Shown here: positions 1-64,000 of the stretch, piece after piece
Numbering within the stretch: position 1 is the stretch's first letter
Layout: the number at the start of each line of letters is the position of its first letter
From: Streptomyces sp. G44
GTDB taxonomy: Bacteria; Actinomycetota; Actinomycetes; Streptomycetales; Streptomycetaceae
Reading direction: 5' to 3'
Length of the DNA stretch: 64,000 bases
Assembly (NCBI RefSeq): GCF_016905445.1
Contig: NZ_JAFEXF010000002.1
Span: 62,001-126,000 of the forward strand
Notes under the pieces: model-generated
What the model saw: only the letters and a program-made list of their open reading frames with translations
Told to the model about the DNA's origin: nothing
Databases searched by the model: none
Program-made: the position numbers and the translations under genes

Positions 1-492
1 GGTCATCTGCTCCCAGCCCTTGACTTTCACCAACGCCTTGTAGAACCGCTCCGAGGCGTACACCGGGTCGCGGATCTGCTGGGCGGTGCCCCAGCCCTGG
101 CTGGGCCGCTGCTGGAACAGGCCCAGCGAGTCGCGGTCGCCGGAGCCGAGGTTACGCAGCCGTGATTCCTGCATGGCGGTGGCGAGTGCGACGATCTGCC
201 CGCGCTTGGGCACGTCGAGCGAGAGGCCGGTGGCGACGATCGTCTGGGCGTTGGGGACCTGCTCGGCGGGCAGGGACAGGCCCTCGACCTTCACATCCTT
301 GCCGGACGCTCCGTCGAGGATCTTGGTCACCTGCTTGGTGACCGTGTCCGTGTCGACGTCATGCAGGCATCCGCTGAACCCGCTGGTGGTTTCGGCGGCT
401 TCGCTGGAGGCGGCGGCGACCATCATGGCCGTCCCGGCGAGCAGCAGGGGGGAGAGGCAGACGACACCGATGCCGGCGGCTATCGCCTTCAA
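1..492 (-). CDS. Secreted lytic transglycosylase, N-terminal part (runs off window)
   Basis: A minus-strand frame stays open from position 492 to the window edge (164 codons seen; C-terminus missing). It begins with a hydrophobic segment (about residues 5-28) that should act as a signal peptide or membrane anchor. An SLT-like lysozyme fold follows: AMQESRL carries the likely catalytic Glu109, and SLGLFQQRPSQGWG is the substrate-groove motif typical of actinobacterial transglycosylases, often fused to an NlpC/P60 domain in conjugative elements. The start is TTG at 492, with GGGAGG 9 bases upstream; an in-frame stop lies just before it. Expected role: local peptidoglycan opening outside the membrane, for example during DNA transfer. 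The family assignment is good; the link to conjugation is inferred from the relaxase and replication genes further along. Confidence 0.75.
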   Translation of the reverse strand, partial: MKAIAAGIGVVCLSPLLLAGTAMMVAAASSEAAETTSGFSGCLHDVDTDTVTKQVTKILDGASGKDVKVEGLSLPAEQVPNAQTIVATGLSLDVPKRGQIVALATAMQESRLRNLGSGDRDSLGLFQQRPSQGWGTAQQIRDPVYASERFYKALVKVKGWEQMT

Positions 493-980
493 TCCGGCAC
501 GCCTCCCGGCGGCGGGGATTCAGGCAGGGGAGGGTAGGAAGTCGTCACAAGGGCGTCCTTGAGGGGTGAAGTCCCAGCCGCGCGGGCGTGCTTGCGGAAG
601 GCCGCGGCGGCCGGTGGTGGATAAATCGAGGGCCCGACACGCGCGGCGAGTTGCACCTCGCTACTGCGCGCGTCGGTCAGGTTCAGGTGGGGCCGGGCAT
701 GGTGGACCTCGGTTTGTGTGGGCAGGCGGAGAGAGTCGTCGGCGGAAGCTGCCGGGCTCCAAAACAGTAAGCGCCGATCCCCCGGACAGCGAAATAACGC
801 TCAGTCAGGAAACAATTCCACGGGAATTTTCCCAGCGACACCGCTCCACCGGGAATCGTGCCCTACATTGATGACTCCTCCCCCTCGCACCCGCATAACG
901 GGCCACGGGCATCGTCATGTCCGGTCTTGGCCCGCCCGGGTTCTGTCCGGGAGTCGGAGCGTTCTACCTACCTGTCATCA
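493..980. other. Intergenic region between divergent genes
   Basis: This stretch separates the minus-strand transglycosylase from the plus-strand methyltransferase. Short open frames here have no ribosome binding site and no recognisable protein. It presumably holds two divergent promoters, but no convincing -10/-35 pair was identified. Confidence 0.4.
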
Positions 981-1757
981 ATGCGAATTGGGGTATCCCC
1001 TTTGCCTTTTTCCCTGCATCAGGGCGACGCGCTCAGCGTCCTCGCCGAGCTGCCGGACCACTGCGTGGACTCCGTCATCACCGACCCGCCGTACAACAGT
1101 GGCGGCCGGACGGCCAAGGAGCGCACCAGCCGCAGCGCGAAGCAGAAGTACACCTCGGCCGACGCGCAGCACGCACTGCCGGACTTCACCGGCGAGAACA
1201 TGGATCAGCGCAGCTACGGCTTCTGGCTCACCCAGATCATGACCGAGGCGCACCGGCTGACCAAGCCCGGCGGCACCGCGCTGCTGTTCACCGACTGGCG
1301 CCAGATGCCGACGACGACGGACGCCCTGCAGGCCGCCGGCTGGCTGTGGCGCGGCGTACTGGCCTGGCACAAACCGCAGGCCAGGCCCCAGAAGGGCCGA
1401 TTCACCCAGAACTGTGAATTCATCATCTGGGGCTCGAAGGGCGCCATCGACGGCTCCCGGAACCCGGTCTACCTGCCCGGCCTCTACTCCGCCTCGCAGC
1501 CCTCGGGCAAGAACCGCCAGCACATCACGCAGAAGCCGGTGGAGGTGATGCGGGAGCTGGTGAAGATCTGCCCCGAGCAGGGCACCGTCCTGGACTTCAC
1601 CGCCGGATCCGGGTCCACCGGCGTTGCGGCCCTGCTGGAGGGGCGCTCGTTCATCGGGGTGGAGAAGACCCGCGAGTACGCCGAGGTGGCCGCCGACCGG
1701 CTGACCGCGACCGTGCAACAGACCCTGTCCCAGGACGGCTTCGTTCTTTCTGCATAG
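981..1757 (+). CDS. Site-specific DNA methyltransferase (N4/N6, beta-type motif order)
   Basis: About 258 residues. DPPYNSGG (motif IV, residues 35-42) is the catalytic motif of amino-methyltransferases. Near the C-terminus DFTAGSGSTGVAA is the SAM-binding motif I. Motif IV before motif I, with the recognition region between them, is the beta-class order. It should transfer methyl from SAM to adenine N6 or cytosine N4. No restriction enzyme gene is adjacent, so it is a solitary methylase that may protect the element from host restriction. Start: ATG at 981 was chosen; TTG at 1002 (MPFSLHQGD, GGGG 8 bases upstream) is equally likely, because homologues begin only a few residues before HQGDAL. 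The longer in-frame extension to 858 has no supporting features. Confidence 0.88.
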   Translation: MRIGVSPLPFSLHQGDALSVLAELPDHCVDSVITDPPYNSGGRTAKERTSRSAKQKYTSADAQHALPDFTGENMDQRSYGFWLTQIMTEAHRLTKPGGTALLFTDWRQMPTTTDALQAAGWLWRGVLAWHKPQARPQKGRFTQNCEFIIWGSKGAIDGSRNPVYLPGLYSASQPSGKNRQHITQKPVEVMRELVKICPEQGTVLDFTAGSGSTGVAALLEGRSFIGVEKTREYAEVAADRLTATVQQTLSQDGFVLSA

Positions 1758-1830
1758 GGACTTCCCGCCGCCCGGCACGGGGCGATAGCGGACTCATGGT
1801 TTGTCTTTCCCCCGTGCCGCGCGATGCGTT

Positions 1831-1865
1831 ATAGCACCGGTTCCCCGGTTAGCGAAACCGGGGAA
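1831..1865 (+). promoter_or_regulatory. Promoter-like ATAGCA plus hairpin (copy 1)
   Basis: ATAGCA at 1831-1836 resembles a -10 element. Six bases later comes a perfect 10-bp hairpin, TTCCCCGGTT (1841-1850) and AACCGGGGAA (1856-1865), loop AGCGA. The hairpin core and its spacing from ATAGCA recur at 5711-5745. It lies 62 bases before the GTG at 1928, so it may be an operator at the transcription start or a 5' leader stem. Confidence 0.5.
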
Positions 1866-1927
1866 TCTCTGGATCGTGGAGCCGTCATTCACACGCCATC
1901 GGCCGCGGCTTCAAGGAGAACCATTTC

Positions 1928-2578
1928 GTGCCCGAATCCATAGACCTCCCCGACGACGGGGAAATGGAACCTGTCCGGCTGTCGGACTCGAACCTGGAGA
2001 GCGTCGAGGCCAGCGTCCGTAAGCTCATGGAACAGCAGGCCGAGCAGGCCCGGCAGCTCGACAGCCTCTCCGCACCACCGGACCCCTCGGCCTTCGCGGC
2101 GTTCGGCATGCCCAGCCTTCCCGGGATGCCCGGAGCGCCGATCCAGGCGCCGCCAGAGCCTCGCCCGATCCTGGAACTGGAGGGCGAGGAGTATGAGGAC
2201 GAGCTGGACGCGCTCACCGACTGGGTCGACGGCTTCCTCATTGACACCTACGGCGCCGAGGTCACCACCGCGGCCCCGTGGTGCAAGCAGTGGCAGGAGC
2301 ACGACGACGTCGTCGCCTGGCTCCACGCCCTGTGGATGGCCTACCAGCAGCACAAAGACCCCGAAGCCGGGCCGTCCGGGATGTTCGTGTGGCACCGCGA
2401 CTTCCTCACCCACTGCCTGGCCCATGTGCGCGCCCCGGGCGGCCCGCTCTCGGCCTGCCAGACCGACCCCGACCGCGACGCGCACCGCCTGCTGCCCGGC
2501 CCCACCTCCTCGATCCGCTCCGCACGCTCGGCCTCCACGGACCAACCGGAGCCCGGCGAGCCGGACCAGGACGCATGA
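1928..2578 (+). CDS. DUF4913-like protein of actinobacterial mobile elements
   Basis: 216 residues, GTG start with AAGGAG about 10 bases upstream. The N-terminus (residues 1-50) is acidic and helical, then a Pro-rich linker (51-75), then a compact domain (about 80-175) with DWVDGFLIDTYG, APWCKQWQEH and LHALWMAYQQH. The spacing of Trp and Cys residues matches DUF4913, a family of unknown function found mainly in conjugative elements of Streptomyces and mycobacteria. The C-terminus is low-complexity. The stop overlaps the ATG of the next gene, so the two are translationally coupled. No enzymatic motif is visible. Confidence 0.7.
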   Translation: MPESIDLPDDGEMEPVRLSDSNLESVEASVRKLMEQQAEQARQLDSLSAPPDPSAFAAFGMPSLPGMPGAPIQAPPEPRPILELEGEEYEDELDALTDWVDGFLIDTYGAEVTTAAPWCKQWQEHDDVVAWLHALWMAYQQHKDPEAGPSGMFVWHRDFLTHCLAHVRAPGGPLSACQTDPDRDAHRLLPGPTSSIRSARSASTDQPEPGEPDQDA

Positions 2579-3063
2579 CCGGGCCCGAACACCGGCCCGC
2601 CTTCGGCCTCTCCTTCGACCCGCGCGCCCTGACCGACCTCCTCCAGGCACCCGGCGACATCCGCGACCTGGCCCTCGCCCAGCTCCAGGACGTCGTCAAC
2701 GCCCAGCAGTTCGGCCCCAAACTGATCGGCGAGCTCGCCGACTACCGCAAGCTGTACGTCGATCACCGCAAAGCCTGGCGCATCGTCTACGCCCAGCGCC
2801 CGGCCCCACCGGACTCGGCACACCGCACCGAGATCCACGTGGTGGCCGTACGCCCGCGCGACCGCCACGAGGTGTACAACGTCGCCCGCAAGCGCCTGGG
2901 CATCACGCGCCGCCCGGTGAGCGCGCTCGCCCATGCCGCCCGCTCCCGCTCTCCGCAGCTGGAGACGCGCCGCCAAGTCCCCAAGCCGAGCCCGCCGCCG
3001 TACGCGCTGCCTGGTCTTCCCCGACCCGCCCTGTCCCCGACCCCGAAGGACCGCACTCTTTGA
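2575..3063 (+). CDS. RelE/ParE-superfamily toxin-like protein
   Basis: 162 residues, ATG at 2575 overlapping the previous stop. The core (about residues 20-110) reads as a small alpha/beta RelE fold: LALAQLQDVVNAQQFG, then LADYRKLYVDHRKAWRIVY and EIHVVAVRPRDRHEVYNVA, with the R/Y/K-rich pattern of the family. Family members cleave ribosome-bound mRNA or inhibit gyrase. A Pro-rich tail (about 115-162) is an unusual extension. No classic antitoxin gene is adjacent, although the upstream DUF4913-like gene is coupled to it. Toxic activity is therefore uncertain, and the domain may serve another role in this operon. Confidence 0.65.
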   Translation: MTGPEHRPAFGLSFDPRALTDLLQAPGDIRDLALAQLQDVVNAQQFGPKLIGELADYRKLYVDHRKAWRIVYAQRPAPPDSAHRTEIHVVAVRPRDRHEVYNVARKRLGITRRPVSALAHAARSRSPQLETRRQVPKPSPPPYALPGLPRPALSPTPKDRTL

Positions 3064-3674
3064 CGACCCACTTCCCCTCCGGCCTCGACAACCTCACGGC
3101 CGCACTCGCGGAACTCGACACCCCACAGGAGAACCCGCACCACCGGGCAATTGTCGACACCTACCGCCGAGTGCAGCAGTTGGATGTGCAGCTCCTCGCC
3201 GTGGCTGGCGGTGAGCCGACCGGCTGCCTCGCCGACACCCACGACCAGCTGGAGCAGCTCACCGACGCCCTCATCCTGCGCCTGTTGGCTGGCGCCGAGC
3301 TGACCCGCCTGCTGAGCATCCAGTCCTGCTGCGCCGCCGTCGGCGGCGACGGCGAAGCGGACACCGCCGAGGACAAGGCGGACTGCCGCTCCTGCCCGGA
3401 CACCGAGCACACGATCGTCCACGCGTGTCTCGACGTCTTCGCCGCTGACGGCAATCCGGACGCCATGTCCTCGGCCGATCTCACCGACCGACTACGCCAG
3501 TTCCCCGGCATGGCGGAGAGCCGCTGGTCGTACGCCGAACTCACGCCACTGCGCCTGAGCCGTCTCCTCGCCACGTACGGCGCGCGGCCACGCAACATCC
3601 GCTTCGGCACCCACCAGCTCAAGGGATACCTGCGCAGCTCCCTTGAGGCCGCGCTGCCCGGCTGCTCCTGCTGA
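3060..3674 (+). CDS. DUF3631-like protein with C-terminal winged helix
   Basis: 204 residues. TTG at 3060 overlaps the previous TGA; GAAGGA lies 9 bases upstream. The N-terminal half is helical, with a cysteine cluster (SCCAAVGG...DCRSCPD, about residues 85-118) that could bind a metal. The C-terminal third (about 140-200) contains LTDRLRQFPG, LTPLRLSRLLATYG, RPRNIRFG and LKGYLRSSLEAAL, closely resembling the C-terminal part of DUF3631 proteins, where it follows a plasmid or phage primase/helicase domain. That enzymatic part is absent here, so this would be a free-standing DNA-binding module. Function unknown. Confidence 0.65.
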   Translation: MTTHFPSGLDNLTAALAELDTPQENPHHRAIVDTYRRVQQLDVQLLAVAGGEPTGCLADTHDQLEQLTDALILRLLAGAELTRLLSIQSCCAAVGGDGEADTAEDKADCRSCPDTEHTIVHACLDVFAADGNPDAMSSADLTDRLRQFPGMAESRWSYAELTPLRLSRLLATYGARPRNIRFGTHQLKGYLRSSLEAALPGCSC

Positions 3675-4222
3675 GGCACCCCGCCCTCACCGCCCTTCGC
3701 CGCGTAAACGTCGAGGACTTCCCGCTCGTCGACGCCTTCCACCACCGCTGTTCCCCCGCGCACCTGCTCCGCCGCTGGGGCCGTACGCACCTGCCGCACC
3801 GCACCCTTGGCCAGCTGCTGGCGCATGCCGAATGCTGGCTGGGGCTCGGCGCCGGCGACGAGCCGCTCGCGCTGGTCTGTGCCGGTCCCGTCAGCCGGGA
3901 AGCGGGCGTCTTCGACCTCGGGCTCCAAGTCGCCGACGCCCACCAACGCCGAGGCATCGGCACCGCGCTGGCCCGGCACGCCGCCCAGTACGCCCACGCC
4001 CGGGGCGCCCACACCCTGAGCACCTACACCGAGGCATCCAACCGCCCGATGCTCCGCCTGCTCCGGCGTCTTGGCCCCGTCCGCGAAACGCGGCACGGAC
4101 CGCACCTCGCCATTCGCCTGCATCTCGGCGTGAGCGACCTCGCGCACCGGACCTCGCCCCACCCCAAGGAACCTCTCCATGCCCCGCAACGCTCCGGTCA
4201 AGAAGGCTCTGACCCAGCTTGA
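3671..4222 (+). CDS. GNAT-family N-acetyltransferase, apparent CTG start
   Basis: A 183-codon frame of full GNAT length. DLGLQVADAHQRRGIGTALARHA is the beta4-alpha3 region, with the acetyl-CoA pyrophosphate loop Q-R-R-G-I-G. Between the in-frame stop at 3644 and codon 120 or so there is no ATG, GTG or TTG. The best start is CTG at 3671, which overlaps the preceding TGA as CTGA, in the same style as the ATGA/TTGA/GTGA overlaps around it; CTG at 3668 is the alternative. The frame runs 44 bases into the next gene. Acceptor substrate unknown. Codon usage and the neat overlap argue for a real gene rather than a remnant. Confidence 0.72.
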   Translation: MRHPALTALRRVNVEDFPLVDAFHHRCSPAHLLRRWGRTHLPHRTLGQLLAHAECWLGLGAGDEPLALVCAGPVSREAGVFDLGLQVADAHQRRGIGTALARHAAQYAHARGAHTLSTYTEASNRPMLRLLRRLGPVRETRHGPHLAIRLHLGVSDLAHRTSPHPKEPLHAPQRSGQEGSDPA

Positions 4223-4868
4223 CCACCGCATCGAGGCCGCCGTGGGCCACAGCATCGACCGGCTGTGGCAGCACCGCGACCGCGACCTGCTCGACGAACC
4301 GCACACCCACCTGGTCGACGCCCACCGGGCCCTCGTCCAGGCCGAGACCAACGTGACCTTCTACCGGTCCCAGCTCAACAGCCTCTCCTCCGGCGAGTAC
4401 CCCGTCGATGACGCGCTGTTCGAGCGCATCGGCCGGACCGTCGAGCTGCTGGAGGAAGCGGCCCGCACCCGGGATCAGCGGCAGGCCCAGGCCGTTGCCG
4501 CGCTCGAGCCCGTCGAAGCCGCCGCCTGGGACAAGGCTCCCCGCGACGTGCCGGACCTGCCCGCGCCCGATATCGCCGCGCTGCTGGCCATCACGCAGGG
4601 CGCCAAGCTCCACCAGAACCTGCTGACACAGCAGTTGTACGTCGTCACCGCCTCCGGCACCCGCGTCCCCTACAGCCAGTTGCAACGCCTCGAAGAGGAC
4701 CGCCTGCTGGTGCGCGACACAGCCCACCCGGTCACGGCAGGCCAGCCCGTCACCCTGACCGACACCGGCCGCGCGGCCCTGACCGCCCCGCGCTCGCCCC
4801 GGGCACCCGGCGCCGTCACCGTGCCCCGGCCCGGCACCTGGCCCGCTGCCACCCCTGCCCGCCGCTGA
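4179..4868 (+). CDS. Hypothetical helical protein with winged-helix-like C-terminus
   Basis: 229 residues, ATG start with AAGGAA 8 bases upstream, overlapping the GNAT frame. Residues 1-120 are strongly helical and charged (LDHRIEAAVGHSIDRLWQ, AHRALVQAETNVTFYRSQL, VELLEEAARTRDQRQAQAV) and look like a helical hairpin or coiled coil. Residues about 150-205 (LLAITQGAKLHQ, RLEEDRLLVRDT, LTDTGRAAL) have the end-of-winged-helix signature seen in MarR/HxlR-type DNA-binding domains. The helix pattern AEXNVTF(Y/Q) also occurs in the protein encoded at 7204, so the two may share an ancestor. Function not recognised. Confidence 0.6.
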   Translation: MPRNAPVKKALTQLDHRIEAAVGHSIDRLWQHRDRDLLDEPHTHLVDAHRALVQAETNVTFYRSQLNSLSSGEYPVDDALFERIGRTVELLEEAARTRDQRQAQAVAALEPVEAAAWDKAPRDVPDLPAPDIAALLAITQGAKLHQNLLTQQLYVVTASGTRVPYSQLQRLEEDRLLVRDTAHPVTAGQPVTLTDTGRAALTAPRSPRAPGAVTVPRPGTWPAATPARR

Positions 4869-4907
4869 GCCCGCATCGTCCCGCGTGCCCTGTCCCCGAA
4901 AGCCCCT

Positions 4908-5630
4908 ATGCCCTCATCCCCGGACTTCCGCCTCGATGGCTACGACGCTGTCAACGACCGTGTCGCCGAGCAGTTCTCGTGGTGCATCGACATCGGAGCC
5001 ACTGACCTCACCGTGCTCGCCGAGCACCACACCGACGACCAGCGGCACAGCTACTACGTTCTGCACGACGGCGCGGTGACCTGGGGCATCCCCGGCGAGC
5101 CGCAGCTGGTGGCCCTCCACCTGCAGCGCGACGTTCAGGCCCGCACCTTCCGCTTCCAGCACGAGCAGCTGCCCTTGGTGCCCATGGCGCAGAGCTGGCT
5201 TATCGCCCGCGGCTGCCCGAAGGACGCCATCGGCCTGCGCCCGGACATGGGCACCGACGCCGCCGACGAGGCCACCAAGGCGCTGGAGGCCCGCCTGGCC
5301 TCCGACGGCGACCACTTCGCCCTCGTCACCAGCTACACCTCCGACGACCCCGACCGCATGCAGGTCACGGTGCTGCTGGCCGCCATCGACGACAAGGCGC
5401 CGCTGCGTTTCCGGGTGCTGCTGCAAGAAGTCGACACGGAGCACTGGACGCACACCCTGCGCGAAGGCGGCTTTGCGACCTACGAGCAGGCCACCGCCTG
5501 GTTGGAGGCCCACTGGTCCGGCGAAGACGTCCCCCTGCCGACCGCCCAGACAGCGACCCGACACAGCGCGCCGTCCGCGCTGCCCGGCCTTCCCACGGCC
5601 CACGCTCCGCGTATTGGCCCAACTCGCTGA
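4908..5630 (+). CDS. Hypothetical protein
   Basis: 240 residues, ATG at 4908. The first 200 residues have an alternating beta/alpha pattern with conserved-looking tryptophans (FSWCIDIG, VTWGIPGEPQLVALHLQRD, EHWTHTLREGG, AWLEAHWSGEDV) and a Pro/Thr-rich tail. There is no signal peptide, membrane segment or known catalytic motif. Position and style match the neighbouring accessory genes, and it closes the first gene block before the hairpin at 5711. No family assignment is offered. Confidence 0.55.
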   Translation: MPSSPDFRLDGYDAVNDRVAEQFSWCIDIGATDLTVLAEHHTDDQRHSYYVLHDGAVTWGIPGEPQLVALHLQRDVQARTFRFQHEQLPLVPMAQSWLIARGCPKDAIGLRPDMGTDAADEATKALEARLASDGDHFALVTSYTSDDPDRMQVTVLLAAIDDKAPLRFRVLLQEVDTEHWTHTLREGGFATYEQATAWLEAHWSGEDVPLPTAQTATRHSAPSALPGLPTAHAPRIGPTR

Positions 5631-5710
5631 CTCAAAAGCTGAATTCGCGCCGCACCAGGTCCTCCCCGGGCCTGAAACGCGAGGCGCCAGTGTCCGGCGA
5701 AGGGCGAAAC

Positions 5711-5745
5711 ATAGCAGCACATCCCCGGTTAGCAAAACCGGGGAT
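5711..5745 (+). promoter_or_regulatory. Promoter-like ATAGCA plus hairpin (copy 2)
   Basis: ATAGCA at 5711-5716, six bases, then a perfect 10-bp stem ATCCCCGGTT (5721-5730) and AACCGGGGAT (5736-5745), loop AGCAA. Arrangement and core sequence match 1831-1865. It lies 88 bases before the ATG of the secreted SH3 protein. Confidence 0.5.
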
Positions 5746-5833
5746 TCTCCGGACTCTTGAACCCGACCCGCCCGGCGTCAGCCCGGGTGTGGATCCGTGT
5801 TCCGTTCCCTCTCCCTCTAGAGGTCCATTCCCC

Positions 5834-6181
5834 ATGCGCGCAACCCGCATAGCTGTCTCCGCCGCCGTTCTCGGCGCGCTCGCTCTCCCGATCGTCGCTG
5901 CCACGTCCGCGAGCGCCGCCCCTTCGGAGGCTCCGGCCACTGCGCTGGTCAGCGGCCAGTGCGACCGGCTCGGCCCGTGGAAGGTCGGTACGAAGGCCGT
6001 GACGATCCGCTCCAAGGCGTCAGCCAAGTCCACCGCCGTCGGCGTGCTCTATGTCGGCCACAAGTTCACGGTCCACAAGACCAGCGGCAATTGGCACTAC
6101 ATCACCGACAAGAACACGGGCGTAAAGGGCTGGGTCTCCGGCTCGTACGTCTATCGCGAGGTCTACACGTGCCTCCACTAG
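5834..6181 (+). CDS. Secreted SH3-type domain protein
   Basis: 115 residues from ATG at 5834. A classic Sec signal peptide (MRATRIAVSAAVLGALALPI, cleavage after ASA, about residue 29) precedes a single bacterial SH3 (SH3b) domain: VGTKAVTIRSKASAKSTAVGVLYVGHKF, then WHYITDKNTGVKGWVSGSYVY. Two cysteines (C43 and C113) may form a disulfide. Such small SH3b proteins bind cell-wall peptides and act outside the membrane. The frame continues upstream to 5690, but that part crosses the hairpin module and has no start context. It stands alone between two hairpin-bearing promoters. Confidence 0.78.
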   Translation: MRATRIAVSAAVLGALALPIVAATSASAAPSEAPATALVSGQCDRLGPWKVGTKAVTIRSKASAKSTAVGVLYVGHKFTVHKTSGNWHYITDKNTGVKGWVSGSYVYREVYTCLH

Positions 6182-6208
6182 GCACCGCACCCCGGCAAAT
6201 TCGCCGGA
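6178..6208 (+). promoter_or_regulatory. Possible third promoter-hairpin variant
   Basis: TAGGCA (6179-6184), a short spacer, then CCCCGGC and a 5-bp stem CCGGC/GCCGG with loop AAATTC. It is a degenerate version of the modules at 1831 and 5711, and lies about 90 bases before the GTG at 6295. Weaker match, so tentative. Confidence 0.3.
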
Positions 6209-6294
6209 TTCCTGCACTTCCTGGTCGTCGCCGCTGACCAGCGCAGCGCGCGTTCTTGTCTCGCCCACGCATTTCCAAGGAAAGGAGCCACGTC

Positions 6295-6753
6295 GTGCCC
6301 GACGACGCCGATGACGTGATGGGCGTCATCACCCAGCAGATCGAGGCCCGCTTCCAGATGCCGCTGGCCGATCTGCGCCGGGCGGTGGCCGCCGCCCCGC
6401 ACGCCAACAACGACGCCACCGTCGTCGTGAAGTGGTACGGCATGCTCACCGAGGCCCAAGAGGTACTGGAGAAGGCCGAGGACGCCCTCGTCGCAGCCCT
6501 CGACAGCGCCCCTGGCGACGTGCTGGACGACCCGGTCATGGCGCTGGCCCACCAGGTCAATGCCGCCGTGGCGGTGCGTGACGGGCGGGCGATGGTCGTA
6601 CGCCACTACACCGACCCCACCTCCCTTGGCCGTAAGGGCCCGGGAGCCTGGCGGGGAGCCGAAGCGGCCCCCCGCCGCAGCCCGGCCCTGCAGACCGCAC
6701 CGGCGCCGAGCGTGCCCACGCCGTCCGTCCCGGTGCGGGGAGCGGTGCGGTGA
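6295..6753 (+). CDS. Small helical protein, paralogue 1 of 3
   Basis: 152 residues, GTG at 6295 with AAGGAAAGGAG about 7 bases upstream. Residues 1-110 are helical: a Gln/Glu-rich first helix (ITQQIEARFQMPLADL), then LTEAQEVLEKAEDALVAAL, then DVLDDPVMALAHQVNAAVAVRDGRAM, followed by a Pro/Ala/Arg tail. The same layout (helix, 'LAEEQV/QLAERN' helix, 'DVLxxxxDLxxxAxxIxxAxxxRDxxA' helix, disordered tail) occurs in the next two genes, which suggests tandem duplication. Its stop overlaps the next start. Probably a small cytosolic coiled-coil or oligomeric protein; function unknown. Confidence 0.6.
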   Translation: MPDDADDVMGVITQQIEARFQMPLADLRRAVAAAPHANNDATVVVKWYGMLTEAQEVLEKAEDALVAALDSAPGDVLDDPVMALAHQVNAAVAVRDGRAMVVRHYTDPTSLGRKGPGAWRGAEAAPRRSPALQTAPAPSVPTPSVPVRGAVR

Positions 6754-7193
6754 GCGTCGTACGCAAGCCCACCAGCCAGGACGAGGCGCTGGCCCAAGCC
6801 TTCGGTGCCTCGCTGAGTGAGCTGTACGCGCGAGCCGACACCCCCGAGGCGTCCGCCGCCCTGACGCGCGCCCTGGAGCTGCGCTCCTGGCTGGCCTTGG
6901 CCGAGGAACAGGTCGCCCGGGTCCGCGACCGCATCTACGACGCCACCGCCGCAGACCGCGACATGGGCGAACTGTCCGCCGACGACCTGCGGTTCGACGC
7001 GCAGTGGATCGAGGCGGCCCTTTCCGCCCGCGCCGGATATGCCACGGCACTCGGCGAGTTGCTGCGCACCATGCCACCGCCCGGAGTACGCCCCGAGCGG
7101 CAGGTGCAGCTCGTCCAGCCCAGGCTCACCGCCACGCTCCCGCCCGCCCCGGCACCCGTCCGTGCCGGGGCGGTGCGGGCCCGCCGATCGTGA
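6750..7193 (+). CDS. Small helical protein, paralogue 2 of 3
   Basis: 147 residues, GTG overlapping the previous stop (GTGA). LSELYARADTPEASAALTRAL, LALAEEQVARVRDRIYDA and MGELSADDLRFDAQWIEAALSARAGYATAL correspond helix by helix to the flanking paralogues; the third helix block is followed by a Pro-rich tail ending in RARRS. No metal-binding or catalytic residues stand out. Translational coupling implies production together with paralogue 1, perhaps as a hetero-oligomer. Confidence 0.6.
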   Translation: MSVVRKPTSQDEALAQAFGASLSELYARADTPEASAALTRALELRSWLALAEEQVARVRDRIYDATAADRDMGELSADDLRFDAQWIEAALSARAGYATALGELLRTMPPPGVRPERQVQLVQPRLTATLPPAPAPVRAGAVRARRS

Positions 7194-7203
7194 AAGCCTC
7201 CGA

Positions 7204-7614
7204 TTGCCCCACACCACTTCCCAGGCCATCGCCGAACGCATCGAGGACCTGTACGGCCAGCCGATAGCCGCCCTCGAAGCCCACGCCGACACCCACCCGA
7301 CCGGCACCATGCTCGCCGCCCTGACGAGCAGCCACACCGATCTGCAGCTCGCCGAGCGCAACATCACCTTCCAGCTCCAGCGGCTGCGTGAACTGGCCCA
7401 CCCGGAGCGGGAAATCGGCAAGTTCGAAGCAGGCCACCTGCTCGACTGCGCACGCCGGATCGCCGAATCCGTCGCCACCCGGGACGCCCACGCCAAGACC
7501 GTAAGCGCCGTCCTCGCCGGCCTACACCGCGTCCCCGCCGCACCATCCCCGCCCTCGGCGGCCCCCGCCGTACCGGCCTCCGCTGCGGCGCCCGCTGCCA
7601 CCCGCACTCGCTGA
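7204..7614 (+). CDS. Small helical protein, paralogue 3 of 3
   Basis: 136 residues from TTG at 7204, 10 bases after the previous stop; the longer frame to 7039 lies inside the upstream gene. AERIEDLYGQPIAALEAHA, DLQLAERNITFQLQRLREL and KFEAGHLLDCARRIAESVATRDAHAKTV match the helices of the two upstream proteins. The tail is Pro/Ala-rich. The start has only a weak ribosome binding site, consistent with coupling to the upstream genes. Function unknown. Confidence 0.6.
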   Translation: MPHTTSQAIAERIEDLYGQPIAALEAHADTHPTGTMLAALTSSHTDLQLAERNITFQLQRLRELAHPEREIGKFEAGHLLDCARRIAESVATRDAHAKTVSAVLAGLHRVPAAPSPPSAAPAVPASAAAPAATRTR

Positions 7615-7644
7615 TCCACCCGCCCCGCCCTAGGAGTTACCCCC

Positions 7645-8553
7645 TTGGCCACCACCGGTCTGCCCCGCTCCACCCAGGTCGACGTCGCCCGCGTCACCGA
7701 GTCACTGGAGATGATCACCCCGCTGTGGAGCGTGTGGATCCTGATGACCCTGTCCACTCAGCCCCTGCGCTACGCGGAGATCAAGCCGCGCCTGCCCTGG
7801 CTGAATGACGGCACGCTCCACCCCAAACTGCGCAAGCTGTCCGATGCCGGGCTGGTCGAGCGCACCGAAATCTCCCAGGGCCACGTCACCTACGGCCTGA
7901 CCGGGCGGGGCACCGATCTGCTGCCCGTCCTGACCGTGATCGCCGCCTGGGGCGAGACGCACCTGGAAAAGCCCCTGGTCAAGAACAAGGAAACCGGGAA
8001 GCTGGAGCCGCTTGCCACGGTCGCGCCCGCGCAGAATATCGAAGACTCCCTCGCGCTGATCGGCCCCCGCCACGCCACGCCGATCCTGTGGGCGCTCAAG
8101 GACCGCGGCACCTCCAGCGCCAAGGCGCTGTCCGCCGCGGCGATGCCGAGCTACCGGCTCAGCAACATCTACCCCCAGGTGGACCGCCTGGTCTCCGACG
8201 GCCTGGTCCGCAAGGACGGCCGCGCCTACGAGCTGACCGCCAACGGCCACGCGCTCGCCCCCGTCTACCGGGCCCTGAGCGCCTGGGCCAAGGGGCGCCC
8301 CCTCGCCGACGCCGGCACCCACCCCCTGTGGGGCCAGGCACCGGAGGCCAAGCAGGCGAAGTCCGGACCGTATCTGACCACCCAGCCCCGCGTACCGGCC
8401 CCTGCCACTGTCGTGCCCGCCGCCACGATCTCGGCTCTGTCCACCCAGTCCCCGGCCGCGCCGACCACGGCCTGGAAGGGTGGCGACCTGTTCTCGCACC
8501 GGATGCCTGCGCGCCCCATCCCCCTTCCGCAGGCAGGAGGTCCGCGCCGATGA
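7645..8553 (+). CDS. Tandem HxlR-type winged-helix regulator
   Basis: 302 residues, TTG start with AGGAG upstream. Two HxlR-like winged helices lie in one chain: residues about 12-105 (PLWSVWILMTLSTQPLRYAEIKPRLPWLNDGTLHPKLRKLSDAGLV, ending TGRGTDLLPVL) and about 128-225 (ATPILWALKDRGTSSAKAL...LSNIYPQVDRLVSDGLV, ending TANGHALAPVY). HxlR proteins normally act as dimers of one domain, so this fusion may bind its operator as a pseudo-dimer. The C-terminal 75 residues are disordered. The stop overlaps the next start (ATGA). It heads the cassette that includes an exporter and an ATP-grasp enzyme and probably regulates it. Confidence 0.8.
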   Translation: MATTGLPRSTQVDVARVTESLEMITPLWSVWILMTLSTQPLRYAEIKPRLPWLNDGTLHPKLRKLSDAGLVERTEISQGHVTYGLTGRGTDLLPVLTVIAAWGETHLEKPLVKNKETGKLEPLATVAPAQNIEDSLALIGPRHATPILWALKDRGTSSAKALSAAAMPSYRLSNIYPQVDRLVSDGLVRKDGRAYELTANGHALAPVYRALSAWAKGRPLADAGTHPLWGQAPEAKQAKSGPYLTTQPRVPAPATVVPAATISALSTQSPAAPTTAWKGGDLFSHRMPARPIPLPQAGGPRR

Positions 8554-9131
8554 GCAGCCTCACCACCGCCGACCACCTGCAGGCACACCGGGTGACCAGG
8601 GCGCTGTCCCTGCCCGGACTGATCCGCCTGGTCACCGAGATCGACGACAACGGCCCCATCAACCGCCGCCGTGGCAGCCTGCAGAGCACCTTCGACGACC
8701 TGACCGTGCCCCAACTGCGCCACGCTATCGACCGGGCCCGCGAGTTCGGCCTCGTCTACGGCGATGAGCACGAACGCGTCCGCTACCGCCTCACCGACAG
8801 CGGCGAGGAACTGGCCGAGGTGTACGACACGGCCGCCCGCTGGGCCCGCGCCCACCAATTTCCCATGGTGGCCAGTGATTTCGTCACCCGGGTCCAGCAC
8901 ACCCTCGATCTGCTCGGCCACGCAACGGCTCTCACGCACGGCGCCGACCGCCTCGGTGACTCGAACGGACTGGTGGGCCCCGGAGGTACGGTCCTCGGCC
9001 GTGAGGCCATCGCCGCCCTCGGCGGCCCGCGGAACGTACTGACCGCCTGGCTCCAATCGCATGCGTACGTCCTGCACCATACGGCCGTGCACTCCTCCCA
9101 CGCGGCGAATGAGTGGGAGCCCGCTGCGTGA
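8550..9131 (+). CDS. Winged-helix transcriptional regulator
   Basis: 193 residues, ATG overlapping the previous stop, GGCAGGAGG upstream. The first 100 residues form a winged helix: RALSLPGLIRLVTEIDDNGPINRRRG, TFDDLTVPQLRHAIDRAREFGLV, and the wing VRYRLTDSGEELAEVYDTAARWARAH. The C-terminal part (TLDLLGHATAL...GREAIAALGGPRNVLTAWL) is a separate small helical domain. Together with the tandem-HxlR protein it forms a pair of DNA-binding proteins directly ahead of the MFS exporter, whose GTG overlaps its stop. Confidence 0.7.
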   Translation: MSSLTTADHLQAHRVTRALSLPGLIRLVTEIDDNGPINRRRGSLQSTFDDLTVPQLRHAIDRAREFGLVYGDEHERVRYRLTDSGEELAEVYDTAARWARAHQFPMVASDFVTRVQHTLDLLGHATALTHGADRLGDSNGLVGPGGTVLGREAIAALGGPRNVLTAWLQSHAYVLHHTAVHSSHAANEWEPAA

Positions 9132-10369
9132 GATCCCGTGTCGGACCCCGGCATGCCCGCCGGACGGTCCCCACCCTGCTGCGCGGCATCTACCTGCCCC
9201 GCAGCATGGATGCCGGCGCCTTCGCGATGACGACATACGGGATCCCGTTGCTGGTGCTCGCCACCACCAACTCCGCGTCCCTGACCGGGCTGGCGTTCGC
9301 TCTGGAGTGGGTGCCGCGCCTGGGCGCGTTCGCCGTCGCCGGAGCGATGGTCGACCGCCACGGCACCACCCGCGTTCTCCGCACAGCCTCGGCTCTGCGG
9401 GCCGCGGTGGTCGTGGCCGCCGCCCTCGCGCTGCCGCAGATGGAGGCCGGGCTGCCCACCACGGTCGCCGTCATGCTGCTCGCTGCCTCGACCGGCGTGC
9501 TCACCGAGTTCTCCTACATCGCCGCCGAGACGGCGGGCGGCGTCGCCAGCCGCCAGGCCGGCGACCAAGCCCACCGCGTGCAGTCGGTCCTCCTGGGTAT
9601 CGACCAGGTCGGCACCCTGGCCGGCCCTGCCGTCGCCGGCCTGCTGCTGGAGCGGGCCGGGGCGGCCGGGATGCTGGTCACGATCGCCGTCTTCTCGCTG
9701 CTGGCGTCCGCCCTCGCCCCTCGGCAGCACGCCACAGGGCAGACCAAGATGCCGGAGCCGGTCCTCGCGGGGCTGCGCACCGGATGGACAACGCTGCGCT
9801 CGCTGCCCGCGTTGGGCTGGCTGGTCTGCGGACTAACCCTGTCCAACCTAGCCATCGGCCTGCTCCAGGCCGCGGCCCCTGTGATCGTGGTGAAGGAGTT
9901 CGGACACTCCAGCGCGGACGTGGGCCTGATCTGGTCGGTGGCCGCCGTCGCTTCCCTGATCACGGTCGCGGTGTGCCGCCGCGCGATCGACCGATGGGGC
10001 CTGTGGCCCGTCGGCGCGCTCTCCGCCACCGTCGCGGCCAGCGCGTGCCTGGCCGTCTCCCTCACCCACACCTACACCGCCTACCTCGTGCTGATCGCGG
10101 TGCTCATGGCCGGCGAGGGCGGCATGACGGTGGTGCTGCGCACCCTGCGCTCTCACCTCACCCCGCAGCAGGTGTTCGGCGCCACCCTCTCCCTGACGAT
10201 CCTGCTGCTCCTGCTCCCCTTCCCCCTGGCCGGTGTCCTGGTCGCCACGGTGCCGTCCGCCCTGCTCGGCCATGTGATCACCGTCTGCGCGGTACTGCAG
10301 GCCCTGGGTCTGGGCCTCGCCTTCGTCCGCCTGCGCACGCTCCCCGGCCTTCACGCCTGTCTCGCCTGA
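9128..10369 (+). CDS. MFS transporter (drug/metabolite efflux type)
   Basis: 413 residues with about 12 hydrophobic segments. GTG at 9128 overlaps the preceding TGA; ATG at 9113 would add five residues. It opens with LPRSMDAGAFAMTTYGIPLLVL and FALEWVPRLGAFAVAGAMVDRHGTTRVL, the TM2-3 loop (D-R-x-G-x-R-like) of the major facilitator superfamily. The layout resembles MFS exporters that sit beside small-molecule biosynthesis genes. It lies between the two regulators and the ATP-grasp ligase, so export of that enzyme's product is a reasonable guess; the substrate cannot be read from sequence. Confidence 0.82.
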   Translation: MRSRVGPRHARRTVPTLLRGIYLPRSMDAGAFAMTTYGIPLLVLATTNSASLTGLAFALEWVPRLGAFAVAGAMVDRHGTTRVLRTASALRAAVVVAAALALPQMEAGLPTTVAVMLLAASTGVLTEFSYIAAETAGGVASRQAGDQAHRVQSVLLGIDQVGTLAGPAVAGLLLERAGAAGMLVTIAVFSLLASALAPRQHATGQTKMPEPVLAGLRTGWTTLRSLPALGWLVCGLTLSNLAIGLLQAAAPVIVVKEFGHSSADVGLIWSVAAVASLITVAVCRRAIDRWGLWPVGALSATVAASACLAVSLTHTYTAYLVLIAVLMAGEGGMTVVLRTLRSHLTPQQVFGATLSLTILLLLLPFPLAGVLVATVPSALLGHVITVCAVLQALGLGLAFVRLRTLPGLHACLA

Positions 10370-10411
10370 GACCCCCTGCCCTGCTGCCCTTTCGCGCTGG
10401 AGATCCACCCG

Positions 10412-10744
10412 ATGCCCATTCCCGCCGCCACCCAGCCCGCCATACCGGTCACCCGCCCTTCCTCCCGCGCGGGATCCAGGCCCACCATCACCGACCAGTT
10501 CCTCGCCTTCGACGCCGCGCACCCCTACGTCTACCGGGCCTTGGAAAGGCTGACGACCGAACGGCTGGCCGCCGGGGCCACCCGCATCGGGCTCAAGGAA
10601 CTCTTCGAGGCCCTGCGCTGGCGACTCCCGCAGGGGCTGCGCGGGCTCAACAACAACTACACCGCGCTGTATGCACGGCAGTTGGTCGCGGACCACCCCG
10701 AGTGGGGCTTGGTCTTCGAGCTGCGCCGCCGCCGGACCCCCTGA
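10412..10744 (+). CDS. Conserved hypothetical protein of mobile elements
   Basis: 110 residues, ATG with GCTGGAGA about 7 bases upstream. After a disordered start, residues 35-105 (QFLAFDAAHPYVYRALERL, RIGLKELFEALRWRL, LNNNYTALYARQLVADHPEW, VFELRRRR) form a compact helical domain. The pattern 'F..FhxxnPxVyxxLxxlA...G....si..ifexlRw' occurs in short proteins from phages and integrative elements. Function unknown; DNA binding is conceivable given the basic C-terminus. Confidence 0.65.
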   Translation: MPIPAATQPAIPVTRPSSRAGSRPTITDQFLAFDAAHPYVYRALERLTTERLAAGATRIGLKELFEALRWRLPQGLRGLNNNYTALYARQLVADHPEWGLVFELRRRRTP

Positions 10745-10797
10745 ACCGGCTTACCCGTGCCCGAACTACTGCCTATCTGCTCGCTCTTGGAGAGCCC

Positions 10798-12042
10798 TTG
10801 CCCACCATCCTTGTCGTTTCCGCCGCCGGTCCGGACGCCGAGGCATACCGCGGCTACTGCCTCGAAGCCGTCGCCGCCCAGTACGACGTCGTCCTGATCA
10901 CTCCCGCCGCCCCAACCTGGGAGCGGGAGTTCATCACCGACTTCGAGATCGCCGATCCCGACGACGCCCAGGCACTGGCCGCCGCCGGCCGTGCCCTGGC
11001 CGGGCGGCACGAACTGGCCGGGGTGACGACGTGGACCGAGTGGTATCTCGTCCAGACCGCGCGCCTGGCACGGCACCTTGGCCTGCCGTCGAGTACCCCG
11101 GAGGTGATGGAGGCCGCCCGCAACAAGGCCACCGCCCGCACCCTGTTCGCCCGCCACGGCGTGCCCTCGGCCGCCTCGATGACCGCCCGCTCCCTGCTAG
11201 AGGCGGCACTCGCCGCCGAAACGATCGGCTACCCCATCGTGCTCAAGCCCGCCGCCCGCGCGGGCAGCATCGGCGTCATCCGCGTCGACCACGCCGAAGA
11301 ACTCCCCGGCGGCTTCGCGTTCGCCGCCGCCGGCGCCCGCGACGGCATCGAAAGCACCAACGTCCTGGTAGAGGAATACCTCGACGGACCCGAAGTCTCC
11401 GTCGAGTGCGTCACCCACCGCGGCCACACCACCACCGTGGCGGTCACTCGCAAGGCCCTCGGCGAGGCGCCGTTCTTTGAGGAAGTCGCCCACAGCGTGG
11501 ACGCCGCCGACCCCCTGCTCGACCAGGTGGCACCCGTCGCCACCGCCGCCATCAAGGCGCTCGGCATCACCGACGGCGTGAGCCACGTCGAGATGCGCCT
11601 CGTGAACAACCGCCCCCGCCTGATCGAGGTCAACGCCCGCATCGGCGGCGACATGATCGGCCACCTCGTGAAGCTCGCCACCGGCGTGAACCTGGCCCGC
11701 GCCGCCGCCGACACCGCCTGCGGCCAGGCCCCCGACCTCACCCACACTCGCCGCAGCGCCGCCGCGATCCGGCTGCTGTACCCGAGCGCCTCCGGCACCC
11801 TCACCCACTGCCACCTCGACGCCAGCTTCGCCGCCCGCGCCCCGTGGCTGGAGCAGGTCACCTTTCAGCGCAGGGTCGGCGACACGGTCATCCTGGCGCC
11901 CGCCGGCGACATGTTCAGCGCCCGAGCCGGGTTCCTGATCACCACCGGGCCCACGGCCAAGACCGCCCAGGCCCGCGCCGAGGAGGCCCTCGGGTATCTG
12001 ACCCTCGCCGTCGAACCCCTGCCATCTGCGTCCGTCGCGTAA
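10798..12042 (+). CDS. ATP-grasp domain ligase
   Basis: 414 residues from TTG at 10798, GGAG 6-10 bases upstream; the open frame continues to 9061, but that part lies inside the MFS gene and is a shadow. Fold order: N-terminal Rossmann-like domain (ILVVSAAG...EITDFEIADPDD), then the ATP-grasp core with NKATARTLFARHGVP, YPIVLKPAARAGSIGV (glycine-rich ATP loop) and VEEYLDGPEVSVECV; the Mg-binding end is RLIEVNARIGGDMIGHLVKLATGV. It resembles the carboxylate-amine ligases of the L-amino-acid ligase and biotin carboxylase group. It should form an amide or peptide bond via an acyl phosphate. Substrates unknown; a partner MFS exporter is 430 bases upstream. Confidence 0.82.
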   Translation: MPTILVVSAAGPDAEAYRGYCLEAVAAQYDVVLITPAAPTWEREFITDFEIADPDDAQALAAAGRALAGRHELAGVTTWTEWYLVQTARLARHLGLPSSTPEVMEAARNKATARTLFARHGVPSAASMTARSLLEAALAAETIGYPIVLKPAARAGSIGVIRVDHAEELPGGFAFAAAGARDGIESTNVLVEEYLDGPEVSVECVTHRGHTTTVAVTRKALGEAPFFEEVAHSVDAADPLLDQVAPVATAAIKALGITDGVSHVEMRLVNNRPRLIEVNARIGGDMIGHLVKLATGVNLARAAADTACGQAPDLTHTRRSAAAIRLLYPSASGTLTHCHLDASFAARAPWLEQVTFQRRVGDTVILAPAGDMFSARAGFLITTGPTAKTAQARAEEALGYLTLAVEPLPSASVA

Positions 12043-12110
12043 CTCACGCGCTCCTCCTGAGCCCTTCACGGCGTTCGTCGTGCCCGGCCCGCTGAACAGG
12101 AATCACCACC

Positions 12111-13322
12111 ATGCCTCAGCCCTCTCACAACGCACCGCCCGAGCGGCGCTCGCTGCGACTGAACGACGTTGCTCGCATGGGCGCCGCGACACTGCAGCCG
12201 CTCCTGCAGCACAGCTTCCGCAACCTGGTCACGGCCGCCATCGCGGACGCGACCGGGCATCTGCCCCGCAGCTCCCGCAAACTGCTGCACGGACCGCACT
12301 TCCGTGACGACCTCGTCGACGCGCTGCGCTGGGCCGAGGGCGAGATACAGGTCGCTTCCGAACGCATGACCTGGACCGGCGACCCGCGGGCCGAGCGCAC
12401 CCTGCGCCAGCTCCAGCAGATCCGTACCGCCCTGGCCCAGGCCCGCACCGAGGAAGCCGACCGGCGCCGCACCGAACACCACGCCTCCGCCGGACACCAG
12501 GTGGACACCGACTCCGCTGCCACGGCCCGCCTCTGGCTGCGCAGCGCCCACCCCGACCGCTTCGAGCAGCTCCTCGACCAGGAATACGCCACGGCCCAGT
12601 TCGAGCCACCCGCCCAACGGCACGCTCCAGCCGACGTGTTCGACGCCATCGAGTGGGGCGCGAGCGAGGGCTACCTCTTCGCCACCATGACCCCGGCCGT
12701 CCTCGAATTGCTCACCAAGAGCCCCCTCGCCTTCCGCAACACCGTCGCCGCCGATACGCGCGAGCAGGACGAGCGCACCATCGAACTGCGCCACCCGCTT
12801 CTGCTGCGCCGCTGGCGCACCGCGCTGGACGAACTCGCCGAGATGACCGCGCCGCTCGCCGGGGCCACCAGCGCCGCGGTGCTCGGCCCGCTCACCACCG
12901 ACCTGGACGCCATGCCGCGCCAGGCCGCCTTCGCCGTCCTCAACGCCCGCCGGTTCCTCGTCGCCGTCCACCAGCGCACCGCCGAGAACATCCGCGTCGC
13001 CCGCCAGTACGCCCAGACCATCACCCAGCGCGAACAGGACGAACCCGACCACGCCGAACACCGCCGCGTCTTCGGCCAGGCCCTGCACCGCCTGGCCGAC
13101 GAACACCCCGCCGACTACGACCACATCCGCCACCGGCTGCGCCCCTTCGAGACCAGCCCCGGGCGCCTGGACGTGTCCGTTCTGAACGCCGACCAGCGCG
13201 GCGCACTCAAGCGCCAGGTCCTGGCCGAACTCGCCCCCTCCCCGGCGTCACCGTACCTGTCCACGGCCGTCGCTCCGCCGAGGCCGGCCACGCCCACCGC
13301 GCGCCCGGCAGCCGCCCGCTGA
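12111..13322 (+). CDS. Hypothetical protein, mostly helical
   Basis: 403 residues, ATG preceded by AGGAA. Almost entirely alpha-helical and rich in Arg/Glu/Gln/Ala: LQPLLQHSFRNLVTAAIADA, LVDALRWAEGEIQVASERM, TLRQLQQIRTALAQARTEEADRRR (likely coiled coil, about residues 95-125), HPDRFEQLLDQEYA, NADQRGALKRQVLAELA. The C-terminal 25 residues are a Pro/Ala tail like those of its neighbours. No signal peptide or membrane segment. No family recognised. It precedes the first DUF317 gene with about 30 bases between. Confidence 0.6.
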   Translation: MPQPSHNAPPERRSLRLNDVARMGAATLQPLLQHSFRNLVTAAIADATGHLPRSSRKLLHGPHFRDDLVDALRWAEGEIQVASERMTWTGDPRAERTLRQLQQIRTALAQARTEEADRRRTEHHASAGHQVDTDSAATARLWLRSAHPDRFEQLLDQEYATAQFEPPAQRHAPADVFDAIEWGASEGYLFATMTPAVLELLTKSPLAFRNTVAADTREQDERTIELRHPLLLRRWRTALDELAEMTAPLAGATSAAVLGPLTTDLDAMPRQAAFAVLNARRFLVAVHQRTAENIRVARQYAQTITQREQDEPDHAEHRRVFGQALHRLADEHPADYDHIRHRLRPFETSPGRLDVSVLNADQRGALKRQVLAELAPSPASPYLSTAVAPPRPATPTARPAAAR

Positions 13323-13351
13323 CCTCCCACCCGACCCCGACGGATGTGCCC

Positions 13352-14194
13352 ATGACCGACCCCACTCCGATCGAGGGAGATGTCTACGTCTCCCCGCGCT
13401 ACCTCGCCGGCCTCGGCGGGATCGGTGATCCCAGTTTCGAGCCCGTCAAAGAGTGGCCGCACCACCACCTCGACGACGGGCCGTGCCAGCTCCTCATCAC
13501 CTCCCCGGACCACCGCATCAAGATCGGCTGGTTCGGCGACGACTTCGACGTGTGGAAGATCGGCGCCGCCCAGGACGCCGTCTCCGCATTCCGCTGGACG
13601 GCGAGCATCAGCGACAAGATGCCGCCCGAGATCGTTCGCGACTTCATCCACGCCCTGGCCGGCGAGTGGGATGAGGACAGTGAGAGCTTCCTGGCGGACC
13701 ACTCCTACAAGTGGACCGATGCGGTCCAGCCCCTGCTGGACGCGGGCTGGGAACGCAAGCCGCTCGCCCGCGGCTTGATCGAGATCGTCTCACCGGACCA
13801 GCTGGCCGGCGCAAGCATCGACGTCGTCAGCGGCGATCCCGATGCCGAAGTGGTGACGCTGTGGGCCGGACCTGAGATACGGAGTTCTCGTGCTCAGGCG
13901 AACTTCACCGCACGCACCCCGAAGCACCTGATCGCCGCCATGGCCGCCTCCTTCGTCGCGCCGGCCCCCATCGCCCGCTATCAGGCCGACCTGAGCCCTC
14001 GGCTCACCCAACTCGCCCAGCTCACCCCCGTCGAGCCACCGAAGCCTCCCGTGCCCACCCCGCTCGACGTCCAGCAGACCGTCACCGCCCGCCGCCGCCC
14101 GCCCGCGCTCGGCACGCGCAGCGTCCCCCGCTGGAGCACCACCACACTCCCACCGGCCGTGGCCGGTGCCGCCCTGCCCGCCCGCCGCCGCTGA
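13352..14194 (+). CDS. DUF317-type protein 1
   Basis: 280 residues; ATG at 13352 (GTG at 13346 is an alternative). DUF317 domains begin with a 'V(S/T)PR(H/Y)LAG' signature, seen here as YVSPRYLAGLGG. Two repeats of a mixed alpha/beta unit follow: LLITSPDHRIKIGWFGDD ... DFIHALAGEWDED, and VEIVSPDQLAG-like, with VVTLWAGPEIRSS ... HLIAAMAASFVAP. The tail is Pro/Arg-rich. The domain is almost restricted to Streptomyces and relatives and often occurs in clusters on mobile elements; its function is unknown. Four such proteins are encoded between 13.3 and 19.7 kb. Confidence 0.72.
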   Translation: MTDPTPIEGDVYVSPRYLAGLGGIGDPSFEPVKEWPHHHLDDGPCQLLITSPDHRIKIGWFGDDFDVWKIGAAQDAVSAFRWTASISDKMPPEIVRDFIHALAGEWDEDSESFLADHSYKWTDAVQPLLDAGWERKPLARGLIEIVSPDQLAGASIDVVSGDPDAEVVTLWAGPEIRSSRAQANFTARTPKHLIAAMAASFVAPAPIARYQADLSPRLTQLAQLTPVEPPKPPVPTPLDVQQTVTARRRPPALGTRSVPRWSTTTLPPAVAGAALPARRR

Positions 14195-14203
14195 GGACCC
14201 GCC

Positions 14204-14989
14204 ATGTCAAACGACCCCTTGGACAACCTCAGCCCCGATCAGCAGGTGAAGGTCCTGCCCCGCCACCTTGCCGGTCCCGGATCCATTGACCTTCCTACGG
14301 TCTGGCCCTTCCCCAAGGACTGGACCGTGCACCAAGCCGACGACGGAGCAGCCCTCGCCACCAGCCCCTGCCTGCGACTGGTCGTCAGCCTGGCCCTCGA
14401 TGCCGACAGCCCGCGCAAGGGGAAGTGGACGGTCACCGCCAATCGCGCCCCATTTGGCCCTGCGGCCTGGCAGATCACCTTCGACGCCACCACTCCCATC
14501 GAGCTGCTGCACGACTTCCACAGCGAACTGGTCGACCTCTACCTCGAAGACCGCCAGAGCGGCCAGGGCCGACTGCTAGAGGACAACACCCCAGCGCAGG
14601 AGGCGTACACGCAGTTGCTCGCCCGCGGCTGGAGCCACCAGGTCAGGACTGACGGCACCCAGTTCTTCCGCGATCCTCAGTCTCTCGGCGTCGTCCAGCA
14701 CCGCTACGCCCTCATCGGCACCGACACACCCATCTGGGCGACGTGGGGCGGACCCGCCAAGAAGCCCCACTGGCGCGCACGGTTCTCCCGCGGTACGCCC
14801 ACCACGCTGGCCGCCGCCTTTACCACCTCCCTGGTCTCTACGGAGCCGGTGAGCCGTGCGGTGAAGGACATCCCGTTCCACACCCGACGCCACCTGTACG
14901 TCGCGGCAACGACCCCGGTGCAGCAGACGTCCGTCTCCTCGCCGCTCCCCCCACCTCCTGCGCTCCCCGGCCCGAGCCGGGCCCGCTGA
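14204..14989 (+). CDS. DUF317-type protein 2
   Basis: 261 residues, ATG 9 bases after the previous stop. It carries the signature VLPRHLAGPGS at residues 17-27, then two units: LRLVVSLALD ... WQITFDATTPIELLHDFHSELVDLY and HRYALIGTDTPIWATWGGPAKKPHWRARFSRGTPTTLAAAFTTSL. The second unit ends in the 'P..L..AF..SL.S..PV.R' element typical of DUF317. The Pro-rich C-terminus is disordered. It is presumably co-transcribed with the preceding DUF317 gene; the two may form a hetero-oligomer. Confidence 0.72.
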   Translation: MSNDPLDNLSPDQQVKVLPRHLAGPGSIDLPTVWPFPKDWTVHQADDGAALATSPCLRLVVSLALDADSPRKGKWTVTANRAPFGPAAWQITFDATTPIELLHDFHSELVDLYLEDRQSGQGRLLEDNTPAQEAYTQLLARGWSHQVRTDGTQFFRDPQSLGVVQHRYALIGTDTPIWATWGGPAKKPHWRARFSRGTPTTLAAAFTTSLVSTEPVSRAVKDIPFHTRRHLYVAATTPVQQTSVSSPLPPPPALPGPSRAR

Positions 14990-15037
14990 CCAACCCTTCA
15001 CCCCGGCATTCCCGCCAAATACCTGGAGAGTTCCTAC

Positions 15038-16081
15038 TTGCACACCCGATCCGCCCGCCTTCTGCCGGCTGCGGCCCTCACTGTCGTCGCCACCGTGACC
15101 GGATCCCTGGCCTCGGCCCCGACCGCTTCCGCTCAGACCCCGGATCCGACCCCGTCCGCCTCCACCACGCCCGCCCCGCGCAATGCCGCCGAAAACGGAG
15201 GCGTCGCCATCCTCAAGAAGGACCCGGGCGGCGACATCCTGCCCGGCGCGTCCTTCACCCTCTACGACGCCAAGGGCAAGGAAGCCGGGAGCGGCAAGAC
15301 CGACGCCGAGGGCCACCTGTCCTTCAAGGACCTGGCGCCGGGCGTCTACCGGCTCAAGGAAGTCTCCAGCGGCAGCCCGCTGCACGACGTCGTCGAGGAC
15401 CAGGACGTCATCGTCACCCCCGGCAGCGACGCCCCGCTCACCATCATCGACCCGTTCAAGCCCGCCTCGGTCCTGCTGAAGGCCAAGGACGACAAGACCG
15501 GCAAGCTCCTGCCCGGAGCCACCGTCAACATCGGCACCGGCGACAAGACCCTCCTTACCCTCACCACCGGCGACAAGGGCACCGCCACGGCCAAGCTCCC
15601 CGTCAACAACCGCACCGGCGCCGACTTCTGGGTCAAGGAGACCAAGGCGCCCGCGGGGTATGACCTCTACAAGGGGCAGCGCGAGTTCAAGGCCAAGCCC
15701 GGCGACCCGGTCACCGTGACCGTCACCAACGCCAAGACCCACACCACCCCGCCGAGCCCCGACCCCACGGACAAGCCCACCGACAAGCCGACCGAGAAGC
15801 CCACCGACAAGCCGACGGACAAGCCCACGGAGAAGCCGACGCCCGGCGGCTCCGGTGACGACGGCACACCGGAGCCGACACAGAAGCCGACCGGCTCCCC
15901 GGCCTCCGACGAGACCGCATCGAGCACCACGGCCCCCGAGCCCGACGGCTCCCTCGCCCACACCGGCGCCGACGCCACCCCATGGCTGCTCGGCGGCGCC
16001 GGAGTCCTCCTGGCCGCCGGCGGAGGCGCACTCCTGGCCGCCCGCCGACGCCGTACGGACGACTCCACCGACGAGAGCTAA
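15038..16081 (+). CDS. Cell-wall-anchored SpaA/Cna-B-type protein with LAHTG sorting signal
   Basis: 347 residues, TTG at 15038 with GGAG upstream. Signal peptide at residues 1-32 (cleavage after TASA). Two prealbumin-like (SpaA/Cna-B) domains follow: about 52-140 (VAILKKDPGGDILPGASFTLYD, APGVYRLKEVSSG) and about 142-230 (VLLKAKDDKTGKLLPGATVNI, FWVKETKAPAGYDL). The Lys and Asn/Glu positions needed for self-formed isopeptide bonds look present. Next comes a T(D/E)KP stalk, then a sorting signal LAHTG, a hydrophobic stretch and a basic tail. A class E-type sortase should link it to peptidoglycan. Surface exposure on a mobile element suggests a role in cell contact. Confidence 0.85.
   Translation: MHTRSARLLPAAALTVVATVTGSLASAPTASAQTPDPTPSASTTPAPRNAAENGGVAILKKDPGGDILPGASFTLYDAKGKEAGSGKTDAEGHLSFKDLAPGVYRLKEVSSGSPLHDVVEDQDVIVTPGSDAPLTIIDPFKPASVLLKAKDDKTGKLLPGATVNIGTGDKTLLTLTTGDKGTATAKLPVNNRTGADFWVKETKAPAGYDLYKGQREFKAKPGDPVTVTVTNAKTHTTPPSPDPTDKPTDKPTEKPTDKPTDKPTEKPTPGGSGDDGTPEPTQKPTGSPASDETASSTTAPEPDGSLAHTGADATPWLLGGAGVLLAAGGGALLAARRRRTDDSTDES
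15767..15838 (+). repeat. Six tandem 12-bp units encoding T(D/E)KP
   Basis: The units read TDKP, TDKP, TEKP, TDKP, TDKP, TEKP, so the array also has a 36-bp period of two TDKP and one TEKP. It encodes the rigid Pro-rich stalk between the SpaA domains and the sorting signal, and is a likely site of copy-number change. Confidence 0.85.
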
Positions 16082-16095
16082 CCTCTCCACAACAC

Positions 16096-16139
16096 CGCCG
16101 AAGGCCCCCGGAATCTCCTGATTCCGGGGGCCTTCGGCG
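16096..16139 (+). terminator. Strong hairpin terminator
   Basis: A perfect 19-bp inverted repeat (16096-16114 and 16121-16139) with loop CTCCTG, 14 bases after the surface-protein gene. The stem is G+C rich, without a long T run, as is usual for Streptomyces. It ends the + strand gene array that began near 6.3 kb. Confidence 0.85.
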
Positions 16140-16219
16140 TGGGCGCGTGTGGAAGCGGACAGGAGGATCGACGCCCGTCCAGCGCTCCAGCCCATCGTGC
16201 GGCCTCGGCTCGGAGCGCC

Positions 16220-16366
16220 CTACCGGGAGTGGAAGACGATCGCCAGGAGCCGTTCGGCGCGCGCCCTGACCTGAGGTTCGGGGTGCGCCAGGGCCACGGC
16301 GAACAGCACCGTCAGCAACGCCAAAAGTGGGCTAGAGAAGGCCATGAACTGCGTATCAGGTGTCAT
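16220..16366 (-). CDS. Possible small membrane protein
   Basis: 48 residues from ATG at 16366. FMAFSSPLLALLTVLFAVALAH is a single hydrophobic segment, followed by PEPQVRARAERLLAIVF, an amphipathic basic helix ending at the stop. Small proteins with this 'hydrophobic helix - AHP-P-VR--A--LL' pattern occur in Streptomyces genomes. No clear ribosome binding site; the start could instead be the internal ATG seven codons on. Weakly supported. Confidence 0.35.
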   Translation of the reverse strand: MTPDTQFMAFSSPLLALLTVLFAVALAHPEPQVRARAERLLAIVFHSR

Positions 16367-16745
16367 GCGCCCGAAGGTACCCGAAGCGCTCTGACCTGGG
16401 CTTTTCGCTAATTTTCCCCCGCAGGGAAGGTGGGTCAAATTAGAAGCGTCAAACATCAACAGCCGTGCTGGTCAGGCATGTTGATGTCCGACGTGCACCC
16501 CGTCGCTCCGCGGCGAAGACTGTAACTCGACTGTTATCGAGGTCGGCTTGAGGGCCTGCTGACTTCAGGGTCGGCCACGGCTTCCTAATGCGAAGTTGAC
16601 GTCCGCACTCAACCGGCTGCGGTAGACGCGGTCCCCCGCGCAGCCACCGAGCCGTCGCTACTACGGACGGCGCTGCGCACCGAGCGGTGATACGCGTGCG
16701 GTCCTGGAGGTCATAGTGCAGGACCTCAGCGTCTAGGTTTACCGG
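16367..16745. other. Intergenic region upstream of the GNAT-like gene
   Basis: No gene supported. The stretch just before 16746 (GTCTAGGTTTACCGG) has a plausible -10 element (TAGGTT) very close to the GTG, so the next gene may be transcribed as a nearly leaderless mRNA. Confidence 0.35.
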
Positions 16746-17477
16746 GTGAGCACGCGGCCCCAGCTTCCAGGCGACCCTTCCAACCTGCACCTACGCATCT
16801 CCTACGACGACGAACTCTGGGACACCCCGCAGGCCGACACGCTGGAGCGATGGAGTGTGACCGTTCTGCACCGTCGGCGTGTGCACGACGGCGACCGGGG
16901 GGCGGAGACCACGAGCGGCTGCGCCACCGCGGATTGCACCTCGTGCACAGCCGAGGACGCCGTCGTGGGGTCGATGACGTTTTACCGGGTACATCTCGAC
17001 CGCGGCCGGAACGCCTACTGGGCCATGGAGGAGGAGTCCGAGGAGCTGTACGAGACCGCCCAGGTGCTCCTCGATTCCGAGACAGGCTCGTTCACCAGCG
17101 AGGTCGGCGAGCGTCTGGAGTACGTCGGTTCCGCGCTGCTCATCATGGACCGGGTGACGCTGGATCCTGCGTGGCGTGGGCACGGCCTGGCGGCCGTACT
17201 CGCCTGCGAAGTGATCCACCGGCTCATGATCGGCTGCCGGGCCATTGCCTGCTCGCCCGGAGTCACCGACCTCAGCAGCCAGCGGCTGACGGATCAGTCC
17301 GAGTGGGATCGCGTAAATGCCAAGATCGCCCAGGGATGGGAAAGCCTCGGGTTCCGCCTCTACCGAGACAACGTCTATCTCCTCTCGCCTGCGTCGCAAG
17401 AACTGGAAGAGCAGCGCGCAGTACTTCGAGGGCGGCTTGCGGAACTCGGTGCGTCGTGGCGGACCGGGACCTCCTGA
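16746..17477 (+). CDS. GNAT-like acetyltransferase
   Basis: 243 residues, GTG start without an obvious ribosome binding site (possible leaderless transcript). The region LLIMDRVTLDPAWRGHGLAAVLACEVIHRL (about residues 128-157) contains the GNAT beta4-alpha3 element with R-G-H-G-L-A as the CoA pyrophosphate loop; SLGFRLYRDNVYLL near residue 205 matches the terminal strand. A Cys pair region (CATADCTSC, about 58-66) in the N-terminal half is unusual for the family and could bind a metal. It stands alone between a terminator and a gene-poor stretch. Substrate unknown. Confidence 0.65.
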   Translation: MSTRPQLPGDPSNLHLRISYDDELWDTPQADTLERWSVTVLHRRRVHDGDRGAETTSGCATADCTSCTAEDAVVGSMTFYRVHLDRGRNAYWAMEEESEELYETAQVLLDSETGSFTSEVGERLEYVGSALLIMDRVTLDPAWRGHGLAAVLACEVIHRLMIGCRAIACSPGVTDLSSQRLTDQSEWDRVNAKIAQGWESLGFRLYRDNVYLLSPASQELEEQRAVLRGRLAELGASWRTGTS

Positions 17478-17942
17478 GGGGCGTCCCGCTGCGATCGTCG
17501 TGTGCCGGTTTTCGGCATGCTGTTCTGTGTGCAGCCCGGCGGAGTGGTGACCACTCAGGGTCGGTAGCACGATCGTTCTGTGCCGCCTGGGCAGTGCGTG
17601 TGCGCTGATGTTGCCAGCGCTGCACTGCATTGGTGGTTGCGGTCTCGCATCCGCCGGGCCTATAGGAACGATATGGGTTGGCTGAAGGCGGGCGGCGTAC
17701 CGAAGGGAGAGTTCATCCATTCGGGATGGGTTACTACTCGGCACGGGGATGACCCTGTCAAGCGCTTTGTCGTGCAGTGACCGCGGCGCGATCTGGTGGC
17801 GACGTTGGGTCCCCATGCGGCGTAGGAGGAGTAGTTCGCCGGGAGCAGACAGGAAAGATCGCGAAAGGACTGGTGGAAGCCGTCAGGGGCATGTCAACGT
17901 AGACGACCTTCCCCGAAACCCCAGGTCAGAGAGGTGATGCCC
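17478..17942. other. Gene-poor stretch
   Basis: Only short frames are present. One (17673-17780, 35 codons, starting MGWLKAGG) has protein-like composition but no ribosome binding site or recognisable relatives, so it is not called. The segment presumably carries the promoter of the operon starting at 17943. Confidence 0.35.
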
Positions 17943-18296
17943 GTGACCGTGGACGCGTCCACACCCGGATTCTCCACCACCACCGAGGCGCTGCGGCTGC
18001 GTTCGTGGCAGCTGGGGCCAGGCCAGCCGACGATGGTCACCGACCTGTTCAAGGCGGAGTTCTTCCACCTCGTCGTGGACGACCGGGCCGATGTCCACGT
18101 CAGCAGCAAGGATGGCCGCTTCTACCTCGGATGGTTCCCGCTCGGGCGCCCCGGCACCGACGGCGACGGCTGGACGCTGGCGGTCACCGGCACCGCCAAG
18201 GTCCCCGGCTACCGGATCCGCTTCGACACCGAGACGCCGGCGGAGATCGTCGCGGCCACGGTCCAGCGCGTGCTGGCCACCTCCCGGCCGCTGTGA
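17943..18296 (+). CDS. DUF317-type half protein
   Basis: 117 residues. GTG at 17943 is preferred because GAGAGG lies 8 bases upstream; ATG at 17937 and GTG at 17934 sit almost on top of that site. ADVHVSSKDGRFYLGWFPLGRPG, WTLAVTGTAKVPGYRIRFDTETPAEIVAATVQRVL correspond to one of the two units found in DUF317 proteins, lacking the LAG signature. It may be a natural single-domain form or a truncated one. It leads a short operon with the two genes that follow. Confidence 0.6.
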   Translation: MTVDASTPGFSTTTEALRLRSWQLGPGQPTMVTDLFKAEFFHLVVDDRADVHVSSKDGRFYLGWFPLGRPGTDGDGWTLAVTGTAKVPGYRIRFDTETPAEIVAATVQRVLATSRPL

Positions 18297-18393
18297 GCCC
18301 ACTGCCACCGCGCGGCTCAGAGCTGCCGCTCACGTACGGCACGTACCCTGCCCTCGGCCCCTGGTGGGGCGCCCGTTACTGCAAGGAGAAGCC

Positions 18394-18876
18394 TTGACCC
18401 CGGAGCTGACCGTCGGCGACCTGCTGGAGACCCTGTCCGCCAGTGACCGCGACGTGGTGGTCCGTCTGTGGATCAACCCCTTTGCCCGTACAGCCCGCCG
18501 CCTGGGCGGCGTAGTCCCCACCCGCGACGACGCCGACCGGCCGGTGGTGTTCATCGCCGAAGCCAAGGACGCCGAACCGCTCGGCACACTGCCCGAGCCG
18601 ACCGTCGGCGACCTGCTCGACCAGCTGTCGGCCTGCGACCGCACCGCCGTCGTGCAGCTCGCCATCAACCCCGACTTCCCGATGGCCCACCGTGCGGGCG
18701 CCGTTGCCGCTGCCCGCGATGAGCAGGGCCGGCCCGTGCTGTTCCTCACCGAGCCGGAGGAGGCCGAGCAGTTCGGCCCGCTCCGGCCCGACGTCGCGGT
18801 TGCGCTGACCTGGCACGAACCGACCGAGGCCCCGCTGCGCCGACGACGCGGCACCCGCCCCAGCGGCGGGCAGTGA
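18394..18876 (+). CDS. Internally duplicated small protein
   Basis: 160 residues from TTG at 18394, with AAGGAG 6 bases upstream; the upstream open frame to 18091 overlaps the previous gene and is rejected. Residues 6-64 and 70-129 are a tandem repeat: TVGDLLETLSASDRDVVVRL and TVGDLLDQLSACDRTAVVQL, each continuing through INP, RPVVFIAE / RPVLFLTE and ending in EAE/D plus PLG/FG. The repeat is at least 40% identical, which implies an intragenic duplication. A basic tail follows. No known family; possibly a two-lobed binding protein associated with the DUF317 proteins on either side. Confidence 0.65.
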   Translation: MTPELTVGDLLETLSASDRDVVVRLWINPFARTARRLGGVVPTRDDADRPVVFIAEAKDAEPLGTLPEPTVGDLLDQLSACDRTAVVQLAINPDFPMAHRAGAVAAARDEQGRPVLFLTEPEEAEQFGPLRPDVAVALTWHEPTEAPLRRRRGTRPSGGQ

Positions 18877-18957
18877 ACCACCCCCGAGCCCACGGAGGCG
18901 CCCCTGCACCCGCACCGTCCCTCTGACTCCTCCTACCCCGCCGCCTCGCCGGACCCG

Positions 18958-19644
18958 GTGCGCTGGGTCACCCCGCGCCATCTGGCCGGCGACGACGACG
19001 CCCTCGCCGAGCGGATCGGCGACACCCTGACCGCTCTGGGCTGGCGCATGTGGCCGACCGCCCGAGACACCCTGCTGTATGTGAGCCCGGACGAGCTGCG
19101 CGGCGCCGAATGGATCCTGGCCAGCAGCCCGTTCACGCTCGGCGGCCTGCGGGTGGCCCTGCAGATCTCCGCCCGCCCGGACACCGCCAGCGCCCTGGTG
19201 CAGTGGAACGCCTACTTCACCACCGGCGTGCCGCACGAGGCACTGAACGACTTCCTCGTCGCGCTCGACGCCAGCGCGGTACCCGACAGCGGCTTCGCGG
19301 AGCCCGAGGCGGTGGTCACGGCGCTGAGCGCACAGGGCTGGATCCGTGATGTGGACCGCCCCCGCACCGCGGCCACGGACCCCGGCTTCGCCTCGCATGT
19401 CTCACTCGAGATGCTGCCGGACCTGATCGCGGACGCTGACCTGCGGGAGGACCTTATGGGCTGGCAAGCGTGGGCCGAGCCCACGTTCGGCGCCCCCTAT
19501 CTGTGGTGCGCGAACTTCAGCCCGAGCGTCCCCCACGAGCTGGTCGCCGTCTTCGCTTCCTCGCTCGCCTCCCCGGTCCCGGTGGCACGCCACCGGCTGC
19601 CGCAGAGCGCGGAGAAGCGCCTCACCATCGTCCACCGCGGCTGA
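18958..19644 (+). CDS. DUF317-type protein 3
   Basis: 228 residues from GTG at 18958. The DUF317 signature WVTPRHLAGDDD begins at residue 3, which is unusually close to the N-terminus. CTG at 18904, in frame and 5 bases after GGAGG, would add 18 residues and give the spacing seen in the other DUF317 proteins; the true start may be there. Two units are clear: ALQISARPDTASALVQWNAYFTTGVPHEALNDFLVALDA and LMGWQAWAEPTFGAPYLWCANFSPSVPHELVAVFASSLASPVPVAR. Function unknown. It is downstream of and probably co-transcribed with the duplicated protein gene. Confidence 0.7.
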   Translation: MRWVTPRHLAGDDDALAERIGDTLTALGWRMWPTARDTLLYVSPDELRGAEWILASSPFTLGGLRVALQISARPDTASALVQWNAYFTTGVPHEALNDFLVALDASAVPDSGFAEPEAVVTALSAQGWIRDVDRPRTAATDPGFASHVSLEMLPDLIADADLREDLMGWQAWAEPTFGAPYLWCANFSPSVPHELVAVFASSLASPVPVARHRLPQSAEKRLTIVHRG

Positions 19645-19713
19645 CTGGGGGCCGGCACGCGAACGGCGCCCCGCCGTTCGCGTGCCGCGTTCCCGCCTCA
19701 GCCTTCGGAAGAG

Positions 19714-19935
19714 GTGTCCTTCACGAACCCGCTTTCTGTTTCCGGCGTGAAGTGCTGCGAGCGCTGTGGCTCGGTCGGCTTCCTCGCCCGCAACCGCGGC
19801 CTCGTCCCTGCGCCCGCCTGGTGCGTCAGCTGTCACGAACGGGCCGACACCACCCAGGCCCGCGCTGGTCACCCCTGTGAGGACGACTGTGCCCTCGCCA
19901 CCGACCACGGCGGTCTGTGCGCCGTACGCGTCTGA
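19714..19935 (+). CDS. Small zinc-ribbon protein
   Basis: 73 residues. Cysteines are arranged C-C-x2-C (KCCERCGS) and C-x2-C (WCVSCHE), a four-Cys zinc ribbon, followed by HPCEDDC. No catalytic domain. GTG at 19714 is used, but the Shine-Dalgarno GGAAG is very close; GTG at 19747 directly before KCCERC is possible. It sits ahead of a larger multi-zinc-finger protein and may work with it, for instance as an adaptor binding RNA, DNA or protein. Confidence 0.55.
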   Translation: MSFTNPLSVSGVKCCERCGSVGFLARNRGLVPAPAWCVSCHERADTTQARAGHPCEDDCALATDHGGLCAVRV

Positions 19936-19972
19936 CCGCCTGCTCCCCGCTGCCTAACCTCACGGAGGTCTC

Positions 19973-20872
19973 TTGTCCCTGCCGCTGATCCGGCTCGCCA
20001 TCGGCCGTACGAACGGCACCGCCCACTACGGCGTCCTGCTCGATGGCGCCCAGCCGCTGACCATGTGCGCCACGCACTCGCCCGACCTTCAGCCGATCGG
20101 CGAGAACACGGCCCACACCCTGTGCCAGAGCTGCACGCGCGCCTGGCTCAGCCTCACCACGTCGTCCTCCAGTGGCGAGCCGGACGCCAGGCCCGCTGCT
20201 GGGACCGGCGTGAGCGCCATGGCGCACCGGCCGATCCCCGGTCACCTGCTGGGCTACTGCGGCAAGGCGCTCGACAACCGCCGCTCCGCCGCGCGACGCA
20301 CATGCGCTAACTGCACGCGACTCAGCGACGCCCTCGCGGCCTTTACGAAGCGGGCTGTGGAGCTGGACTTGCCCGTGGCTGACCCATGCCACGTCGATGA
20401 TGCCGTGCTGTGGGGGACGAAGGGCCGCGCCAACCTCGTCACCGGCCACTACCGGGACGCGGTCTCCGGCAAGGCGCATTGCGGTCGGCCGCTCGACCAA
20501 CCCCTGCCTGGCGCCCAGCCGTGCGCGCCGTGCCGACGGTACTGGGAAGAGACCGAGGTCTTGCGGCAGATCCAGACGCTGCCTCGCATGCGCGAGCAGA
20601 GCACGGACTGGACAGACCGGGTGCGAGAGATCTTCGACGACACCGTGGCCGTGCTGGAACCCGGCGACGCCTACACCGTCTCCGGATGCGCCCAGCGCCA
20701 TCATGTGGCCGAGACCCTCGGGCGCTTGCACACCGGTCACGCCGAGCTGCTCGTCTACCTCGATGGCGAGGACCGGCTGAGCGAGGTGCGGGTCCGGCGG
20801 GAGCGCCTCATCACGGTGGAGCGCCCTGGTCCCGGGAAACGGGAAGGGGAGAGGAGGGTGTTCGCGGTGTGA
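19973..20872 (+). CDS. Protein with three zinc-knuckle-like modules
   Basis: 299 residues, TTG with GGAGG 6 bases upstream. A 'C-(G)-x-x-L ... C-x2-C' module occurs three times: about residues 32-55 (ends LCQSC), 94-116 (YCGKALD ... TCANC) and 168-190 (HCGRPLD ... PCAPC). Each could hold a zinc ion, giving three mini-domains, followed by a helical segment (RYWEETEVLRQIQTL) and a beta-rich C-terminus (VRVRRERLITVERPG). Not a known enzyme. The modules suggest a nucleic-acid or protein-binding scaffold. It is followed at once by a terminator. Confidence 0.6.
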   Translation: MSLPLIRLAIGRTNGTAHYGVLLDGAQPLTMCATHSPDLQPIGENTAHTLCQSCTRAWLSLTTSSSSGEPDARPAAGTGVSAMAHRPIPGHLLGYCGKALDNRRSAARRTCANCTRLSDALAAFTKRAVELDLPVADPCHVDDAVLWGTKGRANLVTGHYRDAVSGKAHCGRPLDQPLPGAQPCAPCRRYWEETEVLRQIQTLPRMREQSTDWTDRVREIFDDTVAVLEPGDAYTVSGCAQRHHVAETLGRLHTGHAELLVYLDGEDRLSEVRVRRERLITVERPGPGKREGERRVFAV

Positions 20873-20898
20873 GCAGGGAGCGTTGACCAAACCGCTGT

Positions 20899-20926
20899 GC
20901 CCGGCAGGCCCTTTGGCCTGCCGGGC
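20899..20926 (+). terminator. Hairpin terminator
   Basis: A 12-bp stem GCCCGGCAGGCC / GGCCTGCCGGGC with loop CTTT, 26 bases after the zinc-knuckle gene. It ends the + strand region; genes from 21.0 to 30.2 kb are on the minus strand. Confidence 0.8.
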
Positions 20927-21037
20927 CTTCGTCGTATGCGCTGACTCTCCCGCGTGTGTCAGGTCGCCGCGTCGGTGGCATCTCCACGGCTGAGGGGGCG
21001 CAGGTCCGCTTCTACTCCGAGACGAAGATGGTGCGGG

Positions 21038-21628
21038 TCAGGACAATGGGGCAGGTGGCTCGGTTGTTCCGCCTGCGATCCAGGAATTGCGGCTTCTCCC
21101 CATCCAGTGCCACGGCTCTCGAAGGTGGAGCTGTGCCACGGTGACGTAGTGGGACAGGTGACGGTCGAGATCCGCCGCGCCCACCGAAGGGTCGCTCAGG
21201 GAGTTGTCGATCGCGTCCATCAAGAACTGTGCATGCGCCGTGACATTGTCGGTGCCCTCCAACCGCAGTACCTGATAAGCCCGCTCGGCCTCAGCCAGAA
21301 GCGTTTCGTCGAAGGAACCCTGATCTCGCTTGCGGTCTTCGACGAGCGCCTGGGCGGCTTGCAGGAAGGCCACGTATGCCTCGCGCTTAGCGTCGATCTG
21401 CTGATTCCTGGCCTGCGCTTCCAGTGTCTGCTGCACCGTCTTGAGAACGGCCTCGGCCTGCTTCTCTCCAGCGTGCCGTGCCGCAGCAGCCTGTTCCTCG
21501 CCGGCCAGCTGTGCCGCGGATGCTTGGCGAAGTCCGGCACTGCGCGTGAGCCAGCCGGTTACGACACTGCCTGCAATCGCTGATCCTGCCGCGATCAGCG
21601 CTACCCCCCACTCACTCCTGATCGGCAT
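21038..21628 (-). CDS. Membrane-anchored coiled-coil protein
   Basis: 196 residues from ATG at 21628; upstream codons to 21922 overlap a terminator and have no coding character. One N-terminal membrane segment (GVALIAAGSAIAGSVVTGWL, residues 7-26) is followed by a long Ala/Gln/Glu-rich helix (LRQASAAQLAGEEQAAAARHAGEKQAEAVLKTVQQTLEAQ, about 30-75), probably a coiled coil, then a helical globular part. Such proteins occur in Streptomyces without known function. It is the last gene of the minus-strand block. Confidence 0.6.
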   Translation of the reverse strand: MPIRSEWGVALIAAGSAIAGSVVTGWLTRSAGLRQASAAQLAGEEQAAAARHAGEKQAEAVLKTVQQTLEAQARNQQIDAKREAYVAFLQAAQALVEDRKRDQGSFDETLLAEAERAYQVLRLEGTDNVTAHAQFLMDAIDNSLSDPSVGAADLDRHLSHYVTVAQLHLREPWHWMGRSRNSWIAGGTTEPPAPLS

Positions 21629-21702
21629 CTTCTCGCATGCGGTCGGTGGTCGTAGGCGCGGGGGAGGACACAGTCGCTCAGCAACGCCTGGCGAAATGAC
21701 GG

Positions 21703-21729
21703 TGCCCCTGCCAGAAGATGGCAGGGGCA
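21703..21729 (-). terminator. Hairpin terminator
   Basis: Perfect 10-bp stem TGCCCCTGCC / GGCAGGGGCA with a 7-base loop, located 37 bases past the stop of the small membrane protein gene and ahead of the coiled-coil gene, separating the two transcripts on the minus strand. Confidence 0.7.
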
Positions 21730-21765
21730 TCGTTGAGTGCTGTCTCACGTGGCGTGGTTGGCGCA

Positions 21766-21966
21766 CTAACCGACCTCGTGATTGCGGAATATGGTCCGTA
21801 TGCCGAATGCGATGAGGCTCACGCACACCCCGCAGATGACGCCCACCAGCCACCACCGCGGGTTGCCGGTGAACACCCAGGCGAACAAGCCGAACAGCAC
21901 AGCAGTCCCACCACCCAGCCAAAGAATGGGTGGTGCATCGGAGACGGAATTGTGCGAAGTGGACAT
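21766..21966 (-). CDS. Small two-helix membrane protein
   Basis: 66 residues from ATG at 21966. Two hydrophobic segments: ILWLGGGTAVLFGLFAWVF (about residues 13-31) and WWLVGVICGVCVSLIAFGI (about 37-55), joined by the short loop TGNPR, with a basic C-terminus. No functional motif. It precedes a terminator and follows the lipoprotein gene on the same strand. Confidence 0.6.
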   Translation of the reverse strand: MSTSHNSVSDAPPILWLGGGTAVLFGLFAWVFTGNPRWWLVGVICGVCVSLIAFGIRTIFRNHEVG

Positions 21967-22006
21967 CAGTGAGCGCCTTCCATGCATTGCACGCCGGGTA
22001 GGGACC

Positions 22007-22702
22007 TCACCCCTGGGCACGTGCCTTGTTCAGCGCCTTGGCGAGGTGGGCGTCAACGAGGGCCGGCGAGCCGGAGACGATCACCACGATGTTCCCGGCG
22101 CGGACTGCTGTCTGCTTGACGACGGTACGCTGCCCGCCAGCCGCGTACGTCAGCAGCTGGCTCCATCGCTCGTCCCCGAGGTCGGGTGCGGTGGCTGTCT
22201 CAGTGGTCATGTCGATGGCGGTGCTGCCCGCGACGACCTGGTACTTGGGGCATGAGGCCATCGCGTCGAAGGTGCGGTTCACGCCGTCGGACAGCTTCTG
22301 CGCGGTGTCGCTGTACAGCTCCTCGCTCAGCTCGGAGTTGCTGTTCCTGCTGTAGGTGAAGGCAGTCTTTGCCTTGCGCGGGAAGTCGAGGCTCGCGCCG
22401 GTCGACGCGTCCTGGCCGAGCTTGTCGAGGGTGGGGCATCCGATCACCGTGACGTCGTCCGTGTTCGGAGTCCGCTGGGCCTTGCGCGCATATCCCTCGC
22501 CCAGGTCCTTCTCGGTCAGTAGCCGTGTGCTCAGCACGGCCGAGGGCAGCGGCTTCGTTGCCGCCGTGCTCCCTGCGCCACGAGACGCGGAGGATGCCGA
22601 CGACGAGGTACGGGAGGAGCTGGAGCCCTTGTCGGAGCATCCCGCGACAGCGAGTCCGGCGAGTGTGGTCAGGATGAAAACGGCGGTGGTGTGGCGACGC
22701 AA
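22007..22702 (-). CDS. Predicted lipoprotein
   Basis: 231 residues from TTG at 22702 (AGGGG 6 bases upstream). MRRHTTAVFILTTLAG is a lipoprotein signal, with lipobox LAVAGC and Cys22 as the lipidation site. A Ser-rich linker follows, then a mixed alpha/beta domain with two cysteines (IGCPTLDKL and MASCPKYQV) that could pair. The pattern matches the sensor-like or PknH-like extracellular domains of actinobacterial lipoproteins, but no exact family is claimed. Surface lipoproteins are common beside conjugation genes, where they may limit redundant transfer; this is inference only. Confidence 0.65.
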   Translation of the reverse strand: MRRHTTAVFILTTLAGLAVAGCSDKGSSSSRTSSSASSASRGAGSTAATKPLPSAVLSTRLLTEKDLGEGYARKAQRTPNTDDVTVIGCPTLDKLGQDASTGASLDFPRKAKTAFTYSRNSNSELSEELYSDTAQKLSDGVNRTFDAMASCPKYQVVAGSTAIDMTTETATAPDLGDERWSQLLTYAAGGQRTVVKQTAVRAGNIVVIVSGSPALVDAHLAKALNKARAQG

Positions 22703-22785
22703 ACGGAACCCCTGGAGCGTGCGGAGCGGACGGTCTGACGGGGCCGACGCGCAAGGCACTGCCGGCGGGTAGGGGCTACGGGTGG

Positions 22786-23235
22786 TCAATGGCCCAGGTG
22801 GCGCAGGCCGTCGTCCAGCGTGGGGTGGAAGTGGTCCACCGGACCGGAGTTGCGGTTGTACCAGGCAGGGTCCAGGCGCGGCTCGGCGGTGTTGTGGCCG
22901 GCGCGGCAGCGCAGCCAGATGGTGTCGTCGCGCATGCTGAAGACGATCCAGTCCCGGTACGCGCCGCATTGCGGGCACTCGCGTACCTCGCCGTCGATGA
23001 CGAGCGGCTGCTCCCAGCGCATCATCAGTCCCTCGACCTCGTGGCGGGAGGGCACGCGAAGGTCCGGCGGCGGGAAGTCGGGCACCTCCCCGATGCCCCC
23101 GCCGTGGGCGGGCGGCGCCGGCTCGGCGGCCGGGCTGGCGAAGTCGGGCGCCTGCCAGGTCGCGTGCATCTGCAGCATCGCCTGGCCGGCGCGCTGGGCG
23201 TCACGGAACTCGCGGTCCGCGCGTCGTCGAAACAT
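22786..23235 (-). CDS. Small protein with C-terminal zinc ribbon
   Basis: 149 residues from ATG at 23235 (GGGGGA 4 bases upstream). An N-terminal helix (FRRRADREFRDAQRAGQAML) and Pro-rich linker lead to a zinc-ribbon-like domain: ECPQCGAYRDWIVFSMRDDTIWLRCRAGH, with C-x2-C and C-x3-H ligands. The 'W..C..GH' ending is seen in DNA- or ribosome-binding ribbons of actinobacteria. It lies directly downstream of the relaxase gene, about 80 bases away, so it probably belongs to the transfer operon. Confidence 0.6.
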   Translation of the reverse strand: MFRRRADREFRDAQRAGQAMLQMHATWQAPDFASPAAEPAPPAHGGGIGEVPDFPPPDLRVPSRHEVEGLMMRWEQPLVIDGEVRECPQCGAYRDWIVFSMRDDTIWLRCRAGHNTAEPRLDPAWYNRNSGPVDHFHPTLDDGLRHLGH

Positions 23236-23315
23236 TCGTCCCCCTTTTCGTCGTTCATCGGCCACACGGAGAGTGCCCCAGGCCCCTGACCTGCTGCAAC
23301 TTGCAGATTCAGGAA

Positions 23316-25034
23316 TCATCTCGGCTTCCTGGGCCGGGTGCTGCGCCCGGTGGAGGGCCGCTTCGGCCGCCCGGCGCTCTGCGGCGCGGCGGTGTCGGCC
23401 TCGGGCATGGCGGAGGCGTCGGCGGGCAGGTCGGCCAGGCGGCGCAGCCGCCAGACCAGGACGTCGCTGACCGACTCGGCGGTGTCCAGTTCGCGGCGTG
23501 CCACGGCCTCGGCGAGCAGGGCGGCGGGCTCATGCCCGGCGGCTTCGACGTCGGCGAGGGTGGCGGCGAGCGCGTGCCAGCCGGGCTCGGTGAGGATCTG
23601 CTCGGCCAGCTCCGGCATCGCCTGGCGCAGGTGGTCCGCCTGGCGGCGCTGGAGTGGCTGGGAGAGGCGGCGGCCACGGTGGCGCAGGACGGCCATCGGG
23701 TGCTGGGCGGCGGACTGGTAGGCGGCGCGTAGGTGTTCGGCGGCCTGGCGGGCGGCAGCGGCCTGCTGGGCGTGGTTCTTCTTGCCGTGCCAGTGGGCCG
23801 CGGCGATGACCATGAAGGCGACCATGTCGATCACCATGGCGGTGGTGGCGCCGTCCTCGCCGCGGCCCAAGGCCGGCCCGCCGTAGATGAGGTCGCGGGC
23901 GGCCTGGCGCAGGGCGCGGTCGTGCCCGCGCTCGACCTGTACGTGGGAACGCGAGGCACGCTCGAAAGCGCGTGCCGCCTCACGGAGTTGCTTGCGGGTA
24001 TGGGCGGCGGACGTCTTGGCGAGGGCGTCGAGGACCTCACCGGCCGCCGCGATGAGGGCCGCAGCCTGACGGTCATTGCCGTGGTCGATGATCACGAGCG
24101 CCTGCCAGGCAGCGGCTGCCGCACGGCGCCGTGCCCGTGCCGGACCGCTCGGCGCGCTGGCGCGGTCGTCCGGCCCGGCGGCGTCCTGCTGGGTGGCCGA
24201 CCAGCGTTCGCGGATACGGGGCAGGGAGAGGTCGGGGGCGAGCGTGGAGCCTGCGAAGTAGACCGGCTTGTTGTCCTCGTTGCGGTCGTCGGTCAGGGCG
24301 ACCTTGTAGCCGAGCAGGTCACCGGAGGGTGCTTCGCGCTTGCGGACGAGCAGGCCGGCGGCGGCCAGCCGGTCGAAGAACTCCTCCTCGCTGGTGGCGC
24401 CGGCCACCGCCCGGCGGACGGTCTCACGCAGTTCCTCCCGGGCGGTCCGCTCCCGGCCCTGGCGCTCCGCTTTGTGGCGCTCCGCGCTGGTGGGCCGCTT
24501 GGCGGCAGTGCCGTCGCCCGCGTTGACCAAGGTCAGGCCCAACTCCTTTTCGATGAGACGGCATTCGGCCTGGGCCCGCATACCGGAGCGGAAGTCGTCG
24601 GGGCGGCTTCCGTCCTCGCACACGAGGGTTGCGACGATGTGGATGTGGTCGTCCGCGTGCCGTACGGCTGCCCAGCGGCAACCGGGTTCCCCGTCGCCGG
24701 GATCGATGCCGGTGGCGGCGACAACTTGGCGGGCGATGTCCGCCCATTCGTCGTCGCTTAGCCTGCGGTCGCCGGGTGCCGCACGCACCGACGTGTGCCA
24801 CACGGGCAGGGCGGGGCGGGAGTGTGGGGGGAGAGCCTCGACGGGCTGGTCGATGAGACCGGCAAGGTCCTTGATGGCGCGGTGGAAGTCGGCGCTGCGG
24901 CCGGGGTCGGGGGCCATGCCGTCGAAGGACGCGACGAGGTGCGGGTCGACGTGCTCCTCGGCACGGCCGGGACCGTACAAGTAGTAGAGGAGACCGGCGG
25001 TGTCGTCGCCTGGGTCGTTGATGCTGGGAATCAT
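23316..25034 (-). CDS. Relaxase / mobilisation nuclease (MobA/VirD2 type)
   Basis: 572 residues. The N-terminal 180 residues form a relaxase domain. RHADDHIHIVATL (residues 125-137) holds the three-histidine metal site (H126, H130, H132) typical of MobA/VirD2-like enzymes; the nucleophilic tyrosine is likely among YYLYGP near residues 17-22. It would nick the element's oriT, stay bound to the 5' end and pilot the strand. The middle (about 190-300) is basic and links to a long helical C-terminal half. MobC starts 7 bases upstream, and oriT is expected close to these genes. ATG at 25034 has a weak ribosome site, consistent with coupling to mobC. Confidence 0.87.
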   Translation of the reverse strand: MIPSINDPGDDTAGLLYYLYGPGRAEEHVDPHLVASFDGMAPDPGRSADFHRAIKDLAGLIDQPVEALPPHSRPALPVWHTSVRAAPGDRRLSDDEWADIARQVVAATGIDPGDGEPGCRWAAVRHADDHIHIVATLVCEDGSRPDDFRSGMRAQAECRLIEKELGLTLVNAGDGTAAKRPTSAERHKAERQGRERTAREELRETVRRAVAGATSEEEFFDRLAAAGLLVRKREAPSGDLLGYKVALTDDRNEDNKPVYFAGSTLAPDLSLPRIRERWSATQQDAAGPDDRASAPSGPARARRRAAAAAWQALVIIDHGNDRQAAALIAAAGEVLDALAKTSAAHTRKQLREAARAFERASRSHVQVERGHDRALRQAARDLIYGGPALGRGEDGATTAMVIDMVAFMVIAAAHWHGKKNHAQQAAAARQAAEHLRAAYQSAAQHPMAVLRHRGRRLSQPLQRRQADHLRQAMPELAEQILTEPGWHALAATLADVEAAGHEPAALLAEAVARRELDTAESVSDVLVWRLRRLADLPADASAMPEADTAAPQSAGRPKRPSTGRSTRPRKPR

Positions 25035-25041
25035 GCCGGGT

Positions 25042-25674
25042 TCATGCCGAGTTCTGCTGGCGGGCGATGAGCTGGGTCACGGCCTCGTGGACGCGGTCGG
25101 CCGCCGCGCGGACAGCGGCGATGGCCGACTCGAGCTGGGGTGCGTCAGCGCCGGAATTGAGTGCCTTGACGGCTTGGTTGAGGTTGCTGCCGGCCCAGCC
25201 GAGACGGCGGCGGGAGTCGAACAGCGCGGTGATCACTTCGCGGTCGTCGGCTATCTGGGCGGCGGTGCGGTCAACGTCGCGGGCGGCGCGCAGGGCGGAG
25301 CGGGCGAGGAAGCCGGCGACGGACAGTTTCGACTGGGCGGCGGCGGACTTGATCAGGGCGAACTCTTCATCGTTGAAGCGTGCATTGGGCTGGTGCAGAC
25401 GCTTCTTCTCGCGAGGCTGGCGCGGACGCTGACGGGCGCGCGGCGCTGCGGACGAGCGACGACGACGGCGGTTCGCTTCGTTCTTCCCCCCAGGCTTCGG
25501 TCCGCCCTCGGTCGAAGCCTGCCGGACCTGCGCCCCCTGGTGCAGGTCCGACTCCGCCCCCTTCAGGGCGGGGTCGGCGGAAGCTACGCTTCCGCCCCAA
25601 CTTGCTCCCCGCGAGAGGGCGTTGGCTACCGCCTCGTTGGGGGTATGGGGCTGCGTCTTGGTCGGGTGTGTCAT
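25042..25674 (-). CDS. mobC: MobC-like relaxosome accessory protein
   Basis: 210 residues from ATG at 25674 (AGGAA 9 bases upstream); the open frame to 25956 has no start context. After a basic disordered N-terminus (about residues 1-95; KNEANRRRRRSSAAPRARQR) comes the MobC domain: LHQPNARFNDEEFALIKSAA (ribbon-helix-helix-like, DNA binding), then DRTAAQIADDREVITALFDSRRRLGWAGSNLNQAVKALNSG, the 'GNNLNQ'-type signature. MobC helps to open oriT and places the relaxase. Its start overlaps the stop of the small upstream gene, and the relaxase follows 7 bases after its stop. Confidence 0.87.
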   Translation of the reverse strand: MTHPTKTQPHTPNEAVANALSRGASWGGSVASADPALKGAESDLHQGAQVRQASTEGGPKPGGKNEANRRRRRSSAAPRARQRPRQPREKKRLHQPNARFNDEEFALIKSAAAQSKLSVAGFLARSALRAARDVDRTAAQIADDREVITALFDSRRRLGWAGSNLNQAVKALNSGADAPQLESAIAAVRAAADRVHEAVTQLIARQQNSA

Positions 25675-25964
25675 CGGGTGCGGTTCCTCGTGGTGCGGGT
25701 GTGGAGTTGGATCTGGGCGGCGAGATCGACCATGGCGACGGGCCCGTCCAGGACGCGTACGGGGGCCTCGGGAGCGCTCTGCACGAGCCACTGACCGGTC
25801 GGGGCCAGGACAGCGGCGTGCAGGAGACGGCGGCGGACCAGGACTTCCGCCCAGGCGCTCGCTTCGGCTGCGGCCGGGATCGACGTACGGGAGTGGCGGG
25901 AGTGGATGGCGGGTCCTCCAGGGCCGGGGCGGTGGCCCGGCCCCGGGCTGGGCCACCGCTTCAC
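25671..25964 (-). CDS. Small hypothetical protein upstream of mobC
   Basis: Up to 97 residues from GTG at 25964; the stop overlaps the mobC ATG. Residues 29-90 (TSIPAAAEASAWAEVLVRRRLLHAAVLAPTG, WLVQSAPEAPVRVLDGPVAMVDLAAQIQLHT) look like a small folded unit, while the first 25 residues are Pro/Gly-rich and may not be translated. No good ribosome binding site was found for the GTG, so the real start is uncertain. No family recognised. Confidence 0.45.
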   Translation of the reverse strand: MKRWPSPGPGHRPGPGGPAIHSRHSRTSIPAAAEASAWAEVLVRRRLLHAAVLAPTGQWLVQSAPEAPVRVLDGPVAMVDLAAQIQLHTRTTRNRTR

Positions 25965-26001
25965 AGGGAGATAGGGCGTTTGACCTGCGGTTATCGCCTG
26001 G

Positions 26002-26193
26002 TCATCCGCATATCGGGCAGCCGTCGAAGTGCCGGCCGAGGGCTTTGGCCATGTGGGACTTCACGGCGAGGGCGTTGGTCGCGCTCGTTTTCGCCGCCTT
26101 TGTGCCTGCGCTGCGCTGGGAGTGGTTGCGCAGGTAGGTGATGTCCCGCTCGTAGCCGCGCTTGATGCGCTCGAAGCGCTCGCAGGTCTTCAT
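26002..26193 (-). CDS. Small basic protein
   Basis: 63 residues from ATG at 26193, with GAGGAGA upstream; ATG overlaps the stop of the DUF2637-type gene. Very basic helical sequence (FERIKRGYERDITYLRNHSQRS, TSATNALAVKSHMAKAL) ending HFDGCPICG, a C-x2-C pair at the extreme C-terminus; with C4 and H56/H58 it might bind zinc. A DNA-binding accessory role in transfer is possible. Short but strongly supported by its start context. Confidence 0.6.
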   Translation of the reverse strand: MKTCERFERIKRGYERDITYLRNHSQRSAGTKAAKTSATNALAVKSHMAKALGRHFDGCPICG

Positions 26194-27668
26194 CGGGCTC
26201 TCCTCGTGTCTCGGGGCAGGTGAGCGAGCGTCGGGTCGGCGTACAGGGCGGCCTGGAGGTCGCTGAACAGCTCGTTGCTGACCTTGATCTTGGCGCTGCG
26301 CAGGTGCGGTCGGAGGGCCCGGCGGGTCATCCGGCCTTCCGCGAGGGCGGCTCTGCGGGCGACCTCGATCTTCGCTTCCCACGGGACCTTGTCTTCTTGG
26401 TCCTCGGGCTTGGTCCGCGGATCCGGTGCAGAGGCGTCATGGTCTGTGGTCCGCGCCCCCTGCGGTCCGCCCGAGGAGCCGCCCTCGTCTTGGTCCGTCG
26501 GCGGGTCCAGCGGCTGGTCCGGTGCGGGGTTGGCCCGGTGGTCCGCGGCCGTGGCGTCGCGGTCCGCAGGGACGGAGGCGGCTGGTTGGTCCGTGGTCCG
26601 CGTCTCGTGGTCTGTGGTCTGCGGGTGCTCGCGGTCCGGCATCTGGTCCGCTGGGGCGCCCTGGTCCGCGCTCACCGGACCAGACCCTTCGGCCGGTCCG
26701 CGTACGTGGTCCGCCCGCTCGTGGTCCGCCAGACCATCGGGTCCTGGGGCCGCTTGGCCTGCGGCGTTGCTGGTCCGCCCCTCGCTGTCGGCCTCCCGCG
26801 GACCAGCGGCGATCTGCTGGTCCGCAGCGGTCACGTCGTGGTCCGCGACCTGGTCCGGCTGGTCCGGTGCGGGGTTGGTCCGCTGGTCCGCAGCCGTGGC
26901 GTCGCGGTCCGCAGGGACGGAGGCGGCTGGTTGGTCCGTGGTCCGCGTGCCGTGGTCTGTGGTCTGCGGGTGCTCGCGGTCCGGCATCTGGTCCGCTGGG
27001 GCGCCCTGGTCCGCGCTCACCGGACCACGCTCCTGGGCGGGTCCGTGTTTGTCGTTGGCGAGGGCGGGAGAGGGCGGTTGGTCCGTGGTCCGCCCGTGCT
27101 CGCGGTCCGGCGTCTGGTCTGCCCCGGCGCCCTGGCCCGCATTCTTCGGACCGGTCTGGGTCGCTCGTTCGTCGCCGTGGTCCGCTCGGTCGTGGTCCGC
27201 CGGGGCCTCCGCCGGATCCTGGTCGGCCGGGTGGTAGCGGGTGATGAGGATGTACAGATGGACCGCGCCGGCCAGGGCGAGTGGGGCGAGGGTGGAGAGC
27301 ACGGCGACGACCGTGTCCCCCAGCCGCAGACCGGAGCGGATGGTCTGCTGGTTGAGGCGGACCGCGTGCAGGGCGTTGGCCCAGATGCTTGCTGCGGTGG
27401 CGGTTCCGAAGAGTACCCAGACGTAGAGCCGGGCACGCAGCGGGGCCTCGGAGAGAACCAGCAGGGCCCGCACCCCGTAGGCGATGAAGCCGTCAATCAC
27501 GAGCGGGAAGAGGTAGGTGAGGAATCCGCGGATGTGGATGGCGACGGCCATCTGCTGCAGGGCGTCGTAGCTGAGGGCGCAGCCGGCAAGACCGAGGACC
27601 ACGATCGCGAGGCGGTCCCAGAAGCCGACGGGCGCGACGGCGGGGCGTGCAGCGGTGCGGTGGGTCAT
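26190..27668 (-). CDS. DUF2637-type membrane protein with long repeat-rich linker
   Basis: 492 residues from ATG at 27668, overlapping the WhiB-like gene's stop. Residues 15-145 form four membrane helices (LAIVVLGLAGCALSYDALQ, FPLVIDGFIAYGVRALLVL, LYVWVLFGTATAASIWANAL, AVLSTLAPLALAGAVHLYIL), characteristic of DUF2637/SpdB-like proteins found with FtsK/TraB DNA translocases in actinobacterial elements. Residues about 150-420 are an acidic, low-complexity 'ADQ/TDH/PDREH' linker holding a 57-residue duplication. The C-terminal 60 residues (KIEVARRAALAEGRMTRRALRPHLRSAKIKVSNELFSDLQAAL) resemble a winged-helix/DNA-binding end. Inferred role: membrane partner of DNA transfer. Confidence 0.78.
   Translation of the reverse strand: MTHRTAARPAVAPVGFWDRLAIVVLGLAGCALSYDALQQMAVAIHIRGFLTYLFPLVIDGFIAYGVRALLVLSEAPLRARLYVWVLFGTATAASIWANALHAVRLNQQTIRSGLRLGDTVVAVLSTLAPLALAGAVHLYILITRYHPADQDPAEAPADHDRADHGDERATQTGPKNAGQGAGADQTPDREHGRTTDQPPSPALANDKHGPAQERGPVSADQGAPADQMPDREHPQTTDHGTRTTDQPAASVPADRDATAADQRTNPAPDQPDQVADHDVTAADQQIAAGPREADSEGRTSNAAGQAAPGPDGLADHERADHVRGPAEGSGPVSADQGAPADQMPDREHPQTTDHETRTTDQPAASVPADRDATAADHRANPAPDQPLDPPTDQDEGGSSGGPQGARTTDHDASAPDPRTKPEDQEDKVPWEAKIEVARRAALAEGRMTRRALRPHLRSAKIKVSNELFSDLQAALYADPTLAHLPRDTRRAR
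26512..26682 (-). repeat. 171-bp direct repeat, copy 1
   Basis: Near-identical to 26857-27027, same orientation, 345 bases apart start to start. Both copies are in frame in the DUF2637-type gene and encode a 57-residue segment running from ...PVSADQGAPADQ to ...TNPAPDQP. Multiple of three, so recombination between the copies would keep the frame. Confidence 0.85.
26857..27027 (-). repeat. 171-bp direct repeat, copy 2
   Basis: Second copy of the repeat at 26512-26682; only a few base differences (for example Gly versus Glu codon after TTDH, and Gln versus His after ATAAD). Both lie in a region with the heptamer GGTCCGC repeated many times. Confidence 0.85.
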
Positions 27669-28294
27669 GCGGCCTTTCCGAGCGAGGAGATCAGGGCGTG
27701 GGACTGCACCTCGCGACCGTGTGTCGCGGCGTGCTTCTCGTCCGGGTTGCCGGGGTGAGGCTCGCGGAGCTTGCCGTCGGTCTCCTCCACGAGGCCCCAG
27801 TACAGGTCGCGCGCCTCGATGGCGCGGGCGGCCTCGCGCATCAGGTCACGGGTCCAGTCGAGGTCGGCGTTGAGCCGGTGGGCCACGCGTTCCGGGCTCC
27901 AGCCGCGCAGGTGCAGTTGATGGATGACGGTGCTGCGCTCCGCCGTACTCAGGGGGACGTCGCGGCCCTGGAGGGTGGCGCGAACGCGGTCGTAGTCCAG
28001 ACGCTCACCGCGTTTCTTCAGCCACGGCTGGCGCTCCTTGTCGGTCAGGCCGCCCCAGATGCCGAAGATGACCTGGTGGTCGATCGCGTAGTTGAAGCAG
28101 TCCTTCTTCACTGGGCAGGTGGCGCATATCTGCTTTGCCTCGGCGATGGCTCGGCGGTCCCGGACCGTGTGGAAGAACAGCTTGTCGGCGCGGGCCGGGG
28201 CCATGCCATAGCAGGCGCCCCGGGCGTGCCAGCTGTGGTCGCCGGTGCCCCGCAGGTCCGGCGCGGGCGAGTCGTTGGTGGTCTTGTAGCGCAA
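27665..28294 (-). CDS. WhiB-like [4Fe-4S] protein with C-terminal extension
   Basis: 209 residues from TTG at 28294 (GGAG 7 bases upstream); the open frame to 28660 overlaps the helicase-loader gene and is rejected. The Wbl core holds four cysteine ligands, C28, C57-x2-C60-x5-C66, followed by FGIWGG (residues 77-82), the G-[IV]-W-G-G turn. A basic region then contains ERLDYDRVRATLQG and STVIHQLHLRGWSPERVAHRLNADLDWTRDLM, a helix-turn-helix-like extension not present in ordinary Wbl proteins (usually about 80-130 residues). It probably binds sigma factor region 4 or DNA in response to redox or NO, and may control this transfer/replication operon. It overlaps the next gene's start. Confidence 0.85.
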   Translation of the reverse strand: MRYKTTNDSPAPDLRGTGDHSWHARGACYGMAPARADKLFFHTVRDRRAIAEAKQICATCPVKKDCFNYAIDHQVIFGIWGGLTDKERQPWLKKRGERLDYDRVRATLQGRDVPLSTAERSTVIHQLHLRGWSPERVAHRLNADLDWTRDLMREAARAIEARDLYWGLVEETDGKLREPHPGNPDEKHAATHGREVQSHALISSLGKAA

Positions 28295-28421
28295 GGGAGT
28301 CTCCGAGGTCGCCTCGCAGGAAGGCGGGCAGGGCAGCACCGCGGTGCGGCGATGTGCGGCGAGGCGGGACAGGGTGCGGCGGACAGGGCCGCACGGTGGG
28401 ATCAGTGGCGCAGGAGGCAGG

Positions 28422-29177
28422 TCAGCGGCGCTGGAAGCGGCGGTCGGGCCCGGTGAACTCGACGGCGGTACACATGCCGGACAGGCGGGAGAGGACCCGG
28501 TCGCCGAGCTTGTCGCGCAGCACCGCCTGGCGTGCGGGCATCCGGTCGGTGCGCACGGGCGGCATGTTGCTGGTGAAGATCGTCGGCAATCGGTTCTGAC
28601 AGCGCCAGTTGACCAGCCGGAAGGTGATCTCCTCGGTCCACTCGCTCGGCTTGGCTGCACCGAGGTCGTCGAGCAGCAGAACCGGGATTCGCATGATCCG
28701 CCGCAGCAGGTACTCAGAATCCGCCCCGGCGCGCGGACGCAGCTCGGCGTACAGGTCGGCGGCGGTGGTGGCGTGCCAGTTGACTCCGCATCCGGCGGCG
28801 GTCAGGGCGCGGATCGCGCCGAATGCCTCGTGCGTCTTGCCGGCTCCGGTGGGACCCCACAGCAGCAGGCTGGGCCCGTGCGTGATCTGCCTGCGCCCGG
28901 CGGTGCCGTAGTGCGGATTGACGCCCTCGGCGTTCGGCGCCACGGCGTTGTCGGCGATGGCCCGCACCCACGCGGCGACCTCCGGGTGCTCGGGCAGCGC
29001 GGCGCGGTAGTTGACCGGGATGCGCGCCTGGGCGGCCTCCAGGGCCGGGATCGGCTCCGGGGTGTCCGGCAGGGGACGGTCCAGGTCCAGGCCGCGCTCG
29101 GCGAGTTTGACCTCCAGGCGCTCACGCAGCCGCTCGGAGATCGCCGGCTGCGGGTCGGCGTAGCGGGCGCGGGTCAC
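28422..29177 (-). CDS. DnaC/IstB-like helicase loader ATPase
   Basis: 251 residues, GTG at 29177 overlapping the replication initiator's stop. Walker A GPTGAGKT (residues 108-115), Walker B VLLLDDLG (166-173), and the sensor-like TIFTSNMPP (about 195-203), with DKLGDRVLSRLSGMC as the arginine-finger region. This is the AAA+ ATPase order of DnaC and DnaI/IstB proteins. It should load a replicative helicase onto the origin opened by the initiator. The initiator/helicase-factor pair mirrors the rep1/rep2 organisation of phage-like origins described for Streptomyces plasmids. Confidence 0.87.
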   Translation of the reverse strand: MTRARYADPQPAISERLRERLEVKLAERGLDLDRPLPDTPEPIPALEAAQARIPVNYRAALPEHPEVAAWVRAIADNAVAPNAEGVNPHYGTAGRRQITHGPSLLLWGPTGAGKTHEAFGAIRALTAAGCGVNWHATTAADLYAELRPRAGADSEYLLRRIMRIPVLLLDDLGAAKPSEWTEEITFRLVNWRCQNRLPTIFTSNMPPVRTDRMPARQAVLRDKLGDRVLSRLSGMCTAVEFTGPDRRFQRR

Positions 29178-30235
29178 AGGTGGCCTCCAAACGTCGTGGG
29201 CTCGGCGGTGGGGTTGAGATACGGCGTGTAGGAGCTTCCGGTGCTGGCCCAGGGCCCCGCCCCGGAGGCGGACGACAGGGCGGCATCCGACTGGGGTGCG
29301 GCGTTGACGACCTCGTTCACCAGGCTCGGCAGGACGCTGGGGTTGAGCCCCTTGGCCCGCAGCTTGTCGAGTGCGGCGCGAATGTCGTCGGCCTCGAACC
29401 GCTCGTCGAGCAGGGCGTTGACCTTCCGGCCCAGATGGCCGAGGAAGTCCTCCGGAGGACGGCGGTTGCAGCCTCGGACGTACTCGCCCACCAGCTGCTT
29501 GGCCGAGACCTTGACCGAGGAGGCGTCGGGCGCGGGCGCCTCGCGCCCCGTAAGGAAAGATCCAGGATCCAAGATCCTAGATCCAGGGCGTGACTCCTCC
29601 CGTAGTCCTCCCGTAGTCCTCCGGGAGCCCTCCGGTAGTGCCATCTGACCTGCGGCTTTACCCGTAGGCGTCGAATCGGCGCCCGTGGAGGCGCCGACCG
29701 TCGCCGTCTCGGACGCCAGAGCACGTTCCGAGGCGTCGGTGGTGTGGGTGAGAGGGCTGGGGAGTCCTCCGTGCGGGCTCCGGGAGTCCTCCGGGAGTTC
29801 TCCGGGAGGAGTCAGTGCCGCCGAGGGCGATGCCTCTGTGCGCGTGCTGGGGCAGGCCGCGCCCTGGCACTTGCCGCAGTGCTGACGGGCCTGGTGGCTG
29901 GGGCAGCGCGGCAGGCGAGAAGCGGTCGCCTTGTTGATCTTCTGGTGCTGGTCCCAGGTGACGATGTGCAGCCAGGTCCGCCCGTCGCATCCGGTGTAGC
30001 GGCACACCAGCCCGGCCGAGGCCAGCTCGTCCAGGTCGCGGGCGACGTGGGTGGCGGTGTGCTCCGGACGCAGGGCCCACAGCCGTCCGGCGATGATCGC
30101 GGGGTGGTCGCGGTGTCGGCCGGAGTCGTCGGCCTGGGTCAGGAGCCCGAAGAAGGTCCGCTCGGCAGTGAGGCTGACCGAGGCCAGGTCCTCCGACTCG
30201 AACGCCTCGGGCTTGATCGTGCGGATGCGTGCCAT
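29174..30235 (-). CDS. Replication initiator with winged-helix N-terminus
   Basis: 353 residues, ATG at 30235 with GGAGG about 9 bases upstream. The N-terminus MARIRTIKPEAFESEDLASVSLTAERTFFGLLTQADDSGR is the signature of phage and plasmid replisome-organiser proteins; residues 1-120 should form the DNA-binding winged helix. A Cys/His patch (CPSHQARQHCGKCQGAAC, about 110-128) could be a zinc site. The middle (130-245) is poorly conserved, Ser/Pro-rich and contains the iterons. The C-terminal region (LVGEYVRGCNRRPPEDFLGHLGRKVNALLDERF) is a helical domain likely to contact the loader. It would bind the iterons, melt the origin and recruit the DnaC-like protein. Confidence 0.82.
   Translation of the reverse strand: MARIRTIKPEAFESEDLASVSLTAERTFFGLLTQADDSGRHRDHPAIIAGRLWALRPEHTATHVARDLDELASAGLVCRYTGCDGRTWLHIVTWDQHQKINKATASRLPRCPSHQARQHCGKCQGAACPSTRTEASPSAALTPPGELPEDSRSPHGGLPSPLTHTTDASERALASETATVGASTGADSTPTGKAAGQMALPEGSRRTTGGLREESRPGSRILDPGSFLTGREAPAPDASSVKVSAKQLVGEYVRGCNRRPPEDFLGHLGRKVNALLDERFEADDIRAALDKLRAKGLNPSVLPSLVNEVVNAAPQSDAALSSASGAGPWASTGSSYTPYLNPTAEPTTFGGHL
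29559..29586. repeat. Four tandem 7-bp repeats GATCCNN
   Basis: GATCCAG, GATCCAA, GATCCTA, GATCCAG at 29559, 29566, 29573 and 29580, exactly tandem, inside the replication initiator gene and next to the first iteron cluster. A 7-bp period is not a multiple of three, so the repeat is not a protein repeat. It may be a binding site or a DNA-unwinding/flexible element of the origin. Confidence 0.65.
29593..29636. repeat. Origin iterons, cluster 1 (four 11-bp repeats)
   Basis: Four tandem 11-mers: ACTCCTCCCGT, AGTCCTCCCGT, AGTCCTCCGGG, AGCCCTCCGGT. Consensus AGTCCTCCGGG. Located within the replication initiator gene. The period of 11 shifts the reading frame at each unit, so selection must act on DNA. 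Interpreted as initiator-binding iterons of the replication origin. Confidence 0.72.
29763..29806. repeat. Origin iterons, cluster 2 (four 11-bp repeats)
   Basis: AGTCCTCCGTG, CGGGCTCCGGG, AGTCCTCCGGG, AGTTCTCCGGG, same orientation and consensus as cluster 1, whose first unit starts 170 bases earlier. Two iteron clusters within one initiator gene fit an internal, phage-like origin. Confidence 0.72.
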
Positions 30236-31302
30236 CAGGCCCCACCTCCGACGCTGTGCCGGAGCGGGCCCCGCCCGACCGGCATGCGGTCACGGGCATT
30301 GGACAGGGGGCGGCCTGCCGCGCCGGCCGGGCGAACCGGCCTTTTGCGCAGGGCAGCGCGCATGCAACACTCTCCTCTGAAGTAGAAGCCGCTCCGGGGC
30401 GTGTTTGGGAATTGGCCCGGTGCGGTGATGGTGGGTAAATCTCCGGCCCTTGCACGGGCAGGAGTTCCATTTGGCGGTCGGCGTCTGGGAGTTGCACCTC
30501 TCAGGCGCCGCCGCTGTTTTCTGGGCTACTCGGCCCGGCCGATTCGCATGAAGCCCACGCTGTTCCTCCTCGTCTCTGTCGCCGGGCGGGATGCCCGGCG
30601 AGGGACGACGAACATATGCGGGCGCCGCGACAAGATCCAGACTTAGCTAAAGGCTGCGGTACAAGTCGCAGAGGGAGGGCGTCGGCACCTGCGTCTGCGG
30701 GTCGAGGCCACGGGCCGTGCTGCGGGCAGCCGTCGGATCGCTCCGAGCATCCCGGAGATGATCTGCACTGCGACCCCCCTGCGCCTCTTGTCACAACATG
30801 TTGAACCGGCTGGTCAGAAGGATTTAAGCCAAGCCTCACCAGTAGCGTCAACGACGATCTTTTGCCCGATTTACATGCATAGATCAGGTGTGATGCGCCC
30901 ACTCGCCGATCCGCCTACGGGGTCGTAAGTAGCTTGCTGCGTAAGTGGAATGGGGTGCTCCACTGCTACGGGCGGCCGATTTGACAGTCTGGTCTAGACC
31001 GCCCTCAGTGGCCGGGAACGAAAACCGGCAATCTTTTGCCGGTTTCGCGGAGTGATCTTGACCTGTCCGTCGAGATGCCCGATTCGCCAGTGAACGTCTC
31101 CTTGGGGTGACCGAGTTCCGTTCAGTAATAAACAATGCATTCCGCACGGTATGTGGGCGAGGCCACAGGTGGTCAAGATCGCCAAATTTTTGCGTATGGT
31201 CGTGGTGGGGAGACGACAGGGCGGGGGCCAGCTATTGCGCTGACCCCCCTTTTTCATGCCCAAAAACAGGCGTCTCGGCCCGAGAGGAGAGGGAGGATCT
31301 CA
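30236..31302. other. Divergent control region between replication and regulator genes
   Basis: About 1.07 kb with no supported gene. It is less G+C rich than its surroundings near 31.1-31.2 kb. Visible elements: the palindrome GGTCTAGACC (30991-31000) just after a TTGACA at 30981, and the stem-loop at 31022-31045. It should hold the promoters of the minus-strand replication operon and of the MmyB-type regulator. Small frames here lack start signals. Confidence 0.5.
31022..31045. promoter_or_regulatory. Stem-loop in the divergent control region
   Basis: Perfect 10-bp inverted repeat AAACCGGCAA (31022-31031) and TTGCCGGTTT (31036-31045), loop TCTT. The A...T-bordered stem could be a bidirectional terminator or a repressor site for the neighbouring regulator. 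Confidence 0.5.
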
Positions 31303-32739
31303 ATGGTCGCGAAGGAACCGGACCAGCCCGACAGCAACGGCGCTGCCGAAGAGGAGACCTCCGACACAAGCGCAGAGCAGCACCCCGACGCGGGCAGGGC
31401 CGGTGCTGCGGAGGCAGAACTCATGCCCGCGCGCCCCACGCCCGCTGGCCAGTTCATCGGCTTCGGCGCGATGCTCAAGCGGTGGAGGAAGGCCGCCGGG
31501 GTCACGCAGCCTCGCGCCGCCCGCGCCCTGGGCATCAGTGAGCGCAAGCTGCGCGGCATCGAATCCGGCGCCACGCCGCGCTTCACGCAGGAGCAGTGCG
31601 ACGCCCTGGTCGAGCTGCTGCAGCTCGACTCCGAGGATCGCCACGCGCTGCTGCTCCACAACGTCGGCACCTACCTGCGGTCCGCCGAGGGGCAGCCCGA
31701 GGTGGGCCCCGCGCTGCGCCTGCTCATCGACCAGCAGATGCCCAGCCCCACGTACCTCAGCGACAGGAACTGGAACATCCTCGCGTACAACACCGCGATG
31801 GCCGAGACCTGGCCGTGGGTGATGGAGCCGAAGGCCAACCTGATCAGGTGGGCGCTAACCACCGCCGAGGGGCGCGCGACCTACCACGACTGGCACAAGC
31901 ACGCCACGGTCTTCGTGCGGATGCTCCGCTTCGCGGAGACCACCCACGGCGACGACCCCAACCTCCAGGAACTGATCGAGGACGTCAAGAAGAACCCTGA
32001 GGTGCTCCGCATCTGGGAGTCGGACACCGACTTCGTGGAGCACCGCGACGGGCACGTGTTCCTCGCCACCGTGCCGACGCTCGACTACCGGACGATCGAG
32101 ATCGTCAGCCACGTCGCTTACCCGGCGATCATGCCCGACTGCCGGTTCGTCGTCATGACGTGGGTCGAGGCCGGAGCCGAGGTGGAGCCCGATGCCCAGC
32201 GCGACGCCCTCGGCGGTGTCCGTGACGCCTGGGCGGACGAGACGCACAACGGTGCACACGAGCGGGACCGGGCGCTGGGCCGGATCGCCGAGGCAGACCG
32301 CCTTCGCGCGGAAGACCTTCGTACGGCCCGCCTTTTGGTCAGCAGCGCGGCGCAGGCCGCAGCCCAGGCGGGCGAGGACGCCATCCCTCTGCCTGCCCTC
32401 AGCCGCCTCATGGGCCCCGACGCCCAGCTGACGCTCTCGCCCTCCAAGCGGAGCGTGTTCTGGGCAGTGGAAGAAAGCGCTGGCCAGTGGGGCGTCACCG
32501 AAGTAGCACCGACGACGGTGATCGCACGGGTCCCGCGCAAGGAACTGACCGGCGAGCGGCTCGTCGAGATGAAGCAGCTCGTGCGCCTGGCGCTGCCCGC
32601 CGAGCCAGAGGCCGCCGCGGCGCGCATCGAACAGCTCCTCAGCGAACGCGACGTCGAGCAGCGCATACTCCGCGACATCCTGGCCGAGCTGCCCCTGCCC
32701 GGCAGCGACCCACCGAACTCACATGACGAGGCAGCCTAG
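31303..32739 (+). CDS. XRE-family regulator with MmyB-type ligand-binding domain
   Basis: 478 residues from ATG at 31303 (GGGAGGA 6 bases upstream); the upstream frame to 31135 is not supported. A disordered acidic N-terminus (1-45) precedes a Cro/CI-type helix-turn-helix (about 52-112: MLKRWRKAAGVTQPRAARALGISERKLRGIESG). Residues about 135-300 match the MmyB ligand-binding fold (SPTYLSDRNWNILAYNTAMAETW, LIRWALTTAEGRATYHDW), proposed to bind a fatty-acid-like ligand. The remaining 150 residues are a helical extension ending in a Glu-rich helix. As it is divergent from the replication/transfer operon, it is a good candidate for controlling it. Confidence 0.8.
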   Translation: MVAKEPDQPDSNGAAEEETSDTSAEQHPDAGRAGAAEAELMPARPTPAGQFIGFGAMLKRWRKAAGVTQPRAARALGISERKLRGIESGATPRFTQEQCDALVELLQLDSEDRHALLLHNVGTYLRSAEGQPEVGPALRLLIDQQMPSPTYLSDRNWNILAYNTAMAETWPWVMEPKANLIRWALTTAEGRATYHDWHKHATVFVRMLRFAETTHGDDPNLQELIEDVKKNPEVLRIWESDTDFVEHRDGHVFLATVPTLDYRTIEIVSHVAYPAIMPDCRFVVMTWVEAGAEVEPDAQRDALGGVRDAWADETHNGAHERDRALGRIAEADRLRAEDLRTARLLVSSAAQAAAQAGEDAIPLPALSRLMGPDAQLTLSPSKRSVFWAVEESAGQWGVTEVAPTTVIARVPRKELTGERLVEMKQLVRLALPAEPEAAAARIEQLLSERDVEQRILRDILAELPLPGSDPPNSHDEAA

Positions 32740-32790
32740 GGTCCGTACCGGTCCCGCAGCCGAGCCCGGCACCGCATGCGCCGGAACCAA

Positions 32791-32822
32791 TGCGGCAGGC
32801 GTGGCTCGCCACGCCTGCCGCA
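32791..32822 (+). terminator. Strong hairpin terminator
   Basis: Perfect 15-bp stem (32791-32805 and 32808-32822) with a 2-base loop, 52 bases after the MmyB-type gene and 31 bases before the thioesterase start. Confidence 0.75.
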
Positions 32823-32853
32823 GTCTCACCCTTCTTCCCGAAAGAATCCACAC

Positions 32854-33261
32854 GTGGACAGGTACACCTACCCCTGCCCGCTGCGCTGGGCTGACGCCGA
32901 TGCGTACGGGCACGTCAACAACGCGCTGTATCTCCGCTTCATGGAGGAGGCGCGCACGCGGATGTTCCAGGAGGTGCTGCCCGCGGACGAAGCAGATCGC
33001 CGTCGGCACGCGTTCGTCGTCAGCCGAGCTGCTGTCGAGTACCGCGTCCCTCTGCAGTACCGCGAGGACCCTGTCGACGTGTGCGTCAAGGTCGCCCAAC
33101 GCAAGGGTGTGTCATTCGATCTGGCCTATGAGGTTCGCGATGCGGATCACGTGTACGCCGAGGGCACGACCACCATCGTCGCCTACAACCTGGATACAGG
33201 ACGGCCCCGCCGTCTCTCCGACGTCGAGCTGGCATTTCTGGACCGCTACACGGAGTCCTGA
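32854..33261 (+). CDS. Hotdog-fold acyl-CoA thioesterase (4HBT family)
   Basis: 135 residues from GTG at 32854; the extension to 32776 overlaps the terminator stem. RWADADAYGHVNNALYLRFMEEAR (residues about 9-32) is the catalytic element of YbgC/FadM-type thioesterases, with the active-site Asp in the first helix region (D12/D14) and the H-V-N-N turn. Later EYRVPLQYREDPVDVCVKV and VYAEGTTTIVAYNL supply the central strands. It should hydrolyse acyl-CoA thioesters in the cytosol. Free-standing here, downstream of a terminator. Confidence 0.82.
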   Translation: MDRYTYPCPLRWADADAYGHVNNALYLRFMEEARTRMFQEVLPADEADRRRHAFVVSRAAVEYRVPLQYREDPVDVCVKVAQRKGVSFDLAYEVRDADHVYAEGTTTIVAYNLDTGRPRRLSDVELAFLDRYTES

Positions 33262-33429
33262 CTCCGGGGTCTCCTTGGAAGGGCGCCGGGCCTGCCTCGA
33301 CGTGACAGATGGAATGCATGTGGCCCACCGATTTCAAGCCTGCGCGTTTCCGGTCCGGTGCCGCCGGAGTTGCGCGGCCTCACGACGCGCAGCGGCGTCC
33401 TCGTCTGACAGCCCTCCCCCCCCGGGACA

Positions 33430-35577
33430 TCAGAGGCTGGTGCGGATCGGGCGTGTCCAGTCGAAGTCGAGGCGAGTGTGCTGCTTCACGAGAGTGCGGG
33501 CGCCGGTCGGTTCTGTGTCGCCTTCGAGGCGAGAGCGGATCGTCAAGCGGGGAGCGTCGCGGATGTGGTGGTCGCGGTCCCAGATGGTGACTTGCTGTGT
33601 CATCTCCTCGGCGAGCTGCTCGGCGGCCGGTCCGTAGGCGTGGATGACCCACTCCCACGTCGAGGTGCCGGTCTGCTGGAGCAACAGGCGGACGAGGGAG
33701 CCGTCGCGGATCACAGCCGCTGCGTCCCAGCCCTTGGGGCGCTCGACGAGCCCGGTGTCGAGGTTCGGGTCGACAGCCAGGCGGCAGAAGCCGTCCATCG
33801 TGGTGGCGAGCCACAGCATGAGCTTGTCAAAGGGGGTGTTGCCGGGCAGCGTGACGCCGGTCCGGCGTTCGAGGCGCGGCGCCTCAAGGGCTTGGGTGAG
33901 CTGCTCGACGTCCGCTGTGCCGCCCTCGGGGAAGCGCAGGCGGATCTCTCCGCCTCGTAGAACCACGACGTCTTCCGCCCTGGCCCCGGCTCCCTGCATG
34001 GGGACAAAGCCACACACCGCGTAGGCGCGGCTGACCAGTTCGTTGCCGCGCTTCTCGAAAGCGACGGCCCAGCTGTATCCGTGGATCCTCAGCGGAACCA
34101 CCAGGCGCCCGCCCTCGACGAGCGGGGTGACCCAGGCCGACGGGATGTCGAGGGCCTGGACGGTCACGAGGATCGCGTCGAGGGAGCCCTCGTCGGTGAG
34201 GCCGGGAGCACCGTGCTCGCCGTCGCCCAGTACGACGCGCACCCGGTCGTAACCCGCGGCGGGCAGGAGGCGCGCTGAGCGCTCGACGACGAAGGGGTCG
34301 ATGTCCATCGTGGTGACTCGCCCCTCGGGGCCGACGCATTCCTGCATGAGTGCTGCGTTGGGGCCATTGGACCCGATCTCCAGCGCGGTCTGGCCGGCGC
34401 CGAGGGCGGCCTCGCGGAGCATGACGGCCTGCAGCCAGGGCGCCGAGACCGTGCTGGTGGGCCGGCCGCTGCCGTCGCACTTGGTGGTGACGGCAGCGTC
34501 GGCCGCGGCGTACACCGTCTTCAGCGGGACCCCGGGGAGGAAGAGGTGGCGACGCACACGACGGAAGGCGGCCTCGATGGAGGCGTCGTTGATGTAGCCC
34601 TGTTCGATCAGATGGTCGGTCATTTCCTGGCGTAGCCGGTGGCTCTCGCGCGCCTGCACGGGGTCCTCGTGCGGGGCGGGCTGGAGGGCGCGGTTTCGGT
34701 GCACGGGAGGCAGCCCTTCAAGGAGGCCGGGCCAGACGCAGTCCAGTACGTGCGCGGACGGCGTGAACAGCGTGCCGGTGAGGGCGGGGAGGTCGGCGGG
34801 CCAGTGCCATTCCCAACGGTGGAACAGGTCGGGTTCGGTCACGGTGGGGGTGCCGTGATGGGCTGTGATGCGGACGGCGGCGGTCAGGCGTGGAATGTCG
34901 TAGGTGGTGTCCATCAGGAAGGCGAGCACCTGCGCGTTGTCCACCGAGGCTTCGAGTCCGGTCTCCTCGGCCAGCTCACGCACGGCTGCCTGCTCGAAGG
35001 ATTCACTGGGAGTTGGCTTGCCGCCGGGCAGCTCCCAGACCCCCCGTACGGATCGGCCCAGCAGTACGCGGCCCTGCTCGTCGGTGACCACGACACCCGC
35101 GCCGATGAGACCCTGCGGCGTGGGGCGTCGCTTGTCGGCGAAGGAAACCGGACCCGCGGCAGGCTCCCGGAGCATCAGCACGACCATGCCGTCGGCGTCG
35201 AACCGCTCGGCTGTGGCCCATCCGGCCGTGGCCAGGACGATCTCGCCTTCGTCGAGGGCGATGTCACGCCGGTCTGCGGGGACGGCGTCCGCGAGCGGGG
35301 TGATGATGCAGATCGTGCCGCCGGGCCGAAGATGCTCGCGAAGGCGGTTGAGGAGCCACGTGCGGTTGTGTAGGAATGCGTAGCACAGGCGCAGAGTGAT
35401 CAGGTCGTACTCGTCATGGGGCAGGTCGGCGAAGCTGTCGTGCTCGATGTCGTGGTGCAGGAAGTGCACGTCGGCGTCGTCCGGGGCCTGCGCGGTGGCG
35501 AGTTCGATGGCTGACTCCGCGTAGTCGACGGCGTCGACCGAGTACCCCATCTCGTTCAGGTAGAGGGCGAGTTCGCC
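33430..35577 (-). pseudogene. 5'-truncated Nudix / FxLD-type RiPP methyltransferase fusion
   Basis: A long frame (ATG at 35550 gives 706 residues; homology continues in frame to about 35577). It begins inside a class I methyltransferase (GELALYLNEMGYSVDAVDYAESAIEL...), lacking the SAM motif I that should lie just upstream. Residues about 135-270 are a Nudix hydrolase (GVVVTDEQGRVLLGR, GGKPTPSESFEQAAVRELAEETGLE). The C-terminal 400 residues (YINDASIEAAFRRVRRHLFLPG, ALEIGSNGPNAALMQECVGPEG) match the protein-L-isoaspartate-methyltransferase-like enzymes of 'FxLD system' lanthipeptide clusters. Sequence upstream of 35577 is foreign (start of the recombinase-trio element), so the gene was broken by insertion. 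The C-terminal methyltransferase could still be made. Confidence 0.72.
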
Positions 35578-35669
35578 CAGGTTGTTTCGACATAAGTGCA
35601 GTGTCTCTTTGATGGTCGAGTCTCCCGATGATCAGCAGTTGCAAGGGAGCTCAAAGGGTGTCTCTTTGA
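35578..35669. other. Left end of the recombinase-trio element, with repeats
   Basis: GTGTCTCTTTGA occurs twice in direct orientation (35601-35612 and 35658-35669). The second copy is also the right half of an inverted repeat TCAAAG-N7-CTTTGA (35651-35669), the form of a tyrosine-recombinase core site. The interrupted methyltransferase homology ends at about 35577, so the element boundary is close by. Confidence 0.5.
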
Positions 35670-35682
35670 CTGGCATCCCCGC

Positions 35683-37158
35683 ATGGAACAGGCGTTCTAC
35701 TCATCAGAGGGCTGGGAAAGCTGGGGCTTGGAGTTCAAGCCGGTCATTCCTGAGGGGATGGTGCTCGTCTTCGACGACGACCTTCGGTTTGAAGACGAGC
35801 ACGGCTTGCGTACCTCAGCGATCGTGAACCGGTGGGCCTGCGAGCTTCCGACCAACGGATGTCCTGCGGCGAACTCCTGGACATCGTATGTCGGCGCCGT
35901 ACGTCAGTGGTCGGAGTTCGGAGAAGAACACGGGGTCGGCCTCTTCGACAGCCGTGAGCGCCTCAAGGCGCTGCTGAGCGCCTACGCGGTCCACCGCTCG
36001 CAAGGGCCCATCAACGGCAGGCAGAGGTTCAAGGTCGTCACGTGGAACCAGCACATGACCATGCTCAGCATCTTCTACGCCTGGGCGATCGAGAACGACT
36101 ACACCACGTCCCTGCCGTTCACCTACCGGCAGGCCACGGCCGTCTTCTCCGGGCAGCGACGGGAGGTCCGCCGGAACTCCGCCCGGCGCCGCCAGCCGAA
36201 GCCCCACGTGACCATCAAGTACCTGGAGGACGAGTTCGCCGACCTGTTCCACAAGGGCCTGGCCCGGCTGCAGCCCGACGGCTCGGTGGAGCGCGGCTAC
36301 CGCGGCCGGGAGATGGCCCGCAATGCGGCGGTTGGCCGGTTCGTCTTCTCCTCCGGGCCGCGCAAGCAGGAGTTCTCCTACCTACTGGCCTGCGAGGTGC
36401 CGAAGTTGCCCAGCCGCCGCAGCGAGGTGCCAGTCCTCGTCCCGCTGTCGGAAGGCATCACCAAGGGCAGCAAGTTCCGAAACGCGTGGATCAACTACGA
36501 CGCGCTGGCTGAGCTGCACAACTACCTGGAGTTCGAGCGGGCCGCAGCAGTTCAGGGATCGACCTGGATGCCGCCGCGGCGCTGGGGCGAACCGCTCATC
36601 GTGACTGAGGCGACGGTCCTGGGTGGCAGGGTCAACGGCGCCTGGACGACCTGGGAAACGCTGGGCCCGCCCGAACGCCGCCGGCTCGTCGCGCCCGGAG
36701 GCGGGTCGATGCTGCTCTCCGTGTGCGGCCCGGGGCGCCCGTTCACCGACTGGAACACTGTGTTCAAGCGGACATCGGACCGGATCCGTGAACGCTACGA
36801 ACCGCGATTCCCCCATGTCACCCCCCACCGCGGGCGCCACACCTTCGCCATGCAGACCATGGCCAAGCTGGTGCGCGGCTACTACGAGCGGACCGCACGT
36901 CTGGTCAAGGACGGCGATGACGACGCGGGACTGGCGTTGTACCTCAAGACCACCGAGCCGCTGCTGGTCCTGCGTGACCTTCTTGGCCACTCCAGTGTCC
37001 TGACCACGGAAATTTATCTCAATCGACTGGATACGACCCGAATCTTCGCCGAACTGCACCGGCGGGTCGGCGAGGCCATCGGGCTCTTGCCAGCGTCGGC
37101 CGTCCGCGAGGCCGAAGCGGAGTTCGACGACGAAGACGACGACAGCGAGGACCTCTGA
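35683..37158 (+). CDS. Tyrosine recombinase 1 of the RIT/Tn554-like trio
   Basis: 491 residues, ATG at 35683. The C-terminal half is a tyrosine recombinase catalytic domain: GPRKQEFSYLL (first Arg, about residue 226), HRGRHTFAMQT (H-x-x-R, about 382), LLGHSSVLTTEIYLNRLD (last His and the nucleophilic Tyr, about 437-447). The N-terminal part carries a SAM-like core-binding domain (VGAVRQWSEFGEEHGVGL...). TnpA-like proteins of Tn554 and the first gene of recombinase-in-trio elements have this length and layout. Its stop overlaps the next ATG (TGATG), so the trio is translationally coupled. Recognition site probably near 35601-35669. Confidence 0.85.
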   Translation: MEQAFYSSEGWESWGLEFKPVIPEGMVLVFDDDLRFEDEHGLRTSAIVNRWACELPTNGCPAANSWTSYVGAVRQWSEFGEEHGVGLFDSRERLKALLSAYAVHRSQGPINGRQRFKVVTWNQHMTMLSIFYAWAIENDYTTSLPFTYRQATAVFSGQRREVRRNSARRRQPKPHVTIKYLEDEFADLFHKGLARLQPDGSVERGYRGREMARNAAVGRFVFSSGPRKQEFSYLLACEVPKLPSRRSEVPVLVPLSEGITKGSKFRNAWINYDALAELHNYLEFERAAAVQGSTWMPPRRWGEPLIVTEATVLGGRVNGAWTTWETLGPPERRRLVAPGGGSMLLSVCGPGRPFTDWNTVFKRTSDRIRERYEPRFPHVTPHRGRHTFAMQTMAKLVRGYYERTARLVKDGDDDAGLALYLKTTEPLLVLRDLLGHSSVLTTEIYLNRLDTTRIFAELHRRVGEAIGLLPASAVREAEAEFDDEDDDSEDL

Positions 37159-38927
37159 TGCCTGCCACCGTACTCGAGGATCCGCTGGGCCTCGCCGCCG
37201 TCTTCAGCGACGGGACGAGCGCGTCGATGATGGTGAACGTCACGGCGGGCGGCAAGACCTACGCCACACGGAACCCTGCCCTCGCTCAGGACATGCTGCT
37301 GGGGCTCGCCGATCTCGTACACCCGCACGGCGACATCGACGCGAGGCGCACACTCAACGACTACACCGCGGCGATCCGCGCACTGACCAACGATCTGGCC
37401 GACCAGGGCTTTGCCGGCGGCGCCGCCGAGTTGACGCGTGCTCACCTGGCCCAACACTGGATGAGAGGTAACCACCGTGCCGCACTGGAGTCCCTCAGCC
37501 GCCGGATGCTCGCCCGCGCCGACGATCTCCATGGACTGCTCAAAGCGGATGTTCGGGAAATGGTGGACGGCCGCCATTTCCAGGTCCAGCGCCAGTCCGA
37601 GAGCACGCTCGCTCCGTACACCGAGAGCGAGTGGGCCCGGCTGGCCAAGGCATGCGAGACGGTCGTCAAGGATTCGTACTCCGCCTTCCGCAGAGCAAGG
37701 AGAGCCGCTGAAGACGGACAGGATCCGCTCAAGGGCGGATGGAGCGAGGCCAACGTGTACTGGGCCTATGTGCAGTTCGGACCGGTGGAGGCGACGCGAT
37801 ACGCCGACTGGTCGCCGGGCCACTTCTCCGGTCTGCCGGAGAGGCGGTTCCCGTACCGCAAGGTCGCCGTCTCGGCGCTGCTGTTCCCCGATGCCTCCAC
37901 CGTGCTGGCCTACCGACTGTTGTTGGGCATCTACACCGGCATCGTGCCCGACGGCTTGGACGACCTCGGGCTGGGTGATGTGGACTGGGCCGGCGAGTCG
38001 ACCATCCTGCTCTCCTACATCAAGGGCCGCACGGCCGAGGAGAGCCGGACTCTGACGAAGCGGGCCAGCCGACTGCTGGAGCAGTGGCTGGACCACTCCT
38101 CTGTAACCCGCAAGTTCGCTCCGGCGCACATGCGTGACGCCTTGTGGGCGCGCTACGTACCCCGCGGCGTGCACCACTGGGTGACCACGGCGACCAGCAA
38201 CGAGACGAGCCAGAAATGGATCCTTTCGCAAGGGCTCCTGGCCGACGACGGCGGACCGCTGCAATTGCACCTGCACCGGATCCGGACGACCTATGACTCG
38301 ATGCGGGACCGCCGCTCATGGGCGGGCAGCCGACGCGCGACGCTGGATCCCAACCGCAGCCCGCAGGTCGAAGCCGACCACTACCTCGGCGCCGGCACAC
38401 CCGAACAGCAGGCCCTGGTCGAGGAGATCATCGTCGAGGCGCAGAACGACATGCTGCGCAAGGCCGAGCCGCCGATGGTGCTTGCCACCGAGGACGCCGC
38501 AACCCTGGTGCGGGATTACCCTGAGCAGGTCGCCGCTCTCGGACTGGACGACACGGCGCTCGCCGAGCTCGTCCGCGGGGAACGGGATGTCTTCAGCGCC
38601 GCCTGCGGCGACCACCTGTCGGGACTGCACGGGCCCAAGGGCAAGTCGTGTCCCGCCCGACCATGGGTCTGCCTGCTCTGCCCGCTGGCACTGTTCACTC
38701 CGCGGCACCTGACGAACCTGATGCGCCTGCGCGCGTTCTTCGCCCGTCAGTGGGACCAGAGGACTGCCGAGGAGTTCATGCGGAACTTCGGCCCGTACGA
38801 CCAGCGGGTAGCCGAGATTCTCGCCCCCGACGTCTACTTCCCCTCCGCGACGCTGCTGGAGGCCGCAGCCCAAGTAGCTGATACCGACGACGAGCTGCCC
38901 CTGCGGCCGGAAGAGACGACGCGATGA
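37158..38927 (+). CDS. Tyrosine recombinase 2 of the trio
   Basis: 589 residues, ATG overlapping the preceding stop. Size and position match TnpB-like proteins. The catalytic domain lies in residues about 215-420: LLLGIYTGIVPDGLDDLGLGDVDW occupies the place of the first-Arg motif, but that Arg is not evident; LQLHLHRIRTTYDSMR supplies the H-x-x-R-like box, and SPQVEADHYLG the likely Tyr. A Cys-rich segment near the C-terminus (about 480-515: FSAACGDHLSGLHGPKGKSCPARPWVCLLCPLAL) resembles a zinc-binding motif typical of this recombinase branch. In trios the three proteins are thought to act together. Its stop overlaps the next ATG. Confidence 0.8.
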   Translation: MPATVLEDPLGLAAVFSDGTSASMMVNVTAGGKTYATRNPALAQDMLLGLADLVHPHGDIDARRTLNDYTAAIRALTNDLADQGFAGGAAELTRAHLAQHWMRGNHRAALESLSRRMLARADDLHGLLKADVREMVDGRHFQVQRQSESTLAPYTESEWARLAKACETVVKDSYSAFRRARRAAEDGQDPLKGGWSEANVYWAYVQFGPVEATRYADWSPGHFSGLPERRFPYRKVAVSALLFPDASTVLAYRLLLGIYTGIVPDGLDDLGLGDVDWAGESTILLSYIKGRTAEESRTLTKRASRLLEQWLDHSSVTRKFAPAHMRDALWARYVPRGVHHWVTTATSNETSQKWILSQGLLADDGGPLQLHLHRIRTTYDSMRDRRSWAGSRRATLDPNRSPQVEADHYLGAGTPEQQALVEEIIVEAQNDMLRKAEPPMVLATEDAATLVRDYPEQVAALGLDDTALAELVRGERDVFSAACGDHLSGLHGPKGKSCPARPWVCLLCPLALFTPRHLTNLMRLRAFFARQWDQRTAEEFMRNFGPYDQRVAEILAPDVYFPSATLLEAAAQVADTDDELPLRPEETTR

Positions 38928-41105
38928 TGAGCCGCATCACAACCTCCGCCCTGGCCCAGGGCCAGCATCACCCCAGTCCGCTGGCGGACATCGACATCTG
39001 TCAGGCCGTGGGCCTGGCGGTGCGCCCGGGCGGGAACCGGCCGCTGGTCGGCCAGCTGATCTGGGACTTCGCCGATCTGGAGGACTTGCCCGCCCACCTG
39101 CGCCCGGTCCAGGCCCGATTGGACTTCGCCAGCATCCACAGCCCGAAGTGGAGGACCCTTGCCCAGGAGTACATGTTCGCGCGCATGGCCCCCGGGCACG
39201 AGGCGGTGCGGCACCTGCCCAGCGCGTTCCGCATCCCGCTCCACTTCGATACATGCAGGAACCGCCTGGCCGAGCTCAGGCGGTGGTTCAACTGGCTCAC
39301 CGAGCGCGGCGTCACTTCCCTGGAGGACGTGACACAGCAGCACTGCCAGGGCTTCTACGAGTCCCGTCGGCATACCCGGGGCCCGCACCGAGGGCCGTTG
39401 CGCCCGTCCGGCCAGAGCACGCGCATGGCCGCGGCCCAGGTCGTGCAGGAACCTGCCTTCTACAGCGACCTGTTCACCACGGGCCGCTTCGCCGAAGGGT
39501 TCATCCCGTGGGCCGGCCGAAGCCCCTACGAGGTCGCGGGCTGCAAGCGGGCCGGAGAGAACATCGCCCAGCCGCTGCGCGACGAAGCACTACGGCCGTG
39601 GCTCTCCGCCGCCCTGTACATCGTGCAGACGCTCGGTCCCCACATGCTCGAACTGATCCACACTGTGCGGCAGTACGACGACGGGGCGCCCTGGAAGAGC
39701 GAGGGCACCCAACTGGAGCGCCTGGAAGCAGCCATACGCACCCACCTCGACCAAGGCGTCCCCCTGGAGCCGGTCGGCGCCAGGGAGGTCAGCTCGCGGA
39801 CCGACGAGGGCTGGTCCGCCGAAGCCCCCCTGCTCGCGGTGAACGTGCTCTCCATCGCCCGGGAGGCGGGGATAGCGTCCTTCGCCTACCAGTACCTGCC
39901 CCCGGCTGCGTCCCCTGCTGGAACAGACCCTGGCAGCGGTGGGACTGCGGCCGAGATGGGCGTGGAGCGCCGCCCAGGTGGACCGCGCCGACGGCACCGG
40001 AACAGTCCCGTGGACCGAGGGCTTCGCCACGGCCGAAGAAGCGGGCCACATGGTGGAGCGGGTCCGCACCGCCTGCCAGGTCGTCGTCGCCCTGCTCACC
40101 GGCGTACGCAACAGCGAGCTGGCGGCGATGCCGCTCGACGCGTGCGTCCCCCCGCAGGACCTCGGCGCCGGACGCACGCGATACCGCCTGCGGACCAAGC
40201 TGATCAAGGGCCAGGACAAGCTGGGCGGGGTATGGGAGGAATGGGTCACCGTGGCCCCCGCCTACGACGCGGTCGCCCTCGCCGTGCAGCTGGTGGACCC
40301 CCGCCGGCCCACCAAGCACGTCTTCGGCCGCACCACGCTGGCCAACCGCTGCGCCAAGCTGCGCCGGTGGGTCAACGGCCCCGAAGGACAGCGCCTGGGC
40401 CTGGAACCGATTCCAGAAGACAAGATCAATATGCGCATCACCCGCCGCACCCTGGCCGTCGCACTCGCGCACCGGCCCGGCGGCCTGCTGGCCGCCAAGA
40501 TCCACCTCAAGCACGTCTCGATCGTCACCACCGAGGGCTACGCCGCCAGCCCCGGCGGCTCCCAGGCCAAGTTCATGGCCGAGGTCAGCGCGGAGGAGCA
40601 GGCCCGCAACAAGAACCTTACCCTGGCGGCGTTTCGCGACTACCAGAACGGGATCCGTCCTGCCGGGCCTGGCGCCCGCGATCTGATTGGCCACTTCAAA
40701 GCCGTCGATGAGGAGATCCTCGCGATGCAGGCATCGTCACCCGGTACCCGTCCCGGGGACGAGGAGGTGATCCAACTTCTGGCCCGCCGGGCGAAGACGC
40801 TGCACCTGGGAATCGCGAACTACTGCTGGTTCGCCGACCCCTCCAGGGCGTTGTGCCTACTGCTGGCCGGCACACCGGAAGCGGACAAGCCGCTGGTCGG
40901 CATGTGTGACTCGGCCCGCTGCCCGCAGGCCACCCACCACAGCAGACACCGGTCGGTGTGGGCCTCCAGCGCGGAGAACAAGAAGGTGTTCATCGGCAAG
41001 ATCGGACGCGGGCAGAAGGACGAGAAGGCCCGCCTGCAGAAGGAACTCGACCGCGACCTACGAGTGCTGGCCGAGATCGACGCCGCGACCGGAACGGCAG
41101 CGTGA
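38924..41105 (+). pseudogene. Tyrosine recombinase 3 of the trio, frameshifted
   Basis: One gene split by a single-base frameshift. From ATG 38924 the frame encodes about 325 residues up to FAYQYLP; the matching C-terminal part (from ...LRPRWAWSAAQVDRADG) is in another frame and ends at 41105. Removing one C from the run at 39899-39903 restores LPRLRPLLEQTLAAVGLRPRW and one continuous reading frame of about 727 codons. The C-terminal half has the catalytic residues: LTGVRNSELAAMPLD (Arg), ITRRTLAVALAHRPGG, KHVSIVTTEGYAAS (Tyr). A C-terminal Cys/His cluster (CDSARCPQATHHSRH) follows. Either a real mutation, a sequencing error in the C run, or programmed slippage. Confidence 0.78.
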
Positions 41106-41106
41106 C

Positions 41107-41604
41107 ATGGGACGCATCAGCGAGGACACCCGGACCCGGAACGAGGAGGCGATCCGAGCGGCGATGGACCGGTTGCTGCGTGGCGACCTGCCGCCCGGCG
41201 GCAAGTGCGACCTGCGGACCCTGGCGAGCGAGGCCGGGGTGCCCCGCACAGCCTTCTACGCCAAGAGGAACCGCGACGGCACCGCCCGGCCAGGGCCGTA
41301 TCAGCACCTGGCCCAAGAGTTCGAACGACGCCTGTCCGCCCTGCGGAACGCCGGTACGGTCCCCGATCCCAGGGCCGCGCAGATCGAGAGGCTCAAGGAG
41401 GCCAACGCCGCTCTGAAGTCCCGGCTGGACCAACGTGACGCCGAGCTCGAGGCGCTCAAGGACTTCAAGCGACGTGCTCTCTCTCAAATCGCCGCCCAGC
41501 ACCTGGAGATCGAGCGTCTACGGGAACTAGCCGCAGCCGTCGGCAACGTCTGCAGGCTCCCACCGGGCAGACCGGGAACAGCGCCATACGGGTCATGTAG
41601 CTGA
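41107..41604 (+). CDS. TnpC-like small coiled-coil protein of the trio element
   Basis: 165 residues from ATG at 41107, one base after the recombinase stop. N-terminal helix-turn-helix-like part (EEAIRAAMDRLLRG...KCDLRTLASEAGVPRTAFYAKR, residues 10-55) followed by a long coiled coil (AAQIERLKEANAALKSRLDQRDAELEALKDFKRRAL, about 97-140). Tn554 and related recombinase-trio elements carry a protein of this kind (TnpC), which is a stimulatory accessory factor of transposition. It is the last gene of the element; no inverted terminal repeat was found downstream. Confidence 0.75.
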   Translation: MGRISEDTRTRNEEAIRAAMDRLLRGDLPPGGKCDLRTLASEAGVPRTAFYAKRNRDGTARPGPYQHLAQEFERRLSALRNAGTVPDPRAAQIERLKEANAALKSRLDQRDAELEALKDFKRRALSQIAAQHLEIERLRELAAAVGNVCRLPPGRPGTAPYGSCS

Positions 41605-41698
41605 CCTGGCATTGCCGAAGTAGGCGTCATGCTGCGGCGGCGCCGGCCGCAGTGCGGTTGACCGCGGCTCGGCGGCTGCACGGTAACGGCGGCCTGGG

Positions 41699-42183
41699 TC
41701 AGACGCCGGCGTAGGAGTGCAGCCCGGTGATGAAGATGTTGACGCCGTAGTAGTTGAAGACGAAGGTGGCGAAGGCGATCAGGCCGAGGTAGGCGGCGCG
41801 GCGGCCCTTCCAGCCGGCGGTGGCGCGGGCGTGGAGGTAGGCAGCGTAGGCGACCCAGGTGATGAAGGCCCAGGTCTCCTTGGGGTCCCAGCCCCAGTAG
41901 CGGCCCCAGGCGCCTCGGCCCAGACCGCTCTGGCGATGACGGCGAAGGTCCACAGTGGGAAGACCAGGGCGTTGAGCCGGTACGACCGGGTGTCCAGGCA
42001 TTCGGCGGTGGGCAGTCGCCGCCACAGTGCGCCGAGCCGTCCCAGGCCGCGGCCCGACGCTTCGGCGCGTTCGCAGCGGTCGCGGGCCAGGTACAGGAGC
42101 GTGGCCACGGCAGCAGCGTGGAAGGCGCCGCCGGAGATGATCGCGGCGGAGACGTGGATCCATAGCCAGTAGGAGTCCAAGGG
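41699..42183 (-). pseudogene. ccsB: ccsB remnant (5'-truncated and frameshifted)
   Basis: Reads as the C-terminal third of the cytochrome c assembly protein CcsB. One frame gives [36 protein letters not shown] ... IARAVWAEA; after a one-base deletion near 41912 the next frame gives [35 protein letters not shown] ... [11 protein letters not shown]. The intact gene at 57694-58788 shows the same segments throughout. The first two-thirds of the gene is absent; sequence upstream of 42183 is unrelated. A relic of an earlier copy of the cytochrome c locus. Confidence 0.85.
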
Positions 42184-42208
42184 CCGACTTGCCGATCATC
42201 AGGTCCAG

Positions 42209-42928
42209 CTAGCCGGACTCAGCGAGTTCAAGCAGCGCGCGCTCTCTCAGGGGCACCATGTGGCCAGCGCCCGGTACCACGGCCAGCCGGCCCGTGGGCA
42301 GCAGCCGGGTCACTTCCTCCGCCCACTCCTGGGAGACCAGCCGGTCGTCGGCTCCGCGGACCACCAGCGTGGGCGCACAGACGTGCGGCAGCTTGTCCTC
42401 GATGCGGTCGCGCAGAGACTCGGCGAACGCACCGGCAACGCGGCGCACGCCGGCGTCGCGGTAGTCGGCCAGGTTGAGCTGTGCCATCGAGGCCCGCTCG
42501 TGGGGTGAGTTGCGCAGCCAGCGCATCAGCTGGCGCACAAAGCCGCGGGTCGCGGAGTCGACGGTCGGCCCCACCAGCACCAGCCCGGCGACGCGGTCCG
42601 GATGCCGGACGGCGGCGTCGACGGCCACCTGACAGCCGAAGGACCCACCGAGGAGCACCACCCGGTCCAGGTCGACGGCGGCCTGCCACTGTGCGACCGC
42701 GTCGGCCAGCGCCCGCAACCCCAGCGGACGCGGAGGTCCGCTGCTGGCACCGAACCCGGGCAGATCGACACTCCACGCGTCGTGACGACGGCCGAGCACC
42801 CTGATGAACGGCTGGAACTCCCGGCTGGAGACTCCGGCGCCGGGAACGCACACCACCGACGGTCTCGCCCCCGAAGCCCGCCAGGCCACCATCGGCCGGC
42901 CGCTCACCATCGCCGTGATCCGTTGCAT
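42209..42928 (-). CDS. Alpha/beta hydrolase
   Basis: 239 residues from ATG at 42928. VVCVPGAGVSSREFQPFIRVL gives the oxyanion-hole loop; VVLLGGSFGCQVAVDAA holds the nucleophile elbow G-G-S96-F-G; the acid is likely D in RGADDRLVSQEW; GAGHMVPL contains the catalytic His. Complete catalytic triad and normal length for a small esterase/acylhydrolase of the MenH type. It lies next to the ccsB relic and upstream, on the same strand, of nothing obvious; substrate unknown. Starts about 70 bases after the cation transporter stop. Confidence 0.82.
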   Translation of the reverse strand: MQRITAMVSGRPMVAWRASGARPSVVCVPGAGVSSREFQPFIRVLGRRHDAWSVDLPGFGASSGPPRPLGLRALADAVAQWQAAVDLDRVVLLGGSFGCQVAVDAAVRHPDRVAGLVLVGPTVDSATRGFVRQLMRWLRNSPHERASMAQLNLADYRDAGVRRVAGAFAESLRDRIEDKLPHVCAPTLVVRGADDRLVSQEWAEEVTRLLPTGRLAVVPGAGHMVPLRERALLELAESG

Positions 42929-42996
42929 GGTCCCTCCCTACCCGGATTCCCACGCCTGCTGATCAGCTACCCGTGTCAACCGGGGGAAGGCCCTCA

Positions 42997-43617
42997 TCAC
43001 GGAGTCGCGATGGGCTCGGAGTCCCTTTCGCTTGCTTCTTCCCAGGCTTCGCGGCCGGACCAGGCGGCGAGGGCGGCGACCACCAGGGCCACCGCCGGGT
43101 CGGCCCACCACCAGCCCAGTGCGGCGTTGAGGCCCAGCCCGGCGAGTACGGTGATCGACAGGGCGTTGGACATCCACGTCTCGGTCGACTGCGCCACGAG
43201 GACAGGGTTGTCCAGGGCGCGTCCGATGCGGCGCTGGCTCACTGCGATGGGCGTCATTACGATCAGCGCGACCACGTTGAGCACGATGCCGATCAGGGAC
43301 TCGCCTGCCTTGTCCTGTGTGACCAGGTCGCGGATCGATTCGAAGGCCACATAGGCGGCCAGGGCGTAGAAGGTGAGCGCGATCAGCCGCAGCGCCCGTC
43401 CTTGCCGAGCGCGTGGTCCGGCGCGGAGTTGCCAGATCACCACGGAGGCGGCGAAGACCTCGATGGCCGAGTCGATGCCGAATCCGACCAGGGCAATCGA
43501 GTCGGCCACCAGCCCGGCAGTGACCGCGATGACACCTTCGATCACGTCCCAGACCACGATGAACCACGCCAGGGCCAGCCCGCGCCGAACGAGGGTATGG
43601 TCACGGCCTTCGGTCAT
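42997..43617 (-). CDS. Cation diffusion facilitator (CDF) metal transporter
   Basis: 206 residues, ATG at 43617 overlapping the upstream small gene's stop. Six membrane helices (WFIVVWDVIEGVIAVTAGL, VADSIALVGFGIDSAIEVF, LIALTFYALAAYVAFESI, IGIVLNVVALIVMTPIAV, MSNALSITVLAGLGLNAAL, WADPAVALVVAALAAWSG). The metal site is formed by Asp pairs: D39 and D49 (ADSIALVGFGID) in TM2 and WWADP in TM5. The C-terminal cytosolic domain of full-length CDF proteins is missing, which is common in this small subfamily. Proton-coupled export of divalent metal. An operator-like repeat lies upstream of the preceding gene. Confidence 0.82.
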   Translation of the reverse strand: MTEGRDHTLVRRGLALAWFIVVWDVIEGVIAVTAGLVADSIALVGFGIDSAIEVFAASVVIWQLRAGPRARQGRALRLIALTFYALAAYVAFESIRDLVTQDKAGESLIGIVLNVVALIVMTPIAVSQRRIGRALDNPVLVAQSTETWMSNALSITVLAGLGLNAALGWWWADPAVALVVAALAAWSGREAWEEASERDSEPIATP

Positions 43618-43799
43618 GTCCGGTCCTCCGCAGGGGTGTCCAGGTCCCGTGCGATCGCGCCCCGGCTGCTCAGCACGTCAGCGCCGCGGTGCGCCGCGGC
43701 CTCGGCGCCCAGCGAGCGCCGCAGATTCTCGTGCCCGGCGGACGCCTGGTGGGCGAGGCGGCCCGCGTCGGTGGTGTGCAGTGCGTACAGCTTTGTCAT
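43614..43799 (-). CDS. Truncated paralogue of the downstream membrane protein's N-terminus
   Basis: 61 residues, ATG at 43799 with GGGGA 4 bases upstream. MTKLYALHTTDAGRLAHQASAGHENLRRSLGAEAAAHRG matches MTKMKLRAPDRSTLLRLARQ...LRRSLGAETAARRW at the start of the protein encoded at 44014-44733, and the 60 bases upstream also match. The segment is therefore a partial duplication that kept promoter, operator and N-terminus. It is still coupled to the CDF gene and may now mainly supply that gene with its promoter. Confidence 0.6.
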   Translation of the reverse strand: MTKLYALHTTDAGRLAHQASAGHENLRRSLGAEAAAHRGADVLSSRGAIARDLDTPAEDRT

Positions 43800-43819
43800 G
43801 CGTCCCCTGGTGCCCCGGC

Positions 43820-43843
43820 TGCCATCGGTGAAACCCGATGACA
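43820..43843. promoter_or_regulatory. Metal-regulator operator-like site 1
   Basis: TGCCATCG-N8-CGATGACA, an 8-8-8 inverted repeat with one mismatch, 21 bases upstream of the ATG at 43799 (minus strand), which starts the CDF operon. Read on the minus strand it is TGTCATCG-GGTTTCAC-CGATGGCA. Confidence 0.6.
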
Positions 43844-44013
43844 GCGATGTATGCCGGGATGGCCTTGTGGCCGCCCGCCACGTGACCCGGTCGGTTCACC
43901 TGCCGACCTGTGGTGGCTGCAGGTAGGTCGGCCGTGTTCGGCACGCCATGTGAGGCCCACAGGCGGTGCGGAAACGCCCCGGATAGGAAGAGGGCGTTCC
44001 GCCTGATGTGTGC

Positions 44014-44733
44014 TCACTCGTGGCGGTGCTCGGCGTCGCCGGTCCGCAGTGGACCGGGTGTCCTGTTGTCGGTCGCGGGCTGTGCCTTCAGAGTGGGGCG
44101 GGCACGCCAGCAGCGGTACATCTCCTCGGCGTAGGGCAGGGCGCCGAAGATGATGAAGGCGCCCAGCAGCCCGGCGCGTGCGCGCGGGGGCAGTGGGTCG
44201 CGGCTCTTGAGGCGGAGCCTGAAGTCGGGGCGCTGCTGACGGCCGGTCAGCGCGCGCGCCTGGTCCCAGTGCAGCACCGCCAGCAGGCTGGTGGCCATCA
44301 GCGGTACGACCTCCAGCAAGCTGTGGATGTGCTGCTCGACCGGGGCGATACGGCGCCGCTTGTCGGCGTAGCGGACGTCCCAGGCGGCTGTTGCGCTGTG
44401 CGCGCCGAGCGCACTGGCGCTGGTGGCCAGGACGCCGGCGTTGACCTCGCACAGCAGTCCGAGAGTGACCGGCACTCCGGCTTCCGCCAGCATCAGCGAG
44501 TGCATCAGCGACTCCCGTGGGCCCGCGGTTTCCTCGATGCGGGCGCGCTTGTGCTGATACCAGTCGGCGACCCCGGCACCCAGCCACAGCGGCATCACCG
44601 CGCCAAGAAGCCACCGGCGCGCGGCGGTCTCCGCGCCCAGCGAGCGCCGCAGGTCGCTGGGCCGGACGGGGCCCTGGCGGGCGAGGCGAAGCAAAGTGGA
44701 GCGGTCGGGGGCGCGCAGTTTCATCTTCGTCAT
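44014..44733 (-). CDS. Multi-pass membrane protein of unknown function
   Basis: 239 residues from ATG at 44733 (GGGGGA upstream). After a basic N-terminal 45 residues there are about three to four hydrophobic segments (WLLGAVMPLWLGAGVADW, EAGVPVTLGLLCEVNAGVLA, LLEVVPLMATSLLAVLHW, ARAGLLGAFIIFGALPYAEEM). Histidines cluster in the loops (APVEQHIHSLLE) and at the C-terminus (DAEHRHE), which may bind metal ions. No family assigned. Preceded by an operator-like site shared with the CDF operon and the CmtR-like gene, so it is probably part of the metal response. Confidence 0.65.
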   Translation of the reverse strand: MTKMKLRAPDRSTLLRLARQGPVRPSDLRRSLGAETAARRWLLGAVMPLWLGAGVADWYQHKRARIEETAGPRESLMHSLMLAEAGVPVTLGLLCEVNAGVLATSASALGAHSATAAWDVRYADKRRRIAPVEQHIHSLLEVVPLMATSLLAVLHWDQARALTGRQQRPDFRLRLKSRDPLPPRARAGLLGAFIIFGALPYAEEMYRCWRARPTLKAQPATDNRTPGPLRTGDAEHRHE

Positions 44734-44753
44734 GCGTCCCCCAGTGCCCTCGT

Positions 44754-44777
44754 TGTTATCGGCGAAACCCGATGACA
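44754..44777. promoter_or_regulatory. Metal-regulator operator-like site 2
   Basis: TGTTATCG-N8-CGATGACA, 21 bases upstream of the ATG at 44733 (minus strand), the same distance as at site 1. Minus-strand reading: TGTCATCG-GGTTTCGC-CGATAACA. Confidence 0.6.
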
Positions 44778-44819
44778 TCGGAACCTGGCGGAATGGCGTA
44801 TATGTGCCCCCGCCGACGC

Positions 44820-44940
44820 GACTTCGGGCTCACCTTCCTCGGACATGACCTCGCTGTCAGCGATCGCGTCGAGGTGCTCGACGCGGGCCTTCTTGGCGGC
44901 GTAGCCGGGGTCGCGGGAGGTCTTCCAGGTTCTTACGACG
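44820..44940 (-). pseudogene. IS630-family transposase remnant
   Basis: The minus-strand translation RTWKTSRDPGYAAKKARVEH, followed by LDAIADSEVMSEEGEPEV, matches the stretch just before the catalytic DEFGPL motif of actinobacterial IS630-type transposases. Both the helix-turn-helix part and the catalytic DDE part are missing. It lies between the methyltransferase gene and operator site 2. Confidence 0.55.
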
Positions 44941-44981
44941 CGCCCTCCTCGCGGAGCGAGATGCGCAGGCTCTCGTGGCAG

Positions 44982-45593
44982 TCAGCTGCGTTCGGCTGCG
45001 CCGAGCAGGTAGTCGCTGCCGATGCGGGTGCGCCACTGCTCGCCGAATTCCAGTCCGTGGCGGGACAGTTCGGCCAGGAACTCGCCCGCGGTGAAGCGGT
45101 CCTTGGTGGGGTGGTCGAGCAGGGCCCGGTAGGTGGGGCGGGCCAGCGCGGTGGCGGTGACCTCCTCGAAGTAGAACCGGCCGCCGGGCTTGAGGACCCG
45201 GGCGGCCTCGGCGACGGCATCCCGCCAGGCGGGGATGTGGTGGATGATGCCGAAGTCGAACACGGCGTCGTAGGTGCCGTCGTCGGCGTCGAAGGCGGTC
45301 CGCAGGTCGGTGGCGGCGCCGACCGCCAACCGGACCCGGCCGTCGTAACGGGCCAGACGGCGGCGGGCCCGTTCGATCATGGCGGGGTCCAGGTCGACGG
45401 CGTCGACGGTGGCGGCACCGAAGACATCCAGGATCAGCCGTGTGCCGTACCCGGAGCCGCAGCCGATCTCCGCGACGTGGGAGCCCGGCGTCCGCCCGCC
45501 GAGCCGGGCCAGCAGTGGCGCCTCGTACAGGCGCTGCAGCCACCGGCGCGGCGGGCTGTTCACCAGCAGGGTCTCGACTCGGTTCATGAGCAT
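44982..45593 (-). CDS. SAM-dependent class I methyltransferase
   Basis: 203 residues from ATG at 45593, chosen because GGAG lies 8 bases upstream; ATGs at 45599 and 45587 are alternatives. SAM motif I is EIGCGSGYG (residues 42-50), motif II VDAVDLDPAMIERAR, and motif IV DAVFDFGIIHHIPAW, followed by LKPGGRFYFEEV. A standard small-molecule methyltransferase of the Methyltransf_11/25 type. The N-terminus (MNRVETLLVNSPPRRWLQRLYEAPLL) resembles enzymes found beside arsenic or metal resistance genes, but no metal-binding Cys set is present. Substrate unknown. Confidence 0.82.
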   Translation of the reverse strand: MLMNRVETLLVNSPPRRWLQRLYEAPLLARLGGRTPGSHVAEIGCGSGYGTRLILDVFGAATVDAVDLDPAMIERARRRLARYDGRVRLAVGAATDLRTAFDADDGTYDAVFDFGIIHHIPAWRDAVAEAARVLKPGGRFYFEEVTATALARPTYRALLDHPTKDRFTAGEFLAELSRHGLEFGEQWRTRIGSDYLLGAAERS

Positions 45594-45673
45594 GTGCATT
45601 TCTCCAGCTGTCGTCGGTCCGGGCACTGCGGGCCGCTGCCCGCCCCCGCGGCGCTGTGGGTCCCACGGTCGGG

Positions 45674-47197
45674 TCACACCACGCTGTGTTCCACGGGGGT
45701 GTCGGCACTCGGGGCGGGGCGGCCGCGCAGGAACGCCGCGGTCAGTGCGGCGCTGAGCAGCGCGATGGCGGCAGTGGTGAGCAGGACGAGGGTCATGCCG
45801 TGGACGTAGGCGTTCCTCGCCGAGTCAGCCAGCGCGGGCAGGTTCAGGCGTTCGGCGACGGCCAGGGCCCCGGCGACGGAGTCGCGGGCAGCGTCGGCGG
45901 CCGGGACGGGCAGTTGGGAGGGGGCGGCCAGCTTGTCGGTGTAGCCCTGGGCGAGCAGGCTGCCGAGGACTGCCACCCCGAGGGCGCCGCCGGCCTGGCG
46001 CAGGGTCATGGTGATGGCGGTGCCGGATCCTGACCGCTCGGGTGGCAGGGCCCCCAGGACCGCCTCCATCGCAGGCGACAGCGCCATGCCGATGCCCAGG
46101 CCCACCACGGCCAGCCAGCCGGCCACGAAGCCGTATCCGGTGTCCACGTCGGTGGCCGCGCCGACGGCCAGGCCCCCGGCCAGCACCAGCAGCCCGACGG
46201 TGACCGGGAGGCGGTATCCGGTCCGGGCGGCCAGTTTTTCTCCCGCCGGGGCGCCCACCACCAGGCCGCCGATCAGGGGCAGCAGCCGCAGGCCGGTCCC
46301 GAGCGCGTCGTAGCCCTGGACGAGCTGCAGGTATTGGGGCACCACGAAGAGCAGGCCGAGCATGCCGAAGGTGACCAGGACGCCGGCCAGGCTGCCCCAC
46401 AGGAACTGGGCCCGGCCGAACAGCCGCAGGTCGATCATCGGCTGGGGGGTGCGCAGTTCCCACCGTACGAAGAGGGCGAGCAGCACGAGACCCGCCGCGA
46501 GGGTGCCCAGTACCAGGGGCTCGCCCCAGCCGCGGCCGGGGGCCTCGATCAGCCCGTAGACCAGGGCCACCAGTCCGACCGTGGAGAGCAGCCCGCCGGG
46601 CACGTCCGGGCGCGGCGGAGCCGGGTCGCGGGACTCGGGCAGCAGCAGGGCGATCGCGACCATGGCGATCGCGACCACCGGCACGTTGATCAGGAAGATC
46701 GAACCCCACCAGTAGTGCTGCAGCAGGTACCCGCCGATGATCGGGCCGAGGGGGATGCCCACCCCCAGGCCCATCACCAGCACCGAGACCGCCCGGCCGC
46801 GCTCGTGGGGTGCGAACAGCACCGCGAGCACGGCGAACGCGATCGGCAGCAGGATGGCCCCGCCGGCGCCCATGAGCGCGCGGGCGGCGATGACCACCCC
46901 GGCGGAATCGGCCCAGGCCGCGAGGGCCGACGCGAGGGCGAACACCAGCAGGCCGATCTGGATGAGCCGTTTGCGGCCGTAGCGGTCGCCGAGCGCGCCG
47001 CAGGCCAGCATCAATCCGGCCAGCACCAGCACATAGGCGTTGACCATCCACTGCAGCGCGTCGGTGCCCACCGACAGCTCGGTGGCGATCGTGGGCAGCG
47101 CCACGTTCATGATCGTGATGTCGAAGCCCAGGGTCAGCACCCCCACCCCGAGCGCCGCCAGCGCCCACCAGCGCCGTGAGTCCTGTGATTGCGTCAT
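45674..47197 (-). CDS. DHA2-family MFS efflux pump (14 TM)
   Basis: 507 residues from ATG at 47197 (GGGGAGG 6 bases upstream). Fourteen predicted helices. FDITIMNVALPTIATEL is the start signature of EmrB/QacA-like drug:H+ antiporters (TM1 'D-x-T-x-V-N-V-A-L-P'), GALGDRYGRKR the TM2-3 loop, and LVMGLGVGIPLGPIIGGYL motif C of exporters. Divergent from the CmtR-like regulator with an intergenic of 83 bases holding two operator-like repeats, so it is likely derepressed by metal or thiol stress. The exported compound could be a drug or a metal-thiol conjugate. Confidence 0.87.
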   Translation of the reverse strand: MTQSQDSRRWWALAALGVGVLTLGFDITIMNVALPTIATELSVGTDALQWMVNAYVLVLAGLMLACGALGDRYGRKRLIQIGLLVFALASALAAWADSAGVVIAARALMGAGGAILLPIAFAVLAVLFAPHERGRAVSVLVMGLGVGIPLGPIIGGYLLQHYWWGSIFLINVPVVAIAMVAIALLLPESRDPAPPRPDVPGGLLSTVGLVALVYGLIEAPGRGWGEPLVLGTLAAGLVLLALFVRWELRTPQPMIDLRLFGRAQFLWGSLAGVLVTFGMLGLLFVVPQYLQLVQGYDALGTGLRLLPLIGGLVVGAPAGEKLAARTGYRLPVTVGLLVLAGGLAVGAATDVDTGYGFVAGWLAVVGLGIGMALSPAMEAVLGALPPERSGSGTAITMTLRQAGGALGVAVLGSLLAQGYTDKLAAPSQLPVPAADAARDSVAGALAVAERLNLPALADSARNAYVHGMTLVLLTTAAIALLSAALTAAFLRGRPAPSADTPVEHSVV

Positions 47198-47232
47198 TGC
47201 AACCTCCCCGAAATAAGAGCGGTATCCATCGC

Positions 47233-47256
47233 TGTCATCGAACTTCACCGATCAGT
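47233..47256. promoter_or_regulatory. Metal-regulator operator-like site 3
   Basis: TGTCATCG-AACTTCAC-CGATCAGT between the divergent efflux-pump and CmtR-like genes. The left arm is perfect and the spacer resembles sites 1 and 2; the right arm is conserved only in CGAT. Confidence 0.5.
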
Positions 47257-47268
47257 AAGCGATTACGC

Positions 47269-47292
47269 TATCATCGGCGCATGACGATGAAT
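47269..47292. promoter_or_regulatory. Metal-regulator operator-like site 4
   Basis: TATCATCG-N8-CGATGAAT overlapping the ATG at 47281 of the CmtR-like gene. A site across the start codon would suit autorepression, especially if the mRNA is leaderless. Confidence 0.5.
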
Positions 47293-47664
47293 AGTGCGGG
47301 CGCGGCCACCGAACCGCGCGCCGAATTGGGGGCCGCGGCGGCACTGTTCCGCGGTCTGGCGGATCCCACGCGGCTGGCGATCATGCGGCGGCTGGCCGCC
47401 GGCGAGGCGCGCGTGGTGGACCTGTGCGGCGAGCTGGGCTTGGTGCAGTCGACGGTCTCCTCGCATCTGGCGTGCCTGCGTGACTGCGGCCTGATCGACT
47501 CGCGGCCCGAGGGCCGCGCCTCGTGGTACTTCCTGGCGCGCCCGGAGCTGCTGGAGCTGCTGTCCGCCGCCGAGGGGCTGCTGGCCGCGACCGGTGAGGC
47601 CGTCGAGTTGTGCCCGAACTACGGCCGCGACGCGGCCGGTACCAAGAACGAAGGGATCGCGTAA
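47281..47664 (+). CDS. CmtR-like ArsR/SmtB-family metal sensor (Cd/Pb type)
   Basis: 127 residues from ATG at 47281 (ATG at 47287 also possible; the frame upstream to 47176 lies in the efflux-pump gene). Winged helix: LADPTRLAIMRRLAAGEARVVDLCGELGLVQSTVSSHLACLRDCGLIDSR. The pair C65-x3-C69 in the recognition helix and C111 (ELCPNYG) in the C-terminal tail match the three thiolate ligands of mycobacterial CmtR, a Cd(II)/Pb(II) sensor. Metal binding should release DNA. It is co-transcribed with the metal ATPase (TAATG overlap) and is the prime candidate for the 8-N8-8 operator sites. Confidence 0.85.
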   Translation: MTMNSAGAATEPRAELGAAAALFRGLADPTRLAIMRRLAAGEARVVDLCGELGLVQSTVSSHLACLRDCGLIDSRPEGRASWYFLARPELLELLSAAEGLLAATGEAVELCPNYGRDAAGTKNEGIA

Positions 47665-49631
47665 TGGGTGACGCGTGCGGATGCAGCGGCGACGAGCCGC
47701 GCACCGGGGAAGAGGCCGAGGAGTCGGCTCCGGAACGGCTGTGGCAGGTCAGTGAGCTGCAGTGGGCCGCCGTGGCGGGAGTCTTCCTGCTGGCTGGCTT
47801 CATCACCTCGCTGGCCGGCGGGCCGGAGTCGGTGGAACTCGGCCTGAACGCCCTCGCGCTGGCCGCGGGTGCCTGGACGTTCGTCCCCGGCACACTGCGC
47901 CGCCTGGCCAAGGGCAAGATCGGCGTCGGCACGCTGATGACGATCGCCGCCGTCGGCGCCGTCATACTCGGCGAGGTCGAAGAGGCGGCCATGCTGGCCT
48001 TCCTCTACTCGATCAGCGAGGGCCTGGAGGAGTACTCCCTGGCCCGCACCCGCCGCGGCCTGCGCGCCCTGCTGAACCTGGTCCCGAACGAAGCCACCGT
48101 GCTGCGCGACGGCGCCCAGGTCACCGTCGACCCGGCCACCCTCACCATCGGCGACATACTCCTCGTCAAGCCGGGCGAGCGCCTGGCCACCGACGGCACG
48201 ATCCGCACCGGCCGCTCGGCCCTCGACGTCTCCGCACTGACCGGCGAGTCGGTCCCCGTAGAGGCCGGTGAGGGCGACCAGGTGTACGCCGGTTCGATCA
48301 ACGGCAACGGCGTCCTCGAGGTCGAGGCCACCGCCACCGCCGCGGACAACTCCCTGGCCCGGATCGTGAAGATCGTGGAGGCGGAGCAGTCCCGCAAGGG
48401 CGCCGCCCAGCGCCTCGCCGACAAGATCGCCAAGCCGCTGGTGCCCGGCATCATGATCCTCGCCGCGGTCATCGCCGTCACCGGCAGCGTGTTCGGTGAG
48501 CCCCGCACCTGGATCGAACGCGCCCTGGTGGTGCTGGTCGCGGCCTCGCCGTGCGCGCTGGCCATCTCCGTGCCCGTCAGCGTGGTCGCCGCGATCGGCG
48601 CGGCCAGCAAGCTCGGCGTCCTGGTCAAGGGCGGCGCCGCCCTTGAGGCCCTGGGCCGGATCCGCGCGGTGGCGCTGGACAAGACCGGCACCCTGACCCG
48701 CAACGAACCCAAGGTCGTCCAGGTCACCGCCACCGACGGCCAGAGCCGCGAGCAGGTGCTGCGCATCGCCGCCGCCCTGGAGGCCCGCAGCGAGCACCCG
48801 CTCGCCCGCGCGATCCTGGCCGCCGTACCCGAACACGAGCAGGCCGCCGACGTGGAAGCCGTCACCGGCGCCGGCCTGACCGGCACCCTCGACGGCCGCC
48901 CCGCCCGCCTGGGCCGGCCCGGCTGGATCGACGCAGGTCCCCTCGCCGAGGACGTCGCCGCCATGCAGGCCGCCGGAGCCACCGCAGTCCTCGTCGAGTA
49001 CGACGGGGCCCTGATCGGCGCCGTCGCGGTCCGCGACGAACTGCGCCCCGAGGCCGCCGAGGTCGTCGCCCGGCTCAAGGCCAGCGGCTACCAGGTGGCG
49101 ATGCTCACCGGCGACAACGAGCGCACCGCCGCCGCCCTGGCCGCCCAGGCCGGCATCACCGAGGTCCACGCCGACCTGCGCCCGGAGGACAAGTCCACCC
49201 TGGTGCGCGGCATGCGCGAGCAGCGCCCCACCGCCATGGTCGGCGACGGCGTCAACGACGCCCCCGCGCTGGCCACCGCCGACATCGGCATCGCGATGGG
49301 CGCGATGGGCACCGACGTGGCCATCGAGACCGCAGACGTCGCCCTCATGGGCGAGGACCTGCGCCACCTCCCGCAGGCCCTGGCCCACGCCCGCCGCTCC
49401 CGCGCGATCATGCTGCAGAACGTCGGCCTGTCCCTGGCCCTGATCGGCGCCCTCATCCCGCTGGCCGCCTTCGGCGTCCTGGGACTGGCCGCGGTCGTGG
49501 CCGTCCACGAACTCGCCGAGATCGTCGTCATCGGCAACGGCGTACGCGCCGGCCGCGCCAAGCCGCTGCCGCCCGCCCCCGCCGCACAGCCCGCGGCCAA
49601 GCAGGCGGTCCCCGAAACCGCGGGAGTGTAA
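47664..49631 (+). CDS. Heavy-metal P1B-type ATPase (SPC type)
   Basis: 655 residues from ATG at 47664. The N-terminus is short with a C-x-C pair (C5, C7) instead of a heavy-metal-associated domain. Key motifs: SPC at residues 295-297 in the ion-path helix, the phosphorylation motif DKTGTLT (D339), TGES in the actuator domain, and GDGVNDAPALA in the hinge. The last membrane helix carries VHELAEIVVIGNG, the counterpart of the HEGGT motif. SPC plus six helices identify the P1B-4 group (Co/Ni/Fe/Cd exporters such as CtpD), not the CPC-type CadA/ZntA. Coupled to the CmtR-like gene and followed by lspA after 5 bases. Confidence 0.87.
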   Translation: MGDACGCSGDEPRTGEEAEESAPERLWQVSELQWAAVAGVFLLAGFITSLAGGPESVELGLNALALAAGAWTFVPGTLRRLAKGKIGVGTLMTIAAVGAVILGEVEEAAMLAFLYSISEGLEEYSLARTRRGLRALLNLVPNEATVLRDGAQVTVDPATLTIGDILLVKPGERLATDGTIRTGRSALDVSALTGESVPVEAGEGDQVYAGSINGNGVLEVEATATAADNSLARIVKIVEAEQSRKGAAQRLADKIAKPLVPGIMILAAVIAVTGSVFGEPRTWIERALVVLVAASPCALAISVPVSVVAAIGAASKLGVLVKGGAALEALGRIRAVALDKTGTLTRNEPKVVQVTATDGQSREQVLRIAAALEARSEHPLARAILAAVPEHEQAADVEAVTGAGLTGTLDGRPARLGRPGWIDAGPLAEDVAAMQAAGATAVLVEYDGALIGAVAVRDELRPEAAEVVARLKASGYQVAMLTGDNERTAAALAAQAGITEVHADLRPEDKSTLVRGMREQRPTAMVGDGVNDAPALATADIGIAMGAMGTDVAIETADVALMGEDLRHLPQALAHARRSRAIMLQNVGLSLALIGALIPLAAFGVLGLAAVVAVHELAEIVVIGNGVRAGRAKPLPPAPAAQPAAKQAVPETAGV

Positions 49632-49636
49632 AGGGC

Positions 49637-50146
49637 ATGACCGAGTCCACCACCACGGTGCGACGCCCCACCACGCGGCGGCGCGTGACCTTCCTGGTCA
49701 CCGCCGCCGCGCTGGCCGGCTTCGACCTGTCCGCGAAAGCCTGGGCCCAGTCCAACCTGGCCGGCAACCCCCTCGAGGGCGGCCCGTTGGACCTGCGCCT
49801 GGCCTACAACCCCGGGGTCGCCTTCAGCTTCGCCGCAGAAGCCCCCAGCTGGATCGTCATCGCGGTCACCGCCGCCATCACCCTCGCGGTGGCCGTCTAC
49901 GGCTGGCGCACCGCCGCCACCAGTGGCCGCGCTCTGACCCTGGCCATCGGCGCGATCCTCGGCGGGGCCACCGCCAACCTGATCGACCGCGCGGGCGACA
50001 CGGTGGTCACCGACTACCTGCACACCGGCTGGTGGCCCACCTTCAACCTCGCCGACGTCTTCATCGTCTGCGGCGGCATCGCCGTCGTCGTCCTGTCCTG
50101 GCGCCACACCGACCAAGACCGCGACGCCGCCCCGGCCGCCGACTGA
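49637..50146 (+). CDS. lspA: Signal peptidase II (prolipoprotein signal peptidase)
   Basis: 169 residues, ATG 5 bases after the ATPase stop (ribosome site inside that stop region). Four membrane helices; the catalytic aspartates lie in GGATANLIDRAGDTVVTDYL (D126) and FNLADVFIVCGG (D140); RLAYNPGVAFSF is the other family motif. It cleaves lipid-modified lipoprotein precursors at the outer face of the membrane. As the host has its own chromosomal lspA, this is an accessory copy in a metal operon, as occurs with lspA next to metal ATPases in other bacteria. Island lipoproteins at 52697 and 54543 are obvious clients. Confidence 0.9.
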   Translation: MTESTTTVRRPTTRRRVTFLVTAAALAGFDLSAKAWAQSNLAGNPLEGGPLDLRLAYNPGVAFSFAAEAPSWIVIAVTAAITLAVAVYGWRTAATSGRALTLAIGAILGGATANLIDRAGDTVVTDYLHTGWWPTFNLADVFIVCGGIAVVVLSWRHTDQDRDAAPAAD

Positions 50147-50184
50147 GTGGTTCAGGAGGCCGGTCTCACCGCCTGGACCACTCA
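50144..50184 (+). terminator. Hairpin terminator after lspA
   Basis: TGAGTGGTTCAGG (50144-50156, including the lspA stop) pairs with CCTGGACCACTCA (50172-50184) with a single mismatch; 15-base loop. It ends the cmtR-like/ATPase/lspA operon. Confidence 0.7.
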
Positions 50185-50379
50185 GTCCCGCCTCCCAGTC
50201 GATCGCTCACCCGAGACGCGTCGGTTGCCCGCCGCTGGGGGCGGCGGGGGACCGGCCGGCCTGATCTAGCGGACGTTGACGAACACGGGGTTCGAGTAGA
50301 ACCAGAGGTCGTCCCAGGGGTTCTCCAGCACGCTCATCGCACCGAAAACGCGGCGGCAGCACAGGGGAACCGGCGAGCG

Positions 50380-50916
50380 TCAGGGCTCAGGGGTCAGCGT
50401 CAGCTGTTGGCGATGGAAGTCGAAGTGCTGGGTGGGGTAGCGGTAGAGGTCCGCGACGGTCATGACGTCGCGGAAGAACGGATCCCAGCGGGTGGGGTAG
50501 TGCATGGCGAGCGCGAGGTCGGTCTCCCGCTCGGCGTCGAGGCGCCGGTGCAGGTCAGCGATCACCCGGTCGAACGCCTTGCCCATGCGCCGGCGGCCAA
50601 GGACCCTCGCACCACCGAGCGGGCCGAGATAGTTGATGACGTCGAAGGGTTTGGTCCCGGCATTCAGGAGCCGGGCGAAGGTTCGGCTGACACCGCGGGG
50701 TAGGCGGCCGAAGATCCGCAGCAGGCGCAACAGCGGCCGGATCAGTATGTAACCGAAGAGCATGTGGAACAGCAGCTGCTGATTGGTCCACCGTGTACCG
50801 TCCGTGCGCCGACCCAAATCGGCCCCGTCAGCGGTGTTGAGCAGCCCGTGGAACGTCCTACGGGCCCGCTCCATCTCTTCGTGGATGGCCTGGCGATCGG
50901 CTGATGACTCGCTCAT
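50380..50916 (-). CDS. DinB-like four-helix protein
   Basis: 178 residues from ATG at 50916. Helical throughout: RQAIHEEMERARRTFHGLL, NQQLLFHMLFGYILIRPLLRLL, KAFDRVIADLHRRLDAERET, DVMTVADLYRYPTQHFDFHRQQL. The spacing of His residues (LFHMLFGY and HFDFHRQQL) matches the metal site of DinB/YfiT-type proteins, some of which are thiol-dependent (mycothiol or bacillithiol) transferases. A thiol-transferase role would fit a metal-stress island but is inference. It stands alone on the minus strand. Confidence 0.65.
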   Translation of the reverse strand: MSESSADRQAIHEEMERARRTFHGLLNTADGADLGRRTDGTRWTNQQLLFHMLFGYILIRPLLRLLRIFGRLPRGVSRTFARLLNAGTKPFDVINYLGPLGGARVLGRRRMGKAFDRVIADLHRRLDAERETDLALAMHYPTRWDPFFRDVMTVADLYRYPTQHFDFHRQQLTLTPEP

Positions 50917-51335
50917 TGGATCCGCCTGTTCTCCGCCTGTTGCCGAGCGCACCCATCCCTGCCCTCTGACGACGGCCACAGACCCTCCACCCAGTAGAAC
51001 ATCCAGGCTCCACGCCGTTTAGAGGCGCGCTGTGGCGGTGGGTGTCAGGGCGCCCCGTTCGAGCCGGGTGCCCGCGCACGGCACAGCTGTCGGCTACCCG
51101 GCGCAACGCAGTATCGGGGGTTACGAGCATGCGCGTATTGGTGGTCGAGGACGCCGCGCACGGCACAGGACGGTACGCCGACCGGGTGACACGGCGGTGG
51201 GTTCTCCTATCCACCCGGTGACGGAGCCCATTCCAACGTCCGTTAGTGTGTCGATGCGTCGCGGGGGGGACCGCCGGGGTGACCCGAGGTGCGGCGCGTC
51301 CGCCCGTACTCCTGCCGCTGTCCGGTTGAGGCCCC
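50917..51335. other. Intergenic region with a response-regulator stub
   Basis: No complete gene. At 51129-51221 a 30-codon frame starts MRVLVVEDA, exactly the first strand and acidic pocket of OmpR-type response regulators, then loses homology and stops. It looks like the scar of a deleted two-component system. The rest should hold the promoter of the dsbA-like gene; nothing else was recognised. Confidence 0.5.
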
Positions 51336-52013
51336 ATGACGAAGAACCTGAAGATCTCCCTGGCCCTGGTTGTCATCGCCATGGCTGTCGTCGCCGCGCT
51401 GCTGGCGGCCAACCGCACGCCTGATGTCGCCACCGACGCCTCGGCCCAGGCAGACGCCGGCCAGGGCAAGGCCGCGCCCGCTTCGGTGCTGGTCCGCCCC
51501 GACAGTCACCGGCTGTCGACGGCGAAGGACGGCAAGGTGACGGTCGTGGAGTTCCTGGACCTGGAGTGCGAGTCGTGCCGGGCCGCCTTCCCGCACGTGG
51601 AGCAGCTGCGCAAGGAGTACGCGGGCCGGGTCACGTTCGTGATGCGCTACTTCCCGATCCCCAGCCACAAGAACGCCGAGCTGGCCGCGCGTGCGGTGGA
51701 GGCCGCCGCGGCGCAGGGCAAGCTGGAAGCGATGTACCAGAAGATGTACGAGACCCAGGAGAGCTGGGGGGACCAGCAGGTTTCGCACGAGAAGACCTTC
51801 CGCGGCTTCGCCAAGGAGCTCGGGCTGGACATGAAGAAGTTCGAGGCGGACTGGAAGGACCCGGCCACCGCGAAGCGGGTCGAGAAGGACCGCCAGGACG
51901 GTCTCGCGCTCGGCGTGCAGGGCACGCCGACGTTCTTCGTCAACGGCCAAAGGCCGCAGCTCCAGTCGGTGGACGACTTCAGGGCGGCCATCGACGCGGA
52001 GCTGGCCAGGTGA
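51336..52013 (+). CDS. DsbA-like thiol-disulfide oxidoreductase
   Basis: 225 residues, ATG at 51336. N-terminal membrane anchor (ISLALVVIAMAVVAALLAA, residues 7-25), then a thioredoxin fold with active site C78-E-S-C81 (FLDLECESCRAAFP), the inserted helical domain, and the cis-Pro loop GVQGTPTFFVNG. It should introduce or exchange disulfides in exported proteins at the outer membrane face. The stop overlaps the GTG of the VKOR-like gene, which is the usual electron acceptor partner that re-oxidises it. Confidence 0.87.
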   Translation: MTKNLKISLALVVIAMAVVAALLAANRTPDVATDASAQADAGQGKAAPASVLVRPDSHRLSTAKDGKVTVVEFLDLECESCRAAFPHVEQLRKEYAGRVTFVMRYFPIPSHKNAELAARAVEAAAAQGKLEAMYQKMYETQESWGDQQVSHEKTFRGFAKELGLDMKKFEADWKDPATAKRVEKDRQDGLALGVQGTPTFFVNGQRPQLQSVDDFRAAIDAELAR

Positions 52014-52654
52014 GTGTCACCGCCGCGTCCGCCCGGCCGCAGGCTGGGGCTGCCGAGGGCACTGGGGCGGTGGGGCAGCGCATGCTGGCTGTCGTGCTCA
52101 CCGTCGGCGGGGCGGTCGGCTTCCTGGCCGCCTTCACGCTGACGGTGGAGAAGATCGCCCTGCTGAAGGACCCGTCCTACAGCCCGTCGTGCAGCATCAA
52201 CCCGGTCCTCAGCTGCGGGTCGGTGATGACCACGCCGCAGGCGGAGGTGTTCGGCTTCCCCAACCCGCTGCTGGGCATCGCCGGGTTCGCGGTGGTGACC
52301 GCGCTGGGGATGGTGCTGCTGACCGGGGCGGTCCTGCCGCGCTGGTTCTGGTGGGGGCTTGAGGCCGGGGTCGTCTTCGGAGTGGTCTTCGTCCACTGGC
52401 TGGTCTTCCAGAGCCTGTACCGGATCGGCGCGCTGTGCCCGTACTGCATGGTCGTGTGGACCGTGATGATCCCCGTCTTCTGGTACACCACCGTGCACAT
52501 CCTCACCCGCGGCTATCTGCCTGTGCCTGACCGGGTGCGCCGGTGGGCGACGGCTGTGGCCGGCTACCACGGAGTGGTGCTCACCGCCTGGTACGTGCTC
52601 ATCGCCGTGCTGATCCTTGAGCGGTTCTGGCTGTACTGGACCACGCTCGTCTAA
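52010..52654 (+). CDS. Vitamin K epoxide reductase (VKOR) homologue
   Basis: 214 residues from GTG at 52010, overlapping the DsbA-like stop; the longer frame from 51566 is a shadow. Five membrane segments. CPYC (C143, C146) is the quinone-proximal redox motif, and C61/C69 (PSCSINPVLSCGSV) the loop pair that passes electrons from the DsbA partner. It re-oxidises the DsbA-like protein at the expense of menaquinone. The dsbA-VKOR pair is typical for actinobacteria, and here it is an additional copy within the metal/cytochrome island. Confidence 0.88.
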   Translation: MSVTAASARPQAGAAEGTGAVGQRMLAVVLTVGGAVGFLAAFTLTVEKIALLKDPSYSPSCSINPVLSCGSVMTTPQAEVFGFPNPLLGIAGFAVVTALGMVLLTGAVLPRWFWWGLEAGVVFGVVFVHWLVFQSLYRIGALCPYCMVVWTVMIPVFWYTTVHILTRGYLPVPDRVRRWATAVAGYHGVVLTAWYVLIAVLILERFWLYWTTLV

Positions 52655-52696
52655 CCCCCTCTTCCGGCTCCCGTCACACCGAAGGCTTACGTAACG

Positions 52697-53299
52697 ATGA
52701 GATCCACTCCTGCCGAAGCTGGTGCACGGATACCGCGCCGCGCCGCCGTCCTCGCCCTCGGCCTTGCCGTGCTGACCGCCGCGGGCTGCGCCACGCAGAG
52801 CAATGACGCCCCGTCCTCGGCGGACAAGGCAGCCGACCGGCAGCTGCTGCAGATCCCGGCCGCCGACCGGCAGGCCGCGCCCGATCTGCGGGGCGAGACC
52901 CTCACCGGTGAGCAGACCGCGCTGGCCGACTACCGCGGCAAGATCGTGGTCATCAACGTGTGGGGCTCATGGTGCGCGCCCTGCCGGGCCGAGGCACCGC
53001 ACCTGCAGAAGGTCTTCGAGGACACCCGCGACCAGGGCGTCGCGTTCTTGGGCATCAACACCCGGGACGCCACGAAGACCAACGCGCTGAACTTCGAGAA
53101 GGGCTTCGGCATCACCTATCCCAGCCTGTGGGATCCGGCCGGGCGGCAGCTGCTGAAGTTCAAGGGGACCATCTCGCCCTCCGCGATCCCCAGCACGGTC
53201 GTCATCGATGCCAAGGGCCGTATCGCCGCCCGCGCGCTGAAGGCGCTGAGTGAGACCGAGCTGCGCAAGATGATCGACCCGCTGCTGAAGGAGGGCTGA
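52697..53299 (+). CDS. TlpA/ResA-like thioredoxin lipoprotein
   Basis: 200 residues, ATG at 52697. Lipobox LTAAGC with lipidated Cys31, then a TlpA/ResA-type thioredoxin fold: VVINVWGSWCAPCRAEAPHLQ (C93-x2-C96) and the cis-Pro region SPSAIPSTVVID. ResA-like proteins keep the cysteines of apocytochrome c reduced for heme attachment. CcdA, which supplies the electrons, is encoded 3 bases downstream, and ResB/CcsB, which ligate heme, are 2.7 kb further on, so this is the thiol arm of a system II cytochrome c assembly line. Confidence 0.88.
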   Translation: MRSTPAEAGARIPRRAAVLALGLAVLTAAGCATQSNDAPSSADKAADRQLLQIPAADRQAAPDLRGETLTGEQTALADYRGKIVVINVWGSWCAPCRAEAPHLQKVFEDTRDQGVAFLGINTRDATKTNALNFEKGFGITYPSLWDPAGRQLLKFKGTISPSAIPSTVVIDAKGRIAARALKALSETELRKMIDPLLKEG

Positions 53300-53302
53300 G
53301 CC

Positions 53303-54055
53303 ATGGTGATGGCCGCGGGCTTGGAGACCACGGTGCTGACCGGCTCGCTGCTGCTGGCGCTGCCGATCGCGGCGCTGGCCGGAGCCGTCTCCTTCTTCTC
53401 CCCCTGCGTGCTGCCGCTGGTGCCCGGCTACCTGTCCTACGTCACCGGGATGAGCGGGGCGGACCTGGCCGAGGCACGACGCGGGCGCATCCTGGCCGGC
53501 ACACTGCTGTTCCTCGCCGGATTCACGGCCGTGTTCGTCTCCTTCGGCGCCGCGTTCGGGTACGCGGGCAACACCCTGCTCGAATACCAGGACCTGCTCA
53601 TCCGAATCCTGGGCGGCGCGACCATCGTGATGGGCCTGTCCTTCATGGGCGTTCTGCCCGGCATGAGCCGGGAGTGGCGGCTTCACCGCCGGCCGGCGGC
53701 CGGCCTGGCCGGCGCCCCGATGCTGGGCGTGCTGTTCGGACTGGGCTGGACCCCGTGCATCGGCCCCACCCTGGCCGCCGTCCAGGCACTGGCCTTCACC
53801 GAAGCCAGCGCCGGCCGCGGGGCGGTGCTCACCGTCGCCTACTGCGCGGGCCTGGGCCTGCCCTTCCTGGCCGCCGGTCTGGCCTTCCGCAAGGCGCTGG
53901 GCGTCTTCGCCTGGGTCAAGTCCCACTACCAGTGGGTGATGCGCATCGGCGGCTCCATGATGATCGCCACCGGCCTGCTCATGGTCACCGGCGTGTGGAG
54001 CTACCTGATCGGCCAGATGCAGTCCTGGTCCGCCGGCTTCACCGTCGGCATCTGA
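53303..54055 (+). CDS. ccdA: CcdA-type thiol electron carrier
   Basis: 250 residues, ATG at 53303, spaced 3 bases from the TlpA-like gene. Six membrane segments with the pseudo-symmetric Cys motifs [17 protein letters not shown] (C35) and [14 protein letters not shown]. These two membrane-buried cysteines carry electrons from cytosolic thioredoxin to the extracellular TlpA/ResA-like protein. Normal length for the family. Part of the tlpA-ccdA operon, feeding cytochrome c maturation by the ResB/CcsB pair encoded downstream. Confidence 0.9.
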
Positions 54056-54128
54056 CAACCCCGCCCGGCCCCGCGATCCGACACCGGGTTACGCGCGGGC
54101 AGCACATGACAACGAGTGAAGGAAGTTT

Positions 54129-54500
54129 GTGGTGAGTGTGGAACGGCCGGATTCCTGTGACCTGCTGTGCCTGGATCTGCCGGTGGCCGAGGAGATCCGC
54201 GCCCGTATGCCGCGGCTGCCCGGCCTGGAGCAGGCAGCCGCCGCGGCCAAGGCACTGGCCGATCCGACCCGCCTGGGCGTGGCCGCCGCCCTGGCCGAGG
54301 GCGGTGAACTGTGCGTGTGCGACGTTTCCTGGGTGGTCGGCCAGGCGCAGAACCTGGTCTCCCACCACCTGCGGCAGCTGCGCACGGCCGGGCTTGCCAC
54401 CTCCCGCCGGGACGGCCGACTGGTCATGTACGGGCTCACCGACCGCGGCCGCCACCTGCTGCAGACCCTGCTCGGCACCACTGCGGCCGAGCCCGCCTGA
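54129..54500 (+). CDS. CadC-like ArsR/SmtB-family metal sensor
   Basis: 123 residues, GTG at 54129 (GTG at 54132 also possible; GAAGGA upstream). Winged helix with KALADPTRLGVAAALAEGGELCVCDVSWVVGQAQNLVSHHLRQLRTAGL. ELCVCD (C62-x-C64) plus the N-terminal pair C10/C14 (SCDLLC) reproduce the four-thiolate alpha3N site of CadC, which senses Cd/Pb/Bi/Zn. It differs from the CmtR-like sensor at 47281 in the location of its metal site, so the island has two independent sensors. It probably controls the downstream sco1/res genes. Confidence 0.85.
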   Translation: MVSVERPDSCDLLCLDLPVAEEIRARMPRLPGLEQAAAAAKALADPTRLGVAAALAEGGELCVCDVSWVVGQAQNLVSHHLRQLRTAGLATSRRDGRLVMYGLTDRGRHLLQTLLGTTAAEPA

Positions 54501-54542
54501 AACCCGGCCACCGCAGTCGAAGAACGATCGGAAGCACCTCTG

Positions 54543-55232
54543 ATGAACCCGCCAACTGAATGGCGCCAGCGGGCCGCAGTGGCCGCCGTGGCCATGGCCG
54601 CCGCGGTGACGCTGGCCGCGTGCGGCTCCACCGGCCCGGCCGCCTCCAGCCAGGATGCTGCCGTTTCCCGGTCCGCTGATGATTCCCTCTACCAGGGCAG
54701 CGAGCTTGAGGCGCCTTACTTCAGCAAGCCGGACCTGGTGCTCAGCGACACCAACGGCAAACCGTTCGACCTGCGCAAGAAGACCGCGGGGCGGGCTGTG
54801 CTGTTGTTCTTCGGCTACACCAACTGCCCCGACGTGTGCCCCACCACCCTCGGCGACATCGCCCTGGCGTTGAAGGAACAGCCCAAGGATGTTCGCGACA
54901 AGACCGACGTCGTGTTCGTCACCACCGACCCCGAGCGCGACACCCCGAAGGCGCTGGGCAAATGGCTGGCCGCCTTCGACCACAACTTCATCGGGCTGAG
55001 CGGCGACCTGGAAAAGATCAAAGCGGCCGCTCGCCCCCTCGGCATCAGCGTCGAGGACCCCACCAAGCACCACGACGGCAGCGTCACCTCCTCCCACGGC
55101 GGCCAGGTCGTGGCCTTCCTGCCCACGGACGACAAAGCGCACGTGGTGTACCTGACCAACACCCCGCTCAAGACCTTCGCCCACGACCTGCCGCTGCTCG
55201 CCCAGGGCAAGCAGACGGACACGGCACGATGA
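54543..55232 (+). CDS. SCO1/SenC-family copper chaperone lipoprotein
   Basis: 229 residues, ATG at 54543. Lipobox LAAC with Cys27. The SCO fold shows GYTNCPDVCPTTLGD (C95-x3-C99) and the distal ligand His185 (SSHGGQVV), the full Cys2-His copper site. SCO proteins deliver copper to the CuA centre of cytochrome c oxidase or reduce its cysteines outside the membrane. Its stop overlaps the ATG of the decayed lnt gene. Presence here ties oxidase assembly to the cytochrome c genes of the island. Confidence 0.88.
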   Translation: MNPPTEWRQRAAVAAVAMAAAVTLAACGSTGPAASSQDAAVSRSADDSLYQGSELEAPYFSKPDLVLSDTNGKPFDLRKKTAGRAVLLFFGYTNCPDVCPTTLGDIALALKEQPKDVRDKTDVVFVTTDPERDTPKALGKWLAAFDHNFIGLSGDLEKIKAAARPLGISVEDPTKHHDGSVTSSHGGQVVAFLPTDDKAHVVYLTNTPLKTFAHDLPLLAQGKQTDTAR

Positions 55233-55957
55233 AGACCACCTCAACCGCCCCCTGCGAGCGGCCGGACGGCACCGAGACCGTCCCTTGCACCTCTGCCAGC
55301 AGGCAGATCCGCTCAGGTACCGCCGGGCCCTCACCCACCGGAGGCCCGCGCCGACTGGGAGGGCTGCTCCGCCCAGCCCAGGCCGCAGGGTCCGGGTTGC
55401 TGCTCTACGCCAGCGTCCTCCCGGTGGCCCCTGTGGTGGCTGGCGCCCGTGGCGTTCGCGCTCCTCGCCTCCAGCGTCCGGAGTCGGCGGGGCGAAACCG
55501 CACAGGGCGACCGCGAAACCGACCAGCGGAGTGCCGCCCGCGGCGGCCAGCGGCAGGATCCACCCTTCGGCCTGTCCGAACGCCACCTTGCCTCTGGAGA
55601 ATCCGCCGAAAGGCCTTCGGCCGCACTGAGATGACCTACCAGCAGCTGGCCATGTCCCGGCTGCGGGCCGTCGAGCACAGCCGTACCGTCCTCGTCCCCG
55701 TCACCAGTGGCGTCAGTGCCGTCATCCTCCCCGACGGCACCGTGCCCCAGCGCACCGGCCAGTTCGTCCCGGCCGCGCTGGTCGCCCAGGTCCCTCGACG
55801 CTCTTCGCTCACCCCGGCCACGCGCCTCGGTCCGCTGCTCCCCGAGGCTGCCCTGGCCGCCCTTGCCACCGCCGCCCTGGCCGCCGTGACCATCCGTGCG
55901 GCACGCGACCGCATCGCCACCCGCCGGCGCACTGCCGGTGCAGACGCTGGGAACTGA
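55229..55957 (+). pseudogene. lnt: Scrambled apolipoprotein N-acyltransferase (lnt) remnant
   Basis: Three blocks of Lnt can be recognised. Block 1 (+, about 55352-55495): SGLLLYAS then, after a frameshift, WWLAPVAFALLASSVRSRRG, the N-terminal membrane region. Block 2 (minus strand, about 55493-55595): VAFGQAEGWILPLAAAGGTP LVGFAVALCG, a central segment now inverted. Block 3 (+, about 55629-55957): MTYQQLAMSRLRAVEH...VTSGVSAVILPDG...LTPATRLG, the C-terminal nitrilase part and last helix. Most of the catalytic nitrilase domain is missing, so it cannot acylate lipoproteins. Sits between sco1-like and resB genes. Confidence 0.75.
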
Positions 55958-55960
55958 TCA

Positions 55961-57697
55961 ATGTCCAAGACCACGATGCCCCCGCCCGGCACGGCCGGTG
56001 AATCGCCAGAGAACTCCCGCAACCCTGCAACGGCCGAGGAGCCGGCATTCGGGGCCGCCGGTGCTCAGCTGTCCACGGCCCCGTTGGAGGACGGCGGCAT
56101 CGCGGCGCTGGGCCTGGTCGGCTGGCTGCGCTGGTGCTGGCGCCAGCTCACCTCGATGCGCGTCGCGCTGATCCTTCTGTTCCTGCTCTCGCTCGCCTCG
56201 ATCCCCGGATCGCTGATGCCGCAACGCGGCACCGACCCGGCGAAGGTCGACCAGTACAAGGCCGACCACGACATCCTCGGGCCGATCGCCGAGAAGCTCC
56301 AACTCTTCGACGTCTACGGCTCAGTGTGGTTCTCGGCGATCTACATCCTGCTGTTCATCTCCCTCATCGGCTGCATCGTCCCCCGCTCCTGGCAGTTCAT
56401 CGGGCAGCTGCGCAGCCGCCCGCCGGCCGCGCCGCGAAACCTGACCCGCCTGCCCGCGCACACCACATGGCGCACCGAGGCCGAACCCGAGCAGGTGCTG
56501 GAGGCGGCGCGCCGGCTTCTCAAGGGCAGGCGCTACCGGACCCGAGCCGAAGGGGAGGCGGTGGCCTGCGAGAAGGGCTACCTGAGGGAGGCGGGCAACC
56601 TCGTCTTCCACGTATCGCTGATCGTCATGCTCGTCGCCTTCGCCACCGGCCAGTTGTGGAACTCCGAGGGCGGCAAGCTGGTCGTGGAAGGCGACGGCTT
56701 CTCCAACACCCTCAGCCAGTACGACGACCTGAAATCCGGGGCGCTCTTCGACCGTGAAAAGCTGCCACCGTTCGGTTTCACCCTGGAAGGGTTCGACGCC
56801 ACGTACGAGCGCACCGGCCCGCAGAGGGGCACCCCTCGTACCTTTCGCGCCCGTGTGTCCTACTGGGAAGGCGCCGACGAAAAACCGCGGTCCCGCACCA
56901 TCACCGTCAACCACCCACTCGAAGTCGGCGGGTCGAAGGTCTACCTGCTCGGACACGGCTACGCCCCCGTCGTCACGGTCAAGGACGGGCAGGGCACGAT
57001 CGCCTACCAGGGACCCGTCGCCTTCCTTCCGCAGGACAGCAACGTCACCTCCCTCGGCGTGATCAAGGTGCCGAACTACCGGGACGCCAAGGGAAAGAAG
57101 GACCAACTGGGCTTCCAGGGCGTGTTCGTGCCGACGTTCGGTGGCGCGGGCTCGGGCTCGATGTTCTCGCAGTTCCCCGCCCTGGACTATCCGGTCATGG
57201 CGTTGACGGCCTACCGGGGCGATTTGGGTCTGGATTCGGGGCTGCCGCAGAACGTCTACCAGCTCGATCTGAAGAACATGAAGCAGTTCACGGACGCCAA
57301 GGGGCAGAAGTTCAGGAAGATGCTGCGGCCGGGCGAGACGATGACCCTGCCGGGCGGTGCGGGCTCCCTGAGCTTCGACGGCGTCAAGGAATGGGCCACC
57401 TTCCAGGTCTCCCACCGCCCCGGCAACGGCCTGGCCCTGGCCGGCGCCCTCGCGGCGCTGATGGGCCTGTCGGCGTCGCTGTTCATCCAGCGCCGCCGGA
57501 TCTGGGTGAAGGCCACCCCGGGCGAGGACGGCACCACCGTCGTCGAGATCGCGGGCCTGGGCCGCAGCGAGTGGTCCAGGCTCCCCGAGGAAGTCGCCGC
57601 CGTGGCCCTCGCCCTGCGACCCGACGCCCCCGCCCTGCCCCCATCCCAGGACTCCACTCCCGCCCATGCCGACCCCGCACAAGGAGCGCGCCCGTGA
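55961..57697 (+). CDS. resB: Cytochrome c biogenesis protein ResB
   Basis: 578 residues, ATG at 55961. Membrane helices at about residues 60-80 (RVALILLFLLSLASIPGSL), 125-145, 210-230 and 495-515, with a large extracytoplasmic domain between the last two. LVGWLRWCWRQLTSMRVALILLF and the ARRLLKGRRYRTR...EKGYLREAGNLVFHVSLIVML region are typical of ResB/Ccs1. With CcsB it forms the system II heme-export and cytochrome c heme-ligation complex. Its stop overlaps the ccsB GTG. Confidence 0.9.
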   Translation: MSKTTMPPPGTAGESPENSRNPATAEEPAFGAAGAQLSTAPLEDGGIAALGLVGWLRWCWRQLTSMRVALILLFLLSLASIPGSLMPQRGTDPAKVDQYKADHDILGPIAEKLQLFDVYGSVWFSAIYILLFISLIGCIVPRSWQFIGQLRSRPPAAPRNLTRLPAHTTWRTEAEPEQVLEAARRLLKGRRYRTRAEGEAVACEKGYLREAGNLVFHVSLIVMLVAFATGQLWNSEGGKLVVEGDGFSNTLSQYDDLKSGALFDREKLPPFGFTLEGFDATYERTGPQRGTPRTFRARVSYWEGADEKPRSRTITVNHPLEVGGSKVYLLGHGYAPVVTVKDGQGTIAYQGPVAFLPQDSNVTSLGVIKVPNYRDAKGKKDQLGFQGVFVPTFGGAGSGSMFSQFPALDYPVMALTAYRGDLGLDSGLPQNVYQLDLKNMKQFTDAKGQKFRKMLRPGETMTLPGGAGSLSFDGVKEWATFQVSHRPGNGLALAGALAALMGLSASLFIQRRRIWVKATPGEDGTTVVEIAGLGRSEWSRLPEEVAAVALALRPDAPALPPSQDSTPAHADPAQGARP

Positions 57698-58788
57698 ACA
57701 TCGCTGCCGCAGCCAACGAGGACTTGGCCTCCATCAGCAACGTACTGATCTATTCGGCGATGGCGGTCTACACCCTCGCCTTCCTCGCACACATCACGGA
57801 ATGGGTCTTCGGCAGCCGCAGCAAGGTCGGCCGCACGGCCGCCGCCCTCACCTCGCACACGGTCACGGCCCCACCTGCGGCGGTGACCGTCACGGCCACC
57901 CGGAAGGCCGGCGGCACCACCGTGATGGAACGGGCCGAGGTCACCACCCGCTCCGCCACGGGCAGCCGCGACGTGCCCGACGGGCCCGGAGCCGCGGCCG
58001 GCGACGAGAAGGGCGAGCTGTACGGATGGATCGCGATCTCCCTGACCGTGCTGGCGTTCCTGGTCCACCTGGGCGGCGTGGTGGCCCGCACCCTGTCGGT
58101 GCAGCGCGCCCCGTGGGGCAACATGTACGAGTTCTCCACCACGTTCTCCTTGGTCGCCGTCGGCGGATACCTCCTCTTCCTCGTCCTCGGCAAGAACATC
58201 CGCTGGATCGGGCTGCCCCTGGTCACCTCCGTCCTCCTCGACCTCGGTCTCGCCGTGACGGTCCTGTACACCGACAGCGACCAGCTCGTGCCCGCGCTGC
58301 ACTCCTACTGGCTGTGGATCCACGTCTCCTGCGCGATCATCTCCGGCGCGATGTTCTACCTCGGCGCTCTCGCCACGGTCCTCTACCTCTTCCGGGACCG
58401 GTACGAGACCAAGCTCGCCTCCCCGCAGGGCAAGCAGCCCGGCCTAGCCGCCTCCTCCATCCTGGGACGCCTGCCGGCAGCGGCCAGCCTGGACAAGTTC
58501 GCCTACCGCATCAACGCGGTCATCTTCCCGCTGTGGACGTTCACGATCATCGCGGGCGCGATTTGGGCCGAGGCCGCCTGGGGTCGCTACTGGGGCTGGG
58601 ACCCCAAGGAGACCTGGTCCTTCATCACCTGGGTCGCCTACGCCTGCTACCTCCACGCCCGAGCCACCGCCGGCTGGAAGGGCCGCAAGGCCGCCTACCT
58701 CGTCCTGATCGCCTTCGCCTGCTTCATCTTCAACTACTACGGCGTCAACATGTTCATCACCGGCCTGCACTCCTACGCCGGCGTCTGA
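57694..58788 (+). CDS. ccsB: Cytochrome c biogenesis protein CcsB (ResC)
   Basis: 364 residues from GTG at 57694, overlapping the resB stop; the longer frame from 57391 is a shadow. Eight or so membrane helices. The conserved heme-handling loop reads [23 protein letters not shown] (tryptophan-rich WWD-type motif), and flanking His residues ([24 protein letters not shown]) should ligate heme. It moves heme across the membrane and presents it to ResB-bound apocytochrome. A decayed copy of its last third lies at 41699-42183. Confidence 0.9.
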   Translation: MNIAAAANEDLASISNVLIYSAMAVYTLAFLAHITEWVFGSRSKVGRTAAALTSHTVTAPPAAVTVTATRKAGGTTVMERAEVTTRSATGSRDVPDGPGAAAGDEKGELYGWIAISLTVLAFLVHLGGVVARTLSVQRAPWGNMYEFSTTFSLVAVGGYLLFLVLGKNIRWIGLPLVTSVLLDLGLAVTVLYTDSDQLVPALHSYWLWIHVSCAIISGAMFYLGALATVLYLFRDRYETKLASPQGKQPGLAASSILGRLPAAASLDKFAYRINAVIFPLWTFTIIAGAIWAEAAWGRYWGWDPKETWSFITWVAYACYLHARATAGWKGRKAAYLVLIAFACFIFNYYGVNMFITGLHSYAGV

Positions 58789-58845
58789 CGTCGCTCCAAC
58801 GCCGCAGCGCTCTTTGCCGACCGTCGGCGGCGCGGCGAGGCCGCC

Positions 58846-58930
58846 GACGGTGTGGTCACCGACTACCTGCACACCTGCTGGTGGCCTACCTCTCGCTGAC
58901 ACCTTTATCGTCCTCGGGTGCCTTGCCGCC
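58846..58930 (+). pseudogene. lspA: lspA fragment
   Basis: GGTCACCGACTACCTGCACA and the following bases align with the region of the intact lspA at 49637-50146 that encodes VVTDYLHTGWWPTFNLADVFIV, at roughly 80% identity but with indels that break the frame. It begins 58 bases after ccsB. A relic suggesting that an lspA copy once followed ccsB. Confidence 0.7.
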
Positions 58931-59004
58931 ATCCGCGGTGGCCGTCCGCGAGCCCGGCCCCGCAACGGACGCCGCGGACGGGCCGGGCTGAGCGGGGCCG
59001 GTTC

Positions 59005-60270
59005 TCACACGGCGACCGGTACGGGTGCCGGGGCGCCGATACGGCCGGTGCGGGCCAGCGCATGCACCGCACCGGCACAGCCCAGGCCGGTCACCGTCAG
59101 GGCCGCCCAGGTCAGCCACAGTGCGTGATGGGCGGTGGCGAAGTCCCACAGCGCGCCGGTGGCCAGGTTCCCCAGCGTGATGCCGAGGCCGGAGACGGTG
59201 TTGTAAAGGCCGTAGTGGGTGGCCACCAGCCGGTTGCCGGCCAGCGCGACGACGGTGTCCATCTCCAGCGGGTAGACCACCGCGCTTCCTGCGGCCAGCA
59301 GGACCACGGCCGCGGCCAAGGCCGCGAGTTCGACCGATAGGTACCACGGCCCCGTACCGGCGGCCGGAGCGAGGGCGAGGGGGGTGAAGGCCAGGCCCAT
59401 CGCGGCCAGCCCGCGCACCATCGCCTGCGGACGGCTCCACCGCTCCTTCGCCCAGGCGGTCAGCTTGAGCTGCCCGGCCACCGCCACCGCGGCGGAGAGC
59501 ACGAACAGGCCGCTGGTGACCTTCGTCCCGTCGGCCCCCAGCGCGGCATCGGCGGCCATCGGCAGGGCCAGATAGACCTGGAAGGTCAGCACGTAGGAGC
59601 CGATCATCGCGCCCGAGAACAGCAAGAATGGCCGATTGGCGATCACCTGCCGCCACTGCGCCAAGACCCCCTCGCCATCCGCATCGGCAGCCGTGGCGCG
59701 ACGCACCGGCAGTGCGCGGCCCTGGAGCAGGGTGAGCGCGGCGAAGATGGCGGCGGCCACCGTGCACACCAGCCGGAAGTCGGCCGCCAGCAGGGCGAGC
59801 CCGACCAGCGGACCCAGCAGCATCCCGGCCTGGTAGTAGACGTTGAACGCGGCGAAGGCATCCACCCGCCGCTCCCCGGCCTCGGCGGCGAGGTAGGCGC
59901 GTACGGCCGGGTTGAACAGGGCGCCGGCGAAACCGGTGGCCGCTGAGGCGGCCACCAGGGCGGGAAGGTTGTCGACCCAGCCCAGCAAGGCGAATCCGCC
60001 GGTCCGCAGCAGACACCCGGCCATGATGGGGGCCTTGTAGCCGAAGCGGTCGGCGATGGTGCCGCCGATCAGGAACATGCCCTGCTGGGAGAAGTTCCGC
60101 ACGCCCAGCACGAGGCCGACCGCCCAGGCCGCCAGCCCCAGCTCCCCGGCCAGGTGCGCGGCGAGATAGGGCATGAGCATGTAGAAGGCGAGGTTGATGG
60201 CGAACTGGTTCACCATCAACAGCCGCGCTGCCGGAGTAAAGCTCCGCGTCGTCGCTGCCAGCGTCTTCAC
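59005..60270 (-). CDS. MFS transporter
   Basis: 421 residues from GTG at 60270, overlapping the stop of the PLP-enzyme gene; the frame further upstream is a shadow. Twelve hydrophobic segments; [28 protein letters not shown] is the TM2-3 loop of an MFS exporter (DRFGYK). Translational coupling with a cysteine-synthase-like enzyme suggests that it exports that enzyme's product or a derived amino acid or chelator. Similar enzyme/MFS pairs accompany staphylopine-like and diaminopropionate-based metallophore pathways, but no nicotianamine-like enzyme is present here. Confidence 0.83.
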
Positions 60271-61418
60271 CGGACCGCCCCCGCCAGCCCGCGCCCGGCA
60301 GGGGCTGGGCGGCCGGTTCCGGCCAGGGGATCTAGGACCGTGGTGCAGCGGCTCCAGCGGGAGACGACCCGCTCGCCGGGATGCGCCAGCTCCTGCGGGG
60401 CGTCGGCCGGCTCCTGGCCGAGCAGCTGGTGCTCGCGGCACCAGGCGTCGTCGAAGACCGTCCCGACGTAGCGTTGCGGGCCGTCGGGAAAGACCGCGGC
60501 GATCTTCGTCTCCGCCGCGCAGGTGGCGGCGAGGTGGCGGGCGACCAGCGCGACCGCGCCCACGCTCCACCCGCCCGTGGCGTAGTGGGCCCGTGCCAGA
60601 GCGCGGGCGGCCCAGACCGCCTCGCCCGAGGCGACCCAGTGCACCTCGTCGAACAGGGCGTAGTCGACGTTGCGCGGATAGATGCTGGAGCCCAGTCCCC
60701 GCATCAGCCGCGGACCGGCGGGCTGGCCGAAGATCGTGGAGCCGCAGGTGTCCACCCCCACAATCCGCATCCTGGGGAAGAATCCGCGCAGCACCCGGCC
60801 GATCCCGGCCGAGTGCCCGCCGGTGCCCACGCTCACCACCAGCGTGTCGATCCGGCCCAGCTGGGCGACCAGTTCACGTGCCAGGGGTGCATACGCGGCC
60901 ACGTTGTCGGGGTTGTGGTACTGATCCGGGCACCAGGCATCGGGCCGCATCGCCAGCAGCTGGTCGACCTTCTCGCGGCGGGCCTGCTGCCAGCCGCCCA
61001 CCGGATGCGGCTCGGTGACCAGGTGCAACTCGGCGCCGTACGCGGTCAGCAGGCCGCGCATCAGCGGCTCCATGCCGGGGTCGGTGACCACTGACACCGG
61101 ATGCCCGAACGTGACCCCCGCCAATGCCAGGCCCAGGCCCAGGGTGCCGGAAGTGGATTCCACGACCGGCGCTCCGGGCAGCAGCTCGCCGCGCTCGCGG
61201 GCACGGGCCACCATGTACAGCGCGGTCCGGTCCTTGATCCCGCCCGGATTGTGGCCCTCGAGCTTCGCCCAGAACCCGCGGCCGGCAGGGGAGAACGGCT
61301 CACCGACCCACAAAAGCGGCGTGTCGCCGACCAGCCCGGCCGGCGTGTGCGCCGTCGGCGCTGCGGGAGCCAGCAGCTGGGCAGGCGAACAGGGGACGAG
61401 GGTGTGCAGAGAGTTCAT
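60267..61418 (-). CDS. PLP-dependent cysteine-synthase-family enzyme
   Basis: 383 residues, ATG at 61418 (GGGAGA 8 bases upstream). Fold-type II PLP enzyme: [14 protein letters not shown] (Schiff-base Lys62), [13 protein letters not shown] (substrate-binding loop, S/T-S-G-T), and [14 protein letters not shown] (phosphate-binding glycine loop). Close in pattern to cysteine synthase / cystathionine beta-synthase and to SbnA-like enzymes. It could make cysteine (thiol supply for metal stress) or beta-substituted alanines. The C-terminal 60 residues extend beyond the usual core. Coupled to the MFS transporter gene. Confidence 0.83.
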
Positions 61419-61553
61419 CGCGTGGGGTCTCCCACAGCCCTGCCAACCGGCGGGCCGCGTGATCGTGAGGACTGTTCAGGACGCGTGAAGACCGCTTCGG
61501 CGCAATACGGGGACCGGTCATCTGGCCCCGTCACGCCGTGCGGTGCGTCCCGA

Positions 61554-61967
61554 TCAGGTCCGCCATACCCCCAGCACCGCCCGCACCCGCCGCTGCCCGC
61601 CGTGATCCCGCGGCGGGCCCAACGCCGGAGCCCTGCGCCCGGCAGCCGCAGGCCCCTCATTCTCGGTCATCGCGCCCTCGGCCGTTACTGCGTCCGGCGC
61701 CGGTGCCGCGCCTACCTCCCGTGTCAGCACACTGGGTTCATCCACCCCCATGCAGTCGGAGAACCGTAGCCCCTGCTCCCCGTCGGCCGACCCGGACACC
61801 GGACCTGGTGTGGGCATGGCAGTCGCGGCCACGGCCGCGACCGGCAGCGAGTCCGATCCGGCGGCACGCCCGAGCTCGGGCCCGTGCGCGCAGGCCAGCA
61901 TGTGCACCAGAGCGGCCAGCACCACAGCGACGACCGCTGTGACCGCTGACAACCGGAAGCCCCGCAT
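61554..61967 (-). CDS. DUF6153-like small membrane/secreted protein
   Basis: 137 residues from ATG at 61967 (ATG at 61985 adds six residues; neither has a clear ribosome site). Hydrophobic N-terminus LSAVTAVVAVVLAALVHMLACAHGPEL, with the H-x3-C-x-H pattern typical of DUF6153-type proteins of Streptomyces, which occur near copper or other metal genes. The rest is low-complexity, with one further Cys (FSDCMGVD). The His/Cys cluster at the membrane surface could bind metal. Function unknown. Confidence 0.55.
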   Translation of the reverse strand: MRGFRLSAVTAVVAVVLAALVHMLACAHGPELGRAAGSDSLPVAAVAATAMPTPGPVSGSADGEQGLRFSDCMGVDEPSVLTREVGAAPAPDAVTAEGAMTENEGPAAAGRRAPALGPPRDHGGQRRVRAVLGVWRT

Positions 61968-62385
61968 CACGAACACGTCACACAAAGTACTGGATCAGTT
62001 ACATAAAGTGCTTGTTAGGTTCGGGCTTCCCACCCACCCAGGCGACAAAACCGGGTCGCCGCCCCACTGGCGGGAGCCCGATCGGGTGCCGCCGCTTCGT
62101 GCGGAGCGACCGGCAGGGCGCGCTCGGCACATGCCTTGATGCCCAGGTCAACTCAAGCGAGGACGGTGGCCGTAACCAGCAGCCCCGCCTGGTGCTTGAG
62201 CGCGCCAGGACGGGGCACGGCTGCGGTGGCGGCGGTCGCTTGCAGCTGTCCGAGCTCGACGACGTGATGCCCTGGACCGATATCATCGCTTCTAAACGAT
62301 GATAGGGGGCTGTGTCGCCATGCTGTCACCGTGAGCGTGCGGTTCGCCGGCGCTGTGGTCCCCAGGGCAGACATCGGAGGACCTG
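61968..62385. other. Control region upstream of the AraC regulator
   Basis: No gene supported. The A+T-rich patch at 61978-62025 (TACATAAAGTGCTTGTTAGG) could hold a promoter. The operator-like palindrome at 62281-62304 lies about 80 bases before the AraC start. Confidence 0.45.
62281..62304. promoter_or_regulatory. Metal-regulator operator-like site 5
   Basis: Perfect 8-N8-8 palindrome TATCATCG-CTTCTAAA-CGATGATA, followed by a G run, upstream of the AraC/MMPL genes. The left arm is identical to site 4 at 47269, which places this operon in the same putative regulon. Confidence 0.6.
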
Positions 62386-63156
62386 ATGGCCCGCCATGAC
62401 ATGCGCAGTGTGGAAGGCCGATGGTCTGGCGCGCTGACCGTCGAGCCGGGGCGGCTGACTTTCGCCGGTGCCATCGGCTCGTCGCCCCTGCATGCCCATG
62501 CCTGTGTGCAGGTTCTGCGGGTCACGGCGGGCGAAGTAGTGCTGGCCGACGTGTACGGCGGCGAGGCGACGGCCCGCGGCGAAGCGGTCATCCCCGCAGG
62601 CGTCCGGCATGAGGTCCGGGCTTCGCCCGGCGCCAGGGGCGTGTCCACCTATGTGGAGCCGTCCGCAGCTGCCGGCCGCAGGCTTGCCGTTCGCCTGGCC
62701 GCGGCCGACTGTCCTCCCGATCGCGTGGCCGGCTGGCTGGCCTTCGCCGCGTTCGTCGAGCAAGGCAGCGCGCAGGCGCCTTTGCATCCCCGCCTTGCCC
62801 GGGCTCTGCGCCTGGGTGCGCAACGAGTGGGCGGGCCACCGGAGCTGACCGAGCTGGCCGCAGCGGTCGAAATCTCTCCGAGCAGGCTCGGGCACCTGTT
62901 CGCCGACCAGCTCCAACTGGCCTACCCGGCCTGGCGGCGATGGATGTGCCTCCGAAGAGCAGTCGAGGCCGTACGCGCCGGGGCCACACTGACCGACGCC
63001 GCCCATGAGGCCGGGTTCGCGGACAGCGCCCACTTGTCACGCACCTGCCGGGCGATGTTCGGTCTCACCCCCACCGAGGCGATGGGGGCGGTCGGCTGGC
63101 GTGACCGGGGCAGCGGATCTGTTCAAGCCATCGCCGGGGTCACGCACCGACTCTGA
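62386..63156 (+). CDS. AraC-family transcriptional regulator
   Basis: 256 residues, ATG with GGAGG 5 bases upstream. A cupin-like N-terminal sensor domain (about 10-95: PLHAHACVQVLRVTAGEVVLAD...AVIPAGVRHEVRASPG; H36/H38 might bind metal) is joined to a C-terminal AraC DNA-binding domain with two helix-turn-helices: LTELAAAVEISPSRLGHLFADQL and LTDAAHEAGFADSAHLSRTCRAMFGLTPTEAM. The short sensor type matches AraC regulators of efflux genes. It is 4 bases from the MMPL transporter gene and likely activates it. Confidence 0.85.
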   Translation: MARHDMRSVEGRWSGALTVEPGRLTFAGAIGSSPLHAHACVQVLRVTAGEVVLADVYGGEATARGEAVIPAGVRHEVRASPGARGVSTYVEPSAAAGRRLAVRLAAADCPPDRVAGWLAFAAFVEQGSAQAPLHPRLARALRLGAQRVGGPPELTELAAAVEISPSRLGHLFADQLQLAYPAWRRWMCLRRAVEAVRAGATLTDAAHEAGFADSAHLSRTCRAMFGLTPTEAMGAVGWRDRGSGSVQAIAGVTHRL

Positions 63157-63160
63157 GGGC

Positions 63161-64000
63161 ATGTCCAACCACAAGACCCCGACGCCCCCACCTTCCACCG
63201 CCCGTACGCAGCCACCTCCGGCAGCTCGCCGAGCGACTACGCCCGCATCCGACGGTGCGCTGGCCCGGTGGGGCCGCTTCGCCGCCCGCCGCCGGGCAGC
63301 CGTCCTGTTGTTGGCGTTGGTGGCAACGGTTCTGGCGGGCGTGCTCGGTGCCGGTGCCGGTGACCGGATGGGCTCCGGCGGGCTGATCGACCCTGACGCG
63401 CCATCGGCACAGGCTCAGCGGATCCTCGCGAGCCGGTTCGAAGCAGGCGATCCGCAGCTGGTCCTGCTGGCGGAGGCTCCCGGCTCGGTCGACGAGCCGG
63501 GAGCAGTCGCTGCGGGCACCGCACTGACCGACCGGGTCCGTGGCATCACGGGCGTACGGGGCGTGGATTCGTACTGGTCTCCGGGCCGTCCCGAGTCGTT
63601 GGGATCTGAGGACGGCCGGATCGGTCTGCTCCTGCTGCGCCTGGACGGTGACGAGGACGCCGCCGAGGCCGTGGCCGACCGCGTGGTCGACCAGGCCGGC
63701 GGGAAGCGGGACGGTCTGACCGTGCGGGTCACCGGGGCGGCGCAGCTGGACCGGGAGGTCGACGCGCAGGCCGAGAAGGACCTCACTCGTGCCGAACTGC
63801 TCACCGCACCGCTGACCCTGCTGATCCTTGTGCTGGTCTTCGGCTCGGCGGTCGCCGCGGGGCTGCCGCTACTGGCCGGCATCGTGTCGATCGTCGGAAC
63901 CCTCGCCGTCCTGCGGGCCGTCACCGCGGTGACCGATGTGTCGGTGTTCTCCCTCAACCTCACCACCGCTCTCGGACTCGGCCTGGCGATCGACTACAGC
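63161..64000 (+). CDS. MMPL-family (RND) transporter, N-terminal part (runs off window)
   Basis: 280 residues seen, from ATG at 63161. After a Pro-rich cytosolic start there is TM1 (AAVLLLALVATVLAGVLGAG, about residues 46-65), then an extracytoplasmic porter domain (SAQAQRILASRFEAGDPQLVLL ... VRVTGAAQLDREVDAQAEKDL), then TM2-TM4 (LLTAPLTLLILVLVFGSAV, GIVSIVGTLAVLRAVTAV, LTTALGLGLAIDYS). The final AIDYS contains the proton-relay Asp-Tyr of MmpL-type exporters. It would export lipids or hydrophobic drugs using the proton gradient. Directly downstream of the AraC regulator and probably co-transcribed. Confidence 0.87.
   Translation, partial: MSNHKTPTPPPSTARTQPPPAARRATTPASDGALARWGRFAARRRAAVLLLALVATVLAGVLGAGAGDRMGSGGLIDPDAPSAQAQRILASRFEAGDPQLVLLAEAPGSVDEPGAVAAGTALTDRVRGITGVRGVDSYWSPGRPESLGSEDGRIGLLLLRLDGDEDAAEAVADRVVDQAGGKRDGLTVRVTGAAQLDREVDAQAEKDLTRAELLTAPLTLLILVLVFGSAVAAGLPLLAGIVSIVGTLAVLRAVTAVTDVSVFSLNLTTALGLGLAIDYS

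Follow-up and report, generated by a model that had tools for sequence, protein, structure and literature searches.

A putative lambda-type two-part replication origin within the initiator gene of a Streptomyces rep-mob module

Results

Genetic organization of the initiator locus

The window analysed herein is a stretch of 64,000 nucleotides (C222:62001-126000) from a draft assembly of 8.37 Mb; the contig that holds it measures 178,902 bp, and the nearest named homologues of the window belong to Streptomyces. Within it, a gene for a putative replication initiator is followed by a series of genes in the same orientation:

29174..30235, minus strand: initiator gene, 353 aa (profile matches to phrog_2149 and phrog_1408)
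28422..29177, minus strand: DnaC/IstB-like AAA+ helicase loader (PF01695, E 3e-11; phrog_50, E 2.8e-31)
27665..28300, minus strand: WhiB-family gene (PF02467, E 6.7e-20; longer reading frame 27665-28660)
26190..27668, minus strand: DUF2637 protein (PF10935, E 2e-9)
25042..25956, minus strand: NikA/MobC-like mobilization protein (PF21983, E 1e-6; gene order as for the annotated MobC of locus L079)
23316..25034, minus strand: relaxase-like protein (NF041325 MobB, E 3.5e-13, below the cut-off of that profile)

The loader gene overlaps the end of the initiator gene and was present in all 39 compared loci, a few of which are near-copies of one another. The relaxase-like protein had no Pfam match, and a PDB sequence search with it returned nothing; its counterpart in L079, which is 53% identical, is annotated as a relaxase. 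A homologue was found in 34 of the 39 loci. Four of the five loci lacking it are shorter and cut by contig ends, and the fifth, L088, lacks the module.

With regard to the traits of an integrative mobilizable element, the relaxase-like and MobC-like genes are present and no integrase over the cut-off was found in the window; the nearest PF00589 match over the cut-off lies at C222:162756, about 70 kb away. No TraB/FtsK match (PF01580) was found on the contig. The traits of an actinomycete integrative conjugative element (AICE), a TraB/FtsK translocase and an integrase beside the rep gene, were thus not found. Nineteen of the 20 stretches from complete genomes (the exception being L084) lie on contigs of at least 7.4 Mb, at different positions, and two homologues are on large records labelled as plasmids. 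Given the presence of the loader at every compared locus, that of the relaxase at most of them, and this replicon context, the rep-mob module is probably mobile, and in this genome it is most likely a chromosome-borne mobilizable or once-mobile element.

The initiator matched two profiles described as 'replication initiation protein', phrog_2149 (E 2.5e-28, residues 2-317) and phrog_1408 (E 8.9e-27, residues 1-123), and the match to these PHROG families covers its N-terminal DNA-binding domain. Searches of Pfam (threshold E 0.01), NCBIfam and the PDB sequences gave no match. An AlphaFold model predicted a confident winged-helix domain at about residues 1-110 and a four-helix domain at residues 245-311. 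For the middle of the protein (about residues 130-240), pLDDT was mostly below 50. Because the confidence of the model is very low there, the repeats described below appear to sit in an unstructured segment, and the protein middle that they encode is probably unstructured or a linker. In a fold search with the model, numerous domains of the winged-helix type scored Z 7-8, including Fur, TFE, ORC2 and the initiator N-domains 4pql and 4pt7, and MecI was also among the rows; the search pointed to winged helices in general and singled out no specific relative.

Two kinds of tandem repeats within the initiator gene

The following features lie within the initiator gene; the repeat sites are located roughly 430-640 nt inside it:

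29546..29556, minus strand: conserved short tract (C/T)T(A/T)(C/A/G)GGG, just downstream of the 7-bp array on the coding strand
29557-29585: 7-bp array, 4.1 copies (TRF)
29558..29585, minus strand: 7-bp units TGGATCT, AGGATCT, TGGATCC and TGGATCT, the proposed opening/loading element
29591..29634, minus strand: proximal iterons, four 11-bp units, each the 10-bp palindrome GGAGnnCTCC plus a spacer
29595-29639: proximal 11-bp array, 4.1 copies (TRF)
29646..29653, minus strand: box GCAGGTCA, upstream of the proximal iterons
29760-29808: distal 11-bp array, 4.5 copies (TRF)
29761..29808, minus strand: distal iteron cluster, unit GGAGnnCTCC plus spacer
29761-29770, 29783-29792 and 29794-29803, minus strand: the three good units of the distal cluster (unit scan)
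29933..29935, minus strand: codon of residue 101 (Asn, in HQKINK), the proposed determinant of the iteron outer base pair

The two 11-bp clusters and the 7-bp array named in the original prediction were thus recovered as TRF arrays. We then compared the gene with 200 shuffles of its synonymous codons, which preserve both the protein and the codon counts; at lag 11, the best 33-nt stretch had 29 of 33 matches, and the shuffle maximum was 24. The prediction of eight 11-bp direct repeats needs amendment in its details: the two clusters stand, but their unit is better described as the palindrome GGAGGACTCC with a single spacer base than as a bare direct repeat, and the unit scan found one weaker, degenerate unit between the three good ones of the distal cluster.

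An enrichment of the 11-mer beyond the gene was not borne out. There are two exact copies of the 11-mer CCCGGAGGACT in the window, both of them in the initiator gene, and with up to two mismatches the whole window had 44 matches against 41.5 expected. The pattern of the 7-bp array, also with up to two mismatches, occurs once in the 8.37-Mb assembly and nowhere else in it.

Two further elements accompany the arrays. The box GCAGGTCA was found in 57 of 73 array-bearing genes, at discrete offsets from the array (-57, -68/-69 and -80), and the rare codons GCA and GGT are kept there, at residues 195-196. The short tract (C/T)T(A/T)(C/A/G)GGG is defined by column counts in clade A, which comprises the window gene and L002-L047 (n=47), and by codon constraint at residues 228-230.

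Constraint on the 7-bp array at the DNA level

The 7-bp array was present and nearly invariant in all 47 clade A genes, third codon positions included: positions -5 to +22 are fixed except for three columns, conserved in 44, 43 and 46 of the 47 genes. In the 42 non-redundant genes of this clade, the nine array codons had a mean entropy of 0.19. The mean was 0.83 for a comparison set of 100 conserved degenerate columns outside the array, although 10 of these are below 0.15 as well. With the exception of ATC, the array codons are all minority codons in these genes; AGG and TTG, both array codons, make up 4.7% and 3.4% of their synonyms elsewhere in them. In a scan for codon constraint, the twelve top-ranked windows of nine codons all fell at residues 214-233; of the 28 top columns, 24 fell within the repeat region (residues 154-230).

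A protein-level cause of the conserved peptide GSRILDPGS, which the array encodes in clade A, was considered and rejected. Ten genes of clade B retain a variant of the array, in most cases GGATCTAGGACCTAGGATCMTGGATCTAGG, which is shifted by one reading frame and encodes DLGPRI(M/L)DLG or close variants (DLGPR(I/T).DLG); in addition, most codons of the array are minority codons and yet fixed. A third variant of the array, in L065, is in the clade A frame. Since the 7-base period is kept across reading frames, it is not a protein repeat, as had been supposed from the periods of 11 and 7, and these sequence comparisons indicate that the constraint on the 7-bp array acts on the DNA. By pattern, a GGATC-type array was found in 73 of 85 homologues and was lacking in 12. 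The pattern scan also caught simple (GGATCGC)n and (GGATCCC)n runs, which were excluded from the evidence; unrelated 7-mer microsatellites of the (GGATCGC)n kind exist in Streptomyces.

The strength of the 11-bp arrays varies: it is high in the closest homologues and low elsewhere. Periodicity at lag 11 was reached or exceeded by at most 1 of 200 shuffles in 26 of the 47 clade A genes (21 missed) and in 1 of 11 clade B/C genes (10 missed), counts that are not independent because many of the genes are close relatives. Lag 22 was often stronger than lag 11 in clade B/C genes, and L012, L015, L016 and L018 keep little beyond the box adjoining the array. The 11-bp units stand in a fixed register to the 7-bp array. 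As to whether the repeats accompany the gene, the 7-bp array does so throughout clade A, the 11-bp arrays are weaker beyond the nearest homologues, and in a block swap described below the iterons were exchanged together with the wing.

Residue 101 tracks the outer base pair of the iterons

Units in the register of the array read xGAGnnCTCx' plus a spacer. The clade of the window has GGAG..CTCC, a second group has CGAG..CTCG, and a third mixes TGAG..CTCA with GGAG..CTCC, so the outer pair differs between clades on both sides of the palindrome. A relation between x and residue 101 (Asn or Asp in HQKI[N/D]) was guessed from roughly 30 genes. A finer rule, that Asn-Arg reads T, was dropped, as G was about as frequent as T in Asn-Arg genes, and the Asn label was widened to G/T because this T-only form had failed.

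The relation was assessed in 85 distinct genes, with 12 loci lacking a recognisable gene and 7 near-duplicates left out. The pair x tracked residue 101 in all 75 genes that could be labelled: Asn genes had G or T (45/45) and Asp genes had C (30/30). The ten unlabelled genes consisted of five Asp genes in which C is commonest at below 60%, three mixed Asn genes (C commonest at 50% in L012 and L126, T at 50% in L141) and two with too few sites. Among the 28 genes fetched after the guess (L106-L145), 26 were labelled, and all 26 agree. In terms of mutual information, residue 101 accounted for 0.971 of the 0.971 bits of the label; the next-ranked columns lay at residues 144-232, which are largely repeat-encoded, and at residues 57 (0.62), 69 and 292.

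At one fixed site adjoining the array, read with no scanning, C was found in 55 of 70 half-sites of Asp genes versus 1 of 76 of Asn genes. The contrast was weaker at the three sites before it (39/70 versus 18/76, then 27 versus 14 and 27 versus 15). In the AlphaFold model, residue 101 directly follows the strand of residues 98-100, at the edge of the wing.

Of the 75 labelled genes, 74 entered a quick tree built without the wing motif and the middle; the remaining one, with an over-long reading frame, was left out. On this tree, residue and base pair each change seven times, always coinciding. When only well-supported branches were considered, four independent pairs remained, all four concordant (sign test, p 0.125). 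One of the switches is a block swap: L010 is 92% identical to the window gene over residues 1-92 and 81% over residues 231-353, but it shares residues 93-110 exactly with L020, and in the middle its likeness to the window gene falls to 29%. Judged from these identities, the wing and the iterons travelled together in L010. Since such block swaps occur, the events on the tree may be recombinations.

Distribution of the arrays in phages, plasmids and other genomes

Homologues of the initiator were found in 70 of 199 sampled Streptomyces genomes, that of the window included, and third-position invariance extends among homologues down to about 50% protein identity. A search of the class matched 17 of 148 genomes, including the window's own and two other Streptomyces; 15 of these 17 loci (of L146-L162) were not used because the motif filter found no gene there.

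Eleven distant homologues from phages and plasmids were compared with shuffles. Both array types were present in six: Gordonia phages Bosnia and Gsput1, Mycobacterium phage Bernal13, a Rhodococcus plasmid, Bordetella phage IFTN1 and Bifidobacterium pMP7017. Gordonia phage Spooky had the 11-bp array only, with 11-mers nearly identical to those of the window, and four had only the short array (Streptomyces phages Alderaan and Ididsumtinwong, Pseudomonas phage IME307 and, weakly, Streptomonospora phiM2).

A viral scan with the window protein yielded no relative, and one with the Spooky protein yielded two loci. The full viral set held 106 distinct of 137 loci, and 104 of the 106 were tested. An array of 5, 7 or 8 bp that beat all 60 shuffles was found in 89 of the 104 viral initiators versus 1 of 124 other reading frames of the same loci; the 104 genes speak for persistence by descent, because both seed proteins had already been seen to carry arrays. 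A signal at a helical period (10, 11, 21 or 22, lag 10 being partly a harmonic of 5-bp arrays) was found in 80 of the 104 initiators versus 14 of the 124 control frames, and in 34 of the 104 genes the short array is preceded by a distinct helical array, whose start lies 36-61 bp ahead of it.

The short units themselves vary. Of the 89 viral arrays, 49 are built from the 8-bp unit GGGGAACA and 25 from units of 5 bp; AAGGATC-type units occur in only two, and the GGATC type was seen in the Streptomyces homologues. Purines make up 85% of the viral short arrays on the coding strand. Their mean GC content is 57% versus 63% for the gene, and it lies below that of the gene in 78 of the 89; because the arrays are only modestly poorer in GC, 'opening element' is a weaker reading than 'iteron'.

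The base-pair relation was also assessed in distant homologues, in 67 of 122 loci from a pool that included plasmid and a few cellular loci; an earlier viral comparison (Asp with C, Ser-Lys with G) had covered 53 of 76. Among distant Asp genes with at least two chained sites, 31 of 35 had a majority of C and four were mixed, a set that is inflated because KHQKIDRP served as the search peptide in the first viral scan to yield loci. The three Ser-Lys genes all had G, at 23 of 24 half-sites. Four of the six testable Asn phage genes had at least 60% G/T, L166 and L318 being the exceptions, and the Streptomyces gene L162 was left out of this count; several distant Asn genes lack such sites.

Discussion

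Considering the layout of the repeats, the constraint at the DNA level, the recurrence in the family, the co-variation of residue and base pair and the neighbouring loader gene, all of which were observed directly, we put at roughly 80% the probability that the middle of the gene is a lambda-type two-part origin, consisting of initiator-bound iterons and a 7-bp array for opening or loader landing, within a rep-mob module. The winged-helix domain of the initiator would bind the palindromic 11-bp iterons GGAGnnCTCC, which follow one another at every helical turn, and residue 101 would read the outer base pair. Initiator dimers would stack on one face of the helix and adjoin the 7-bp array, which would be opened and/or bound single-stranded and serve as the landing site for the DnaC-like loader; the loader, encoded by the next gene, would bring the host helicase. 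A precise oriV is predicted at the repeats, and we infer that the copy in this genome is active.

We lean towards extending this reading to the large phage-plasmid initiator family as a whole, in which xGAGnnCTCx' palindromes every 10-11 bp, followed by a G-rich array of 5, 7 or 8 bp, would form a two-part origin inside the gene. A wing-edge residue (101 here) would set the outer pair: Asp would read C, Asn G or T, and Ser-Lys and Gln-Lys G. Because this residue would set the pair, initiator and origin would make up a cassette whose parts match each other and which can be exchanged as one block. If this is true, the origins of many unannotated phages could be read from sequence and replicon incompatibility could be predicted from one residue; the match of residue 101 and outer base pair is a directly testable rule.

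The rival that deserves some weight, although it is improbable, is that the arrays are a relic, once the origin of an ancestral phage or plasmid and now kept by descent in silent chromosomal copies. Such a history would agree with the chromosome-sized contigs that carry the homologues in complete genomes, and with the lack of an integrase over the cut-off in the window and of a TraB/FtsK match on the contig. Against this, ongoing selection is suggested by the third-position invariance across genes down to about 50% protein identity and by the fact that residue and base pair switch together, and two homologues are on large plasmid-labelled records. It is unlikely that the repeats are operators through which the initiator, or another dimeric regulator, silences its own gene while replication starts elsewhere. 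Palindromic 10-mers one helical turn apart would also suit a dimeric repressor, and the winged-helix repressors Fur and MecI were among the fold-search rows; however, the sites lie deep inside the gene and not at its start, a second, unrelated short array follows them, and similar layouts occur in phage initiator genes with different neighbours.

We regard as very unlikely that the repeats serve the linked relaxase module, as an oriT or as sites bound by MobC, instead of being a replication origin: the MobC-like and relaxase-like genes do belong to the same module, but phage homologues carry the arrays with no relaxase in the annotated few-kb phage stretches examined, and it is with an amino acid of the initiator that the base pair changes in step. 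That the repeats arose from coding repeats or replication slippage and have no function as DNA hardly comes into question. Short tandem units can arise in this way, as the unrelated (GGATCGC)n microsatellites illustrate, yet the units here are imperfect and the array is conserved all the same, synonymous shuffles and control reading frames argue against codon usage, and the change of frame, in our view, refutes it.

Lambda is a known example of an iteron origin inside a gene, and such origins have also been reported for linear plasmids of Streptomyces. According to PMC7466680, the lambda/Stx origin has inverted-repeat iterons and an AT-rich tract inside the initiator gene. The likeness to lambda O-P extends to an origin in the middle of the initiator gene with inverted-repeat iterons, which is predicted here, to a second tract beside the iterons, and to two replication genes side by side, here initiator and helicase loader; the iterons described there are 19-bp imperfect inverted repeats, whereas those of the window are 10-bp palindromes every 11 bp (PMC7466680). 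The second part of the putative origin is here an array of short-period repeats and not a plain AT-rich tract. In contrast to members of the Lambda O protein family, the initiator has no Pfam match; it would work like O without being filed there.

In the older literature, iterons are placed inside rep1 of Streptomyces linear plasmids. The original prediction had likewise seen the rep1-rep2 plan of these plasmids at this locus, and this held in so far as a gene of an initiator family with DNA-constrained internal repeats is followed by a second replication gene, as in pSLA2/pSCL. That second gene is an AAA+ loader of the IstB/DnaC-like kind, so a helicase was not confirmed at this place, and complete-genome copies lie mostly on chromosome-sized contigs, both of which differ from pSLA2/pSCL. 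For the linear plasmids, a 2026 paper (PMC13152386) describes rep2 as a helicase and rep1 as its iteron.

In the review PMC10797057, plasmid and DnaA initiators are described as binding repeats in the opening region. RK2 oriV and the DnaA-trio of oriC, as presented there, resemble the arrangement here in that double-stranded sites lie beside a short repeat that may be bound single-stranded (PMC10797057). They differ in belonging to other initiator families. Origins of the RK2 oriV and oriC type are not known to lie inside the initiator gene.

Among the entries listed in searches of open PubMed Central papers, no description of such a two-part origin in this family of actinobacterial and other phage initiators, or of the residue rule, was found. 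Searches with the long repeat strings found no related literature in open PubMed Central text, and those with the short repeat strings gave no related paper among the matches listed.

The phage initiators of PHROG 2149/1408 (Gordonia, Mycobacterium and Streptomyces phages) have the N-domain family in common with the window protein, and many have both kinds of array in the middle of the gene, which we propose to be a family trait. Their short arrays, mostly of the 8-bp unit GGGGAACA or of 5-bp units, differ from the GGATC type found here. Candidate origins can be placed from these data in many phages, as well as in elements carried by roughly one third of the sampled Streptomyces genomes. The 7-bp array, a DNA element kept while the reading frame changes, is a clear case of overlap between coding and DNA-level function, and the data suggest that the repetitive peptides in these initiators are a by-product of the DNA repeats.

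Repeat elements of the initiator gene

29646-29653, box GCAGGTCA, upstream of the proximal iterons
L083:1995-2663, gene 90 product (gp90) of Gordonia phage Spooky

The box GCAGGTCA was present in 57 of the 73 homologous genes that carry a GGATC-type array. Its offset relative to the array is -57, -68/-69 or -80, values spaced 11-12 bp apart. As judged from this sequence pattern, the box is a possible third origin element. Spooky gp90 shares ~31% protein identity with the window initiator, yet the 11-mers in its gene nearly match the window's. Repetitive peptides of phage initiators, e.g. ERNREQGTGKGTGNRE (L082, L165, L166, L170 and the viral loci L171-L306), seem to be by-products of DNA arrays with 7/8-bp units (AACAGGG, AACAGGGG). 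At other Streptomyces genome sites (L049, L058, L062, L070 and others), the 7-mers GGATCGC, GGATCCC and GGATCAG form perfect runs.

Gene context of the initiator

23316-30235, module rep - loader - WhiB - DUF2637 - MobC - relaxase
31135-33261, XRE/MmyB-type regulator and YbgC-like thioesterase, flanking the module
35683-40711, three large ORFs in succession

Locus comparison found the module repeatedly in Streptomyces, at varying chromosomal positions, and the regulator and thioesterase likewise flank it in the plasmid-labelled record L079. The module is a mobilization set of the ssDNA type within Streptomyces, a genus noted for TraB-type dsDNA transfer. In family searches, the second and third large ORFs matched no family and the first showed a weak tyrosine-recombinase tail, under cut-offs; the three may possibly form a recombinase trio.
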